43,901 nucleotides of DNA. Source: a virus. Numbering within the stretch: the first letter of the stretch is position 1; each line of letters opens with the position of its first letter. The notes beneath the pieces were generated by a model. It ran no database searches, was not told the origin of the DNA, and worked only from the letters and a program-made list of their open reading frames with translations. Where the stretch lies: positions 1 through 43,901 of IMG/VR virus record IMGVR_UViG_3300010413_000063; one strand, written 5' to 3'. The position numbers and the translations under genes are program-made. Of the stretch, positions 1 to 43,901 are shown piece after piece.

Positions 1-17
1 GTTTCCTGCCTTGGTTG

Positions 18-683
18 CTAGAGATTGCAGGCCCCCCCTGCCGCCGCCTTCAACTTTCGCTGCAATTCTGCCCGCAAACATCGGTTGTACTGCGCCCTGT
101 TAGGTTTAGCAGCTTCCAGGCGCCGTTTCATTTCCAATATATCACCGTAGCTTATCCGCATTTTTTCTGCCCCAATATCTTGGCCATTATTATCACATAT
201 TGCATTTGCAGCACAATATTTTGTTTGTTTGCGGGCTTTTAGGTCGGCCTTGCGCGCGTTTTCATCCTGGGCTTTTAACAGCCTGGCGCCGCCCAGCCCG
301 GCCGTCAATATGGCAATGAACCTGCGCCTGGTGAATCGGCCGTCTTGTTTGGCAGTCTTGAATGAATGGCATGGCTTGCACAGGGCTTGCCAATTGTTCT
401 TATCCCAAAACAATTTATGGCTGCCCTTGTGCGGTTTGATATGGTCAACGTGTTCAGCTTCAACGTGAAGCCCGGCCGCCAGGCAATGCACGCACCATTT
501 GTTGTGCGCCAGGTACGCTTTTGATTCCCGGCGCCAGCGGCTGTTGTATCCGCGTGCTGCTGCGCTGGGCCTGCTGGCTTCATACTGATCGTCAATCTTT
601 TTCTGGCAGGCTGTGCAGTAGGTGTTGGCTGTCAGCGTTCCGCACCAGGGCGTTGCGCATGGTTTCTTATCTTTAATTGCCAT
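18..683 (-). CDS. HNH endonuclease
   Basis: Protein of 221 residues. A Cys pair (C64, C67), a VDHIKPH stretch (D80, H81), an Asn at about 97 and a second Cys pair with His (C102, C105, H106) make a classical HNH beta-beta-alpha-metal nuclease core. An N-terminal Cys set (C9, C14, C23, C26) could hold another zinc. A basic helical tail follows residue 115. HNH proteins next to terminase genes are known in HK97-like phages to assist DNA packaging cleavage. This gene is the last on the left; if the ends join, it lies immediately before the terminase genes. It starts one base after the preceding stop. The fold is clear; the packaging role is inferred from position. Confidence 0.85.
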   Translation of the reverse strand: MAIKDKKPCATPWCGTLTANTYCTACQKKIDDQYEASRPSAAARGYNSRWRRESKAYLAHNKWCVHCLAAGLHVEAEHVDHIKPHKGSHKLFWDKNNWQALCKPCHSFKTAKQDGRFTRRRFIAILTAGLGGARLLKAQDENARKADLKARKQTKYCAANAICDNNGQDIGAEKMRISYGDILEMKRRLEAAKPNRAQYNRCLRAELQRKLKAAAGGACNL

Positions 684-684
684 G

Positions 685-1095
685 TCATTGGCCTTCAGGT
701 GACGGCGCCGGTGCTGGGCTGTCAGGTGCGGCGCCCGTTTCAGCTTCCTGCAATTCCTTGATTTTCAGCTGCAGGTCATCAAGTTTATTTATTGCATGGT
801 CTATACGTGTACGTTCAAGGGGCTGGCTGACAGGTGCGGTATGGTCAGCACCGCGCATGACTTTCAGTTCAATGCCCTTTTCCAATACCCATACTTTGTT
901 TTTCAATTTGGCAATGTTCAGGTAATATTCAAATTCTTTTTTCAGCCTGGCAGCATGGTCAGCGGTCACGCGTTTGTGCATCTGCACAATAATCACGTCA
1001 TCAGGTTCCAGGCGCAGCAGCCTGATTTCTTGAACTGGTGCGGCCTGCAGTTTCCGCAGCCAGCGGTTCAGTCTAAACAGTTCCCGCAGTTTCAT
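685..1095 (-). CDS. hypothetical protein, helical
   Basis: Protein of 136 residues of no family I recognise. It is charged, with predicted helices around residues 40-70 and 100-120 and a Pro/Ala-rich tail. Its ATG overlaps the stop of the gene before it (ATGA), so the two are translationally coupled. It lies between another orphan and the HNH gene, in the promoter-proximal unit that starts near 1565. No catalytic motif or membrane segment is visible. Confidence 0.7.
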   Translation of the reverse strand: MKLRELFRLNRWLRKLQAAPVQEIRLLRLEPDDVIIVQMHKRVTADHAARLKKEFEYYLNIAKLKNKVWVLEKGIELKVMRGADHTAPVSQPLERTRIDHAINKLDDLQLKIKELQEAETGAAPDSPAPAPSPEGQ

Positions 1096-1475
1096 TTCTT
1101 CACCCCGTGCCTTTCCTTTTTCACCTGTTCACCGGCAATGCGCCTTTGGCTTCCATCACGCATAATCATGTACTTGCGCCCGGCCCGTTCAATCACCTTG
1201 CCCGGTTCAGCATCTTCAACGTACTGGTGCGTTATCTTGGCAGGGTCATCAGGGTCATGGCGTTCAAAGCGCGTTGCAACCTTCCTGGGTTGGAATGCCG
1301 GGCCTTGTGCCGGTCTTATTTCCATGACGGCGCCCAGGGCAGGATTCATGGCCTGCTGCATCAGTTGGTGCATGTCAGGAATTGGTGCGCCCAATTGCAA
1401 TGTTTTTTTGGATTGTTCTGCAGCGGGTTGCTGCACGTCGGCGTTTGGCGCGGCTGCGCCTTTTTCTTCTGTCAT
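1092..1475 (-). CDS. hypothetical protein
   Basis: Protein of 127 residues. I chose the ATG at 1475 over an upstream in-frame start at 1535 because a strong G-rich ribosome site lies just before it and the first 20 codons of the longer form fall in a hairpin-containing leader. The N-terminus is Ala/Gln-rich. Residues 85-127 are basic, with a pattern of short strands (GRKYMIMRDGSQRRIAGEQV). It is the first gene after the promoter-like sequence at 1572-1599 and is coupled to the next gene by ATGA. Function unknown. Confidence 0.72.
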   Translation of the reverse strand: MTEEKGAAAPNADVQQPAAEQSKKTLQLGAPIPDMHQLMQQAMNPALGAVMEIRPAQGPAFQPRKVATRFERHDPDDPAKITHQYVEDAEPGKVIERAGRKYMIMRDGSQRRIAGEQVKKERHGVKK

Positions 1476-1500
1476 AGGCCCCCCTATATGTTCCCGTTTG

Positions 1501-1530
1501 CTGGCCGCCAGCGGGTTGTATGACGGCCAG
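1501..1530 (-). promoter_or_regulatory. hairpin in 5' leader
   Basis: Seven-base inverted repeat CTGGCCG/CGGCCAG with a 16-base loop. It lies between the predicted transcription start (about 1565) and the ATG at 1475. It has no following T-run, so a leader structure is more likely than a terminator. Confidence 0.4.
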
Positions 1531-1571
1531 CACATCAGGGTAAACCGTTGAAAATCGGTGTTATCAAAGGC

Positions 1572-1599
1572 AGGATACTAAATATTGCGGTTTTGTCAA
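1572..1599 (-). promoter_or_regulatory. sigma70-like promoter
   Basis: On the minus strand a perfect -35 box TTGACA (1594-1599) is followed after 16 bases by TATCCT (1572-1577) as -10. It lies in the 153-base gap before the gene at 1092-1475 and would start a transcript covering the three genes at the left end and, on a circular map, the terminase genes. A direct repeat unit overlaps it (see 1584-1627). Confidence 0.6.
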
Positions 1600-1627
1600 T
1601 GATTCTATACAAGCAATTGCGGTTTTG
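1584..1627. repeat. 12-base direct repeat pair over the promoter
   Basis: ATTGCGGTTTTG occurs at 1584-1595 and again at 1616-1627, exactly 32 bases apart, about three helical turns. The first copy overlaps the -35 box and spacer of the promoter at 1572-1599. The second reaches the stop region of the upstream gene. The layout fits a pair of activator or repressor sites; the regulator is unknown. Confidence 0.55.
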
Positions 1628-1628
1628 C

Positions 1629-1859
1629 TTATTTCACCATTTCAGCCAGGTGCCTGCGCATTTTAATAAATCGGTCAACGTTCCGCATTGCTTTGCGGTA
1701 TTCATTCCGCAGGTCACCCGGCACAACCCTGTCAACCTGGCGCGTTTTTCTGTTGAATCGCATGCCGACGCGGTATGAATCGGCCAGGCTTAATTCACTT
1801 TCAGTTGCCAGATATAGGGCCAAATGCAGCGTTTTCAAATCAGGTTTGGATATTTTCAT
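1629..1859 (-). CDS. small hypothetical protein
   Basis: Protein of 76 residues, basic and almost entirely helical. No Cys cluster or membrane segment is present. Its ATG overlaps the stop of the gene before it (ATGA). It is the last gene before the 153-base regulatory gap. No family recognised. Confidence 0.68.
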   Translation of the reverse strand: MKISKPDLKTLHLALYLATESELSLADSYRVGMRFNRKTRQVDRVVPGDLRNEYRKAMRNVDRFIKMRRHLAEMVK

Positions 1860-2062
1860 TTTCCCAGGGCTTCAACCCATTTCTGGCGGTTGTATTCGCA
1901 TTTTCCTTCAATGTTCACAACGTCACCGCTTGTTGTGCGCATCAAGGTTGCATTCCCGTTGGGTGTCATGCTTTCAATGCTGTCGGCCCTGACGGTATAC
2001 GGCCTTTTATTTCCGCCTTCCTGGGTTTCAGGCCATTTTGTGAAATCAAGGAATATGGTCAT
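1856..2062 (-). CDS. small beta-strand protein, FlbD-like in pattern
   Basis: Protein of 68 residues. The order of short strands (TIFLDFT, RPYTVRADSIESM, NATLMRTTSGDVVNI) resembles the FlbD-type small beta fold, in which a 'V.ADSIESM' segment is followed by a 'TTSGDVV' turn. I know this fold from motility-associated and orphan phage proteins, so the resemblance does not give a function. It is coupled by ATGA to both neighbours. Confidence 0.62.
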   Translation of the reverse strand: MTIFLDFTKWPETQEGGNKRPYTVRADSIESMTPNGNATLMRTTSGDVVNIEGKCEYNRQKWVEALGK

Positions 2063-2271
2063 GCAATATGCCTTTCCGCAACAAACGGGCGCCAGCCAAC
2101 AAATTCAGGCCCGGCAACTGCATCAATTTGGCGGCGCTGCCGGTTTGTCACTTTTCTTATTTGAACGCCATTTGAATAAACAGGCGTTGCTATTTTATAA
2201 ATAGACGCGGCCGGGCATGGTTTCAGAAACCGCGTCATAACGTCGATATAGATATCATTTCTTGTAAACAT
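2059..2271 (-). CDS. small hypothetical protein
   Basis: Protein of 70 residues with no recognised domain. The middle part is basic and strand-rich (PVYSNGVQIRKVTNRQRRQI). It begins inside the 3' end of the preceding gene and ends with an ATGA overlap into the next. It belongs to the chain of small early genes below the replication genes. Confidence 0.6.
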   Translation of the reverse strand: MFTRNDIYIDVMTRFLKPCPAASIYKIATPVYSNGVQIRKVTNRQRRQIDAVAGPEFVGWRPFVAERHIA

Positions 2272-2495
2272 TCTGAAAACCTCGCATTTTGTTCAACCGC
2301 CTTTTGCAAGGCAGCACACATTTGGTGCAGGTTTTGGTCAGGCACGCCTTCAGGGAAAAGTTCATTAATCACGTCACGCTGGCCAGGTTCCAATTTGCTG
2401 ATTAATTCATTCAGTTCCCGGCGTTTTTCGGTTTTGATCTGTTCCACTTGGCGCAGTGTTTCAAGGTACGCGTTCTGCTGGTCGGGTGTCGGCAT
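2235..2495 (-). CDS. small helical protein, paralogue of upstream gene
   Basis: Protein of 86 residues. I chose the ATG at 2495, which has an AGGAAA ribosome site; the frame is open further upstream but there runs through the coding region of the preceding gene. Residues 35-70 (EPGQRDVINELFPEGVPDQN) closely match a segment of the preceding gene product (RPEQRTKLQDMYPDGIPDTE), so the two look like a tandem duplication. All-helical, with a short Pro-containing turn in the shared motif. Function unknown. Confidence 0.66.
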   Translation of the reverse strand: MPTPDQQNAYLETLRQVEQIKTEKRRELNELISKLEPGQRDVINELFPEGVPDQNLHQMCAALQKAVEQNARFSECLQEMISISTL

Positions 2496-2952
2496 TTTCT
2501 TGTTTCCTTTCATCATGCTTGTTTTTGTCAATGGTACGCTGCAGCAGCTGAAAAACATTTTCCAGTTCAGTATCAGGTATCCCGTCAGGGTACATGTCCT
2601 GCAACTTTGTACGCTGTTCAGGCCGCACCTGCAGCAGTGCGTTGTCAACCTGGTCACGCAACGCTTTCACGTCAGGCGTCAGGCTGGTGTCAAACAGTTG
2701 CTGCAAAACCGTGATTTGCTGGCCCAGGCTGGTCAGCTGGTTTGCCATTTCATTCAAGGCGGTCAGGGCCTTGATTACTTCATCGTGTTTAAAAGTCAGC
2801 ATAATTGCCCCTTTCAGTTGGTCAACAATTTCCTGGGCCTGCAGGCACGCTGTTGTGTGCCAGGTGTTCATTGGGTTGCCAATGCCCATTTCACACCAAC
2901 AGCTGCCGCGCTTCAGGCTTTCCAGCAGTTCAACCAGTTCAATGTGTATCAT
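2461..2952 (-). CDS. helical protein with shared 'PDGIPD' motif
   Basis: Protein of 163 residues from the ATG at 2952, which lies just inside the end of the preceding gene. The first third holds a Cys pair and a 'MNTWHTTACLQAQEIV' segment. The middle is a leucine-heptad coiled coil (about residues 60-110). The last third carries the motif shared with the next gene. The coiled coil suggests an oligomer. No enzymatic motif is seen. Confidence 0.66.
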   Translation of the reverse strand: MIHIELVELLESLKRGSCWCEMGIGNPMNTWHTTACLQAQEIVDQLKGAIMLTFKHDEVIKALTALNEMANQLTSLGQQITVLQQLFDTSLTPDVKALRDQVDNALLQVRPEQRTKLQDMYPDGIPDTELENVFQLLQRTIDKNKHDERKQENADTRPAERVP

Positions 2953-3151
2953 CAGCCTTGCTTTCCACCAGGCCCAGGTCAAAACCCATAAACCGGCGCC
3001 TTTCCTGTTCCTGATACATCAAAATTTTTATCACATACTCTTTTTCAAATTGGTCAATTGGTACACCCATGAAACTGCCGTATGTGTTTCTGATTTCCCT
3101 GTCAAGGAAGTATTTGGCACGTTCAAGATTCTGTTTTTCTTCTAACTTCAT
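2939..3151 (-). CDS. small hypothetical protein after helicase loader
   Basis: Protein of 70 residues, helical and strongly charged. Its ATG overlaps the stop of the DnaC-like gene (ATGA), so it is made together with the replication proteins. No family recognised. It could be a small accessory of the loader, but only position suggests this. Confidence 0.65.
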   Translation of the reverse strand: MKLEEKQNLERAKYFLDREIRNTYGSFMGVPIDQFEKEYVIKILMYQEQERRRFMGFDLGLVESKADDTH

Positions 3152-3888
3152 ACCGGTACCTCAGTGCATAGTTTGAACAGCCTGCTGACAACCTGGTTGG
3201 TCAGTACCTGGCGCAAATCCTTGCCGCCGTTGCGGTCAATCATGGGCAGGTTGCCGGTGATTGAAATACCCAGCTGGCGCCGTTTTATGGTGTCCAGCAA
3301 ATCAAAAAGTACTTCAGCCCTGAAATCAGTGCGCGCGGCCGCCTTGTCAATATCGTCAATGAACAGGTGCGCCTGGTTGGCGTCCTGAACCATTTGAATC
3401 ACCCTGCAGGTGTACGTTTCCCTGTCACGTTCCTTTGGCAGTTCCGCCTGCGTCAATTGGGTAATCAGCTGCCGGGCCGTGCGCAGTTGGCAGGGAATAT
3501 CAGCCAGGCACATTGCGCGGTATTGGGCCAGCAGCAAGTGCGTTTTCCCGGCGCCATAATTGCCGTATAGATAAAAACTGCCCATTGGGTTGCCGCGTAT
3601 CAGGGCAGCTGCCGTGCGCTGGGTTTCAGTGCGCGGTTCATATTGCGTGAAATCCGCGCTGCCGTATTCAGGCCAGTTTTTATGCAGTTCAGCCAGCTTG
3701 GCATTTTCAATGGCCTTGAACCGGCACTGACAGCGTTTCACGCCGCCCCTTTCAGGCACCGGCGCCCAGCCCGTACCGCTGCAAATCTGGCAAACTTCAA
3801 TGACATGCTTTGGAATATCCCGGCAATTTGTCGGGATCAAATTCAATTCCGTTTGCACTTTGGGCAGTATTTCTTTGATTGTTTGCAA
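3148..3888 (-). CDS. DnaC-like AAA+ helicase loader
   Basis: Protein of 246 residues. Walker A is GNYGAGKT (109-116) and Walker B is HLFIDDID (174-181), within a DnaC/IstB-type AAA+ domain. An N-terminal Cys set (C33, C36, C53, C55) resembles the zinc-binding region of phage and Gram-positive DnaC proteins. The family delivers host replicative helicase to an initiator-bound origin. The start is TTG with a GGAGG site eight bases upstream, 92 bases inside the end of the initiator gene in another frame. No helicase or polymerase gene is present, so host proteins are presumably loaded. Confidence 0.88.
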   Translation of the reverse strand: MQTIKEILPKVQTELNLIPTNCRDIPKHVIEVCQICSGTGWAPVPERGGVKRCQCRFKAIENAKLAELHKNWPEYGSADFTQYEPRTETQRTAAALIRGNPMGSFYLYGNYGAGKTHLLLAQYRAMCLADIPCQLRTARQLITQLTQAELPKERDRETYTCRVIQMVQDANQAHLFIDDIDKAAARTDFRAEVLFDLLDTIKRRQLGISITGNLPMIDRNGGKDLRQVLTNQVVSRLFKLCTEVPV

Positions 3889-4591
3889 TTTTCAATCCTC
3901 CGCTGGGCGGCGGCGGCGCAGCAGCTTCCCAGCGCCGTTGGTTCAACAACGTTGCCGGGTGCGGTATCATGCTTGGGTTTTGCCATTGTTCTGATTGCAT
4001 GGCAACCGCCAGCCATTCCAGAATTTTCACCAGTTCCTGTTCATCAATCCGCGCCTTTATGAACGCGCTGCGGGCTTTCTTCAGGCTTTCCGGCCTGGGA
4101 TAAACAGCCCAAAACCTTTTGAACAGTTCGTCAATTGTCGGGCCGGTACCGGGCGCATCATTTTCACTAAAAGCATTTTCTTGTATTCCATTACCAGTAT
4201 ATACCTCACGTTGTGACAAATCCGTGACAGGCCCGTTTTCTGTTTTCTTTTCACGGCACCTGGCCTGCCGCTGGCGCGCACTTTCGCGCGTTTCCCATTC
4301 CCGCTTCAACCGTCGTGACACAAACGTCACAATGCCGTTTTCAACCGTCACCTGGGCCGCCTGGGTTTGCTGCAGGTCGGCAATTGCCAGGCGTAAAACT
4401 TCAACGTCAGGGCACCGCAGCATGCTTTGCATTTGCGGTTCAGTTCCGGCAATAAAATATGTTTGGTCATCCTCATACATGCGGCAAATGGCGTCAGCCC
4501 AAATGCCCCGCGTTGCTGGCGTACACTTTGACAGTTTGGTGTCAGTCAACCAATCCAGGTAATAGAAATGAAACCATGGCATTTTACCCAC
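3797..4591 (-). CDS. replication initiation protein
   Basis: Protein of 264 residues. The N-terminal WFHFYYLDWLTD segment followed by 'CTPATRGIWADAICRMYE' is the winged-helix start typical of phage O-like or DnaD-type initiators. The region around residue 160 (LFKRFWAVYPRPESLKKA) is the usual C-terminal element of such proteins. The start is GTG at 4591 with AAGG nine bases away; an ATG three codons later (4582) is also possible. It sits directly upstream of, and overlapping, the DnaC-like gene, which is the standard initiator/loader pair. An origin may lie within this gene, but I see no iterons. Confidence 0.8.
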   Translation of the reverse strand: MGKMPWFHFYYLDWLTDTKLSKCTPATRGIWADAICRMYEDDQTYFIAGTEPQMQSMLRCPDVEVLRLAIADLQQTQAAQVTVENGIVTFVSRRLKREWETRESARQRQARCREKKTENGPVTDLSQREVYTGNGIQENAFSENDAPGTGPTIDELFKRFWAVYPRPESLKKARSAFIKARIDEQELVKILEWLAVAMQSEQWQNPSMIPHPATLLNQRRWEAAAPPPPSGGLKIANNQRNTAQSANGIEFDPDKLPGYSKACH

Positions 4592-4611
4592 TTGCTGAAA
4601 CCTTCCATTTT

Positions 4612-4881
4612 TTAATCTGCAGTTGTGTTCAACAAAATACCCGTTGCCTGGGTGTCATAATACCGTGCCAGCAATGTTTGCGGCGTATCGTCGGCCGTGG
4701 AAATTCTGAACAGTGCCCGCCAGGTGTCACAAACCCTGGTTGCGTGACATGGCGTGACGCCTTGGAAAAGTATTTCAATTGCCTGGCCCGCAACCTGGCA
4801 GCGCATCATTTTGGAAATGGCGGCCTGCCGGGCATGAAACAGCGCCAACGGATTTTGGCAGTTTGGCGTTTCCCTGTTCAT
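4612..4881 (-). CDS. hypothetical protein
   Basis: Protein of 89 residues with AAAGGA before the ATG. It contains four cysteines (C8, C28, C45, C51) but no paired CxxC. Helical and strand segments alternate. It immediately precedes the initiator gene. No family recognised. Confidence 0.62.
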   Translation of the reverse strand: MNRETPNCQNPLALFHARQAAISKMMRCQVAGQAIEILFQGVTPCHATRVCDTWRALFRISTADDTPQTLLARYYDTQATGILLNTTAD

Positions 4882-4948
4882 ATTGTTCCTTTCACCGTAC
4901 CGGCCGCCCTGGGCCGCAACGTTCCGCCCAGGTCATTTTGCATGCACC

Positions 4949-5584
4949 CTATGGTTTGAAATGATCCTGGGCCTTTTCAGCGCGGTTTTCATCCGGCAAA
5001 ACGCCGAATGCGTCAAAAATAATGGTTTTTTCCTTTTCCGGCAAAACTGGCATGAAAACGGCACGCCAGCCCAGGCCCAAAATGGTGACGCGTTCCTTTT
5101 TCCCGGCCGTATGCACCGTCACCGGTTCATTTCCATAAATACCGTCAAGACATTTGGCCAGCAGGTTTTTATTTATCGGGATCTCAAATAAATAGGCTGT
5201 GTCACCCATAATCACCCGGCCGCCCAGCCCTTCACAACGCGGGCACGGTATTTCATTGCCGCAGTCAGGGCATTCATAAAACCCGTCACCGTCACAGCTG
5301 CGGCACGGTTTGTCATATTCAGCCCGCCCGGCCCAGGCTTTCAGCTTCACAAGTTCTGTATCATGCTGAACGGCGCCGAATGGCATTTTCATGCGCCTGA
5401 TTATTGCGTCATGCAATGGGCCTTCAAATTCAGGGTAATCATTCCGCAGCCCGGCCAGGCCAACCAGGCAACGGCCGTTTGACGCAACCAGGTGTTGTTC
5501 ACCCATGATTGAAATATTGGCAGGTTGAATGCCGTTGACATACTCAGCTGCAATTCTTTCCAGCCAGCCAGTTCCAAATATCAT
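4949..5584 (-). CDS. DnaJ-type zinc-finger protein
   Basis: Protein of 211 residues, starting at the ATGA overlap at 5584. A central block (about residues 95-125) has CRSCDGDG, CPDCG and CPRCEGLG, the spacing of a DnaJ central zinc domain. It is flanked by two halves rich in short strands (IFGTGWLERI..., VTVHTAGKKERVTILGLGW...), which suggests a beta fold interrupted by the zinc finger. No J domain is present. Such proteins are common in phage replication regions, with unknown partners. The zinc site is clear; the role is not. Confidence 0.68.
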   Translation of the reverse strand: MIFGTGWLERIAAEYVNGIQPANISIMGEQHLVASNGRCLVGLAGLRNDYPEFEGPLHDAIIRRMKMPFGAVQHDTELVKLKAWAGRAEYDKPCRSCDGDGFYECPDCGNEIPCPRCEGLGGRVIMGDTAYLFEIPINKNLLAKCLDGIYGNEPVTVHTAGKKERVTILGLGWRAVFMPVLPEKEKTIIFDAFGVLPDENRAEKAQDHFKP

Positions 5585-5784
5585 GCCCGGCCGCCTTTCT
5601 TGAAATCTTTGGCCTTTGGGCAGGTGCCCCAATGCGGCGCCATGGTGCCAGGATCAAGGGGCATTTTCTTGCCCCTGGGCGTTATCCACCATTCAATTTC
5701 GGCGCCGCAGCCCCGGCACCTGGCATGATTGTCAAAACGGTACCCGGCCGCAACCAGGTCATTTTCAGTTTGTGGAAATGCCAT
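5581..5784 (-). CDS. small zinc-ribbon protein
   Basis: Protein of 67 residues from the ATG at 5784, which has GGAAAGG upstream. The pattern CRGCGAEIEWWITPRGKKMP followed by a distal Cys after 'HWGTCP' (CxxC...H...C) is a recurring small phage family of unknown role. It is coupled by ATGA to the DnaJ-type protein. One of at least six small Cys-rich products in this genome. Confidence 0.7.
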   Translation of the reverse strand: MAFPQTENDLVAAGYRFDNHARCRGCGAEIEWWITPRGKKMPLDPGTMAPHWGTCPKAKDFKKGGRA

Positions 5785-6328
5785 TTGTTTTTTTCCTTTC
5801 CTTTTCGTCAACAACCCATATGTGCCCGCTGCAGGATTCACAACCCTGTTTGGTCACCAGCTGCCGCAGGCCGCACTGATAACAAACCAGGTTCTGCCCG
5901 ATCACTGAAACCAGCGCGCTGCCGATTTTCACCCTGGCGCCTTCCGCAAAATCGAATGGCGGCGGCACCCGCAGACATTTGCACCCGGTGCCGGGCGCGG
6001 CGGTATGGTGACATTGCCCGCAGTAAATGCCCAGGTGCGTTGTTTCGCACTGACAGCACTGGTACCAGGGCAGCGGTGTTTCATCTTCAGCTGCTTCCTG
6101 TTCCATTGCCTGCAGGGCTTCAGGCCCCAGGGCGTCATTGATATCCGCCAGCAGGCTGTTGAATTTTTCAGCCAGTTCACCCAGGGCTTTGCCCATGGCC
6201 TTGAACGCTTCACCGGCCGTGCGCATTTGGTGCAGCGCCTGGCTGAAATCTTCAGGCCGCACCTTGCCGTCAAGATTAAACCAGCGCAGCACGTCATTGG
6301 TTGTCAGTTTGCTGTTTTCGTCACCCAT
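5765..6328 (-). CDS. multi zinc-ribbon protein
   Basis: Protein of 187 residues from the ATG at 6328, preceded by AAAGGT. The N-terminal third is helical (about residues 10-75). The remainder carries successive Cys pairs (CCQC, CGQC, CKC, CYQC, CESC), enough for two or three zinc ribbons. This arrangement is usual in nucleic-acid or protein-protein adaptors. No enzymatic motif is visible, and I recognise no family. Confidence 0.66.
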   Translation of the reverse strand: MGDENSKLTTNDVLRWFNLDGKVRPEDFSQALHQMRTAGEAFKAMGKALGELAEKFNSLLADINDALGPEALQAMEQEAAEDETPLPWYQCCQCETTHLGIYCGQCHHTAAPGTGCKCLRVPPPFDFAEGARVKIGSALVSVIGQNLVCYQCGLRQLVTKQGCESCSGHIWVVDEKERKKTNGISTN

Positions 6329-6338
6329 GGTGTACCTT

Positions 6339-6563
6339 TCATTTGGTTGACGGCCTGCCCCTTCCAACCCTGAAACCAGGGCTGAAACCTTTGCGCAGGT
6401 TCCGGGCCTTCAGTTTTTCCAATTCACCCCTTGGGTCATTGCTTTCCCGCAGCAGGCCCAGATGCAGCACCTGGTCAACAGTTGCATGTTTCATGCGCAC
6501 CTGCAGGGCAATCACTTCAAATTCAAGTTCATGCAGCACCTGTATGATTTCTTCAAGTGTCAT
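6339..6563 (-). CDS. small protein of a tandem family (copy 4)
   Basis: Protein of 74 residues from the ATG at 6563 with GGAAGG upstream; longer forms would overlap the preceding gene. A leading helix (MTLEEIIQVLHEL), then EFEVIALQV, a loop and a charged helix, follow the plan of the three preceding small genes. The C-terminus is strongly basic (RKGFSPGFRVGRGRPSTK), a difference from the others. Function unknown. Confidence 0.64.
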   Translation of the reverse strand: MTLEEIIQVLHELEFEVIALQVRMKHATVDQVLHLGLLRESNDPRGELEKLKARNLRKGFSPGFRVGRGRPSTK

Positions 6564-6567
6564 GCTA

Positions 6568-6762
6568 TTACCTTCCAGCGTTTTTTGCGGCAACCAGTTT
6601 GGCCTGCAGCCCTTTAATGAACCGGCGTTTGTTATCAGCCATTTCAATTTGTTCCGGCGTCAAAATGGTGCTGACAAGGTTTTCACCTTCCAGGGTCAAT
6701 TCAATTGCCTTGATTTTCATGCCGTTCATTTCTGCAGCATTTAAAAACCGCGTCAAGTTCAT
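6568..6762 (-). CDS. small protein of a tandem family (copy 3)
   Basis: Protein of 64 residues, with GAAAGG before its ATG. Order: helix (LTRFLNAAEMNG), strand (MKIKAIELTLEGENLVSTI), LTPEQIE turn, charged helix. The 'G..IK.IEL' core lines up with copies at 6773-7027 and 7039-7284. No known domain. A likely product of gene duplication. Confidence 0.64.
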   Translation of the reverse strand: MNLTRFLNAAEMNGMKIKAIELTLEGENLVSTILTPEQIEMADNKRRFIKGLQAKLVAAKNAGR

Positions 6763-6772
6763 GGCTTGCCTT

Positions 6773-7027
6773 TCAGTTCAGGTTTGGATTGCCGGGCGTC
6801 CAACGCTTCAGCTGGTCAGGCGTCAAGTTTTTGGTTTCATTCCAGTGCGCACTCACCTTATCAACAAAATTTTCAATTGTTCCTTCAGGCGCCTGCAGCA
6901 GCTGGCCTGCAATAACCAGGTCAACCTTTTCACCAGGCTTGCGCACCGTCAATGATTCAAATTCCCAGCCTTTGGTTTCAAGCCATTCCCGCAGTTCCTG
7001 CAGCACCTGTTCAATTTTCTTTTCCAT
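6773..7027 (-). CDS. small protein of a tandem family (copy 2)
   Basis: Protein of 84 residues, with GAAGGGG before the ATG. 'LQELREWLETKGWEFESLTV' matches 'LAELEAWLQAQGWAIKGIQL' of the neighbour at 7039-7284, followed in both by a charged strand and a helix. The C-terminal tail (LTPDQLKRWTPGNPNLN) is its own. Function unknown; small alpha/beta fold likely. Confidence 0.66.
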   Translation of the reverse strand: MEKKIEQVLQELREWLETKGWEFESLTVRKPGEKVDLVIAGQLLQAPEGTIENFVDKVSAHWNETKNLTPDQLKRWTPGNPNLN

Positions 7028-7038
7028 GCTTCACCCCT

Positions 7039-7284
7039 TCAGTTGAAATTGCGTTTGTCGGCGCAATCCAGCTTTGCATTCATATGGTCAAATACTTCCT
7101 GGCGGCGCGAGCCTGGTGCCAGGTCGGCCGGTTCCAATGTCAAATCTTTATTGTATTTCTCACAGTATAGTTGAATACCTTTGATTGCCCAGCCCTGGGC
7201 CTGCAACCAGGCTTCAAGTTCAGCCAGTGTTTCCGGCGCCCGGCGCTGATTTCTTTTATAGAATAGTGCGTCAATGTTCGTCAT
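7039..7284 (-). CDS. small protein of a tandem family (copy 1)
   Basis: Protein of 81 residues. It starts within the end of the preceding gene, with GGCGGAAAAG as ribosome site. The core from about residue 15 (helix, GW turn, strand 'IKGIQLY', acidic loop, helix) is shared with three genes downstream. It is the first and, with copy 2, the most similar member. No family recognised. Confidence 0.65.
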   Translation of the reverse strand: MTNIDALFYKRNQRRAPETLAELEAWLQAQGWAIKGIQLYCEKYNKDLTLEPADLAPGSRRQEVFDHMNAKLDCADKRNFN

Positions 7285-7495
7285 CTTTTCCGCCGCAATA
7301 CTGGCATTTCAAATCAACCGCCTGGCCCGGCAATGGCGGCGGTTGCTTTCCCAGGTGTTTGTTCAACAGGTTGTATGCAACCATTAGGTGCGCCTGGGCA
7401 TGCACCAGGTCTGAAATGGTCATGCCCAGGCTTTCAACCTGGTCGGCAATGGTCAGCGGGTCATTCCTTCGTTTCACCGGCTTCACCCGCGTCAC
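7271..7495 (-). CDS. small protein with C-terminal CxxC
   Basis: Protein of up to 74 residues. The start is uncertain: only GTG codons (7495, 7486, 7477) or a late ATG are available, and the AAGGA site near 7465 points to a start further in. Residues 25-50 form a helix (MTISDLVHAQAHLMVAYNLL). The end has a single CQYCGG pair, which may bind zinc as a dimer. Overlaps both neighbours. Confidence 0.58.
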   Translation of the reverse strand: MTRVKPVKRRNDPLTIADQVESLGMTISDLVHAQAHLMVAYNLLNKHLGKQPPPLPGQAVDLKCQYCGGKDDEH

Positions 7496-7799
7496 TGCCG
7501 TCCATGTTGCCTTTATCCTTGGCCTTCGGGTTGGTCACCTTGGCCTTGAACTCTTCGTCACCCGCTTCAATCCACAGTTCCAGGGCGCCGAATTTATACC
7601 GTTCCTTGTTGTGTTTGTGCATTGCAATCAGGCCGCGTTTTTTTAGTTCAGCTTCCTGTTTGTTAAGTTCAATGCGCTTGTCACGAATGGCGGCGTATTC
7701 ATACCCGATTTCCTCTAATTCGGGAATGCCGCCAGGAACGCCGGGCAGCCTGTTCTGCTTTCCGCGTTGGGTTTTCGGTTTATCCTTGTTTGTTGCCAT
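7461..7799 (-). CDS. helical hypothetical protein
   Basis: Protein of 112 residues from the ATG at 7799, which has GGAGGA upstream; longer forms run into the preceding gene. A basic N-terminus precedes a helical hairpin (about residues 30-65, 'YAAIRDKRIELNKQEAELKKRG') and a strand pair ending 'EEFKAKV'. This plan occurs in many small phage early proteins of unknown role. The tail is acidic. Confidence 0.68.
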   Translation of the reverse strand: MATNKDKPKTQRGKQNRLPGVPGGIPELEEIGYEYAAIRDKRIELNKQEAELKKRGLIAMHKHNKERYKFGALELWIEAGDEEFKAKVTNPKAKDKGNMDGSDAGEAGETKE

Positions 7800-8022
7800 A
7801 TGGGCTTTTTTCCTCCAAAGTTTTGAAAGCCTTGCGGGCTTCCTTTTCCAGTTGCGGAACGTACCGGCCAGCAACCGCGGCCTGCACTTCCAGTTTTAAA
7901 AAATACTCAATCACCGTCAGCGCGCGGGCCTGGCTGTCATAGTTCAGAAAACTGGTGACGCCTTCATGTATCCGCATGACTTCAACGCTGCCGTCAGGCT
8001 TTCCTTCAATCCGAATTGGCAT
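7780..8022 (-). CDS. small hypothetical protein
   Basis: Protein of 80 residues from the ATG at 8022 with GCGGGA upstream; a GTG at 8043 overlapping the previous stop is an alternative. The first half is strand-rich (MPIRIEGKPDGSVEVMRIHE) and the second half is a long helix. No recognised domain. Confidence 0.6.
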   Translation of the reverse strand: MPIRIEGKPDGSVEVMRIHEGVTSFLNYDSQARALTVIEYFLKLEVQAAVAGRYVPQLEKEARKAFKTLEEKSPYGNKQG

Positions 8023-8035
8023 ATATTTCCCGCTG

Positions 8036-8380
8036 TCATTCACCCGGTTTTTTCATGGCGGTATAATTTTCCTGGTCAAATTTCAGGAAACGCCTGATTG
8101 CATCAACAACGCCTTCCCGGTGTTCAAGGCTTGTGTGCGCATCCTCACAAAGTTCAAGGTATGTTTCCAGCGTTGCCTTTGCGGCCTGGTCACGGCCGCG
8201 CAGTATAAAAATCGGTTCATCGTCGGGAATAGGCTGCCCGGTGCGTTCGCTGACAATGCAGGCAGTCATTTCTTTGCCTTCCAATTCAGTCAGTGCAGTG
8301 TTTGGTTCCCATACCAGCCATTCACCCTGCGGTTTGATTGTACGATATTTCAAAACCAGCTTATATTTTCCGGCATTCAT
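8036..8380 (-). CDS. hypothetical protein
   Basis: Protein of 114 residues, coupled by ATGA to the MazG-like gene. The segment PDDEPIFILRGRDQAAKATL followed by a helix rich in Leu and His recurs in small phage proteins that I know only as hypothetical. No catalytic site is evident. Confidence 0.66.
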   Translation of the reverse strand: MNAGKYKLVLKYRTIKPQGEWLVWEPNTALTELEGKEMTACIVSERTGQPIPDDEPIFILRGRDQAAKATLETYLELCEDAHTSLEHREGVVDAIRRFLKFDQENYTAMKKPGE

Positions 8381-8679
8381 GGTTTCACCTTTCCTTTTTT
8401 CGGGCCGTGCATCACAGCAATTTTGCAGGCCAATGTTGCAACCTGTACAGCTTCGCCGTATATGTCCATGTTTTCAACGTTCACCTTGTCAAACTCTGAA
8501 TATATTTTATTTATCGCCTGGGCCAATTCACCAATTTCTTCTGTTAAATATCCCAGCCATTCATGCGGCGTTGCGGTTTCATGGCCCCACTTTTCCAACT
8601 GCCTTTTATGTTCCGCAATGATTGCCTTGAACACTTCAGGATTCAACCCGATATCAGTCAAATATATTGGAGTTTTCAT
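8377..8679 (-). CDS. MazG-like NTP pyrophosphohydrolase
   Basis: Protein of 100 residues from the ATG at 8679, which overlaps the RusA stop (ATGA) and has AGGAAA upstream. 'HKRQLEKWGHE', 'EWLGYLTEEIGELAQAINK' with the EExxE metal motif, and a later 'YGEAVQVATLACKI' helix (ExxxV) follow the all-alpha NTP-PPase (MazG-like) plan. Family members hydrolyse NTPs or dNTPs to monophosphates; phage versions are proposed to adjust nucleotide or alarmone pools. Substrate not deducible here. Confidence 0.72.
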   Translation of the reverse strand: MKTPIYLTDIGLNPEVFKAIIAEHKRQLEKWGHETATPHEWLGYLTEEIGELAQAINKIYSEFDKVNVENMDIYGEAVQVATLACKIAVMHGPKKGKVKP

Positions 8680-9362
8680 TTCATATTTTCCTGCATCCAC
8701 TTTTCATGGCAGCTGTCACAGCGTATGGTTCCAGGTTCACGCGGGCCGCCGCAGTCAGGGCAGGCCAGCTTTGTTTGTTGCGGCGTGCCGCCTGCATAGT
8801 CAGCGTCACCCGGCCGCACGCTGGCCAGGCTGGTCACGGTAATCACGGCGCCAATCAGATTGCTTTCAGGTTCCGCGTACAGCTTGCGGCCGTGCTGGTC
8901 AACAATTTGGCTGTCATCATACCAGGCAATGCCCTTTAATGCGTCCTCAGTGCTGCGGGTCAGTTTCGTCACGTCGGGTATTTTGTCAGGGTATGGCGGC
9001 GCGCTGGGCCGCAGCCCATGGGCGCCCAGGTGCCCCTTGGGCCTGGGCAGTATGAAAACAAATTCAACCGCCAGCGGCCCGCGCAGCGGCCCTGACTTCA
9101 TGACCATTTTGGCCATCCATTGAACGTCATGCCGCCAGGGTTTTGATTTCTTGTTATCCTCAGTAACAACCGCGCGCTGCCGCGTGCCCGTTGCTTCATT
9201 GCCTGGCACTATGAAAGCCTTTTTACTGCCGCCCGGTTGCGGAATGCCGGGCACAACAATCCTGAACGTTTGCAGGTTTGGCGCCGGTGCCAGCGGTTTC
9301 ATTGCCGCCTTGTCAGCTGCGGCCGCGTCCAGGGCTTCAATTAAATTATCCAAAATTTTCAA
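8676..9362 (-). CDS. rusA: RusA-like Holliday junction resolvase with zinc tail
   Basis: Protein of about 228 residues with a TTG start at 9362 behind AGGAAAGGGG; a TTG at 9398 and an ATG at 9299 are alternatives. From residue 33, FRIVVPGIPQPGGSKKAF, later IPDVTKLTRSTEDALKG (129-143) and YDDSQI (148-153) are the RusA endonuclease fold. RusA cuts four-way junctions and is common in recombination modules. The usual second Asp of the PDxD motif is Thr here (T132) and the following Lys is Arg (R136). A C-terminal zinc ribbon (C201, C204, C215, C218) is an addition to the core family. Confidence 0.82.
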   Translation of the reverse strand: MKILDNLIEALDAAAADKAAMKPLAPAPNLQTFRIVVPGIPQPGGSKKAFIVPGNEATGTRQRAVVTEDNKKSKPWRHDVQWMAKMVMKSGPLRGPLAVEFVFILPRPKGHLGAHGLRPSAPPYPDKIPDVTKLTRSTEDALKGIAWYDDSQIVDQHGRKLYAEPESNLIGAVITVTSLASVRPGDADYAGGTPQQTKLACPDCGGPREPGTIRCDSCHEKWMQENMK

Positions 9363-9825
9363 TGCCCCTTTCCTGCAGGCGCCTGGTGAAACAGTCAACA
9401 GGCGGCAATTTCTTCACAGGCTTCCAATGCAGCTTTTTGCACAGGTCGGCCATGGCCATCAACCAGTGTTCATGCACGCCGATGATACCCATGGGCTTTT
9501 CAGCAATTGCGTTGGCGTACCAAAGGCCGTCTATTAGGTGCAAATGCCCGTGGTGAATCATCATATAAACGGCGGCCTTGTACCAATCGGCGCCGGTGCG
9601 GTTCAAATAGTGCTGCAGGTTTTTCAGCGGTACACCCAGGGCAGCAGCTTCAACCAGCATCGTGAAGAAATCAGGCGTCGTTGCACTATATTCAGCTTTC
9701 CATGCCATTATATTTTGGGCATTGCGCATAATGCTTTCAGTCATGAAATCATCACAACCAACTGCAACCAAGCTGCGGTCAGCCTTCACGAAAAACAGCA
9801 TCAACTTTCCAACAAAATCAGGCAC
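9346..9825 (-). CDS. hypothetical protein
   Basis: Protein of 159 residues with a GTG start at 9825 behind GGGGGTGA; an ATG eight codons in is possible. A start with short strands (LMLFFVKADRSLVAVG) is followed by a mostly helical body rich in His, Met and Trp (HHGHLHLIDGLWY). No recognised family. Its end overlaps the resolvase gene, so it belongs to the recombination cluster by position. Confidence 0.64.
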   Translation of the reverse strand: MPDFVGKLMLFFVKADRSLVAVGCDDFMTESIMRNAQNIMAWKAEYSATTPDFFTMLVEAAALGVPLKNLQHYLNRTGADWYKAAVYMMIHHGHLHLIDGLWYANAIAEKPMGIIGVHEHWLMAMADLCKKLHWKPVKKLPPVDCFTRRLQERGIENFG

Positions 9826-9847
9826 TGTTCACCCCCAATGTTTTGGG

Positions 9848-9881
9848 CCAGCCTGCCCCGTCAGCAGGCCCAGCAGGCTGG
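9848..9881 (-). promoter_or_regulatory. inverted repeat in 138-base gap
   Basis: CCAGCCTGC/GCAGGCTGG, nine perfect pairs with a 16-base loop, between the annealing-protein candidate and the next gene. No T-run follows on the minus strand, so a processing or stability structure is as likely as a terminator. I see no promoter in the rest of the gap. Confidence 0.4.
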
Positions 9882-9963
9882 CTGTTCCCCTGCCCTGCCC
9901 CAGCTGCGTTGCGGTTCCATGGAAACGCGGGCACGCCTTGCGGGCTGGCTTTGGGTACATTCC

Positions 9964-10968
9964 TTATTTCACCGGCGCCTTTCCCGCCTTAATGGCTTCC
10001 AGCACTTTATCAAAATCGGCCATGGGTATGTGTTCAATTTCTTCATATCCCATGTCATGGACAATCTGCGTAATGTGCCCAGCAACCAGGGCGCCGCGCC
10101 CGCCCACGATAGGATTAAGGCCAACGGCCCATAGTTTTGAAACCTGGCCCTGGGTAATGCTGCCGGGCGGCGGTTCACTTTTCTGCTGGCGCTGACGTTT
10201 TCCGGTGCCCTGGTTGCCGTTGAAATTCTGCTGCGTTGCTTTGCCCTGCTGCGGCTGTTTCTGTTGCGGCCTGGGCGCGTCCTGTTCCTGCATTTCATCC
10301 CCGTCAAACCCGGTGAAATCGTCACCCAACTCTTCAGCGGGCACCGGGTTGTATCCGGCCAGCACAACAACCCAGCGCAAATAGTTGTTGTGAACCTTTG
10401 AAATGGCCCTGGTCTGCGCCATTGATTTCAACTGAAACAACGGCACCTTTTCTTCACCCGCCAGCGCGCGCACCATTTCAGGCATGTTTTTGCCGGGCTT
10501 GTAAGGGTTGGGCACCCAATTGATTGCCTGGCTTCCTGGGTTTTCCTTGCAGGTGCTGCCATCCTTGCACCGATAGTGCTTTTCATATTTGGGACGTGTT
10601 GACCATTTTTCTTCATCATTCAGGCACATTGCTTCAGCCCGTGAAACCTCCCGGCCGGTGCGCACGTCAACCAAAACGGCAACGGCATTGAAACCCTGTA
10701 TTGGGCCGTATTCAACAAATTCAGTTGAAACGATTTTCCCAGCAACACCATAAAAATGGCCCAGGGTTTGCCAGGCTTCACACTTCAGGTGTTCACTGGC
10801 ACCCATTTGAACAACCGCACTGGTGCCGTCAATGACCAGCTTCAATTCATCGGCTGCCATTTTAGCTTCAGCCAGTACCTGCCTGGGCGGCCTGGTAATA
10901 ACCAGGTCAGCAGGCAGTTTGTTTTCATATTCAACCAGGCCCGTTGACGGGCCGTTTTTCTGTTCCAT
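9964..10968 (-). CDS. putative recombination/ssDNA-annealing protein
   Basis: Protein of 334 residues. The core (about residues 25-215) ends in 'LKSMAQTRAISKVHNNYLRW', the 'QTRA.SKA' helix that I associate with phage recombination proteins of the RecT/Erf/Rad52-like group. A CRCK-like Cys pair (CKDGSTC) lies near residue 134. A Gln/Pro-rich linker (about 235-270) leads to a C-terminal helical domain. The linker-plus-tail layout is also seen in annealing proteins that bind partners. Directly downstream of a PD-(D/E)XK nuclease and a coiled-coil protein, it fits the annealing half of an exonuclease/annealase pair. Family assignment is tentative. Confidence 0.6.
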   Translation of the reverse strand: MEQKNGPSTGLVEYENKLPADLVITRPPRQVLAEAKMAADELKLVIDGTSAVVQMGASEHLKCEAWQTLGHFYGVAGKIVSTEFVEYGPIQGFNAVAVLVDVRTGREVSRAEAMCLNDEEKWSTRPKYEKHYRCKDGSTCKENPGSQAINWVPNPYKPGKNMPEMVRALAGEEKVPLFQLKSMAQTRAISKVHNNYLRWVVVLAGYNPVPAEELGDDFTGFDGDEMQEQDAPRPQQKQPQQGKATQQNFNGNQGTGKRQRQQKSEPPPGSITQGQVSKLWAVGLNPIVGGRGALVAGHITQIVHDMGYEEIEHIPMADFDKVLEAIKAGKAPVK

Positions 10969-10972
10969 ATTT

Positions 10973-11674
10973 TCAACCCCTTACTTGAACGTTGTTTTGT
11001 TCGGGCACAGCTTCCAGGCCAGGCAGGTTTGCCGTGCCTTTGGTTGCCATTGCCCAATTGTTGATTTCAGTAGCTGACCATTTCACAAACGTTGTTGGCG
11101 CCTTGCCATCCAAAATGGCCTGCATCAATTTTCTGCTGTCGGTAATCTTGCCGACATACCGCGCCTGCATGACGGTGACGCCGGTGCTGCGCTGGTATGT
11201 CTGCATTTTGGGCACCGCTGGCACGGGCTGCGGTGTTTCAAGTATCATGTCAACGGTTTCTTCATTGGCGCCCATTTTCTGCGCATGGTCGGCCAACTGC
11301 AGGCGCGCGTTTTCTTCCTGCTCTTTTAAAAGGCGTTCCTTTTCCCGGCGCAGTTTTTCTTCAATTTCTTTTTGCTGTTTATCCCAGGCTGCAATTTTGG
11401 GCGCCAACACGCTGCGGATTATTTCATGCGGCCGCAGGGCCTTTTTTTCCGCGTCACAAATTGCCTGGTGCGCTGCCTTGGCCTTGGCCTTTGGTTCCGC
11501 ATGGTGCAGTTTGATTGCTTTGACCAGGGCCGCACTGACTTTCAGCCATTCCGCCGCCTGGTCATATGTCACCTGGTTGACAATCTGCAGCTGTTCCGCC
11601 TGGGTTTTCAAATCTGTTGTTTGCTGCAGGGCGTCCTGGTAGTTTTCAACCTTCACAATTTCAGCCTTGGCCAT
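10973..11674 (-). CDS. coiled-coil protein of recombination cluster
   Basis: Protein of 233 residues with AAAGGGG before the ATG. Residues 1-75 are helical and Ala/Lys-rich. About 75-135 form a strongly charged coiled coil (KIAAWDKQQKEIEEKLRREK). Residues 150-215 look globular (GVTVMQARYVGKITDSRKLM, APTTFVKWSATEINNWAMAT). Proteins of this plan are frequent beside phage annealing and exonuclease genes. Their role is unknown to me; a DNA- or nuclease-binding accessory is an inference from location. Confidence 0.68.
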   Translation of the reverse strand: MAKAEIVKVENYQDALQQTTDLKTQAEQLQIVNQVTYDQAAEWLKVSAALVKAIKLHHAEPKAKAKAAHQAICDAEKKALRPHEIIRSVLAPKIAAWDKQQKEIEEKLRREKERLLKEQEENARLQLADHAQKMGANEETVDMILETPQPVPAVPKMQTYQRSTGVTVMQARYVGKITDSRKLMQAILDGKAPTTFVKWSATEINNWAMATKGTANLPGLEAVPEQNNVQVRG

Positions 11675-11686
11675 ATTTCCCCTTTG

Positions 11687-12286
11687 TTATTTGATAAAAA
11701 TGCCATTGTTATTTTTTGCATAGTGAATATTCAGGGCTGACTGGAACGTTGCCAGGTCGGCAAAGTATTCAGCCTTTGGGTATGGAATGACGCGGGCCAT
11801 TTTACCGTCAGCCCGCAAATAAATGCCGTACCGTTCCCACTGCAGCGGTTCAGGCAGCATGTTCACATAGGCGGCCAGCTGCCATTTGTGCCAAACCATT
11901 GGCGCGCCTGTTTTCAAATCCCAAACCGCCTTTGGCGGCCCGGTTTCAAATATCCTGTCACTTTGCCCGGCATACACGCCGCAGCTGTCCTGCATCGGCA
12001 CTTCAATCCAAACTTTGCCCTGCCATTTCCCGGCCGCCTTCATGGCATCAACCAACAGCGCATAGCTGCTGACGTATCCGGCCCAGGCTGGCACCAGGCT
12101 GGCAAAATCCAGCGTGCCTTTGTCCAGCAGTTCACAGGCTTCATGGACGTATGTGCCGCGCTGCCTGGCTTCCTCAGTGAAAAACCTGTCATCAATCAGC
12201 CCGGCGCCTTTCAGGATTTGCGTGACGCTGGGCAGGTTCGGGCTGTACGTATGCGTTGCCCTGTCCATTTCAATACGGTTTATCAT
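11687..12286 (-). CDS. PD-(D/E)XK exonuclease, RecB/Cas4-like
   Basis: Protein of 199 residues. H48, D110 (YAGQSDRI), D123-x-K125 (VWDLKTG) and Q136xxAY140 form the catalytic set of RecB-family PD-(D/E)XK nucleases. The length equals a minimal nuclease domain without helicase. Next to an annealing-protein candidate it probably resects double-strand ends for recombination, as lambda Exo does. The ribosome site AAAGGTG lies directly behind a strong hairpin (12301-12335). The assignment is firm; the substrate is not shown. Confidence 0.83.
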   Translation of the reverse strand: MINRIEMDRATHTYSPNLPSVTQILKGAGLIDDRFFTEEARQRGTYVHEACELLDKGTLDFASLVPAWAGYVSSYALLVDAMKAAGKWQGKVWIEVPMQDSCGVYAGQSDRIFETGPPKAVWDLKTGAPMVWHKWQLAAYVNMLPEPLQWERYGIYLRADGKMARVIPYPKAEYFADLATFQSALNIHYAKNNNGIFIK

Positions 12287-12300
12287 TCAACACCTTTGAA

Positions 12301-12335
12301 GCCTGGGCGGCCGATCTTCCAACAACCGCCCAGGC
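12301..12335 (-). promoter_or_regulatory. 10-bp stem hairpin before nuclease gene
   Basis: GCCTGGGCGG (12301-12310) pairs perfectly with CCGCCCAGGC (12326-12335), loop 15 bases. It ends 15 bases before the ATG at 12286, so it sits against the ribosome site and could affect translation or protect the 5' end. The rest of the 220-base gap (12287-12506) has further GC-rich partial inverted repeats and no ORF I trust. Confidence 0.5.
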
Positions 12336-12506
12336 AGTCAGCAAAGTGGGTTTGCCAGGCCCGGCCGCCTGGGCTTGCTTGCTGGTTTCGTACCAGCGGC
12401 CGTGAAACGTTCAGCGGGCACGGCACTGAATATGTTGGGCGCGTCCAGCCTTGGGCCAGCAAAACCAGGGAGTTGGTACCCTATCGCACCCGCGCCCCTG
12501 TATATA

Positions 12507-12722
12507 TCATGCAATGTTCTGCAGCCTGGCCAGGTCAACCATGTCCATTGTCCAGGCCCAGGGCGCCAGGCCCCGTGCATCATAAAAATTAAAACAATGA
12601 GTGCAAATATCTTCAGCCTTGAACGTCGGCGCTGAATAGAACAATGAATTTTTTGGCCTGGGCACTTCCTGCATGGCATGAACGCCATGCGTGAAATTGC
12701 GGCCGCATATAGGGCATTTCAT
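12507..12722 (-). CDS. small zinc-finger protein
   Basis: Protein of 71 residues. Start at the ATG at 12722 in a TAATG overlap with the preceding stop, behind GAAAGG. CPICGR at the N-terminus and CTHCF near residue 46 form a two-knuckle zinc site. Its small size and position suggest a nucleic-acid or protein adaptor; nothing more can be read. Confidence 0.66.
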   Translation of the reverse strand: MKCPICGRNFTHGVHAMQEVPRPKNSLFYSAPTFKAEDICTHCFNFYDARGLAPWAWTMDMVDLARLQNIA

Positions 12723-12859
12723 TACATCATTCCTTTCAGCAGTTTGAACAGCCATTTTATCAACGGGTAAACAACAAAACCCCAGGCAACCAAAATGAAA
12801 ATGCCGACGCCTGCCATTTTGGCGCCGTGAATCAATTTTGCTTTTATATCGGCATTCAT
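12722..12859 (-). CDS. small single-pass membrane protein
   Basis: Protein of 45 residues, shorter than the open frame because the ATG at 12859 has GGGG at good spacing. A basic N-terminal stretch (DIKAKLIHGAK) is followed by one hydrophobic segment (about residues 16-38) and a basic end, the look of an inner-membrane micropeptide. Early phage membrane peptides sometimes alter host envelope functions; the role here is unknown. Confidence 0.6.
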   Translation of the reverse strand: MNADIKAKLIHGAKMAGVGIFILVAWGFVVYPLIKWLFKLLKGMM

Positions 12860-12880
12860 GACAATCCCCAGGAAATGCAA

Positions 12881-12900
12881 CGGCCGGGTTTCCCCGGCCG
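12881..12900 (-). promoter_or_regulatory. GC-rich hairpin after DUF932 gene
   Basis: CGGCCGGG and CCCGGCCG, eight perfect pairs with a four-base loop, between the DUF932 stop and the membrane peptide. No clear T-run follows (TTGCATTTCC), so termination would be partial at best. Confidence 0.45.
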
Positions 12901-12912
12901 CCGCGCGTTGAT

Positions 12913-14049
12913 TTATTCGGGCTTGGCTGCTATGTGTTTCCACTGCCCGGCCTTCAGGTCGATGATTGCCGCACCGGCCCGTTCCAGGTCGATTGCGTCA
13001 TCATAGGTGATTTCATCCATGTTGGCTGCTGCCGTGAAGGCGTTAGCCAGGCCCCAGCGGGTCAGCCCGGCGCCGTCAGCACCGTTTGCCAGGTACGCGG
13101 TGATTGAATTTTTGACGTTTTCATTGGTCACGCCAACTGTCCGGCTGGCCAGTTCAACAACCCTGGGTATGTCAAAATTTTCAATCTTTTCATTGGCCGC
13201 AATCCGCAGGCGGTCAACCTGTTTGGTGAAATATTCGGGCTTCATGCTGCCCGTCACAACGTCACGCACCTGCGCCCAAAACGCCGCGTCATTCAGGGCC
13301 AGGGTTTCATCAGTCAACAGTTCCTGAACGTCATCACCGTTGCCCTGGCGGCCGCCCAGGTGGAAACGCTTCATTGCCGCGCTGGTCACCATGCCGTTGG
13401 TGCAAACCAGGCGGTATATCAACGGTTCAACGCGCACGCTGCCCGCGCCAACGTCGCTGCTTGAAATGACCAGGCCATATTGCACCGTGTCACCAACCTT
13501 TATGTCAGCCTGCACGCGGGCCGTCACCGCCTGAATGTACATGCGGCGGTCGGTGACTTCGCTGGTTTTCACTTCAAACTGATTGTCAATCAGAATCGGT
13601 GCAACCGTTTCAAACAGGTCGAAACAGTCAAGGCGCCGGTACCTGTCACTGACCAGGGCGCGCACGCTGTTGCCGTACACGCGCACCATGCGCTGTTCTG
13701 TTTTGTGTTCCGCAGCTGCTGCAGCAGCCTGGCGCCGCAGGCCATGGTTCACATTGTCGGCCAGCAGGGCAGGGTTTTCACGTTCGATGCGTTCATAGTA
13801 CTGCGTCGGAATGTTGGTATATCCGGCCAGCTGTTTGCCTGACCAGGCATTCAGTTCAAACGCTTCCTTTTCACCGTTGGTGAAAGTCAGCACCGGTTTG
13901 GCCAATTCGTCAATGGGCTTGGCTTCAGCAGTAGGCTGGGCCTGCACTTCCATTTTCAGTTCATTCACCGGTACGATGAAATCACGCTTGTTGTCCTGAA
14001 TGTCCTGCAGTTTCTGCGCCAGTTCCATAATGTTTTTGCCAGTTTTCAT
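12913..14049 (-). CDS. DUF932-like protein
   Basis: Protein of 378 residues with GGAG before the ATG. The body from about residue 45 (FTNGEKEAFELNAWSGKQLA, VRVYGNSVRALVSDRYRRLD, later YRLVCTNGMVTSAAMKRFHL) is the DUF932 family found in many phages and plasmids. No biochemical role is established that I can cite. In phages it lies among early genes, as here. Residues 265-315 are helical and may oligomerise. It follows one of the two duplicated structured leaders. Confidence 0.8.
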   Translation of the reverse strand: MKTGKNIMELAQKLQDIQDNKRDFIVPVNELKMEVQAQPTAEAKPIDELAKPVLTFTNGEKEAFELNAWSGKQLAGYTNIPTQYYERIERENPALLADNVNHGLRRQAAAAAAEHKTEQRMVRVYGNSVRALVSDRYRRLDCFDLFETVAPILIDNQFEVKTSEVTDRRMYIQAVTARVQADIKVGDTVQYGLVISSSDVGAGSVRVEPLIYRLVCTNGMVTSAAMKRFHLGGRQGNGDDVQELLTDETLALNDAAFWAQVRDVVTGSMKPEYFTKQVDRLRIAANEKIENFDIPRVVELASRTVGVTNENVKNSITAYLANGADGAGLTRWGLANAFTAAANMDEITYDDAIDLERAGAAIIDLKAGQWKHIAAKPE

Positions 14050-14081
14050 TTTAATATTCTCCGTTCAGGGCCTGAAAGGTA

Positions 14082-14129
14082 CGCGGCCGGGCAGCCCTGG
14101 CACCCGCCGCGTTTAGGGGCACATTCCCC
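14082..14129 (-). repeat. two-hairpin leader element, copy A
   Basis: On the plus strand CGCGGC-C-GGG (14082-14091) pairs with CCC-GCCGCG (14103-14111) with one bulged C, followed by GGGG/CCCC (a short hairpin ending at 14129). The same arrangement recurs at 14704-14750. It lies upstream of the DUF932 ribosome site. The flanking sequence also matches copy B in part, including a GC hairpin after the preceding stop (GGCCCGC/GCGGGCC around 14170-14187). Confidence 0.6.
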
Positions 14130-14192
14130 AGCAGGGCGCCCGGTTGCCTGGGCGGCCTGTTCGGGAATGGCCCGCTTACGCGGGCCTTCCGT

Positions 14193-14675
14193 TTAAATGT
14201 CCATTCCACACTGCTGCGTCAGTAAAACGCGGCGGCCAACTGTCCTGACATTTGCGCGTTTTGCATATACCTGGCCCGGCCCGGCATAGCTTGGCATTTC
14301 CTGATATTTTTCCAGGGCTTCAGGGTCAACAGGCGCCTTGAATAATGCCCAATTCACCCAGGCGTCACCATAATTTTTGCAGCCTGATTTGTACGGCGCT
14401 GTTGATTTTTCCATTTCCGGCAATTCAGCATTTCCGTCCTGGCAAATGATATCAACCCAGGAACGCGCAGCCAGCAAGGTTTGCAGGGCGCGGGTCAATT
14501 CATCGGCGGCACCTTCCAGAATGTCAACCAGCTGCTGCCGTTCCTTCATGTTCGTCCAATCAGCAATCGCCAGAATGTCACCGGCATTTTCAGCGTGCGT
14601 TTCAGCTGATCTGGCGGCCTTGAAAATGTTGTACATCATGTCTGCAATCGGCGTATCAGAATTTTTTCTTTTCAT
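14193..14675 (-). CDS. hypothetical early protein
   Basis: Protein of 160 residues from the ATG at 14675, with GGAAGGGG upstream; the frame is open to 14771, but the extra codons lie in the structured leader. Residues 5-80 are helical (ADMMYNIFKAARSAETHAEN and following). The C-terminal half is less regular, with 'GKRANVRTVGRR'-like basic strands near the end. No family recognised. Located between the two copies of the leader element. Confidence 0.68.
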   Translation of the reverse strand: MKRKNSDTPIADMMYNIFKAARSAETHAENAGDILAIADWTNMKERQQLVDILEGAADELTRALQTLLAARSWVDIICQDGNAELPEMEKSTAPYKSGCKNYGDAWVNWALFKAPVDPEALEKYQEMPSYAGPGQVYAKRANVRTVGRRVLLTQQCGMDI

Positions 14676-14703
14676 AGTTTCCCCTTCCAGGGCCAATTGT
14701 TTG

Positions 14704-14750
14704 CGCGGCCGGGCGGCCCTGGTGCCCGCCGCAATAGGGGCAAATCCCCT
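14704..14750 (-). repeat. two-hairpin leader element, copy B
   Basis: Second copy of the element at 14082-14129. The bulged GC stem and the AGGGG/CCCCT hairpin are kept, while several loop and linker bases differ. In this copy the first stem is extended by one pair (GGGC/GCCC). It precedes the ribosome site of the gene starting at 14675. Confidence 0.6.
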
Positions 14751-14770
14751 GCAGGCCGCCTGCCATGTCA

Positions 14771-14790
14771 TGAAATATCATGATATTTCA
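14771..14790. promoter_or_regulatory. perfect 20-bp palindrome
   Basis: TGAAATATCATGATATTTCA reads the same on both strands, in the gap between the genes at 14193 and 14816. It is AT-rich in a GC-rich gap, and outer TGCC/GGCA bases add an imperfect arm. A dimeric regulator site is the simplest reading; as RNA it would form a weak hairpin. Confidence 0.6.
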
Positions 14791-14815
14791 GGCAGCCAGC
14801 ACGGGCCTGGCCCGC

Positions 14816-14977
14816 TTACTTCTGGCGGCGCCAACGTTCTGCACATTCCCTGATTGCCCTGGCGCGTTCCCTGGCTTCACGGGCCTTGCGGTCACGTTCC
14901 AGGCTGCAGGTGTCAGTTTCGTGCAGCGTTATGAATCCGTTTTGATTTGCGTCTTGGGTTGTTGTTGTGTTTTTCAT
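14816..14977 (-). CDS. small charged protein
   Basis: Protein of 53 residues from the ATG at 14977 behind AAAAGGGG. After a Thr/Asn-rich start it is one long Arg/Glu-rich helix (residues 25-53). It begins inside the 3' end of the regulator gene in another frame. No domain recognised; possibly RNA- or DNA-binding by charge alone. Confidence 0.6.
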   Translation of the reverse strand: MKNTTTTQDANQNGFITLHETDTCSLERDRKAREARERARAIRECAERWRRQK

Positions 14978-15245
14978 CGGTTTCCCCTTTTGTTTTATTT
15001 TGCCCTGCAATAACTGTATCGGCACCCGCTGCCGTTTTCTTTACAGTTTTATTGCTTTTTTGTGGAAAAAGTTTTTCAGGTGGAATGCCCAGGGCCTGGG
15101 CGAATGCGTGAACGTGGCGCCAGCTTGGATTTGGCACCTGGTTGCGTTCATACCTGCTGACCAGCGTGAAATCAACCCCGCTGATTTTGGCCAGCTGCTG
15201 TTGTGATAAACCCGCCGTTTTCCTTGCAACCCGCAAAGTGTTCAT
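14913..15245 (-). CDS. XRE-family helix-turn-helix regulator
   Basis: Protein of 110 residues. Residues 1-58 are a clear XRE/Cro-CI helix-turn-helix (VARKTAGLSQQQLAKISGVD, then VSRYERNQVPNPSWRHVHAF). The remaining 50 residues are basic and low in structure, with no peptidase or oligomerisation domain of CI type. It is the first gene of the early unit. Two similar dyads flank its promoter, one of them within codons 2-8, so it probably represses itself. No integrase accompanies it, so a Cro-like timing role is more likely than prophage maintenance. Confidence 0.84.
   Translation of the reverse strand: MNTLRVARKTAGLSQQQLAKISGVDFTLVSRYERNQVPNPSWRHVHAFAQALGIPPEKLFPQKSNKTVKKTAAGADTVIAGQNKTKGETDEKHNNNPRRKSKRIHNAARN
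15222..15239 (-). promoter_or_regulatory. operator-like dyad inside regulator gene
   Basis: On the plus strand CCTTGCAACCCGCAAAGT, with TTGC/GCAA half-sites. It is an inverted near-copy of 15266-15284, differing by one inserted base. It covers the first codons of the regulator gene. Confidence 0.6.
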
Positions 15246-15252
15246 GGCTCAA

Positions 15253-15282
15253 TTTATAAACCAAAACTTTGCAGGGTTGCAA
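15253..15282 (-). promoter_or_regulatory. sigma70-like promoter of the early unit
   Basis: Minus strand TTGCAA (15277-15282), 18 bases, then TATAAA (15253-15258). Only seven bases separate the -10 box from the ATG at 15245, so the transcript would be leaderless or nearly so. No ribosome site precedes this ATG, which agrees. The -35 box is embedded in the operator-like dyad. Confidence 0.65.
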
Positions 15283-15284
15283 GG
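15266..15284 (-). promoter_or_regulatory. operator-like dyad over the -35 box
   Basis: ACTTTGCAGGGTTGCAAGG on the plus strand has TTGCA/TGCAA half-sites around four bases. It overlaps the -35 box of the regulator promoter and is the inverted partner of 15222-15239. Binding here would block RNA polymerase. Confidence 0.62.
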
Positions 15285-15285
15285 A

Positions 15286-15417
15286 TTATTTTGATTCCTG
15301 TACTGAAACCTGTGCGGCCGCAATCGGGCGCGATTCGTCCCGGCTGCGGGCGCGCTTTCGTTCCTTGCGGCGCCGGGTGCGGGTGCGTTCCCGGTTTTTG
15401 TGCGTCGTTTTCTTCAT
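15286..15417 (-). CDS. Arg-rich 43-residue peptide
   Basis: A short frame starting at an ATGA overlap with the stop of the Ig-like protein gene. Residues 4-30 carry 13 Arg and Lys (NRERTRTRRRKERKRARSRD) and the end is Ala/Val-rich. The perfect stop/start coupling, used throughout this genome, is the main reason to call it. It may bind nucleic acid by charge. It closes the late unit just before the early promoter. Confidence 0.5.
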   Translation of the reverse strand: MKKTTHKNRERTRTRRRKERKRARSRDESRPIAAAQVSVQESK

Positions 15418-15869
15418 GGCTGAAACTCAGGCTGCACTGAAATTGCCCCCTCAACAATGGTCAGGGTTTCAGTTTCGCTGGCAGCAACGGGTATTGTGAT
15501 TTCAACAAACCGGGTTTCAGCAGGATCACCGGCGCGCACCTGGGCGGTCACCTTGACATTCCCGTCACCCAATTCCCCGGCCGCCTTTACCGTGCAACTC
15601 AGCCCGTCAGCTGCAGGTTCCAGCGTCAGTATTTCAGGCGTGCTGCTTTCCCAGGTCGGCACGCCATAAACCTGGCTGACTTTGCCGCGCTTGCTGCGGC
15701 CTTCAACCGCCAGAACAATCTGCTGTATATCATTCAAAATGGCCATGGCTTCCAATTCCCCTTTCACGGCAATGCTGCCGTCAATGACAACGCTGCTGAA
15801 AACCAGGCTGTCAGTTCCCTGGTCAATTCCCAGCAGGCTTTTAATCCAATCAATCAGAAACATCTTCAT
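15414..15869 (-). CDS. Ig-like (BIG-type) domain protein
   Basis: Protein of 151 residues from the ATG at 15869. Residues 1-15 are a hydrophobic helix (MKMFLIDWIKSLLGI). Residues 65-130 show 'VYGVPTWESSTPEILTLEPA' and 'KVTAQVRAGDP', the strand pattern of bacterial Ig-like group-2 domains. Such domains bind carbohydrate or serve as spacers on phage surfaces. It follows the secreted FN3 protein, overlapping it by 20 bases. Whether it is on the virion or in the infected cell cannot be read. Confidence 0.62.
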   Translation of the reverse strand: MKMFLIDWIKSLLGIDQGTDSLVFSSVVIDGSIAVKGELEAMAILNDIQQIVLAVEGRSKRGKVSQVYGVPTWESSTPEILTLEPAADGLSCTVKAAGELGDGNVKVTAQVRAGDPAETRFVEITIPVAASETETLTIVEGAISVQPEFQP

Positions 15870-16524
15870 CAACCTTGAACGTGCTGCCGGTGCTGGTGTT
15901 GCTGTCAGCATCTTCAGCCATCCACATATAACGATAATACCCGGCGCCTTCCAGCTGGCTGGCCGATATCACCGCGCGGTGTTCAGTGCGCCCAGGTTCA
16001 GGGCTTGCAATGATAGTGTGCCATTCACCTGCGCTGCCGTCATCATGAATTTTCTGCCACCGGAAATTTGCCGTTGCTTTCATGTTGGTCACTGCCAGGC
16101 ACACAACGCCATACCAGTTTACTGAAACAGATTGCCCTTTGATTTCCAGCGTTGCGGGCGCGCCGCCGTTCAGTTCAGTGCATACTTCATTGCTGTACCC
16201 GCTTTCAGCGCCCTGGTCATTGAATGCCGTTGCGGCAAAAAACGCCAGCTTGCCCGGCGTCAGGTTCCGCACCGTTGTTGTCAGCTGGTTTGAAACAGTT
16301 TGCGTTGACTGATAATTGCGCAGGTATTTGGTTTCATCCTGGCAAATGGCCCGCAGTTCATCTGTCGGCGTGAAAAGCCCATAATAAATTTTATACCCGG
16401 TGACGCCTTCGCTGGCGCTGGCATTCCATTCCAGTGAAACATCAGCGCCCAGGGCCTGGCTGAACAGGGCCAGCAGTATCAGCAGCGTGCAATGCCCAAC
16501 GTGAATATTTTTTTGATAACGCAT
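15850..16524 (-). CDS. secreted fibronectin type III protein
   Basis: Protein of 224 residues. A signal peptide (residues 1-26, hydrophobic CTLLILLALFSQALGA) is followed by one FN3 domain (about 28-118; 'SLEWNASASEGVTGYKIYYG', 'TAFNDQGAESGYSNEV'). The C-terminal part is a second beta-rich region of about 95 residues. Export to the periplasm is expected. Located between spanin-like genes and the Ig-like protein, it is not a standard lysis component; it might act on the host surface or against superinfection, which is only a guess. Confidence 0.7.
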   Translation of the reverse strand: MRYQKNIHVGHCTLLILLALFSQALGADVSLEWNASASEGVTGYKIYYGLFTPTDELRAICQDETKYLRNYQSTQTVSNQLTTTVRNLTPGKLAFFAATAFNDQGAESGYSNEVCTELNGGAPATLEIKGQSVSVNWYGVVCLAVTNMKATANFRWQKIHDDGSAGEWHTIIASPEPGRTEHRAVISASQLEGAGYYRYMWMAEDADSNTSTGSTFKVDEDVSD

Positions 16525-16871
16525 TTGAAACCGCCGCGCTTTTTGGTCACTGCTTCATACATATCCTTGTACGTTTTCACCTGTTCCTGCAACAGTTTGA
16601 TTTGTTCCTGCAGGCTTTGAACCTTGATTTCCGCAATATCCTTTTCGGTTTGTATTGCATTCTCGCACGCGTTCATGGCGCTGTCATTCTGCTTTTCCAG
16701 CCTGTCAAAAAATTCCTTGTACATTTTGACTTGCTGGCGCAGGGTCTGCAGTTCAATCAGCTGCAGCAGCACCTGGCGTTTTTCTTTTTCATTCAGCGGT
16801 TGCGAGTTGGTTTGACAAATCCCGAATGGCAGCATCAAGTTCAACAGCAGGAATGCTGTAAACATTTTCAT
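16479..16871 (-). CDS. secreted coiled-coil protein, o-spanin candidate
   Basis: Protein of 130 residues from the ATG at 16871 behind AAAGGC. A signal sequence (about 1-20, MKMFTAFLLLNLMLPFGIC) ends at a Cys, but the lipobox is not canonical (Ile at -1). A long coiled coil covers residues 25-105, and the end is basic with two Cys. It starts 83 bases inside the preceding membrane/coiled-coil gene in another frame, as in Rz/Rz1 pairs. Usual o-spanins are short Pro-rich lipoproteins, so the call is tentative. Confidence 0.55.
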   Translation of the reverse strand: MKMFTAFLLLNLMLPFGICQTNSQPLNEKEKRQVLLQLIELQTLRQQVKMYKEFFDRLEKQNDSAMNACENAIQTEKDIAEIKVQSLQEQIKLLQEQVKTYKDMYEAVTKKRGGFKCVIKKIFTLGIARC

Positions 16872-17250
16872 ATTGCTTTGCCTTTTCTTTGTCCAGTGAA
16901 TCAATGAATTTGTTCAGGGCCGTCCTGGTTTCACCGCGTGCCCGCGCAATTTCCTGCAGCTGCGCATTCACCTGGTCACGCTTGGCTTTGATTTCCTGTT
17001 CCTGGGCGGCCGCCTTTTCAGCAATGGCAGTTTCCCTGGCCTGCCATTCATCCTTTTTCTGCTTTATCAGCTCTTCAGCCATTTCAACGCGCCCGGCGCT
17101 GCGGCCCCTGTCATATATCCCGTTGTATACCCAGCGGCCAGCCAACAGCAGCAGAAAAACAATCAGGCCATATGTAATGGCCTTTTGTGCGCCCGCCGAT
17201 AGTTTATTGACGCCGGGCAACCTTGCAACCAATCCAATTAACCAAATCAT
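16789..17250 (-). CDS. membrane-anchored coiled-coil protein, i-spanin candidate
   Basis: Protein of 153 residues. One transmembrane segment (about 26-44, ITYGLIVFLLLLAGRWVYNG) is followed by a long coiled coil (55-130), which is the plan of Rz-type inner-membrane spanins. Those join outer-membrane partners to fuse the two membranes at lysis. It lies directly after the holin-like gene and contains the start of a secreted partner gene. A first hydrophobic stretch at residues 1-10 could be a second anchor. Confidence 0.68.
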   Translation of the reverse strand: MIWLIGLVARLPGVNKLSAGAQKAITYGLIVFLLLLAGRWVYNGIYDRGRSAGRVEMAEELIKQKKDEWQARETAIAEKAAAQEQEIKAKRDQVNAQLQEIARARGETRTALNKFIDSLDKEKAKQYENVYSIPAVELDAAIRDLSNQLATAE

Positions 17251-17256
17251 GTTGTG

Positions 17257-17622
17257 TCACTCCAATTTTGATTTGACCAGGCCCAGCACCTTTTTGAAAA
17301 CGGCCGGTGCAATGATTTCATTCAGGCACCCGGCCAGGGCTGCCGTTGGTATTGATACCGGCACCGCAGCAATGGTTTTGCCCAGCACGCCGGTCAGTTC
17401 AATTGCCTGTTCAATGTAAATGTATCCCAGCACCCAAACAACAAGGCCCGTTGCCAGCCAGCTGGCCGCGTTTTCCAGGCTGCGTTCAAAAAACCATTCA
17501 CGTAAACTTTGCCCGGCCGTTTTGCCGTACTTCTCACTGTTGCGCAAATAGTTCACCAGCTTCAGGGCCAGCATTGCTGCGGCCGCAATTCCATATGCTA
17601 AATACAATCCAAAGTTTTCCAT
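17257..17622 (-). CDS. holin-like membrane protein
   Basis: Protein of 121 residues from the ATG at 17622 with GAAAGGGG upstream. Hydrophobic segments lie at about 4-23, 55-73 and 80-103, with a basic C-terminus, the usual size and layout of a phage holin. Holins form inner-membrane lesions that let the endolysin reach the wall. It is between the amidase and spanin-like genes, in the order expected of a lysis cassette. Sequence family not identified. Confidence 0.65.
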   Translation of the reverse strand: MENFGLYLAYGIAAAAMLALKLVNYLRNSEKYGKTAGQSLREWFFERSLENAASWLATGLVVWVLGYIYIEQAIELTGVLGKTIAAVPVSIPTAALAGCLNEIIAPAVFKKVLGLVKSKLE

Positions 17623-17632
17623 GGTGCCCCTT

Positions 17633-18058
17633 TCATTGAAGCCCGGCAATAAAATCCTGCCAGGGAAACTTCAGGCCAGGGCAGGTTTTATATGTTGCCA
17701 GCTGTGAATGACGCATGATTTTTGATACCGGTATATTGTGAATATACATTAAAGATTTCACCAGGGCAGTCAGCCTGGCCAACTGGTCTGCGCTGGGCGC
17801 CGCATTATCAAAATTGCCAATCAGGCAAACACCTAGGCTTTTATGGTTCATGCCTTCCTGGCTGCAGTGCGCGCCGGTTGCATCGGCCTGGCGGCCAACA
17901 AGTATTTCATAATACCCGTTGACATTTTCTATGCCGTAATGATAGCCGATTTCACGCCAGCCCAGCGTTTGGGTGTGATATTTGCGGATTGCACCCCAGC
18001 TGACTGTTTCCGTATCCTTTGTCAGTGAATGATGAATGATTATATATTCAGGTTTCAC
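17633..18058 (-). CDS. N-acetylmuramoyl-L-alanine amidase (endolysin)
   Basis: Protein of 141 residues with a GTG start at 18058 behind GGAAAGGA; an ATG at 18103 lacks a ribosome site. 'YIIIHHS' (H9), 'REIGYHYGI' (Y39), and 'RHSQLATYKTCPG' (H117, C126) give the zinc ligands and catalytic Tyr of the PGRP/amidase-2 family, at T7 lysozyme length. It cleaves the amide bond between muramic acid and L-alanine. There is no cell-wall-binding domain, as usual for phages of Gram-negative hosts, and no signal peptide, so a holin is needed for release. Confidence 0.9.
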   Translation of the reverse strand: MKPEYIIIHHSLTKDTETVSWGAIRKYHTQTLGWREIGYHYGIENVNGYYEILVGRQADATGAHCSQEGMNHKSLGVCLIGNFDNAAPSADQLARLTALVKSLMYIHNIPVSKIMRHSQLATYKTCPGLKFPWQDFIAGLQ

Positions 18059-18560
18059 TTTGTTTTTCCTTTCCCGTTTTGTTTCCCGAATTGAAGAAAC
18101 CATTTATTTTATTTTCCAGGCTGCCGATACGGCCGCCCATGTTTGATTCAAAACTTGAAAGCCTTTTGTCAACGTTCTGGAAAACCATTTCCATGCGCGC
18201 AATTGTTGACGTGCGCCATTCCTGGTTGGTGTGTACGTCCTGGCTGGCTTCATGCTTGTGCAGGGCACCCGTCAAATTTTTAACGTCATCCTGCAGGGCC
18301 TTCACGTCACCCTTGTTGTTTTCCATTTTCTCTTTTGTGCTGGCCTGGTTGGATGCACTTGCGGTTTGGCAATTCGTCAGGCTATCCTGCAGGGCTTCAA
18401 AATCATCCTGAAACGCCTGCAGCACCTTGGTTGTTTGTTCCCAGCGTTGCGCATTTTTCCCGGCGCCTTTTCCATGTCCCCAAATAAACCCGCCGATTGT
18501 GAACAGCAACCCTGCGATTGCAACCAGCCCGGCAACAACCTGCCAACCGCCTGCGCCCAT
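18048..18560 (-). CDS. membrane-anchored coiled-coil protein in lysis cassette
   Basis: Protein of 170 residues from the ATG at 18560 with GAAAGGGG upstream. One hydrophobic segment (about 6-27, WQVVAGLVAIAGLLFTIGGF) is followed by three charged helical stretches (45-70, 80-110, 125-160). The plan resembles XhlA-like or tail-associated membrane proteins. It could assist the holin or belong to the virion; it lies between the receptor-binding candidate and the endolysin. No specific family recognised. Confidence 0.6.
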   Translation of the reverse strand: MGAGGWQVVAGLVAIAGLLFTIGGFIWGHGKGAGKNAQRWEQTTKVLQAFQDDFEALQDSLTNCQTASASNQASTKEKMENNKGDVKALQDDVKNLTGALHKHEASQDVHTNQEWRTSTIARMEMVFQNVDKRLSSFESNMGGRIGSLENKINGFFNSGNKTGKEKQSET

Positions 18561-18579
18561 GTCCAGGCCCCTTTCTAAT

Positions 18580-20244
18580 TTAAGAGAATGACGGCCGCGC
18601 GCCATTCCCGTTGTTCCAAAACCCTGCCATTTGGTCAGTTGTCAGCATGCCAGAATCAACACTGATGAATGGCTCATCTAATGCAAAAGTCATTGCAACC
18701 GCCGCGTCAAATCCCATTTCAACTTCACTGGCAGGTGACGCAATCCCGTTTGAAACACCATTGTCACTGTCAACCAATGTGTCATCCAATCTGATTGCCA
18801 GCTTTGCCCCGTCATAATAAAAGATTATACAATGCTTCACGCCGCCTGAAATTATATTTCCGGTTGCGCATGAAAGGCTTGGCGTATCAATAGAAGCGTA
18901 TCCAACCGTTTGCCCTGACTTGAAACCCAATTCAACATTGGCGTCACCAATATCAAAATGAAAATTTATATCAGTGCCGGGCGCGCCGCCCGTCAGTGAC
19001 ATTTCAAACCATATGGCAATTGCAAAATCAACGTTGCTGGTCAGGTCGGGTGCGCTGCCGATCTGCAGTGACTGATTGCCGGTGCCGTCAAAATACGCCG
19101 CTGTTCCGATTTTCCCGGCAATGTTGCTGACTGCTACGGTACCAACATCAGCCAGGTGCCTGGCGTTGCCGCTGATATCACTGCGGTTTGCTCTTATTTC
19201 TGTCGGCGGCGGCACACTGGTCACAGCAAAAAAAGTGCTTGGGCTGAAATAATTATTGTAGCAGGTGATTCCCCAGCTGGCGCCGCGTTCAACCGTTGCA
19301 ATGCGGGCCTCATCACAGGCGCCGTCAAAATTGTACGTTGCTGGGTAATATCCAACAATTCCTGAAAGGCGTATATAAACCGCGTCAATGTCCATGTTGC
19401 CTGAATCGCCTGTGTGCGAAACTTCAACCCCGTCAATGACGATTGTGCAGTTGGTGATATCACCGCCGTTGGGCACGGCAACCATAATGTGATGATAGTC
19501 AGTGCTGTACGTCCAATTAAAATACCTGGCGATATTAAGAAACCCGATTGACATGCCGGTTGTTGAAAGGATTGTTATGCCGATGCGGTCACCAACTTCA
19601 GCTGTCGTATTTTCACCGCAGCCAAACAACACCTTCACCGCGCTGCTGTCGGGTTTGAAAATCAGTTCCAGGGTCAGCGGGCCGGTGCCGCTGGGTATAT
19701 TGTTCGGGCTTGTCTTTTCTGCGTACCCGTCAGCACTTGCGTCAAATTCAACGTCATCACCGATTTTGCCCGGTGAATGTTCTGAAACCCCTGACTGGCA
19801 TGTCAGGTCATTGTTGTTGCTGGTTGAATCCTGCAGCAAATTGCTGCCGTCAATTTCCTTGCAGTGATAAACTGCCTTGTAGTTTGATTCCCAGGTGCCC
19901 GTGACGTTTTCCTGTGACGTTGAAATTGAACTGTTACCATATTGCAAATAAATGACTGTATCGTCATCATAGGCCAACGTTGGAATGCGCACCCAAAAAA
20001 TACATTCACCGGTTGCCGGGTTGTAATATTCAATTTCATGGTCAAGCTGATTTGTTCCCGCCTGGTCACTGGTGAATATAATGTCATACCCGTTTGCATT
20101 TTCGACAAATCCGCCGTTTGCAACGGTTGCCAAATAATCAAAGGTTCCCTTGAACAGAAAAGGAAAATTGGTCAGGTCGGCGCTGTCGGCGTCGGAAACC
20201 TTTGAACCGTCGATTGTGATTATTTTGGTTGAACCGTATGACAT
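18580..20244 (-). CDS. DUF2341/LamG receptor-binding or tail fibre protein
   Basis: Protein of 554 residues. Residues 1-115 have the DUF2341 plan (FPFLFKGTFDYLATVANGGF ... LDHEIEYYNPATGECIFWVR, 'DTVIYLQYGN'). Two concanavalin-A/LamG-like domains follow (about 125-335 and 350-550; 'AVYHCKEIDGSNLLQDSTSN', 'AAYFDGTGNQSLQIGSAPDL'). These folds bind surface glycans. As the last gene of the tail series it is the best candidate for host recognition. No chaperone or intramolecular protease domain is visible. Confidence 0.78.
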   Translation of the reverse strand: MSYGSTKIITIDGSKVSDADSADLTNFPFLFKGTFDYLATVANGGFVENANGYDIIFTSDQAGTNQLDHEIEYYNPATGECIFWVRIPTLAYDDDTVIYLQYGNSSISTSQENVTGTWESNYKAVYHCKEIDGSNLLQDSTSNNNDLTCQSGVSEHSPGKIGDDVEFDASADGYAEKTSPNNIPSGTGPLTLELIFKPDSSAVKVLFGCGENTTAEVGDRIGITILSTTGMSIGFLNIARYFNWTYSTDYHHIMVAVPNGGDITNCTIVIDGVEVSHTGDSGNMDIDAVYIRLSGIVGYYPATYNFDGACDEARIATVERGASWGITCYNNYFSPSTFFAVTSVPPPTEIRANRSDISGNARHLADVGTVAVSNIAGKIGTAAYFDGTGNQSLQIGSAPDLTSNVDFAIAIWFEMSLTGGAPGTDINFHFDIGDANVELGFKSGQTVGYASIDTPSLSCATGNIISGGVKHCIIFYYDGAKLAIRLDDTLVDSDNGVSNGIASPASEVEMGFDAAVAMTFALDEPFISVDSGMLTTDQMAGFWNNGNGARPSFS

Positions 20245-20246
20245 TA

Positions 20247-23200
20247 TCAGCTTTCCTCGTATGCGGCACTCAGGGCCAGGTACCCGCTGTTGACTTTGCT
20301 AAGGCTGCCCGCCGACGTTCCAATGTAAAGGTTCCAACCTATTGCGCCTTCAGGCACCAGCTGGCTGGTGTCATAATACCTTTTTCTGAAAATGAAACCC
20401 AGCTTGTCAACAAATTCACCTGATCTGCCTGACGTGCCCGCAACTTCATATGCGTACCCGGCACCGGCCGCTGGCACCGTGATTGTATAGTCAACCCCGT
20501 CACCGTCACCGTATGAATAGGTTGCCTTGTTGGTCACAATGTCCAGGCGGTCAAGTACATAAGGAATGAAACCGTAAAACTTTTTAATGCCGATTTGAAA
20601 ACTTGTAATGTATTCATCGGCCGCCAGGGTCAGTTCATCCATGCTGCCGCCGCTGCCGCCGTGCTTTGTCCCGTATTCGGTCGATTCGTCATCCTTTTCC
20701 CAGCAAACTTGTATTGCGTCGATATAGTCACCGTGCCAAACTTTAAAACCTTTCACGCGGGTATATTCCAGGCTGGCGCCTTCAATGTCGGTGAACGCGT
20801 CACCGCCGCTGCCGCCGTACTGCGTTGAATAGGTCAGCGCGTGCAGGTATTCTTTCCAAAATCCGCGCAGGTAGCTGTCATAAGGAATATAAATCGGGCC
20901 GAATGCGTCACCGTTTGCGAGGCTTTCGTCATCGGCCGTCAGCTGAAACGTTGCCTTGGCATACAACCTGCGGGCTGCGTTTCCTGAACCGGTGCCGTAC
21001 CAGTACAATGACGGCGCAGTTGGCACGGTAAATGCGCTGACTTCATCCATTGGCCAATAGGCCCAGGGCGTTGCAATCACCAGGCCCGTTTCAGCTTCAT
21101 CAGTTCCGGCCAGGGTTGTGCGTCTAAATATCAAAGTCACCCAAACTTTGGTGACGGTTGTTGCCCCCGCCTGCACATAAAGGCTGATAATGTCACCGGC
21201 ATCAGCTGCACGCGTCCAACCTGAAAGGCTGCTGTCCTGGTATTTCTGCGCACTGTCCAGTTCAGGCGGATTTGCGCCCGTGATTGAATCACCGCTGTCA
21301 GGCGGCCAATCTGCAAAACTGCATTTGCGCAGGTCGATTTCAAAACCGCCGCTGGCGTCGGCAACCATAGTCACGCTTTCCAAATAGCAATCTTCAGGCA
21401 CAGGAAATGCGCCATGATACCCGGCGCCAGGCTGGCTGCCATTGCCGTCAATCAGTATCGGCCCAACAATAATTTTGGTATCTTCCTGGGTTTTGACAGT
21501 TTCCGCAGGATCACTGGTTGTGTCATCGTCGGTTGTGCAGAACGTGTTTGTGAAAAATGCCCTGGCTTCCAGGTCGGTGATTGTCAGCCCTGACGGTATT
21601 ATAAACGGGTTGCTGTAAAACGTTTCAGTGTTCAAGTCACCAAACGTCGGATTGTCCCAATATACTTGTGACTGATACCCGGCCGTGTCCTGAAACCCGT
21701 CATCATTTGCGGCCGGGCTTGTTGCGTTCCAAATCCATGGCGGCCGCACAATCTTCACGCGCAGCTGGGTGTATTCGTCATTCACGTCCAATGCAAAGTT
21801 TGTATTGAACGGTTGAATGCCTGTTATTTTTTCACCGTCAAACTGTTCAGCTGATACCCGCTGCCAAATGGTGCGGTTTACATCAAACTGCCCCTGGCGC
21901 ACGTCGATGATTAAAAGGCCGCCGTTGGTTGCACCGCTGCCGTAATTGCCTGACGCCTTCCGCAGTTCACCCGTTGCCGGGTTGTATGTATGGTCAATTG
22001 CACTGCCGTCATAAAGTGTGTCGGCCGCGCCCGCGTCGGCGTCGATATCACGCCAGAAACCGGTGACAGGTGAACCGGCGCCCGCGCTGGTGTCCCTGAT
22101 CTGAAAATCAACCTGCCAAATGCGGTTGCTGTTCACGGCCGGGCGTGACGCAACAACAACGGCCGTGCCTGCCTGCACGCCTGGTTTTATCTTTACTGAC
22201 CAATCGGAAGGCGGCCCAACATCATACAGGGCGTCACCGGCCGTGTTGACATGGTGCGTGACGTATTGCGGCGTGTCATTGCCGTCAGTCCAGTTTGACC
22301 AGCCATCTGCATTTTTGAAACGCATTGACCAGTACCATTCCCCGGTATATGCACCATATTCAAATTCATATCTGAAACCCTGCCAGTCAGCAAAAAGCCC
22401 TTCAACAATAAACTGGTCAGTGCCGTTGTGTTCAAATGTTCCGCCTTCACCCGGCGTGCGCATGTCGATGGAAACAACCGGCGCCGTTGATTGAATGCGC
22501 TGCAGTCTTATTTCTGCTTCAGTAATTCCGGCATTCCATTTTTTAGCCTGGGCCATTATCAACAGCGTACTTTCCAGGGCCAGCGCCCTGGTTGTCAGCT
22601 GGTCAGGAACGTTGACGGGCACCACGTCCTGTTCAGGTATTTCATTCGGCGTTGTTTCTTCACCGTCAGGCGCCAGGGCCGTCACAGGCGCGGCCGTACA
22701 CCATAACGTCATGACGTGTTTTCTGCCTTCATCAATGACGTGCCGCACCGCGTCAACAATAAATTCAGCGTCGATGTTCAGGCCGAAATCAGCCAGGCTG
22801 GCAACAACCCGTATGCGGTCACCTTCCCGGCGTTCCTTCACTTCCGCCAGGTGCGTTGCGTCATAGTTTCCTTCAACATCAAATTGAATGCGGTTTTTAG
22901 GGTCTTTAAATTCAGAAACCAAATAATCAAGTTTTGCCTGGCAGTCAACCTGGTTGGTTTCCCAATCCAAACTGAAAGGCCAGGTTTTGCGGCCATACTT
23001 TTCAATGCTGCTGCCGGTGCCGCTGTCATCACTTTCCAAGCCAATCGGGTCACCTTCAACCTGGGCCTTTCCCCAGGCTGCCAGCTTCACCAGGTAAACG
23101 TCATATGTGACATTTGCATTGGTGAACACTATCTGCTGGCGGTTGCCGTAAGAAGTTTTAACTGCAGAAACATCGTCAGTCAGGTCAGTGCCGCTGCCGT

Positions 23201-24149
23201 CAGCTGCAGTGTTGGCTTCATAATCGACAATGCCCCACTCATTCACGCCAATGTACTGGTTCGGGCTTCCTGCTGTCGGGTAATCAATATTGATTGTTTT
23301 GCTGCTGTCGGCCGGTATCAGAATCGGCGTGCCGCCTTTGCCGTTTGCAACGTCGGTGACGGTTGCCAACAACACGCTTTCTTCAGATTTGTTGAACGTG
23401 CGCACGTCGGCCTGGGCATGGTTATAAATCCCGGCGCGGCTGCTCAATCTTTTCAGGCGCCAAATATTCAGCGTGCCGGTGCCATAGGTTGACTGCACGG
23501 TATTGCTGCGGGTTTGGGTGTACAGGTGTGCCCTGTCAAAAAATATCAGCTGGCCCTGCGGGTTTTCTCCCAGGTGCCCGATTTCCGCAGCTTCCAGGCT
23601 GCGCAGCGCCTGCATGATTTTGCTGCCCGGTTTCAGCCAGAATTTTGATAACGTGCTTTGGCCGCCGTCAAGGTCATAGTCATCCGATGAAATCCCGGCC
23701 GCCGCCAGCACGGCCGCAATTGCGTCACCGGTTTGAATGTTTTCCTGCAGGGCCAGGTTGGCGGTGTCATTGGTGTACCTGGCAAGAATACCGTATGCCG
23801 TCAGCTGGGCTGTGTTTATATTTTTGTGCTTTGACGAATCGGGCACAATGTCATTCAGGTACCCGCTGAACAAATACCCGGTGCCGCTGTACGTCATTTT
23901 AAATTGAATGCGCCGGTTGGGCAGCACCAGGCCCGTCAGCGGGCTGCTGGTGTTTTCCGGTGAATACTTGCCCGCGCTGTTGTCCAGCATTACGTTCAGC
24001 TGCCCGGCCGCCGCAACGCCGGGCCTGCCGCCCTGGGCGCCCCTGCTGAAATCACTTTTCAGAACGTCAGCTGAAACGTCACTGTACGCATGGTCAAATC
24101 CGCCGTCATTGTTCCAGTCAATCAAATAAACATAATCTGCTTTTATCAT
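20247..24149 (-). CDS. giant tail-tip / baseplate hub protein
   Basis: Protein of 1,300 residues, coupled by ATGA to the tape measure gene. The N-terminus (about 1-470: 'VYLIDWNNDGGFDHAYSDVS', 'LNVMLDNSAGKYSPENTSSP', 'KHVMTLWCTAAP') is the phage tail-tip family that stands in for separate distal-tail and hub proteins. The remainder (470-1,300) is a string of beta domains, including 'DGWSNWTDGNDTPQYV'-type carbohydrate- or FN3-like modules. No peptidase or lysozyme motif is evident. It probably closes the tail tube and carries the receptor-binding protein encoded next. Confidence 0.8.
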   Translation of the reverse strand: MIKADYVYLIDWNNDGGFDHAYSDVSADVLKSDFSRGAQGGRPGVAAAGQLNVMLDNSAGKYSPENTSSPLTGLVLPNRRIQFKMTYSGTGYLFSGYLNDIVPDSSKHKNINTAQLTAYGILARYTNDTANLALQENIQTGDAIAAVLAAAGISSDDYDLDGGQSTLSKFWLKPGSKIMQALRSLEAAEIGHLGENPQGQLIFFDRAHLYTQTRSNTVQSTYGTGTLNIWRLKRLSSRAGIYNHAQADVRTFNKSEESVLLATVTDVANGKGGTPILIPADSSKTINIDYPTAGSPNQYIGVNEWGIVDYEANTAADGSGTDLTDDVSAVKTSYGNRQQIVFTNANVTYDVYLVKLAAWGKAQVEGDPIGLESDDSGTGSSIEKYGRKTWPFSLDWETNQVDCQAKLDYLVSEFKDPKNRIQFDVEGNYDATHLAEVKERREGDRIRVVASLADFGLNIDAEFIVDAVRHVIDEGRKHVMTLWCTAAPVTALAPDGEETTPNEIPEQDVVPVNVPDQLTTRALALESTLLIMAQAKKWNAGITEAEIRLQRIQSTAPVVSIDMRTPGEGGTFEHNGTDQFIVEGLFADWQGFRYEFEYGAYTGEWYWSMRFKNADGWSNWTDGNDTPQYVTHHVNTAGDALYDVGPPSDWSVKIKPGVQAGTAVVVASRPAVNSNRIWQVDFQIRDTSAGAGSPVTGFWRDIDADAGAADTLYDGSAIDHTYNPATGELRKASGNYGSGATNGGLLIIDVRQGQFDVNRTIWQRVSAEQFDGEKITGIQPFNTNFALDVNDEYTQLRVKIVRPPWIWNATSPAANDDGFQDTAGYQSQVYWDNPTFGDLNTETFYSNPFIIPSGLTITDLEARAFFTNTFCTTDDDTTSDPAETVKTQEDTKIIVGPILIDGNGSQPGAGYHGAFPVPEDCYLESVTMVADASGGFEIDLRKCSFADWPPDSGDSITGANPPELDSAQKYQDSSLSGWTRAADAGDIISLYVQAGATTVTKVWVTLIFRRTTLAGTDEAETGLVIATPWAYWPMDEVSAFTVPTAPSLYWYGTGSGNAARRLYAKATFQLTADDESLANGDAFGPIYIPYDSYLRGFWKEYLHALTYSTQYGGSGGDAFTDIEGASLEYTRVKGFKVWHGDYIDAIQVCWEKDDESTEYGTKHGGSGGSMDELTLAADEYITSFQIGIKKFYGFIPYVLDRLDIVTNKATYSYGDGDGVDYTITVPAAGAGYAYEVAGTSGRSGEFVDKLGFIFRKRYYDTSQLVPEGAIGWNLYIGTSAGSLSKVNSGYLALSAAYEES

Positions 24150-27100
24150 ACCGGCACCTGTAATGCACCGCGTTCAACCAGGGATTGCAATGCCTCTAAA
24201 ATCACGTTCTGCAGGTCACTGTTCCCATAAACCGATTCAATATTGATACTGATACCCGCCGCCGCTGCCGCCTGTTCCAGCGGGCTGCCAGCGTTTGCGG
24301 CAAAGGTTCCAGCAGGCTGGGCTGTTTCATTGATTGTCGGTTCAGTTCCGTCATTGCGGTATGCGGCCAGGGCCAGGTCACCCAGCACTTCAACAATTTC
24401 TTCAGTTGCATCCATTACAGCCTGGCTGATATTGTCACCAACAACCTGCAGCTGCTGTTCAACCATGTCGGTCAGTTCATTTATTTCATTGTTGGTCTGC
24501 TGGCCCACTTCCGCAAGGTAATCCATGGCGCTGGTCAGTTCCGCATTCAATGCGGTGTCCATGGCTGCCTTTGTGCTTTCCAGCAAATCCGCCGTGATAG
24601 TGTTGAAACCCTCATTGTACCGGGCAACAGCCAGGGCACCCGATTCACCGCCATACCTTGAAAGCATGTCAAGCAATTCCGGTGAAACAGCGCCGCCTGA
24701 CAGGGCGCCCTGGGTAATGCTTGACCAATTGTTTTGGGTATTAATCAGCCCGGCAACATTTGCAAAACGTTCTGCATCCAAACCGGCCGCCGACAATGCC
24801 GCCTGCACGCTGGCATCAAATTCACCCTGCAGCAATTTATTAATCGGGTCAAACCGCTGCTGCAGGCTGGCCAGGCCGCTTGAAAGGTTGCCGATCGTGC
24901 CCAGGTTTTCAGTCAGCGCGTCAAGGCGTGACGTGTCAATGCCCTGCAGGGTTCCGCCGTACTGTTCAATCAGGCGCACCAGGTCAGGCATAATGACATG
25001 CGTTTGCCTGAACGTTTCAGCCAGCTGGTCAAAATATTCCTGTATGCCGCTTGCATCAACCAGGGCTTCAAACTTTGTAATATCACCGCCCAGCCTGTCA
25101 ACAGTGTCACGCAATTCCTGGGTAATCACCCCGGCATTCATGAACTGGTCAACCATATCACTGGTTGTGTCAAGGCTGTCCATTAGGGCCTGGCGCATTC
25201 CCTTGAATGATTCAACCAATGAACTGACTGCATCGTCACCCATGCGCATTGAATCAAACAATTTTTGTATTTCTTCATTGTTGGTTGTACCCAGCTTGGA
25301 CGTTTCAGTCCACAGTTTGTTCAGTTCGTCCCAATCATCCAGCACCAGCCCCTGTTCAAAGGCGTCCCTGAAATTGAAATTGCCCCAGCTGGTTTCAACC
25401 TTTTCCAGTGATTTCAGAAATTCATCAACCTTGCCCTGTTCCTGGGCCAGCGGGTAAACAAATTCAGCCAGGAAACGCGGGCTGCTTGAAACGTTTTTGC
25501 GCAGCGGGTAAAGTTTTTCTTCCTGCCATCCAAAGTTTTCCAAATACTGCTGATACATGGCCTGGTCAGCGTTCACGCCGCCATAATCGCGCGTGACTTC
25601 CATCTGCCCGGCTTCCCAGGCATTTTTGCCCCTTGCCAGCATTCCCAGGCGTACACCCAGCCCGGCCAGGGCGCCAATTCCCGCACCTATCGGGCCGCCG
25701 ATTGACAACCCTGTCAGGGCGCCGCCGCCAATTGTTTTGCCCCAGCCCGCAGCACCTTTTTCCCTAATGCCCTGCATGAATAAAGTAGCACCGCCCATGG
25801 CGCCCATCATGTTGCCAGGGCCGCCGCCGCCTTCACCAAACATGCCCTGCGGATTATAAAAACCGCCTTCCTGGCCGCTGGCAAAAAATTTGCTCCAATC
25901 CATGCTGCCCAGGTTGCCCAGGCCGCCCGTCATACCGCCGCCGCCTTCACCGCCTTCACCGGCGCCCAGGTTGCCCCAGCTGCCAGCCTGCGGCGTTTGC
26001 TGGCCGCCGAAAAGGCCGCCGATTGCCGTGCCGCTGAATATGCTGCCCAGGTTGAAACCCTGGCCTGACTGCATGCCAGCCATAAAGTTTTGGAAAACGG
26101 TTTTCATATTGGAAAGGAAAACGCCTTCAATCCAATCTGAAAGGCTGGTGAATGAACCTTTGCCCCTTGACACAATGGCGTCAAACAGGTCACCGGCGCC
26201 TTCCTTCAGCTTGTCATACATTGACTGCACCTGTTGATTCTGTTGTGCAATCACTTCAGCGGTGTTGGTTTCCCGCAGGCGTTCCAGGGCTTTTTTCTCT
26301 TCAACGTTCAGCATGTCCAGGGCCGCAACAGCTTCCTTGTATGCTTCACTGCTGAAATCCATTTTGTTGATTGCTTCAACAATGGCGGCCCGCTGCTGCG
26401 CAAACTTAACGCGGATTTCATCAGCCTTGATTGCAAATTCTAAGGCGTTCTTTTCCTGTTCAATCCGCACCCGTTCAGCTTCAGTGCGCGGTATGGTCAA
26501 TTCAAGCAAACGTTTCTGCAGTTCCATTTCTTCACGCTTGCCTTTGATTGCGATATCTTCAACCTTTTTGGTGATATCGGCGGCCGCTTCCGCGTCGGCC
26601 TTCGCCTTTTCAATGCGCTTGGCTGCATCCTCAGACATTTTTTTCTGTGACTCTTCAATCAGCTTCAGGGCTTCCTGTTCTGCTTTGAAAAAATCCAGCT
26701 GTGTTTTCAGCACCAGGGCCTGTTGATAAAATTGCTTGACTGTGCCGCTGACGGCCAGGCCCATTTTTTCCTGCTGTTCAACAGCTTCAACCAGCCTGAC
26801 GCCATACGCCGCCATGATTTCATCCAATGGTGCGTTGGCATCGTGCAGGCGTTTCATTTCCGTTGCCAGCGCATCAGCGGGCCTGGCCGCCTTGTATAGA
26901 CTTTCCTGCAGCCTGGTCAACTCTTCATCAAGTGCGCCCAGGCTGCCGCCTGCGGTGTTCACCGCGTCGGTGTTTTCCTTCACCTTTTGTGTGTGTTCCT
27001 GGGTGCCAACAATAGCCTGGCGCAGTTTTATGCCTGCCTGGTTCAGCGCGTCATTCCATTCAACCAGGGATTTGCTGCCGCGTTCAATGTCCAGGCCCAT

Positions 27101-28801
27101 TTTCTGGATTTCTTCACCGTAGTTTTTGACCAATGCCGCATAGGTGCGCCCGGCCGCTTTTTCAAGTGCCGCGTCAGCTTCCTTTACCCGGCCCTGAAAT
27201 AATCCTAATTTCGTCCAAACGTCACCCAGCTTGTTGTCAAGGTCGAATAATTCCGCAATCCAGCGGCCGATTTCCCAGCCAGCAAACGCGGCACCGGCAA
27301 CCCCGGCCGCCTTGCCGACGCCGCCCAGCACCGCCTGCGTTCCGCCCAGCCTGGTCACCATGGTCTGCAGGTGCGGCAACATGGCTGCCGTGCCCTTGGC
27401 CAACGTTCCAAATGCGTATGACGCCGGGCCGATTGCAGCCAGCAGCCCGGTGAAACCAATGATTGTTTTCTGTTCCCATGGTTCCAGGTCGGCAAATGCT
27501 TTGGTGATATCCGCAACCGTTTCAATGGCTGAAATAATGGTTGGCTGCAAATCTTCAAAGGCTTCAATCAGCTTTTCACCAACCGGCACCAGGGCCTTTT
27601 CAGTGCGCTGCTGCAATTCCTGCATGCGTTCACCAAATGTTTTGGCTTCAGCTGCGGCGGCGTTTATCGTGTCTTTACTTTCGCGCGCGGTCTTTATGTA
27701 CTCGATTAAATCAAAACGGCCTTCCTGAATGGCTTTGCCCAGGTCAACGGCCGCGCGCTGGCCGAATGCCTTTAATGAAATGCTGGTTGCTTCAGCTTCC
27801 GTTTTGGCGCCCTTGATTGCCGCCTGAATATTGGCCAGGGCTTCAACCGGGTCAACACCTGCCTTGGCAAACTGGCCCAAACCGTACCGCAACCCTGACA
27901 GCACGGTTTCCATGTTGACGCCTTCCTTTTCCCATTTGCCCATGGCAACCGCAGCCTGTTCCAAATTGAAGCCCAGGGCGCGCATTGGCGCACCGTACTG
28001 CACCGTGACTTCAAGCAACTTCTGCATTTGAATGCCGGTTGTTTGGGAAACCCTGAACATATAGTCAAGTGTTTCAGCCTGGTTTTCAGTTGCAATTGAC
28101 CAGTCACCAAACAGCCTGGTTGTTGCGGCAATGGTTTGCGTCAGGTCACTGCCTGTTATGCGTGACAGGTTCAGCACCTGGGTTGCCATTTCCTGCAGCG
28201 GGCGGCCTGTCAGGCCCAGCCTGGTATTGATATCGGCAATGGCCTGGCCGATTTGTTCCGCGCCCTGCGGTATGGTGCCCCAGGTTTGCGTCAGGTCGGC
28301 CGTCAGGGCCTTCAGCCTGTCACCGGTTGCACCGGTACTAATTCTGATTTTGGCAATGCCTTTGTCAAAATCGTCGGCCGATTTCAGCGCAGCTGCACCC
28401 ATGGCAACAATGGGCGCCGTCAGGTATTTTGTTGCACCGGCGCCAAACCGCTGCATTTGGTCACCAACGTCCCGCAGGCGCCTGTCAAGTGTGATGTACT
28501 TTTTGATTAAATCGTCAATGGGCTGGCCCATTGCCTTGGCTTTTTTCGTGGCTTCATAAATCTGGTCACCCAATACCTTTTGAATATCGGCACTGGATTT
28601 GCCTGCCTTTTCCAGCAGGTGTATTTGTTCGGTCAGGTTTTTGGTAGGGTTCAGGGCTTCATCAAAACGTGAAATGATTGCCCGCCCGGCGCGGGTCACT
28701 TCAACGCCGGTTTGCTTGGCGTTTGCGATTGCTTCTTTCAGGCTTTCATTCAGCGCCTTTGCGTCACCGCCGATTTCAAAAAACAGCCTTGAAATTGCCA
28801 T
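24146..28801 (-). CDS. tail tape measure protein
   Basis: Protein of 1,551 residues. The N-terminal half holds the TP901-type core (about 115-420; 'GDQMQRFGAGATKYLTAPIV', 'ALRSADDF'-like, 'VQYGAPMRALGFNLEQAAVA'). Long coiled coils lie at 600-880, a Gly/Met-rich hydrophobic stretch at about 950-1,080 (GPIGAGIGALAGLGVRLG), and helices to the end. At the usual 0.15 nm per residue it would set a tail of about 230 nm. It is the largest gene and follows the chaperone and gp10-like genes. Confidence 0.92.
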   Translation of the reverse strand: MAISRLFFEIGGDAKALNESLKEAIANAKQTGVEVTRAGRAIISRFDEALNPTKNLTEQIHLLEKAGKSSADIQKVLGDQIYEATKKAKAMGQPIDDLIKKYITLDRRLRDVGDQMQRFGAGATKYLTAPIVAMGAAALKSADDFDKGIAKIRISTGATGDRLKALTADLTQTWGTIPQGAEQIGQAIADINTRLGLTGRPLQEMATQVLNLSRITGSDLTQTIAATTRLFGDWSIATENQAETLDYMFRVSQTTGIQMQKLLEVTVQYGAPMRALGFNLEQAAVAMGKWEKEGVNMETVLSGLRYGLGQFAKAGVDPVEALANIQAAIKGAKTEAEATSISLKAFGQRAAVDLGKAIQEGRFDLIEYIKTARESKDTINAAAAEAKTFGERMQELQQRTEKALVPVGEKLIEAFEDLQPTIISAIETVADITKAFADLEPWEQKTIIGFTGLLAAIGPASYAFGTLAKGTAAMLPHLQTMVTRLGGTQAVLGGVGKAAGVAGAAFAGWEIGRWIAELFDLDNKLGDVWTKLGLFQGRVKEADAALEKAAGRTYAALVKNYGEEIQKMGLDIERGSKSLVEWNDALNQAGIKLRQAIVGTQEHTQKVKENTDAVNTAGGSLGALDEELTRLQESLYKAARPADALATEMKRLHDANAPLDEIMAAYGVRLVEAVEQQEKMGLAVSGTVKQFYQQALVLKTQLDFFKAEQEALKLIEESQKKMSEDAAKRIEKAKADAEAAADITKKVEDIAIKGKREEMELQKRLLELTIPRTEAERVRIEQEKNALEFAIKADEIRVKFAQQRAAIVEAINKMDFSSEAYKEAVAALDMLNVEEKKALERLRETNTAEVIAQQNQQVQSMYDKLKEGAGDLFDAIVSRGKGSFTSLSDWIEGVFLSNMKTVFQNFMAGMQSGQGFNLGSIFSGTAIGGLFGGQQTPQAGSWGNLGAGEGGEGGGGMTGGLGNLGSMDWSKFFASGQEGGFYNPQGMFGEGGGGPGNMMGAMGGATLFMQGIREKGAAGWGKTIGGGALTGLSIGGPIGAGIGALAGLGVRLGMLARGKNAWEAGQMEVTRDYGGVNADQAMYQQYLENFGWQEEKLYPLRKNVSSSPRFLAEFVYPLAQEQGKVDEFLKSLEKVETSWGNFNFRDAFEQGLVLDDWDELNKLWTETSKLGTTNNEEIQKLFDSMRMGDDAVSSLVESFKGMRQALMDSLDTTSDMVDQFMNAGVITQELRDTVDRLGGDITKFEALVDASGIQEYFDQLAETFRQTHVIMPDLVRLIEQYGGTLQGIDTSRLDALTENLGTIGNLSSGLASLQQRFDPINKLLQGEFDASVQAALSAAGLDAERFANVAGLINTQNNWSSITQGALSGGAVSPELLDMLSRYGGESGALAVARYNEGFNTITADLLESTKAAMDTALNAELTSAMDYLAEVGQQTNNEINELTDMVEQQLQVVGDNISQAVMDATEEIVEVLGDLALAAYRNDGTEPTINETAQPAGTFAANAGSPLEQAAAAAGISINIESVYGNSDLQNVILEALQSLVERGALQVPV

Positions 28802-28812
28802 TTGTCACCGCC

Positions 28813-29334
28813 TTATTTTGTCAACCGGCTTGCATAGTTCCGCAGCACCCGCATTCCAGCATTGCGCGCGGCACTCTGCATTTGCGGCGCCAATTTCGTA
28901 AACCAATACCTGGGCCGCACCTGAACAAATCCTGAAACGCCTTGTTGGGAATGCGCCCGGCCGTTTTGCCTTGCCCGGCGTCCTGTTGTGTATTGGCGGC
29001 CGCGCCTGGTCTGTTTCTTTTCACGCGGCCCGGTTGGGTGTTTCCAGCCAGTGTCAAGCCAGAAACCATAAAAGCCCATTTTCTTATTCGGGCCAACCAG
29101 CAGCCTGCGCCGGGCGCCTTTCGTCAAGGCGCGCCGGTCAGTGCTTTCAACAATGTCAATGGCTTTGGCCAGGTCACCTTTGTCCCTGGGTGCGTTGGCC
29201 TCAATAACGCGTACAACGGCCGCTGCGGCTGCGTCCTCTGCTTCACGCACCGCGTCAAATTCAATCGCACGTCCAAATTCAAGCAACGTGCGTTCAAACT
29301 CTTCAACCCCTTCAACCCTTCCCTGATTTTGCAT
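28813..29334 (-). CDS. HK97 gp10-like protein
   Basis: Protein of 173 residues. 'EGVEEFERTLLEF', 'VRVIEANAPRDKGDLAKAID' and the late 'YWFTKLAPQMQSAARNAGM' follow the HK97 gp10-like plan, in which the protein joins head and tail ends. In most phages this gene precedes the tail tube; here it comes after the chaperone and just before the tape measure. The middle (90-140) is unusually basic (KKQTRRGRQYTTGRRARQNG). Its start overlaps the frameshift product's end by 23 bases. Confidence 0.75.
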   Translation of the reverse strand: MQNQGRVEGVEEFERTLLEFGRAIEFDAVREAEDAAAAAVVRVIEANAPRDKGDLAKAIDIVESTDRRALTKGARRRLLVGPNKKMGFYGFWLDTGWKHPTGPREKKQTRRGRQYTTGRRARQNGRAHSQQGVSGFVQVRPRYWFTKLAPQMQSAARNAGMRVLRNYASRLTK

Positions 29335-29952
29335 TTTTCAGGCTCGCATTGTGTTGGATTGAAAAGGCTTTGAAATATGCCAATTGGCTGCGCCAGTCAG
29401 GCCCGCTGCTGGGTGTTGACTGCTGGCGGCCCGGCTGTTTCCGCTTGCCATCCAACTTGTTGAAAAACTCAACCCATTGAACAAACATGCGGTATGGCAT
29501 CACGCGCGCCAGCGCATCAACGTCCCATTGCCCCAGCTTATACGCTATAAAGAATCGGGCAAAGGCCCCTGGCTCATCAAGTTTTTTGCCAGGGCGTTGC
29601 GTGACTCTTCAGTCAGCCCTGAAAACTCAATGATTTTATCCTGCAGGCCCAGCACAACGCTAGCAGGCAGTTTGCCCAGGGATTTGGCCGCGTCTTCATA
29701 TTCGTCTTTTTCAAACCAGGGCGTGCCGTCCGAATTGACCAACACCCATGAAATTACCGGCAACGTTATTTTGTTAATCCGGTTCAGGGCTGTTGAATCC
29801 TTGTACTTTTCACCCAGGTCGGCCAGGGTTGTCTGTTCTTCCATCGTCAGCGGCCTGACGAAAACCATGCCGTTGTACAATGGCAGTTCAACCTTCAGCA
29901 GCTGCGGTTTGCCGTTCAGCAAATCATCACGTTTCAATACCTTTTCAGTCAT
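29312..29952 (-). CDS. gpGT-like tail chaperone by -1 frameshift
   Basis: Ribosomes slipping -1 at 29581-29587 would join the first 124 residues of the gene at 29545-29952 to 89 residues of the overlapping frame ending at 29312, giving 213 residues. The extension (LDEPGAFARFFIAYKLGQWD, then ALARVMPYRMFVQWVEFFNK) is helical and protein-like through the whole overlap, although it has no start of its own before the slip site. The lambda gpG/gpGT pair, which loads the tail tube on the tape measure, works in this way. Confidence 0.82.
29545..29952 (-). CDS. tail assembly chaperone, gpG-like
   Basis: Protein of 135 residues with GGAG before the ATG. Residues 20-45 (VELPLYNGMVFVRPLTMEEQ) resemble the strand start of many tail chaperones, followed by helices. 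It lies between tail tube and tape measure, the standard place. The last eleven codons follow a slippery heptamer; most ribosomes would end at the UAG at 29545, the rest would continue in the -1 frame. Confidence 0.82.
   Translation of the reverse strand: MTEKVLKRDDLLNGKPQLLKVELPLYNGMVFVRPLTMEEQTTLADLGEKYKDSTALNRINKITLPVISWVLVNSDGTPWFEKDEYEDAAKSLGKLPASVVLGLQDKIIEFSGLTEESRNALAKNLMSQGPLPDSL
29581..29587 (-). other. slippery heptamer A AAA AAC
   Basis: On the minus strand AAAAAAC is placed in the gpG-like frame as codons Ala122-Lys123-Asn124 (GCA AAA AAC), the best-known -1 slip signal in bacterial phages. Slip gives AAA AAA, then CTT GAT GAG in the extended frame. Confidence 0.82.
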
Positions 29953-29956
29953 CGGT

Positions 29957-30397
29957 TTAACTCCAGGTCACTGCCCCCGTAATGCGCAGCGTGACATTCA
30001 GTTCAAGCGCGTTGGCCATCGGCGCCGTTGGGCCGATATTGGCAACGTATGCGTTGAATGACGCCAGTGTGCTGCCCGTATCGGGAAACAGCAACTGAAA
30101 ATTGCGCAGGGTTTGGTCTGCAAAATCCTTCAGCAATCCCGCAGTGCTGAAACCCTGTGTTGTATTGTCGGGCAGGAAATTGCACTTGAACGTCACGTCA
30201 CCGGAGTTTTTGAAAGTGGGCTTGTATTCACGGAAACCTGACGGGCTTTGCTGGTGTGTAAATTCAGCAAATTCCTGTGACATGTTCGGCCCGTTGATAT
30301 CCTTGCATTCCGCAATTGCCGTGAAAACTTCAGGGCTTGCGGCATTGCCGATTTTGATTAAGGTACCAAATCCAGTGCTGCCTTGGGTTGCGGCCAT
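29957..30397 (-). CDS. major tail tube protein
   Basis: Protein of 146 residues with AAAGGAAGG before the ATG. 'GTLIKIGNAASPEVFTAIAE', 'KDINGPNMSQEFAEFTHQQS' and 'FKNSGDVTFKCNFLPDNT' follow the lambda gpV/TP901-type tube fold, and the 'ALELNVTLRITGAVTW' end is typical. It stacks as hexameric rings to form the tail. It is preceded by a 135-base gap with two inverted repeats, the only large gap in the morphogenesis genes, and so may be separately regulated. Confidence 0.87.
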   Translation of the reverse strand: MAATQGSTGFGTLIKIGNAASPEVFTAIAECKDINGPNMSQEFAEFTHQQSPSGFREYKPTFKNSGDVTFKCNFLPDNTTQGFSTAGLLKDFADQTLRNFQLLFPDTGSTLASFNAYVANIGPTAPMANALELNVTLRITGAVTWS

Positions 30398-30456
30398 TGT
30401 ACGCCTTCCTTTCTTTTCCGCATTTCCCCGTCAAGTGCGTTTCCCTGTTTTTGTAA

Positions 30457-30508
30457 GGGGCTGCCGGGTGTCGGGATCACCACAGGGCCTGCAGAGCCTG
30501 GCAGCCCC
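30457..30508 (-). promoter_or_regulatory. long-stem hairpin before tail tube gene
   Basis: GGGGCTGCC (30457-30465) pairs with GGCAGCCCC (30500-30508), with further weaker pairs inward. The next bases on the minus strand are TTACAAAAAC, not a T-run. It may limit read-through or protect the abundant tube mRNA. Confidence 0.5.
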
Positions 30509-30512
30509 CCCA

Positions 30513-30529
30513 TTTGGCCAATGGCCAAA
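30513..30529. promoter_or_regulatory. 17-base palindrome after head-closure gene
   Basis: TTTGGCCA-A-TGGCCAAA lies four bases after the head closure stop, followed downstream by the hairpin at 30457-30508. It could be a small terminator stem or a protein site. Confidence 0.45.
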
Positions 30530-30532
30530 ATC

Positions 30533-30883
30533 TTAAAATTTCTTCCCTATAATATCTTGGCAATGCAGTAACAGCCAGCGTTTGTTTTCCATTTCTTCAG
30601 GCGGCGCCGTGAATGTCAGCTGGCGGTTGTTTTTCGTCAGCCAAATCACCTGCATGAATGGCGTGACGCCTTTTATATATCTTATCCAAACGTTGTAATC
30701 CTGTGCAAATTCCTGGGCTTCCTGGCTGGCTTCCAGCTGATTGCCGCCCAGCGGTTCAAACTTGGCTGGCAGGTTTGTCCTGAATACCGCGTCAACCGTT
30801 CCAATACCATTAACTGAAACCGGCGTTTTTATCGTCACCAGTTTGACGCGTTCCCGCAGTTCACTGATTTTGGGCGGTATCAT
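30533..30883 (-). CDS. head closure (head-tail joining) protein
   Basis: Protein of 116 residues, coupled by ATGA to the connector gene. 'ISELRERVKLVTIKTPVSVN', 'AVFRTNLPAKFEPLGGNQL' and 'YIKGVTPFMQVIWLTKNNRQ' match the SPP1 gp16-like/HK97 joining fold. It would sit under the connector and close the head after packaging. Ordinary size for the family. Confidence 0.83.
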   Translation of the reverse strand: MIPPKISELRERVKLVTIKTPVSVNGIGTVDAVFRTNLPAKFEPLGGNQLEASQEAQEFAQDYNVWIRYIKGVTPFMQVIWLTKNNRQLTFTAPPEEMENKRWLLLHCQDIIGKKF

Positions 30884-31818
30884 AAATAAATAATCCTCTC
30901 AGGGTCAAGCAAATCACGTATTGATTCCAGGGCTTCAGGCGTTGTGTTGTTGTCACCCCGGTTGTTGAAAAGGTCTGTGATTTTCCGCAGGATCGCATCA
31001 ATATAAAATTCAGGCACGCTGCTGGCTGCGGCGCCGTACCCGGCCGTGAACCTGATCTGCACAGCCTTGATATCAGGGTATGTGTTCGGCCAGCTTTCCC
31101 CGTGCGTCAGCTGCAGGCGGCCAGGTTCAGCCATAGTATCAACAACATAGTACGAGCTTGCCAGCAGCGTCAGCGTGTTGTTGGTGTCTTTATAATACAC
31201 CTGGTCAACCGTCACCAGCGGCGGCCTGGGCAGTTCAATCACCCTGCCCTTCGGGAAACAGTCAAGGTGCAAATCCCAAACTTGAGAAATCAGCGCAACC
31301 CGGCTGTAATTTTCAACCCACTTGCGGGCCGTTTTAATGTACCTGGTAATGCTGGCATCTTCATCATTGACGGGCGAGTGCATGACAATGTTCACGCCGA
31401 AAACGCACGCGGCGCCCACAACGGTTGCAACAACCCGCACATACTGCCGGTTGCCTTCATATGCAACTTTGAAATTGGCGTTGTCATTGGCTTCAGTCAC
31501 CTGGGTAAAATCACCGTCTGTCACGTCATCCCAATCACTTCCATCTTCACTGTCCTGCAGCTTTGCGTCAACAGTGCCGCCGCTGCCGCAGGTGCCCGCC
31601 GATAATTCCGCAACAACTTCACCGGCCGCCGATACGTCAACGGCCGCGCCTTCCAGGGAATAGGCCGCAGCAATTGCATGGCTGTCAGGCCCGATTGTTT
31701 GGGTTGTTGTCAAATTGCTTTCCAGCGTTCCGGCATCAAGTTCCAAGTGCAGTTTCGCCTGCTGCAGTGTTACCGGTTCAACAGCTGGTGCAGTATAAAT
31801 TTTCCAGTTTCCCTGCAT
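30880..31818 (-). CDS. gp6-like head-tail connector with inserted beta domain
   Basis: Protein of 312 residues from the ATG at 31818 with GGAGGGG upstream. Residues 16-28 (VTLQQAKLHLEL) and 151-312 ('DEDASITRYIKTARKWVENY', 'RVIELPRPPLVTVDQVYYKD', 'AVQIRFTAGYG') are the two parts of an HK97 gp6/YqbG connector, normally about 200 residues or fewer. Between them, about 31-149, is an extra strand-rich domain ('VDAKLQDSEDGSDWDDVTDG', 'VAYEGNRQYVRVVATVV') like small decoration domains of phage heads. A ring of twelve would display twelve such domains at the neck. Confidence 0.82.
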   Translation of the reverse strand: MQGNWKIYTAPAVEPVTLQQAKLHLELDAGTLESNLTTTQTIGPDSHAIAAAYSLEGAAVDVSAAGEVVAELSAGTCGSGGTVDAKLQDSEDGSDWDDVTDGDFTQVTEANDNANFKVAYEGNRQYVRVVATVVGAACVFGVNIVMHSPVNDEDASITRYIKTARKWVENYSRVALISQVWDLHLDCFPKGRVIELPRPPLVTVDQVYYKDTNNTLTLLASSYYVVDTMAEPGRLQLTHGESWPNTYPDIKAVQIRFTAGYGAAASSVPEFYIDAILRKITDLFNNRGDNNTTPEALESIRDLLDPERIIYL

Positions 31819-31822
31819 GGCT

Positions 31823-32665
31823 TCACCCCTCCAATATTTTGCGCACGGCGCTGATTGCTTCCAGCGGTTCAATGTCCTGGCATTTCCAGTCATGGCAATC
31901 GTACCAGGTCATTGTTGACTGGCAAGGCCCACAGGGCAGCCTGCGGCAAAGTATGACGTTATTATGGCCCAGCGGGCAACCTTTCACCGTGCTGGTTGCG
32001 GTATAAATCCAAACGCATGGAATGCCCAGGCTGGCAGCCAGGTGCGTGATACCAGAATCGGTGCCCAGCACGCAACGGCATTGCGCCAGGGCGTCAGGCA
32101 ATTCTGCCAGGCTGGCCCGCACCCAGCTGCCCGGTATTTCCGCGCAGCCGTCCTGTTCCAATCCGAAAACGGCAACGCGGTACCCAATGCGGCCCAGGGT
32201 TTCAGCAACCTGGCGCATATGCTTCCAGCGTTTCCGCAGCCATTCACCGCCTTTGCAGCCCGGTACTATTCCAACATCATACCTGCTGCCGTAAGAAATA
32301 CCGCTGCACCAGTCATCAGTGTCAGGAATAGGCCCGACGTGCCCCAGCTGCAGCGCAATCCTGAAATTGCTGGCAAATTCACTGATTGTGTACGGGTAAT
32401 GGGTTTGAAACCTGGTAATGTTCTGCAGTTGGTTCCAGCTTGCCGGGCGCCATTGGCCGCAAACCAGCCTGCTGCCCGGTACCGGCGCCGGGCCTTCAAC
32501 AACGCTGTCAGCATATCTGCACCGCCGCCACAAGTCAGTCATTTTGAAATCAGGTTCAAGGTACAGCTGCACCGGAAAACCCAATTCTTTCACGCCTTTT
32601 ATTGCTGGCAGCATCAGGATTGTGTTGCCCAGGCCGCTGGCCAGGCCGATTGTGATATATTTCAT
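31823..32665 (-). CDS. GT9-like glycosyltransferase (heptosyltransferase type)
   Basis: Protein of 280 residues, coupled by ATGA to the gene before. The start 'ITIGLASGLGNTILMLPAIK' and the C-terminal 'GTDSGITHLAASLGIPCVWI' with later 'LPCGPCQ' and 'CHDWKC' Cys are the GT-B, GT9 (ADP-heptose or related donor) plan. Many GT9 proteins with the Cys-rich end act on other glycans than LPS. It is the last gene of the modification cassette, next to the connector gene. Confidence 0.83.
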   Translation of the reverse strand: MKYITIGLASGLGNTILMLPAIKGVKELGFPVQLYLEPDFKMTDLWRRCRYADSVVEGPAPVPGSRLVCGQWRPASWNQLQNITRFQTHYPYTISEFASNFRIALQLGHVGPIPDTDDWCSGISYGSRYDVGIVPGCKGGEWLRKRWKHMRQVAETLGRIGYRVAVFGLEQDGCAEIPGSWVRASLAELPDALAQCRCVLGTDSGITHLAASLGIPCVWIYTATSTVKGCPLGHNNVILCRRLPCGPCQSTMTWYDCHDWKCQDIEPLEAISAVRKILEG

Positions 32666-33555
32666 TTTTTCACCGCTGGCCTTTTCTGCTGTGCAGCTTC
32701 AATGGCTTCCTTCCATTTCCGCTGGCAATCCGCAAAACCATAATGGTCATAAAAAGATTTCATCCGGCGCCCGGCGCGCAGCTTTTCACGCACGGCCCTG
32801 GCAACGCCTTCAGGGTCATCCATTGCGGTCTGCCATGGAATGACGTGCGAGTCTACAAATTCAAGATAATTGCCGGTGTTGGTTGTCACAATGGGCAGTT
32901 CAGCTGCTTCAGCGTCGGCAACCGCCCAGCTGCCGCCCTCGCTGGCTGACAAGCAAAGGAACAATGACGCGCGGCCGTACTGTTCCCGGCGCCCGGCGTC
33001 ATCCTTGAAATGCAGCGGTTCAAACTTCATATCAGGGCATCGGTTTGCAACCGCCCGCCATATCCTGGCGCCTTTGTTATCGTCACGCCAGTCACCAATG
33101 ACAATGGGCCGCCCGTCAGCAGTTCCCGGCCTGGTGCCCCTGGGTATGTGTTCAACCCAATGCGGAATGATAACGGGCTGATATTCCTGGCCCAGCTTGT
33201 AAATATCCCTGAACGTGTCAGCAACCCAGCGGCTGGGTGCCACATAAAACCGGTTGGGCTGATGAAACATGAACTGCTGCATTTCGCACATATGGGTTGT
33301 TCCGGCATGGCGCCAGGTCGGCACCCGGCCGTAATGCGCCGACGCGCAGCCCCTATGCACTACTATCACCGGCACGTTTTCCGGCACTTTGGTTGCCAGG
33401 TGATTGTCAACAATAACCAGGTCACCCGGTGAAACCTTTGGCGGCGCTGTCACGCTGCGCAGGCCGGGCACCAACCGGCGCAGCATGAAGTCACCCCGGC
33501 ATGCACCTGACCAGCCACCCTGTTCAACTGTTTTTGCAACCAGGCTGTATATCAT
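32662..33555 (-). CDS. GT4-like glycosyltransferase
   Basis: Protein of 297 residues from the ATG at 33555, an ATGA overlap. The GT-B layout is visible: an N-terminal part with 'VIVVHRGCASAHYG', 'FYVAPSRWVADTF' in the middle, and 'LFLCLSASEGGSWAVADAEA' (about 198-217) near the donor site. The usual E-x7-E pair reads E206 ... D214. Nucleotide-sugar donor unknown. It is between a methyltransferase and the GT9-like gene and probably adds one sugar of a short chain. Confidence 0.75.
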   Translation of the reverse strand: MIYSLVAKTVEQGGWSGACRGDFMLRRLVPGLRSVTAPPKVSPGDLVIVDNHLATKVPENVPVIVVHRGCASAHYGRVPTWRHAGTTHMCEMQQFMFHQPNRFYVAPSRWVADTFRDIYKLGQEYQPVIIPHWVEHIPRGTRPGTADGRPIVIGDWRDDNKGARIWRAVANRCPDMKFEPLHFKDDAGRREQYGRASLFLCLSASEGGSWAVADAEAAELPIVTTNTGNYLEFVDSHVIPWQTAMDDPEGVARAVREKLRAGRRMKSFYDHYGFADCQRKWKEAIEAAQQKRPAVKK

Positions 33556-34157
33556 CTTTTCACCCACAGTTCACAACGGCGCGCTTTGCATTCCTTCAGC
33601 ATGCCAGGCCAGCGGGCCAGGCTGATTTCGTCACGCTGGCTGCATTCCCATGGTTCAGGCAGCGTCAGCCCGGCAACAGTAATGCCTGGGTGTTCAGGTG
33701 TTGCCTTGAATCGCAGGTCATAACAAACAAACAGCGTATTGGCAAAACCCGCAATGGCTTCAAACACCTGCTGCGGCTGCGGGTCATGGTCAATGACGTT
33801 GCATGCAATTGCCAGGTCAAACCAGGCCCGCGCGTGTTCATGTTCCCTGGCAAAATCCTGGGCCGTTTGGTGATAAACGGAATTGAAGCCCAGGGCCGCA
33901 TAATCAATGCCCAGGGAAATCATGTCATCAGCCAGCGGTTCAACCGCAACGCGTTCAGCTGCCCGCTGAAACCAGGGCGCCAGGCCGCACGGGCCGCAGC
34001 CAAATTCAATGATATTGTCACGCCGCAGCAGGTTCAGGCCCCAGGCTGTCACAAAAGGCAAATACAGCTGCTGGTGCGCAAAATCCAATGACTGCATCAT
34101 TTTTTCGGCGCCGCCGTTTTCCAGGCGCGGCCGCCAGAAAAACATTTTATCCGCCAT
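33552..34157 (-). CDS. class I SAM-dependent methyltransferase
   Basis: Protein of 201 residues from the ATG at 34157. Motif I is IIEFGCGPCGLAPWF (about 49-63); acidic motif II is VAVEPLADDM; 'FDLAIACNVIDHDPQPQQVF' is motif IV. No DNA-methylase (N/D)PP(Y/F) motif is present, and its neighbours are glycosyltransferases, so a small-molecule or sugar O-methyltransferase is more likely. It starts within the end of the previous gene. Confidence 0.78.
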   Translation of the reverse strand: MADKMFFWRPRLENGGAEKMMQSLDFAHQQLYLPFVTAWGLNLLRRDNIIEFGCGPCGLAPWFQRAAERVAVEPLADDMISLGIDYAALGFNSVYHQTAQDFAREHEHARAWFDLAIACNVIDHDPQPQQVFEAIAGFANTLFVCYDLRFKATPEHPGITVAGLTLPEPWECSQRDEISLARWPGMLKECKARRCELWVKR

Positions 34158-34590
34158 TTTCCCGGCCGCCTTCCTGGGCCGCCGCCTGGGCCGCCTGCAC
34201 TTCCTTGAATTTGTCAATGATTTCCTGGGCGCCTTTGGCCGCCTGGGTATCCTCAAATTCAGGATTATGCCAGAACGTACCGTCAGCAAATTCAACGGAT
34301 TTCACCGGCACAACCTTGCCCGTCAGCGGGTTGGTGTAAAAATAACTTGGTATTGCCTGGTGAATGGCGGCCTGGTTGGTCAGGAAAACAATGTTTGCTT
34401 TCACAACGTCACCCAGCAAATACTGCACGGTAATGTCACGCACATAATTCAGTTTAACGTCACCCGGCGCCGGTTCATATTCGATGTTCGGGCCGACAAC
34501 AATGACGCTGCCGCCTTCCTGCTGAAATACCCGGCAACCGGTTGCGGCAACCGGCCCCTTTTCGCGGTCAAGCAATTTATTCCCCGTCAT
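34147..34590 (-). CDS. unknown protein within modification cassette
   Basis: Protein of 147 residues with GGAGGAAAG before the ATG. The first 105 residues are strand-rich ('GGSVIVVGPNIEYEPAPGDV', 'IPSYFYTNPLTGKVVPVKSV'); the end is an Ala/Gln/Glu helix (AQEIIDKFKEVQAAQAAAQE). It has no transferase motif and reads more like a structural protein. It could be the substrate or scaffold of the transferases, or an unrelated virion protein. I recognise no family. Confidence 0.66.
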   Translation of the reverse strand: MTGNKLLDREKGPVAATGCRVFQQEGGSVIVVGPNIEYEPAPGDVKLNYVRDITVQYLLGDVVKANIVFLTNQAAIHQAIPSYFYTNPLTGKVVPVKSVEFADGTFWHNPEFEDTQAAKGAQEIIDKFKEVQAAQAAAQEGGRENGG

Positions 34591-35179
34591 CGGCTGCTTT
34601 CCTCCCGCAAATCAGAACATGCCGCTGGCCTGACAGTTCCAGTTCAGCAACAATTGCCGTGTCATACCCGTCACCCAGGGCGTCAGCGTATTCAGCTGCG
34701 GGCCTGTCGGCCATATGGTCAGCCTTGGTGTTGAATACATTTTCAAACATCAGAATGACGCCGCCCGGCCGCAGGGCTTTGTCAAACTGTTTCATTGCCT
34801 GGTGAAATATGTGTTCATCGGTAATATGCTGCAGCACCTGGCAGGTGAAAATCAGGTCAATGTATCCTTTCCTGTCGGGAATGCGGTGCCCGTGTACCAG
34901 TTCAACGCCTGGCAGTTCCTGGGCCTGCATGGCTTCGATACAGGCAATTGCCATGTCAACGCACATTATTTGCGCGTCAGGGAAAAGCCCGCGCAGGCGC
35001 CTGGTCATGCGGCCGTACCCGCAACCATATTCAAGGATTGCCTGCGGGTCAATCCCTTCACACTGCGCCTTCACCAGCGGGAAAATTTCATCTGCCTGTG
35101 CTTCCGTTCCGGCTTCCTGCGGGCCTTTGGCCATGCGCTGCCGCCAAAAATTAATATATTCTTTTTTCTTCAGTTTCAT
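34577..35179 (-). CDS. class I SAM-dependent methyltransferase
   Basis: Protein of 200 residues, coupled by ATGA to the gene before. Motif I is ILEYGCGYGRMTRRL (48-62), then 'AQIMCVDMAIACIEAM' (acidic end of strand 2) and 'DLIFTCQVLQHITDEHIFHQ' followed by 'ALRPGGVILMFENVF'. This is the UbiE/COQ5-like small-molecule plan rather than a DNA methylase. With the second methyltransferase it suggests that two positions of a glycan are methylated. Confidence 0.8.
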   Translation of the reverse strand: MKLKKKEYINFWRQRMAKGPQEAGTEAQADEIFPLVKAQCEGIDPQAILEYGCGYGRMTRRLRGLFPDAQIMCVDMAIACIEAMQAQELPGVELVHGHRIPDRKGYIDLIFTCQVLQHITDEHIFHQAMKQFDKALRPGGVILMFENVFNTKADHMADRPAAEYADALGDGYDTAIVAELELSGQRHVLICGRKAADDGE

Positions 35180-35895
35180 GCAATTCCCCTTTCAATTGTT
35201 TTTTCACCCAGCAGCGGCGGTTCTGCGCCTTTGGGTGCTGTGTTGAACCAACAGCTGTGCTGCGGTTGCCATAAAAATGAACGCACCAGGTGCGGAACGC
35301 ATAATATTCCTTTGCCTGTTTTCTGAATGCTGTGCGGTGAATCGCGAACAATCCACCAATCAACGTTGCTGCCCATGCCCTTGACGCCGGGCGCCGTGCA
35401 TTTTGGCGTTCCCAGGCAGTTGGTTGGTATCGGCATGATTTTGCGCAGAAAATCAACATGCGCGTGCATATGGGTTGCTCTGCAGAATTGCTTTATCTTT
35501 ATCTGATACCCGTACATTTCAGTTGCTTTGATTGCTGGGTGTTCAGGCGCGTCATGGCCTGTCAATAATGGCGAATAATCATGAAACCGTTTCAATATTT
35601 CTATTGTATCGGCATGCACGTCAACGTCATCCTGAAAGTATGAAATCCAATTAACCTTAGCATCAGCCAGCCAATAATTCAGGCCGATATTCAAGGCGGC
35701 CGCCAGACCCCTATTTTTGGGCAGGCGCAAATATTTCATGCTGTATTGGTTTGCAATTTCTTCATTTTGAAAACACGCCGGTATTGCGCTGCCGTCATCG
35801 ACAACCAGCATTTCAATGCCCAGGCGCGCAACCTGCGGCGCTGTTCTGCTGAACGCATCCGGCCGGTTAAAGGTTGTAATGATTCCCGATATCAT
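35176..35895 (-). CDS. GT2-like glycosyltransferase
   Basis: Protein of 239 residues, ATGA-coupled on both sides. 'GIITTFNRPDAF' at the start, 'MLVVDDGS' (29-36) and 'ISYFQDDVDV' (84-93), with its acidic metal site, are a GT-A, family-2 fold. Such enzymes use NDP-sugars to extend a chain. Length is just the catalytic domain. No membrane segment, so it acts in the cytoplasm, where phage heads are assembled. Confidence 0.82.
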   Translation of the reverse strand: MISGIITTFNRPDAFSRTAPQVARLGIEMLVVDDGSAIPACFQNEEIANQYSMKYLRLPKNRGLAAALNIGLNYWLADAKVNWISYFQDDVDVHADTIEILKRFHDYSPLLTGHDAPEHPAIKATEMYGYQIKIKQFCRATHMHAHVDFLRKIMPIPTNCLGTPKCTAPGVKGMGSNVDWWIVRDSPHSIQKTGKGILCVPHLVRSFLWQPQHSCWFNTAPKGAEPPLLGEKTIERGIA

Positions 35896-36923
35896 CCCTG
35901 CACCCTTATAATTTCATTGTCCCAAAATAATTGCGGCACCAGTTCACGTTCAACTGTTTCCGCAAACCCTTCCTTTGGGCTGGTATGGTGCTGGTCATGA
36001 ATGCGCGCAACCATTTTTGTTGCGTCATGACTATATGCAACGCGTTCCAACCCGATCTGTTTTAAAAATTCATTGTCAGTGAATTGCTGCTCATCCTTGA
36101 ACCTAATCTGCTGCCACAGGGTTTTTGTGTACATGAATGACGTGCCGACAATGTACCCAGGCTGCCCGCCGCTGTATCTTTTAACCTGGCCCGTCAGGGT
36201 ATCCCAAAATAAAATGGTTGAATACCCGGTAATATGCAGGCCGCTGGCCTGTATCCGTTTCACCTGGTCAAATATGCGGTCAGGTTCACTGTAATCGTCA
36301 TCGTCAAAATGACAAATCAATGGGCCTTTGGCCATTTCACAGCACAGGTTTCTTTTCTTTCCTGTTGTCACTTTTTCGTCAAGTTTCAAATACCTGATAC
36401 GCTTATCATCAGGCAGCAGGTCACTGATTTCTTCCTGGCCATCGTCTAAAATAATCAATTCCCGGTTTTCATAGGTTTGTTTATTCCAGCAATCCAGGGC
36501 AGCCCTGATAAACCTGCGGCGGTTCCAGGTCGGCATTATGCAGCTGACCATGGGCATGCCTTCACCCAGGTCACTGTTCGTTTCCGGCGCCTTTTCGTTC
36601 ACCGGTTCAGGGCTTGCGTTCACTTCCGGCGCCTTTTTGTTCAAACCTTCCTTGTTGCGGTATTCATTAAAAAGGCTGTGCAGGTCAACGTTTGTGCTGA
36701 CTTCCCTGGTTTCAGTTTCATCACAGCACGCTTTGCCCTGGGCTTCAACCCGCGCCAGCATTTCATCAAGGTCACCATGGTTTTTAATCCTGGCAACGCC
36801 TTTACGGCGCAGGTGTTCTGCTGACTGTTCGGGCAGCAGGTGAACGGTTCCGGCCTTATAGGTCGGCCCGTTCACCGCCTGCACGGTATAGGTTTTGACA
36901 ATTTCAACCCATACTTGCTTCAT
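35892..36923 (-). CDS. GT2 glycosyltransferase fused to head-type N-terminal domain
   Basis: Protein of 343 residues. Residues 1-46 (YTVQAVNGPTYKAGTVHLLP, then 'SAEHLRRKGVARI') match a small beta module that phages usually encode alone next to the capsid gene. A charged Pro/Glu linker follows (47-123), then a GT-A domain (125-343) with 'VSCIMPTWNRRRFIRAALDC', 'ELIILDDGQ' and 'LICHFDDDDYSEPDRI' (metal-binding acidic run at 207-210). The fusion could hold the enzyme on the assembling head. First gene of the cassette, five bases after the decoration gene. Confidence 0.8.
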   Translation of the reverse strand: MKQVWVEIVKTYTVQAVNGPTYKAGTVHLLPEQSAEHLRRKGVARIKNHGDLDEMLARVEAQGKACCDETETREVSTNVDLHSLFNEYRNKEGLNKKAPEVNASPEPVNEKAPETNSDLGEGMPMVSCIMPTWNRRRFIRAALDCWNKQTYENRELIILDDGQEEISDLLPDDKRIRYLKLDEKVTTGKKRNLCCEMAKGPLICHFDDDDYSEPDRIFDQVKRIQASGLHITGYSTILFWDTLTGQVKRYSGGQPGYIVGTSFMYTKTLWQQIRFKDEQQFTDNEFLKQIGLERVAYSHDATKMVARIHDQHHTSPKEGFAETVERELVPQLFWDNEIIRVQG

Positions 36924-36928
36924 GGGCC

Positions 36929-37381
36929 TTAATCCTTGTCGCGTTCAATTTCAGCAACGCTGGAAAGGTCACTGTCACTCGACGGGCCATACTTGGCCTT
37001 GCCCAATATGACAGCGGCAACAGGGCCGCCCGTTGAACCGGAAACAACGCCAAATTTGACATACCGGTTGGCATTGGCGCCGCCTTCGGCTAAATCTTCC
37101 GGCCGTACTTCAATGACAACCTGTTTGTTGTCACTGGCATTTGCGGCGGCGGCCAACGTGTCAGCGGTTTTGAATGCCGCTGCATTGTTTCCGTCAACGT
37201 CACAGGTGACGCACCGGAAAACCAGGCTGCCCGTGCTGGCGTTCATGTCACCCGTCAGTGCAATGCCCATGATTTCATCAAACTTGGACATGTCGATTAC
37301 ATCACTGAACACTTCCGAATTGGCCAGTGTTTGCGGGTCAATGGTGCCAATGATTGCTGCTCTTTCGCTGAATGCATCCAT
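36929..37381 (-). CDS. probable head decoration protein
   Basis: Protein of 150 residues with repeated AGGAAGG before the ATG. 'VIDMSKFDEIMGIALTGDMN', 'ASDNKQVVIEVRPEDLAEGG' and 'VKFGVVSGSTGGPVAAVILG' resemble a small family located directly after HK97-type capsid genes. I infer capsid binding, to stabilise or decorate the head. It is followed at once by the glycosyltransferase cassette, so it is a possible glycan acceptor. A GC hairpin lies just before its ribosome site. Confidence 0.7.
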   Translation of the reverse strand: MDAFSERAAIIGTIDPQTLANSEVFSDVIDMSKFDEIMGIALTGDMNASTGSLVFRCVTCDVDGNNAAAFKTADTLAAAANASDNKQVVIEVRPEDLAEGGANANRYVKFGVVSGSTGGPVAAVILGKAKYGPSSDSDLSSVAEIERDKD

Positions 37382-37398
37382 TTGCTTCCTTCCTTCCT

Positions 37399-37422
37399 GC
37401 GGCCGGGTTGGATACCGGCCGC
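37399..37422 (-). promoter_or_regulatory. GC hairpin between capsid and decoration genes
   Basis: GCGGCCGG/CCGGCCGC, eight perfect pairs with an eight-base loop, 17 bases before the decoration start. No T-run follows. It may stabilise or partly terminate the capsid mRNA. Confidence 0.5.
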
Positions 37423-37462
37423 AATTCAGGTTTATTGTTCAGGGTTTTGAACCGGCGCCGAA

Positions 37463-39058
37463 TTAGGCCCGTTCATCCAATGTGACTGCCCATGACAGCG
37501 TGTTGCTGCCGTCGCGCGGGTCAATCGCTGCGGCCCACCAGGGTTGCCCGGTGACGCGGAAAATGAACCGGTACGCCAGCACGTCATAATCAAACCACAG
37601 GTGCATTGAAACATCGGTTTTAATTCCGCCCGCCTTGAACAGTGTCATGTACTGCGTCAGGTCGGTCAGGATAATGTCACCCTTGTCACCAACGGTTTCA
37701 CATGCCTGCGTCGGTATCACTGGCCTGCCCATAAGTGTTGCATAGGGGCTGGCTGACAATCCGTTTGCGGGCAGGTAAACCGGCACGCCGCCAACAACTG
37801 CGCCGCTGGCATTCAGAATATTGAACGACATTTTGAACAGCTGCGGTTCAATGTCCTGGTTAATCAGCCATACGGCATTGCGTCGGCAAGGCCCGTACAG
37901 GCGCGCCCACATATTGATTATATTGTTGGCAACAATGGTGTCAGATGACTGGCCGCTTTCCTTCGCAACTGAAACCAGGCTGGCCGCGTTCAAAATACCC
38001 AGCGGTTCACCGGCGCCGGTGCCCTGCACAATTTTCAGGGTCAGTTTGAAGTCAAACTTTTCACCAACCTTTTTGCGCAGGTACGAATCCAAACCGCTGG
38101 CATCTTCCAGCAGTTCATCAGTGACGGGCACCAGGGCTGTCAGTTTGTTCAGCCTGACAGTCATGTCCTTCAACGCAATTTTGGATTGCGTGAATTGGCT
38201 GGCTTCACTTTCAAAGTATGCCTGCACGCCGTTGGTTGTATCCCATGCCGTGCTTTCATCCTTTGGCAGCACCATGCTGTTTTTGCCGGTTGTGTTCTGG
38301 TCGGTACGGGCAAAAAGCGAATCCTCCGCATTCACCTTTTCCCATATGCTGGTGCGGAAATCAGGCGGCACCAGAAACCCGCCGTCAGCGCCAACGCCTT
38401 CCTGGCTGTACGTTGTCGGCGCGTTCATGACCAGGCGCGGGTCAAGTTCGGCACCCTTGGCAGCACCGGCGCGCACGGCCTGGGCAAATTCACCCATGTT
38501 TTTCCAGCCCCATTTTCCCTTATCAGTGAAAACAACGCCGACGCGGCCGCCCCTGGCGGTTGCCTGGCCCGGCCTGATAACGCGGCTGGCAGGCAGCTGA
38601 CGGTTGCCGTTGTCAACCCCTGCGTCATGGTCTGTGTCGGTTGCCTGGGCCTGGGACTGGCGCCCGGCCGTTTGCCGCAGCTGGGCCGTTTGGTTGGCAA
38701 TCAGTTCCCGGCGTTCAATTTCCTGGTTGACTTCATCAAACCTTGCAAAAATGCGGTCAAGGTCGGTCTGTTCATCCTCCGTCAGCGCGCGGTTGTTTTC
38801 GGCGTCGGCGGTGTTTTGAATCACCTGGGCCTGTTCATTCAGTTCCAGCAGTTCCTGCCGCAGTTCGGCAATCCGTTCAGTTGAACCTGCAGCCCCGTCA
38901 GCGAAAATGAATGAAATGCGGCGCTGCGTACCGCATGCCATTTCAATGTAATCCCGGCCGCACCTGTGAAAAATGCGCAGCGGGCGCGTGTTTATTTTCC
39001 GCACCAGGGCCTGCCAGGCGATAACAAACAAACTGAAAAACCAATTAATCAGTTTCAT
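37463..39058 (-). CDS. HK97-type major capsid protein
   Basis: Protein of 531 residues with GGGAG before the ATG. Residues 60-130 are a charged coiled coil (ERIAELRQELLELNEQAQVI), the delta/scaffold region. The capsid fold follows from about 190 ('PTTYSQEGVGADGGFLVPPD', 'SQFTQSKIALKDMTVRLNKL', 'WLINQDIEPQLFKM'). Cleavage by the protease encoded upstream would remove the scaffold. Residues 1-58 are unusual: a hydrophobic run (INWFFSLFVIAWQALV) and a basic, Cys-containing segment before the coiled coil. Confidence 0.92.
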   Translation of the reverse strand: MKLINWFFSLFVIAWQALVRKINTRPLRIFHRCGRDYIEMACGTQRRISFIFADGAAGSTERIAELRQELLELNEQAQVIQNTADAENNRALTEDEQTDLDRIFARFDEVNQEIERRELIANQTAQLRQTAGRQSQAQATDTDHDAGVDNGNRQLPASRVIRPGQATARGGRVGVVFTDKGKWGWKNMGEFAQAVRAGAAKGAELDPRLVMNAPTTYSQEGVGADGGFLVPPDFRTSIWEKVNAEDSLFARTDQNTTGKNSMVLPKDESTAWDTTNGVQAYFESEASQFTQSKIALKDMTVRLNKLTALVPVTDELLEDASGLDSYLRKKVGEKFDFKLTLKIVQGTGAGEPLGILNAASLVSVAKESGQSSDTIVANNIINMWARLYGPCRRNAVWLINQDIEPQLFKMSFNILNASGAVVGGVPVYLPANGLSASPYATLMGRPVIPTQACETVGDKGDIILTDLTQYMTLFKAGGIKTDVSMHLWFDYDVLAYRFIFRVTGQPWWAAAIDPRDGSNTLSWAVTLDERA

Positions 39059-39120
39059 TTTAGTTTTCTCCCAAATGAAGTTAAAACCCGCAATCCAACT
39101 TTCAACGTCGGGGCTGGCCC

Positions 39121-39846
39121 CTATTTATCCGCGCTGGCGCGGCGTACCTTTGCGGCCCGCAGGTTCATTGTTGCCAAACGGTGCCGGTTGACGTTGCTGC
39201 GTTCCTTCGGGTGCGCAAGGTCATCAGGCACGTTTTTGAACCTGTATTTGCCTGCATCGTAATGTGCAGCCATTTCCAGGGCCGGTTGCATATCGTCAAT
39301 AAAACCTTTTTCCTTTGCTTTCTGGGCCGTCATCCAGGTTTCTGCAGCCATCATGTCAACCAGGTCACCGTCATCAATCCCGGTGCGTTTCGCGTAGGTC
39401 ACCCTGATTGTTTCGTTTATCTTTTCCAGGCTGTCAGCTGTACGGCGCATTTCATCGGCGTTGCCAACGGCCATGCCCCAGGCTTCATGTATCATCAGCA
39501 TGCCGTTTTCAGCCATCTTGATTGTGTTGCCCGCCATAGCAATCACGCTGGCAATGCTGGCGGCAATGCCGTCAATCAGCACTTCAACGGTTGCTTTATG
39601 GTTCACAAGTAAATTGTAAATTGCAACCCCGTCAAAAACGTTGCCGCCGTATGAATTAATGTGCAGGGCAATTTTTTCAACGTCACCCAGGTCTTTCAGT
39701 TCATCCTTGAACTGCTTTGCGGTCAGGCCGCCAAACCAGCTGTCACCAATATCGTCATAAATGTACATTTCCGCGCTTTTTTTGGCGGCATTTCTGACAA
39801 TCTTGAATTTTTCCTTGACTGCAATTTTATTCAGCTTTCCCGGCAT
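39121..39846 (-). CDS. ClpP-like prohead protease
   Basis: Protein of 241 residues. 'INSYGGNVFDGVAIYNLL', 'DGIAASIASVIAMAG' (catalytic Ser97) and 'GMLMIHEAWG' (His120) are the S14 serine protease fold. In HK97-like phages this type replaces the U35/U9 proteases and trims capsid scaffold. It lies between portal and capsid genes, as expected. The end (205-241) is basic and extra to the core. Confidence 0.9.
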   Translation of the reverse strand: MPGKLNKIAVKEKFKIVRNAAKKSAEMYIYDDIGDSWFGGLTAKQFKDELKDLGDVEKIALHINSYGGNVFDGVAIYNLLVNHKATVEVLIDGIAASIASVIAMAGNTIKMAENGMLMIHEAWGMAVGNADEMRRTADSLEKINETIRVTYAKRTGIDDGDLVDMMAAETWMTAQKAKEKGFIDDMQPALEMAAHYDAGKYRFKNVPDDLAHPKERSNVNRHRLATMNLRAAKVRRASADK

Positions 39847-39858
39847 GGCGTTCCCCCC

Positions 39859-41511
39859 CTATCGGTTTTCAATTATCAGTTGCACCCAGCGTTCAAGTAT
39901 TTCCTGGGCTTCCATCTGCGCCCGCTGCGCACCAGAATAATTGATTGAATTGCCTGAAAACAGGGCCAAAAAGTCATTTTTTGAACGTTCACAATGCTTT
40001 TTGACGCCTTCCAGCATGGCATTTTGGCCGCCGTTCTGGCTTGAAATCCTGCTGCCCAGCATCAGCGCCAGGCTGTCAAGAATAATTCCCACTTCCCTGG
40101 CCAGCCAATTTTCATGTTCCGAAAAGAAATTTGCAAACCATTTTTCAAGGTCAGCCTGGGTTTGAAACGCCTTTGCTGCCTGTTCATACCGGGCATTTTC
40201 CCGTTTCATGGCCTTATTTATGGCATTTTGAACCAATAATTGATAGCTTGCGGCCGCCTGGTCAGGGTCAGGTGCTGCGGGCACCTGGCCGCCGCCTGTC
40301 GTTTCACCGGCAACCAGGCGTTTCAATGTCGTTTGGTTTGTCATCACCAGCAGTTCATCACCTTCAGGGCCAACCGGGTTTTCATCCTCTAAATCAAGTA
40401 TTCTATTCGTCGAATAGACGCCGATTTGACGCATAATCTGATAATATAGCGCCCGGCTGGCGTCATCACCGCGCAGCAGCGCCCGCGTGTTCAGCTTGCT
40501 GCGCAGGCCAACGTCACCCGGCCCGTTCAGCAGCTTGGCGTCACCTTCCTGTTCCAACCGATTCACCCAGGGCATGAAGGCGTCATTGACAACTTCAATG
40601 TTTTGTTCAGTGATATTGCTGAACGTGGCGCGTTCCAAGTCCATCAGTTTGTGCGGCGGCAATCCAAACCAGCGGGCAACGTCGGTCACTGACAGTTTCC
40701 TGGTTTCAATCATCTGCGCATCTTTTGAAGGAATTGCGATATCAAACCAGGTCATGTTTTCTTCTAAAATCAGCGGTTCCCACTTGCGGCCGAATATTGA
40801 CTTTTCGGCCATCTGATCTTTTAAACGTTTGAACGCCTTGTCACTCAATCCGTTTGGGTGCGACAATCCGCCAGTGCTGACGGCACCGTTGGCCAGGAAA
40901 TCTTCAGTTGTCTGTTCAGCTGCAATGCCAATGCCCAGCGTGCGCGCAGCCAGTGTGATAATGCTATAGCCTTCCAAACCGGAAAAGCCCAGCCCGTGCA
41001 GGTGAAACATGTCGGCCGCTGGAATGAAAACGCGTTCACCTGAATAATTCCAAACTTCATAAATCAATTCACCGGTTTCAGGGTCACGCGTCGGGCGGCA
41101 CCTGTCAGGTGAAATCGGCCATAATGCCAGCGGGCGCCGGTAAAAATCCCGTTCAATTTCCGCATATCCGTTGCCCCAGGATAAAGCCCATGCAACCAGG
41201 GTTTCCTTGAACGTGAACGCATTTTGTTCAGGGTTGGGCCTGGTATGCAGCAGCCTGGCAACCGGGTGCTGCGGCCGCTTTTCCTTTTTATTATTCCTTT
41301 CAAGTATGACTTCCCAGGGCAGCCCGGCAACGCTGGCTGAAATATAGGCAATTGCCCTGTAATATGCCGAATAGGTCAATGCGGTATCTTCATCAACCAG
41401 CACGCCTGCCCGGCGCATGGGCATGTACGCGCCGCGCCTGTTGCCAGGATCACCGCGCAGGGCCTGAACGGCCGCTGCAACTCTCATTAAAATATTCGGT
41501 ATTCTAATCAT
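39859..41511 (-). CDS. HK97-type portal protein
   Basis: Protein of 550 residues with GAGGGG before the ATG. 'YYRAIAYISASVAGLPWEVI', 'HPVARLLHTRPNPEQNAFTF', 'LVAWALSWGNGYAEIERDF', 'VTDVARWFGLPPHKLMDLER' are the family core. Twelve copies form the portal through which DNA passes. The C-terminal 110 residues beyond the usual core are helical (about 440-550), a modest extension over typical HK97 portals (about 400-430). Confidence 0.92.
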   Translation of the reverse strand: MIRIPNILMRVAAAVQALRGDPGNRRGAYMPMRRAGVLVDEDTALTYSAYYRAIAYISASVAGLPWEVILERNNKKEKRPQHPVARLLHTRPNPEQNAFTFKETLVAWALSWGNGYAEIERDFYRRPLALWPISPDRCRPTRDPETGELIYEVWNYSGERVFIPAADMFHLHGLGFSGLEGYSIITLAARTLGIGIAAEQTTEDFLANGAVSTGGLSHPNGLSDKAFKRLKDQMAEKSIFGRKWEPLILEENMTWFDIAIPSKDAQMIETRKLSVTDVARWFGLPPHKLMDLERATFSNITEQNIEVVNDAFMPWVNRLEQEGDAKLLNGPGDVGLRSKLNTRALLRGDDASRALYYQIMRQIGVYSTNRILDLEDENPVGPEGDELLVMTNQTTLKRLVAGETTGGGQVPAAPDPDQAAASYQLLVQNAINKAMKRENARYEQAAKAFQTQADLEKWFANFFSEHENWLAREVGIILDSLALMLGSRISSQNGGQNAMLEGVKKHCERSKNDFLALFSGNSINYSGAQRAQMEAQEILERWVQLIIENR

Positions 41512-41520
41512 GGCGGCCCC

Positions 41521-43122
41521 TCAAATGGTTAATATGCCCCTGTCATCATAAACGCTGCTTTTATATTCAGGCGTTATAATTAAACGGGCCAGGGCGTTAA
41601 TACCCGCAACAATGCCGTCAATCCGTTTTGAAGTTTTCCGCCTGTCCGGTTTGCTGGGCTTCACATTGTCGGCGGCATCCTGTTTCACACTGAAATTTTT
41701 GGCCATCCATTCAAGTACAGGGTTGTTGTTATGGCGCACCAGGTGAAGCATGACCAGGCGCAACAGTTCCTTGGTTGGCGCTGACATGCTGACATATCCC
41801 TGGCCAATCGGCACAGTGTTGAAACCGTCAGTTTCTTTCAAATCCTGAATGACGGGCGTGGCATTCCATCGGTCATACCCGATTTCCCGAATATCATACA
41901 AATTACCTAAATCCTTCATTGTTCTACGCAGAAATTTATAATCAATCTGATTGCCCGGCGTTGTCTGCACCAACCCCTGGGCAACCCATAAATCATAGGG
42001 CACTTTGTCGGCCCGGCTGCGTTTCTGCAAATCATCTGCAGGTATCCAAAAATGCGGCACAAGGTAAAATTTGTCCTCTTCTAAAAACAGCAGCACCAGG
42101 GCCGTGATATCCTGGGTTGCCGCAAGGTCAATTCCGGCAACACAGGTTTTGCCAATGAACCTGGTCGGGTTGAATTGTTCACCGCATTCCTTCCAATGTT
42201 CCATCGGCAAATATCGTACTTCCTGACCAACCCATTGATTCAACCGCAGGCGCCTGAAATTGTTCTGTTCTGCCGGGTTGCTCAGTGCCTTTTGAAAAGC
42301 CTGGCGCACGCGTTCAATGTTCAGGTGTTCACCCAGGCTTGGGTTTGCTTTGTACCAGCCCGTTGCCGGGCCTTCATCATTTGCCGGGTGCCCTTCCAAT
42401 GTCCAATCTTCATTTTCTTCAATCGCATAAATGCACGGGTAAAAACTTGGGTCATCATAGGTGCCGTCCATTATGTTCCTGGCATAATCGTGCATTTGTT
42501 CACATAGCGGGCTTTCACCTGAAACGCCTGCCGTTGTGATAGCAAACAATAATGGCTGGTCACGGGCATCCATGCCATATTCAATAACCGTGTACAGGTC
42601 ACTGTTTTTCTGGCGGTGCAGTTCATCAAAAACTGCAATATGCGGGTTGATACCGTCATTGGTTCCGGCGTCGGCACTGATTGCTTTCATAAAACAACTT
42701 GGGTCATCCTTCAGGTATATCGTTTTTGTGCCGTCCACTATTTTCACCAGTTGGTGCAGTTCAGGATTTTGGCGCACCATTTGTGCTGCAACCTTGAAAC
42801 CAATGGCAGCCTGGTCACGCGCCGCCGCCACAAAGTAAATTTCAGCGCCAGGTTCCTGGTCAATGAAAAGGCCCAGCAGAGCAATCCCGGCCGCCAGTTC
42901 CGTTTTTCCGTTTTTCTTTGGTACCTCGCAATAAACCTTGGTGTACTGCCGCAGCCCGTTTGATTTAATCGTGCCGAAAATGTCATGTATGATTTTGCTT
43001 TCCCAGGCGTACAAATCAAACGGTTGCCTTGCATACTGCCTGCCTTTGGTATGTGTCAGGTGACGTTCAAAAAAACGCTGCGCAACAATTCCCGGTGTCG
43101 GTTCCGCCGTGCCAGCTTTCAT
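41521..43122 (-). CDS. terminase large subunit
   Basis: Protein of 533 residues, ATGA-coupled to the small subunit. Walker A variant VPKKNGKTE (67-75), Walker B 'HIAVFDELH' (161-169) and the nuclease acidic site 'VAGIDLAATQDITAL' (D332) are the Terminase_1 (HK97/P27-associated) family. It translocates and cuts DNA at the portal. Full length, no break. Confidence 0.94.
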   Translation of the reverse strand: MKAGTAEPTPGIVAQRFFERHLTHTKGRQYARQPFDLYAWESKIIHDIFGTIKSNGLRQYTKVYCEVPKKNGKTELAAGIALLGLFIDQEPGAEIYFVAAARDQAAIGFKVAAQMVRQNPELHQLVKIVDGTKTIYLKDDPSCFMKAISADAGTNDGINPHIAVFDELHRQKNSDLYTVIEYGMDARDQPLLFAITTAGVSGESPLCEQMHDYARNIMDGTYDDPSFYPCIYAIEENEDWTLEGHPANDEGPATGWYKANPSLGEHLNIERVRQAFQKALSNPAEQNNFRRLRLNQWVGQEVRYLPMEHWKECGEQFNPTRFIGKTCVAGIDLAATQDITALVLLFLEEDKFYLVPHFWIPADDLQKRSRADKVPYDLWVAQGLVQTTPGNQIDYKFLRRTMKDLGNLYDIREIGYDRWNATPVIQDLKETDGFNTVPIGQGYVSMSAPTKELLRLVMLHLVRHNNNPVLEWMAKNFSVKQDAADNVKPSKPDRRKTSKRIDGIVAGINALARLIITPEYKSSVYDDRGILTI

Positions 43123-43607
43123 TTCATCAGGCCATCACGCAAGCCCTGCAGGCCGCCAGCCTTCCCGGCGCCAGCCAGGCGCGCAGGGTCAGTGATTTCA
43201 AAATCAAGGCGTGCGCGGATTATAGGATTTAATGCAAGTTTTTCAGTGTACCGGTCAATGTCACGCTGGGTTGAAATCTGCAGCCTGACAAGCGGGTTGA
43301 CAACGCTGTCATTTCTGGCACCGTCAATGACCAGCTTTGAACCTGTCATGCACAGCTGCAGGCTGATTGCCCGCAGCCTGTCATATGAAATCGCCAGGTT
43401 GACAACGGCAATGGTATCAGCTGAAAATGCGCCGCACATTGCTTCAAGTTCCCTGACGATTGAACGGAAAATGATTTTCTGTTCGGCCGTCAGCCAGCTG
43501 GGCGCCCTGGGTTTGATTGCCCTGGGCGTCGGCGGCGTCCTGTCAGGCCGGTGCGCCTGCCCGCCGTCGATTGCCCGCAAACTGGTTTTTTTCGGATCAC
43601 GGCCCAT
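43119..43607 (-). CDS. terminase small subunit, P27 family
   Basis: Protein of 162 residues. 'APSWLTAEQKIIFRSIVREL', 'AVVNLAISYDRLRAISLQL', 'VNPLVRLQISTQRDIDRYTE' and the 'KLALNPIIRARL' end are the P27 type. It recognises phage DNA for packaging and hands it to the large subunit. The N-terminal 40 residues are Pro/Arg-rich and probably disordered. Confidence 0.9.
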   Translation of the reverse strand: MGRDPKKTSLRAIDGGQAHRPDRTPPTPRAIKPRAPSWLTAEQKIIFRSIVRELEAMCGAFSADTIAVVNLAISYDRLRAISLQLCMTGSKLVIDGARNDSVVNPLVRLQISTQRDIDRYTEKLALNPIIRARLDFEITDPARLAGAGKAGGLQGLRDGLMK

Positions 43608-43612
43608 TTTTT

Positions 43613-43840
43613 TTACCCGGCGCTGTTTGTTTCATCCTGGCTGATGTTTTCAAAATTCTGGCAATCCAGCGTGATGATTCCGGCGCCCAGGTGCCCGCGC
43701 CGCAAATATTTGCCCTGTTCCTGGTTGGACATTTCGCCAACCTGGTGAATGCCCTGAATGGCAGCGTTTAAAAAACTGCGGTCTGTGCATTCGTCGTGAA
43801 ATTTGCAGTTGTGGCATTTTCTTTCGAGACTATATGACAT
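43613..43840 (-). CDS. small Cys-rich protein before terminase
   Basis: Protein of 75 residues behind AAAAAGGGG. CHNCKFHDEC near the start and one later Cys (C60) suggest a zinc site. No family recognised. It precedes the terminase genes and, on a circular map, follows the HNH gene. Confidence 0.65.
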   Translation of the reverse strand: MSYSLERKCHNCKFHDECTDRSFLNAAIQGIHQVGEMSNQEQGKYLRRGHLGAGIITLDCQNFENISQDETNSAG

Positions 43841-43901
43841 GATTTTGCCCCTTTTTCATTTTGACGGATTTTTTGAAATTTCGCGGCACCCTACGGCCGC
43901 A
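43841..43901. other. right end of window, non-coding
   Basis: Sixty-one bases without a gene. The only feature is the A/G-rich ribosome site of the gene at 43840. Together with bases 1-17 this would make a gap of about 78 bases between the HNH stop and the Cys-rich gene if the ends join. No terminal repeat between the two ends is seen. Confidence 0.5.

Follow-up and report, generated by a model that had tools for sequence, protein, structure and literature searches.

We asked why a virus should carry a run of mainly glycosyltransferase and methyltransferase genes in the middle of its head-neck region. The sequence studied was one entire IMG/VR virus record of 43,901 bases, referred to here as the window. 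Its structural genes lie on the minus strand in the order TerS, TerL, portal, protease, HK97 capsid protein and decoration-like protein, followed by the seven genes in question and then by the connector, head closure, major tail protein, tail chaperone, tail completion, tape measure and tail proteins and the lysis cassette. We propose, with a probability of roughly three in four, that the seven genes are a virion-glycosylation cassette expressed together with the late genes.

Organization of the cassette

The cassette fills the interval from the decoration gene to the connector gene and consists, on the minus strand, of GT2a, GT2b, MTa, a 147-aa protein, MTb, GT4 and GT9 (Table 1). An earlier note on this DNA had listed these families in this order and interval, and all seven reading frames were found, with Pfam matches for every one but the 147-aa gene, those of MTb and GT4 being weak. 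Starts were refined from the sequence for MTb (ATG at 34157) and GT4 (ATG at 33555, in an ATGA overlap, instead of GTG at 33567). With these starts, neighbouring cassette genes all overlap, by 4-14 bases, and 5 and 4 bases separate the cassette from its upstream and downstream neighbours. None of the cassette proteins contains a membrane segment (no 19-residue stretch above KD 1.6). The note was therefore correct on both the overlaps and the absence of membrane segments. The locus combines two features of the functional class, namely four clustered, overlapping glycosyltransferase genes and a location among structural genes.

Table 1. Cassette genes and flanking genes in the window
Feature	Position	Strand	Match
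Major capsid protein (HK97 fold), upstream flank	37463..39058	-	PF05065 2.8e-43
Putative decoration protein, upstream flank, candidate acceptor	36929..37381	-	phrog_28483 1.5e-13
GT2a, family-2 glycosyltransferase (residues ~120-340) with N-terminal small head-region domain (residues ~1-48)	35892..36923	-	PF00535 7.6e-19
GT2b, family-2 glycosyltransferase	35176..35895	-	PF00535 8.9e-12
MTa, class-I SAM methyltransferase	34577..35179	-	PF13649 4.1e-12
147-aa protein, no credible Pfam family	34147..34590	-	ORF
MTb, divergent class-I methyltransferase-like protein (ATG start)	33552..34157	-	PF13489 5.4e-4, under cut-off
GT4-like glycosyltransferase (ATG start in ATGA overlap)	32662..33555	-	PF00534 5.2e-6, PF13692 5.9e-6, about cut-off
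GT9-like glycosyltransferase	31823..32665	-	PF01075 1.4e-15
Head-tail connector, downstream flank	30880..31818	-	PF05135; phrog_442 4e-23; phrog_5707 5e-17
Head closure Hc1, downstream flank	30533..30883	-	phrog_25 2.4e-8

The individual assignments differ in strength. GT2b has relatives in six contigs (47-58% identical), and MTa has relatives in contigs L012, L133, L136 and L142. The GT4 assignment, weak alone, gains support because conserved relatives exist in L012, L050, L133, L134 and L136 (about 50% identical). MTb has a glycine-rich FGCGPCG motif and no relatives among the capsid-related loci, and on its own Pfam match it is a putative methyltransferase by a weak assignment. The 147-aa protein has no relatives in Pfam, phrog or the capsid-related loci, and its structure model was unusable (pLDDT 41.8). 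We also looked for a serine/threonine-rich tail or acceptor motif tied to the cassette and found none.

The decoration-protein gene is kept after the capsid gene in relatives. The window connector has a decoration-like domain (about residues 29-128) inserted within its Connect_1 fold; the L136 connector (9126-10187) shares this insertion and that of L012 lacks it. A Jacalin-like lectin domain (20391-20822, E 2.5e-24) lies near the C-terminus of a 1300-aa tail protein of the window (20247-24149).

A four-glycosyltransferase core recurs in other viral contigs

The earlier note had proposed searching for the same cassette order in other phage genomes. We collected relatives with GT4, GT9 and GT2b alignment scans and obtained six contigs, including L012 (Table 2). 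The six share with the window the order GT2a-GT2b-[variable tailoring genes]-GT4-GT9, GT2a being unseen in L142, at glycosyltransferase protein identities of about 37-58%. Since the order recurs in other phages, a chance origin is excluded. No relatives came from single-query GT9 scans or from tblastn searches of 50,697 phage records with GT4 and GT2b.

Table 2. Gene order in the related cassettes
Contig	Gene order
L012	[N-domain+GT2a], connector, GT2b, MT, GT4, GT9, Hc1
L050/L129	portal, collagen-like protein, GT2a, fibre-like genes, GT2b, Methyltransf_24, PglD-type acetyltransferase, DegT aminotransferase, DUF6625, DUF2334, GT4, GT9, Hc1
L133	long set resembling L050/L129, with extra genes ahead of Hc1
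L134	portal, collagen-like protein, GT2a, GT2b, GT4, GT9, connector, Hc1 (only the four GTs, no methyltransferase)
L136	capsid, decoration, GT2a, GT2b, MT, other genes, GT4, GT9, connector, Hc1
L142 (96-kb contig)	GT2b, MT, sulfotransferase-like gene (by inspection), other genes, GT4, GT9

The position of the core is conserved as well. In L012, L050/L129, L133, L134 and L136 it sits between capsid or portal genes and Hc1, so that six of the seven cassette contigs, the window included, have it in the head-neck region; in the exception, L142, the cassette is closely followed by a probable terminase gene of the same strand. The homologues are thus not always found in host-surface loci, a placement that the note had named as telling against a virion role. 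The tailoring genes inside the core are swapped from contig to contig. The capsid protein of L050 differs from that of the window and is protease-fused, indicating that cassette and head are separable. Even so, glycosyltransferase identities remain at 39-58% when L142 is set aside.

The note had further suggested that the virion is decorated with a methylated glycan. Decoration of the virion remains the likeliest role, in keeping with the position in a late structural operon. In the window, the glycan is likely to be methylated; methylation is not an inherent property of this type of cassette, because the L134 cassette has no methyltransferase.

In L129 (7206-8327), L133 (839-1852) and L134 (334-2154), the portal gene is closely followed by a gene for a collagen-like (Gly-X-Y) protein, which in L134 immediately precedes GT2a. 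These proteins may serve as glycan acceptors in the phages that encode them.

We also considered whether the cassette strictly travels with the tail module, a view favoured at first, as most matches to the neck and tail genes came from phages with the cassette. An independent major-tail-protein scan ruled this out. The closest major-tail-protein relatives (L147-L158, 73-78% identity) have a compact head-neck region without a cassette where the upstream region is present, indicating that tail genes and cassette recombine independently and that the cassette is not essential to the tail type of the window.

A small head-region domain is fused to the first transferase

The first 48 residues of GT2a match a small protein that about 30 relatives encode as a stand-alone reading frame right behind the decoration gene. 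Fusion of this domain to the transferase was found only in the window and L012. The GT2a proteins of L050, L133, L134 and L136 are without it, that of L050 beginning at the glycosyltransferase domain, and docking through the domain is therefore not essential. Longer matches in L083, L007, L058, L060, L014 and L061 raised the possibility that fusion to glycan enzymes is frequent; these proved to be mis-started or non-enzymatic reading frames, and no enzyme fusions were among them.

To identify related folds, we modelled the stand-alone protein (confidence above 90 over 44 residues, essentially the N-terminal part) and compared it by Foldseek. The nearest folds were ribosomal L9-N domains (E 0.1); YqbF and the C-terminal domain of lambda gpFI (2lsm, E 0.55, probability 0.97) ranked lower, and no fold match was significant. 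Binding of gpFI to the capsid lattice of the prohead has been described (PMC4856287). As the likeness to gpFI and L9-N is not significant, docking of GT2a on the capsid via the fused domain is offered as a hypothesis only. The fused transferase provides a direct test of coupling between glycosylation and capsid assembly.

Possible modification of the host surface

The main rival to virion glycosylation is modification of the host surface, either LPS core or capsule, by late enzymes that would prevent superinfection or keep progeny from re-adsorbing to debris. GT9 matches heptosyltransferase II of LPS synthesis (PDB 1psw, 8.9e-7), the fold that such a role calls for, and the WbqC-like, DegT and PglD-type tailoring genes of the relatives are typical of surface-glycan loci. 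LPS-core enzymes (the GT9 enzymes WaaC/WaaF, the GT4 enzyme WaaG, and also GT2 enzymes) are soluble and require no flippase or Wzx/Wzy, so that soluble GT9, GT4 and GT2 enzymes can build an LPS core unaided by one. For this reason, the earlier note's argument against LPS alteration from missing membrane segments, flippase and polymerase is not conclusive.

Several other results argue against this rival. The cassette genes are joined by translational overlaps inside a head-neck operon, their placement is kept in all but one of the cassette contigs, and a head-region protein is fused to one of the transferases. The membrane pair of the GtrA/GtrB type is absent; no family of O-antigen conversion (GtrA/GtrB/Gtr) appeared among the cassette or other scanned window proteins, and only GT2b gave a weak phrog_841 match. 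In 398 genomes of Pseudomonadota, a sample from one phylum, neither the GT4 nor the GT2b profile had a match at E<=1e-12, whereas the GT2b profile did match four viral contigs. The GT9 residue at the presumed position of the WaaC catalytic aspartate, in the N-terminal GD motif, is Asn in six of the seven cassettes and Asp in L136, which may point the same way. We consider host-surface modification unlikely.

The head-neck junction is a variable site for glycan genes

To determine what occupies this interval in related phages, we examined capsid relatives, comprising 35 loci from viral contigs and the nearest 33 of 78 loci from bacterial genomes. The distance from capsid gene to connector ranged from almost nothing to 5 kb and exceeded 9 kb in one contig. 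Relatives that lack the cassette often have glycan genes of other kinds in this interval; Bradyrhizobium, Caulobacter and Streptomyces phages whose capsids are related have none annotated there. Up to 16 of 50 proteins from expanded junctions matched glycan-, methyl- or sulfo-transfer families, compared with none of 50 same-locus controls: MptE-like (6), Methyltransf_23 (3), sulfotransferase (2), FkbM (2), GT8 (2) and pyruvyl transferase (1). Nine of the gap proteins were checked individually. Fisher's test gave p of about 4e-6 if all sixteen are distinct and about 1e-4 with twelve, values that overstate independence, as the loci are related and the MptE-like matches are short and under the Pfam cut-off.

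In the independent major-tail-protein sample, L163, L167/L168/L170 and L173 carry cassettes or GT2/MT-like genes at the junction (gene types by inspection, save GT2a in L163), and L147, L149, L151, L154 and L157 have nothing of the kind there. If virion glycosylation does occur in these phages, the head-neck junction would appear to be a place where surface glycans are repeatedly exchanged.

Two further gene sets were observed in this region. A protein family that recurs between the decoration and connector genes of L002, L005, L006 and L011 (about 205-227 aa, 42-45% identity between loci) carries a short MptE/Maf-like motif and is possibly an uncharacterised glycosyltransferase. In L038, L040, L042 and L044, a GT2 and a GT2a-like glycosyltransferase lie between connector and tail genes (about 4231-8732), accompanied by a B12-binding radical SAM protein; these gene types were assigned in L038, and the other three have similar reading frames.

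The width and widely variable content of the interval, with fibre-like or unknown genes in some relatives, could also be explained if the decoration-connector junction were a generic cargo site taking moron genes, its glycan genes being functionally unlinked to the virion. This is very unlikely in view of the enrichment of transfer enzymes over same-locus controls and of the four-transferase order kept between phages with different heads. DNA hypermodification, in which the transferases would glycosylate modified phage-DNA bases against restriction, draws on known DNA-modifying phage glycosyltransferases and on the capacity of several such enzymes to build a chain, and we regard it as highly improbable because no base-modifying enzyme (TET/JBP, hydroxymethylase or thymidylate-synthase family) was found in the 29 other window proteins scanned, in a contig that may be incomplete, and the genes lie in the late head-neck operon away from DNA metabolism genes, with tailoring genes in the relatives that belong to sugar-nucleotide pathways.

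A model for virion glycosylation

Under virion glycosylation, the cassette enzymes would be soluble proteins made late, alongside the capsid and neck proteins. GT2a, GT2b, GT4 and GT9, the conserved core, would use host nucleotide sugars to build a short oligosaccharide, perhaps three or four residues long, and one or two methyltransferases may cap or diversify the sugars. The acceptor would be a virion protein of high abundance, the likeliest candidate being the decoration or capsid protein encoded beside the first transferase, and the chain would be attached before or during assembly. In the window phage and one relative, the small head-protein domain of the first transferase may dock on the capsid lattice.

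A more specific version is possible, if rather doubtful: a mobile four-glycosyltransferase core with interchangeable tailoring enzymes may plug in at the head-neck junction of phages with different capsids and, together with gpFI-like docking in two phages, this would place glycosylation on the prohead lattice during assembly.

Comparison with known systems

In the literature found, virion glycosylation by phage-encoded enzymes is reported for mycobacteriophages. One such report describes glycosylated proteins in Corndog, Che8 and Myrna, glycosylation of the Corndog capsid, and gp38 as an essential glycosyltransferase (PMC12363180). The Cluster O (Corndog-type) cassette comprises the O-methyltransferase gp35 and the glycosyltransferases gp36-gp38 between portal and protease (PMC4351075), and Wildflower has the order portal-OMT-GT-GT-GT-protease-capsid. 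The arrangement in the window thus has a precedent inside a head module, as both cassettes combine a methyltransferase with several glycosyltransferases in overlapping genes. However, the window cassette lies between decoration and connector genes rather than between portal and protease, and no GT4, GT9 or fusion to a head-region protein was found in the Corndog type. Comparison of Wildflower gp33-36 with the GT2a, GT2b, MTa, GT4 and GT9 profiles gave nothing below E 0.04.

Che8 also has a small overlapping glycosyltransferase cluster (gp108-gp110, gp108 being by inspection a GT2 fused to a methyltransferase) and glycosylated virion proteins, but its cluster is at the right genome end, outside the head module. 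The match of Che8 gp108/109 to the GT2a/GT2b profiles was marginal (E about 2e-5 and 11-12 bits, from a search of three sequences). In the flagellin type B locus of Clostridioides difficile, glycosyltransferase genes, one with a methyltransferase domain, lie directly downstream of the modified structural protein and are co-transcribed (PMC5207246). Compared by description, this locus likewise places glycosyltransferase and methyltransferase genes beside an abundant structural protein, but it serves a bacterial organelle rather than a virion and no GT4/GT9 core is described for it.

The capsid relatives of phages such as that of the window lie in Gram-negative hosts, for example Nitrosospira, Desulfobulbus and Aquincola. 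The cassette suggests that virion glycosylation also occurs in environmental phages, through enzymes unrelated to those of mycobacteriophages. Since the Corndog and Che8 enzymes have no useful sequence similarity to it, the cassette does not belong to the mycobacteriophage type by homology and, judged from sequence, is best read as functionally like a virion-glycosylation cassette.
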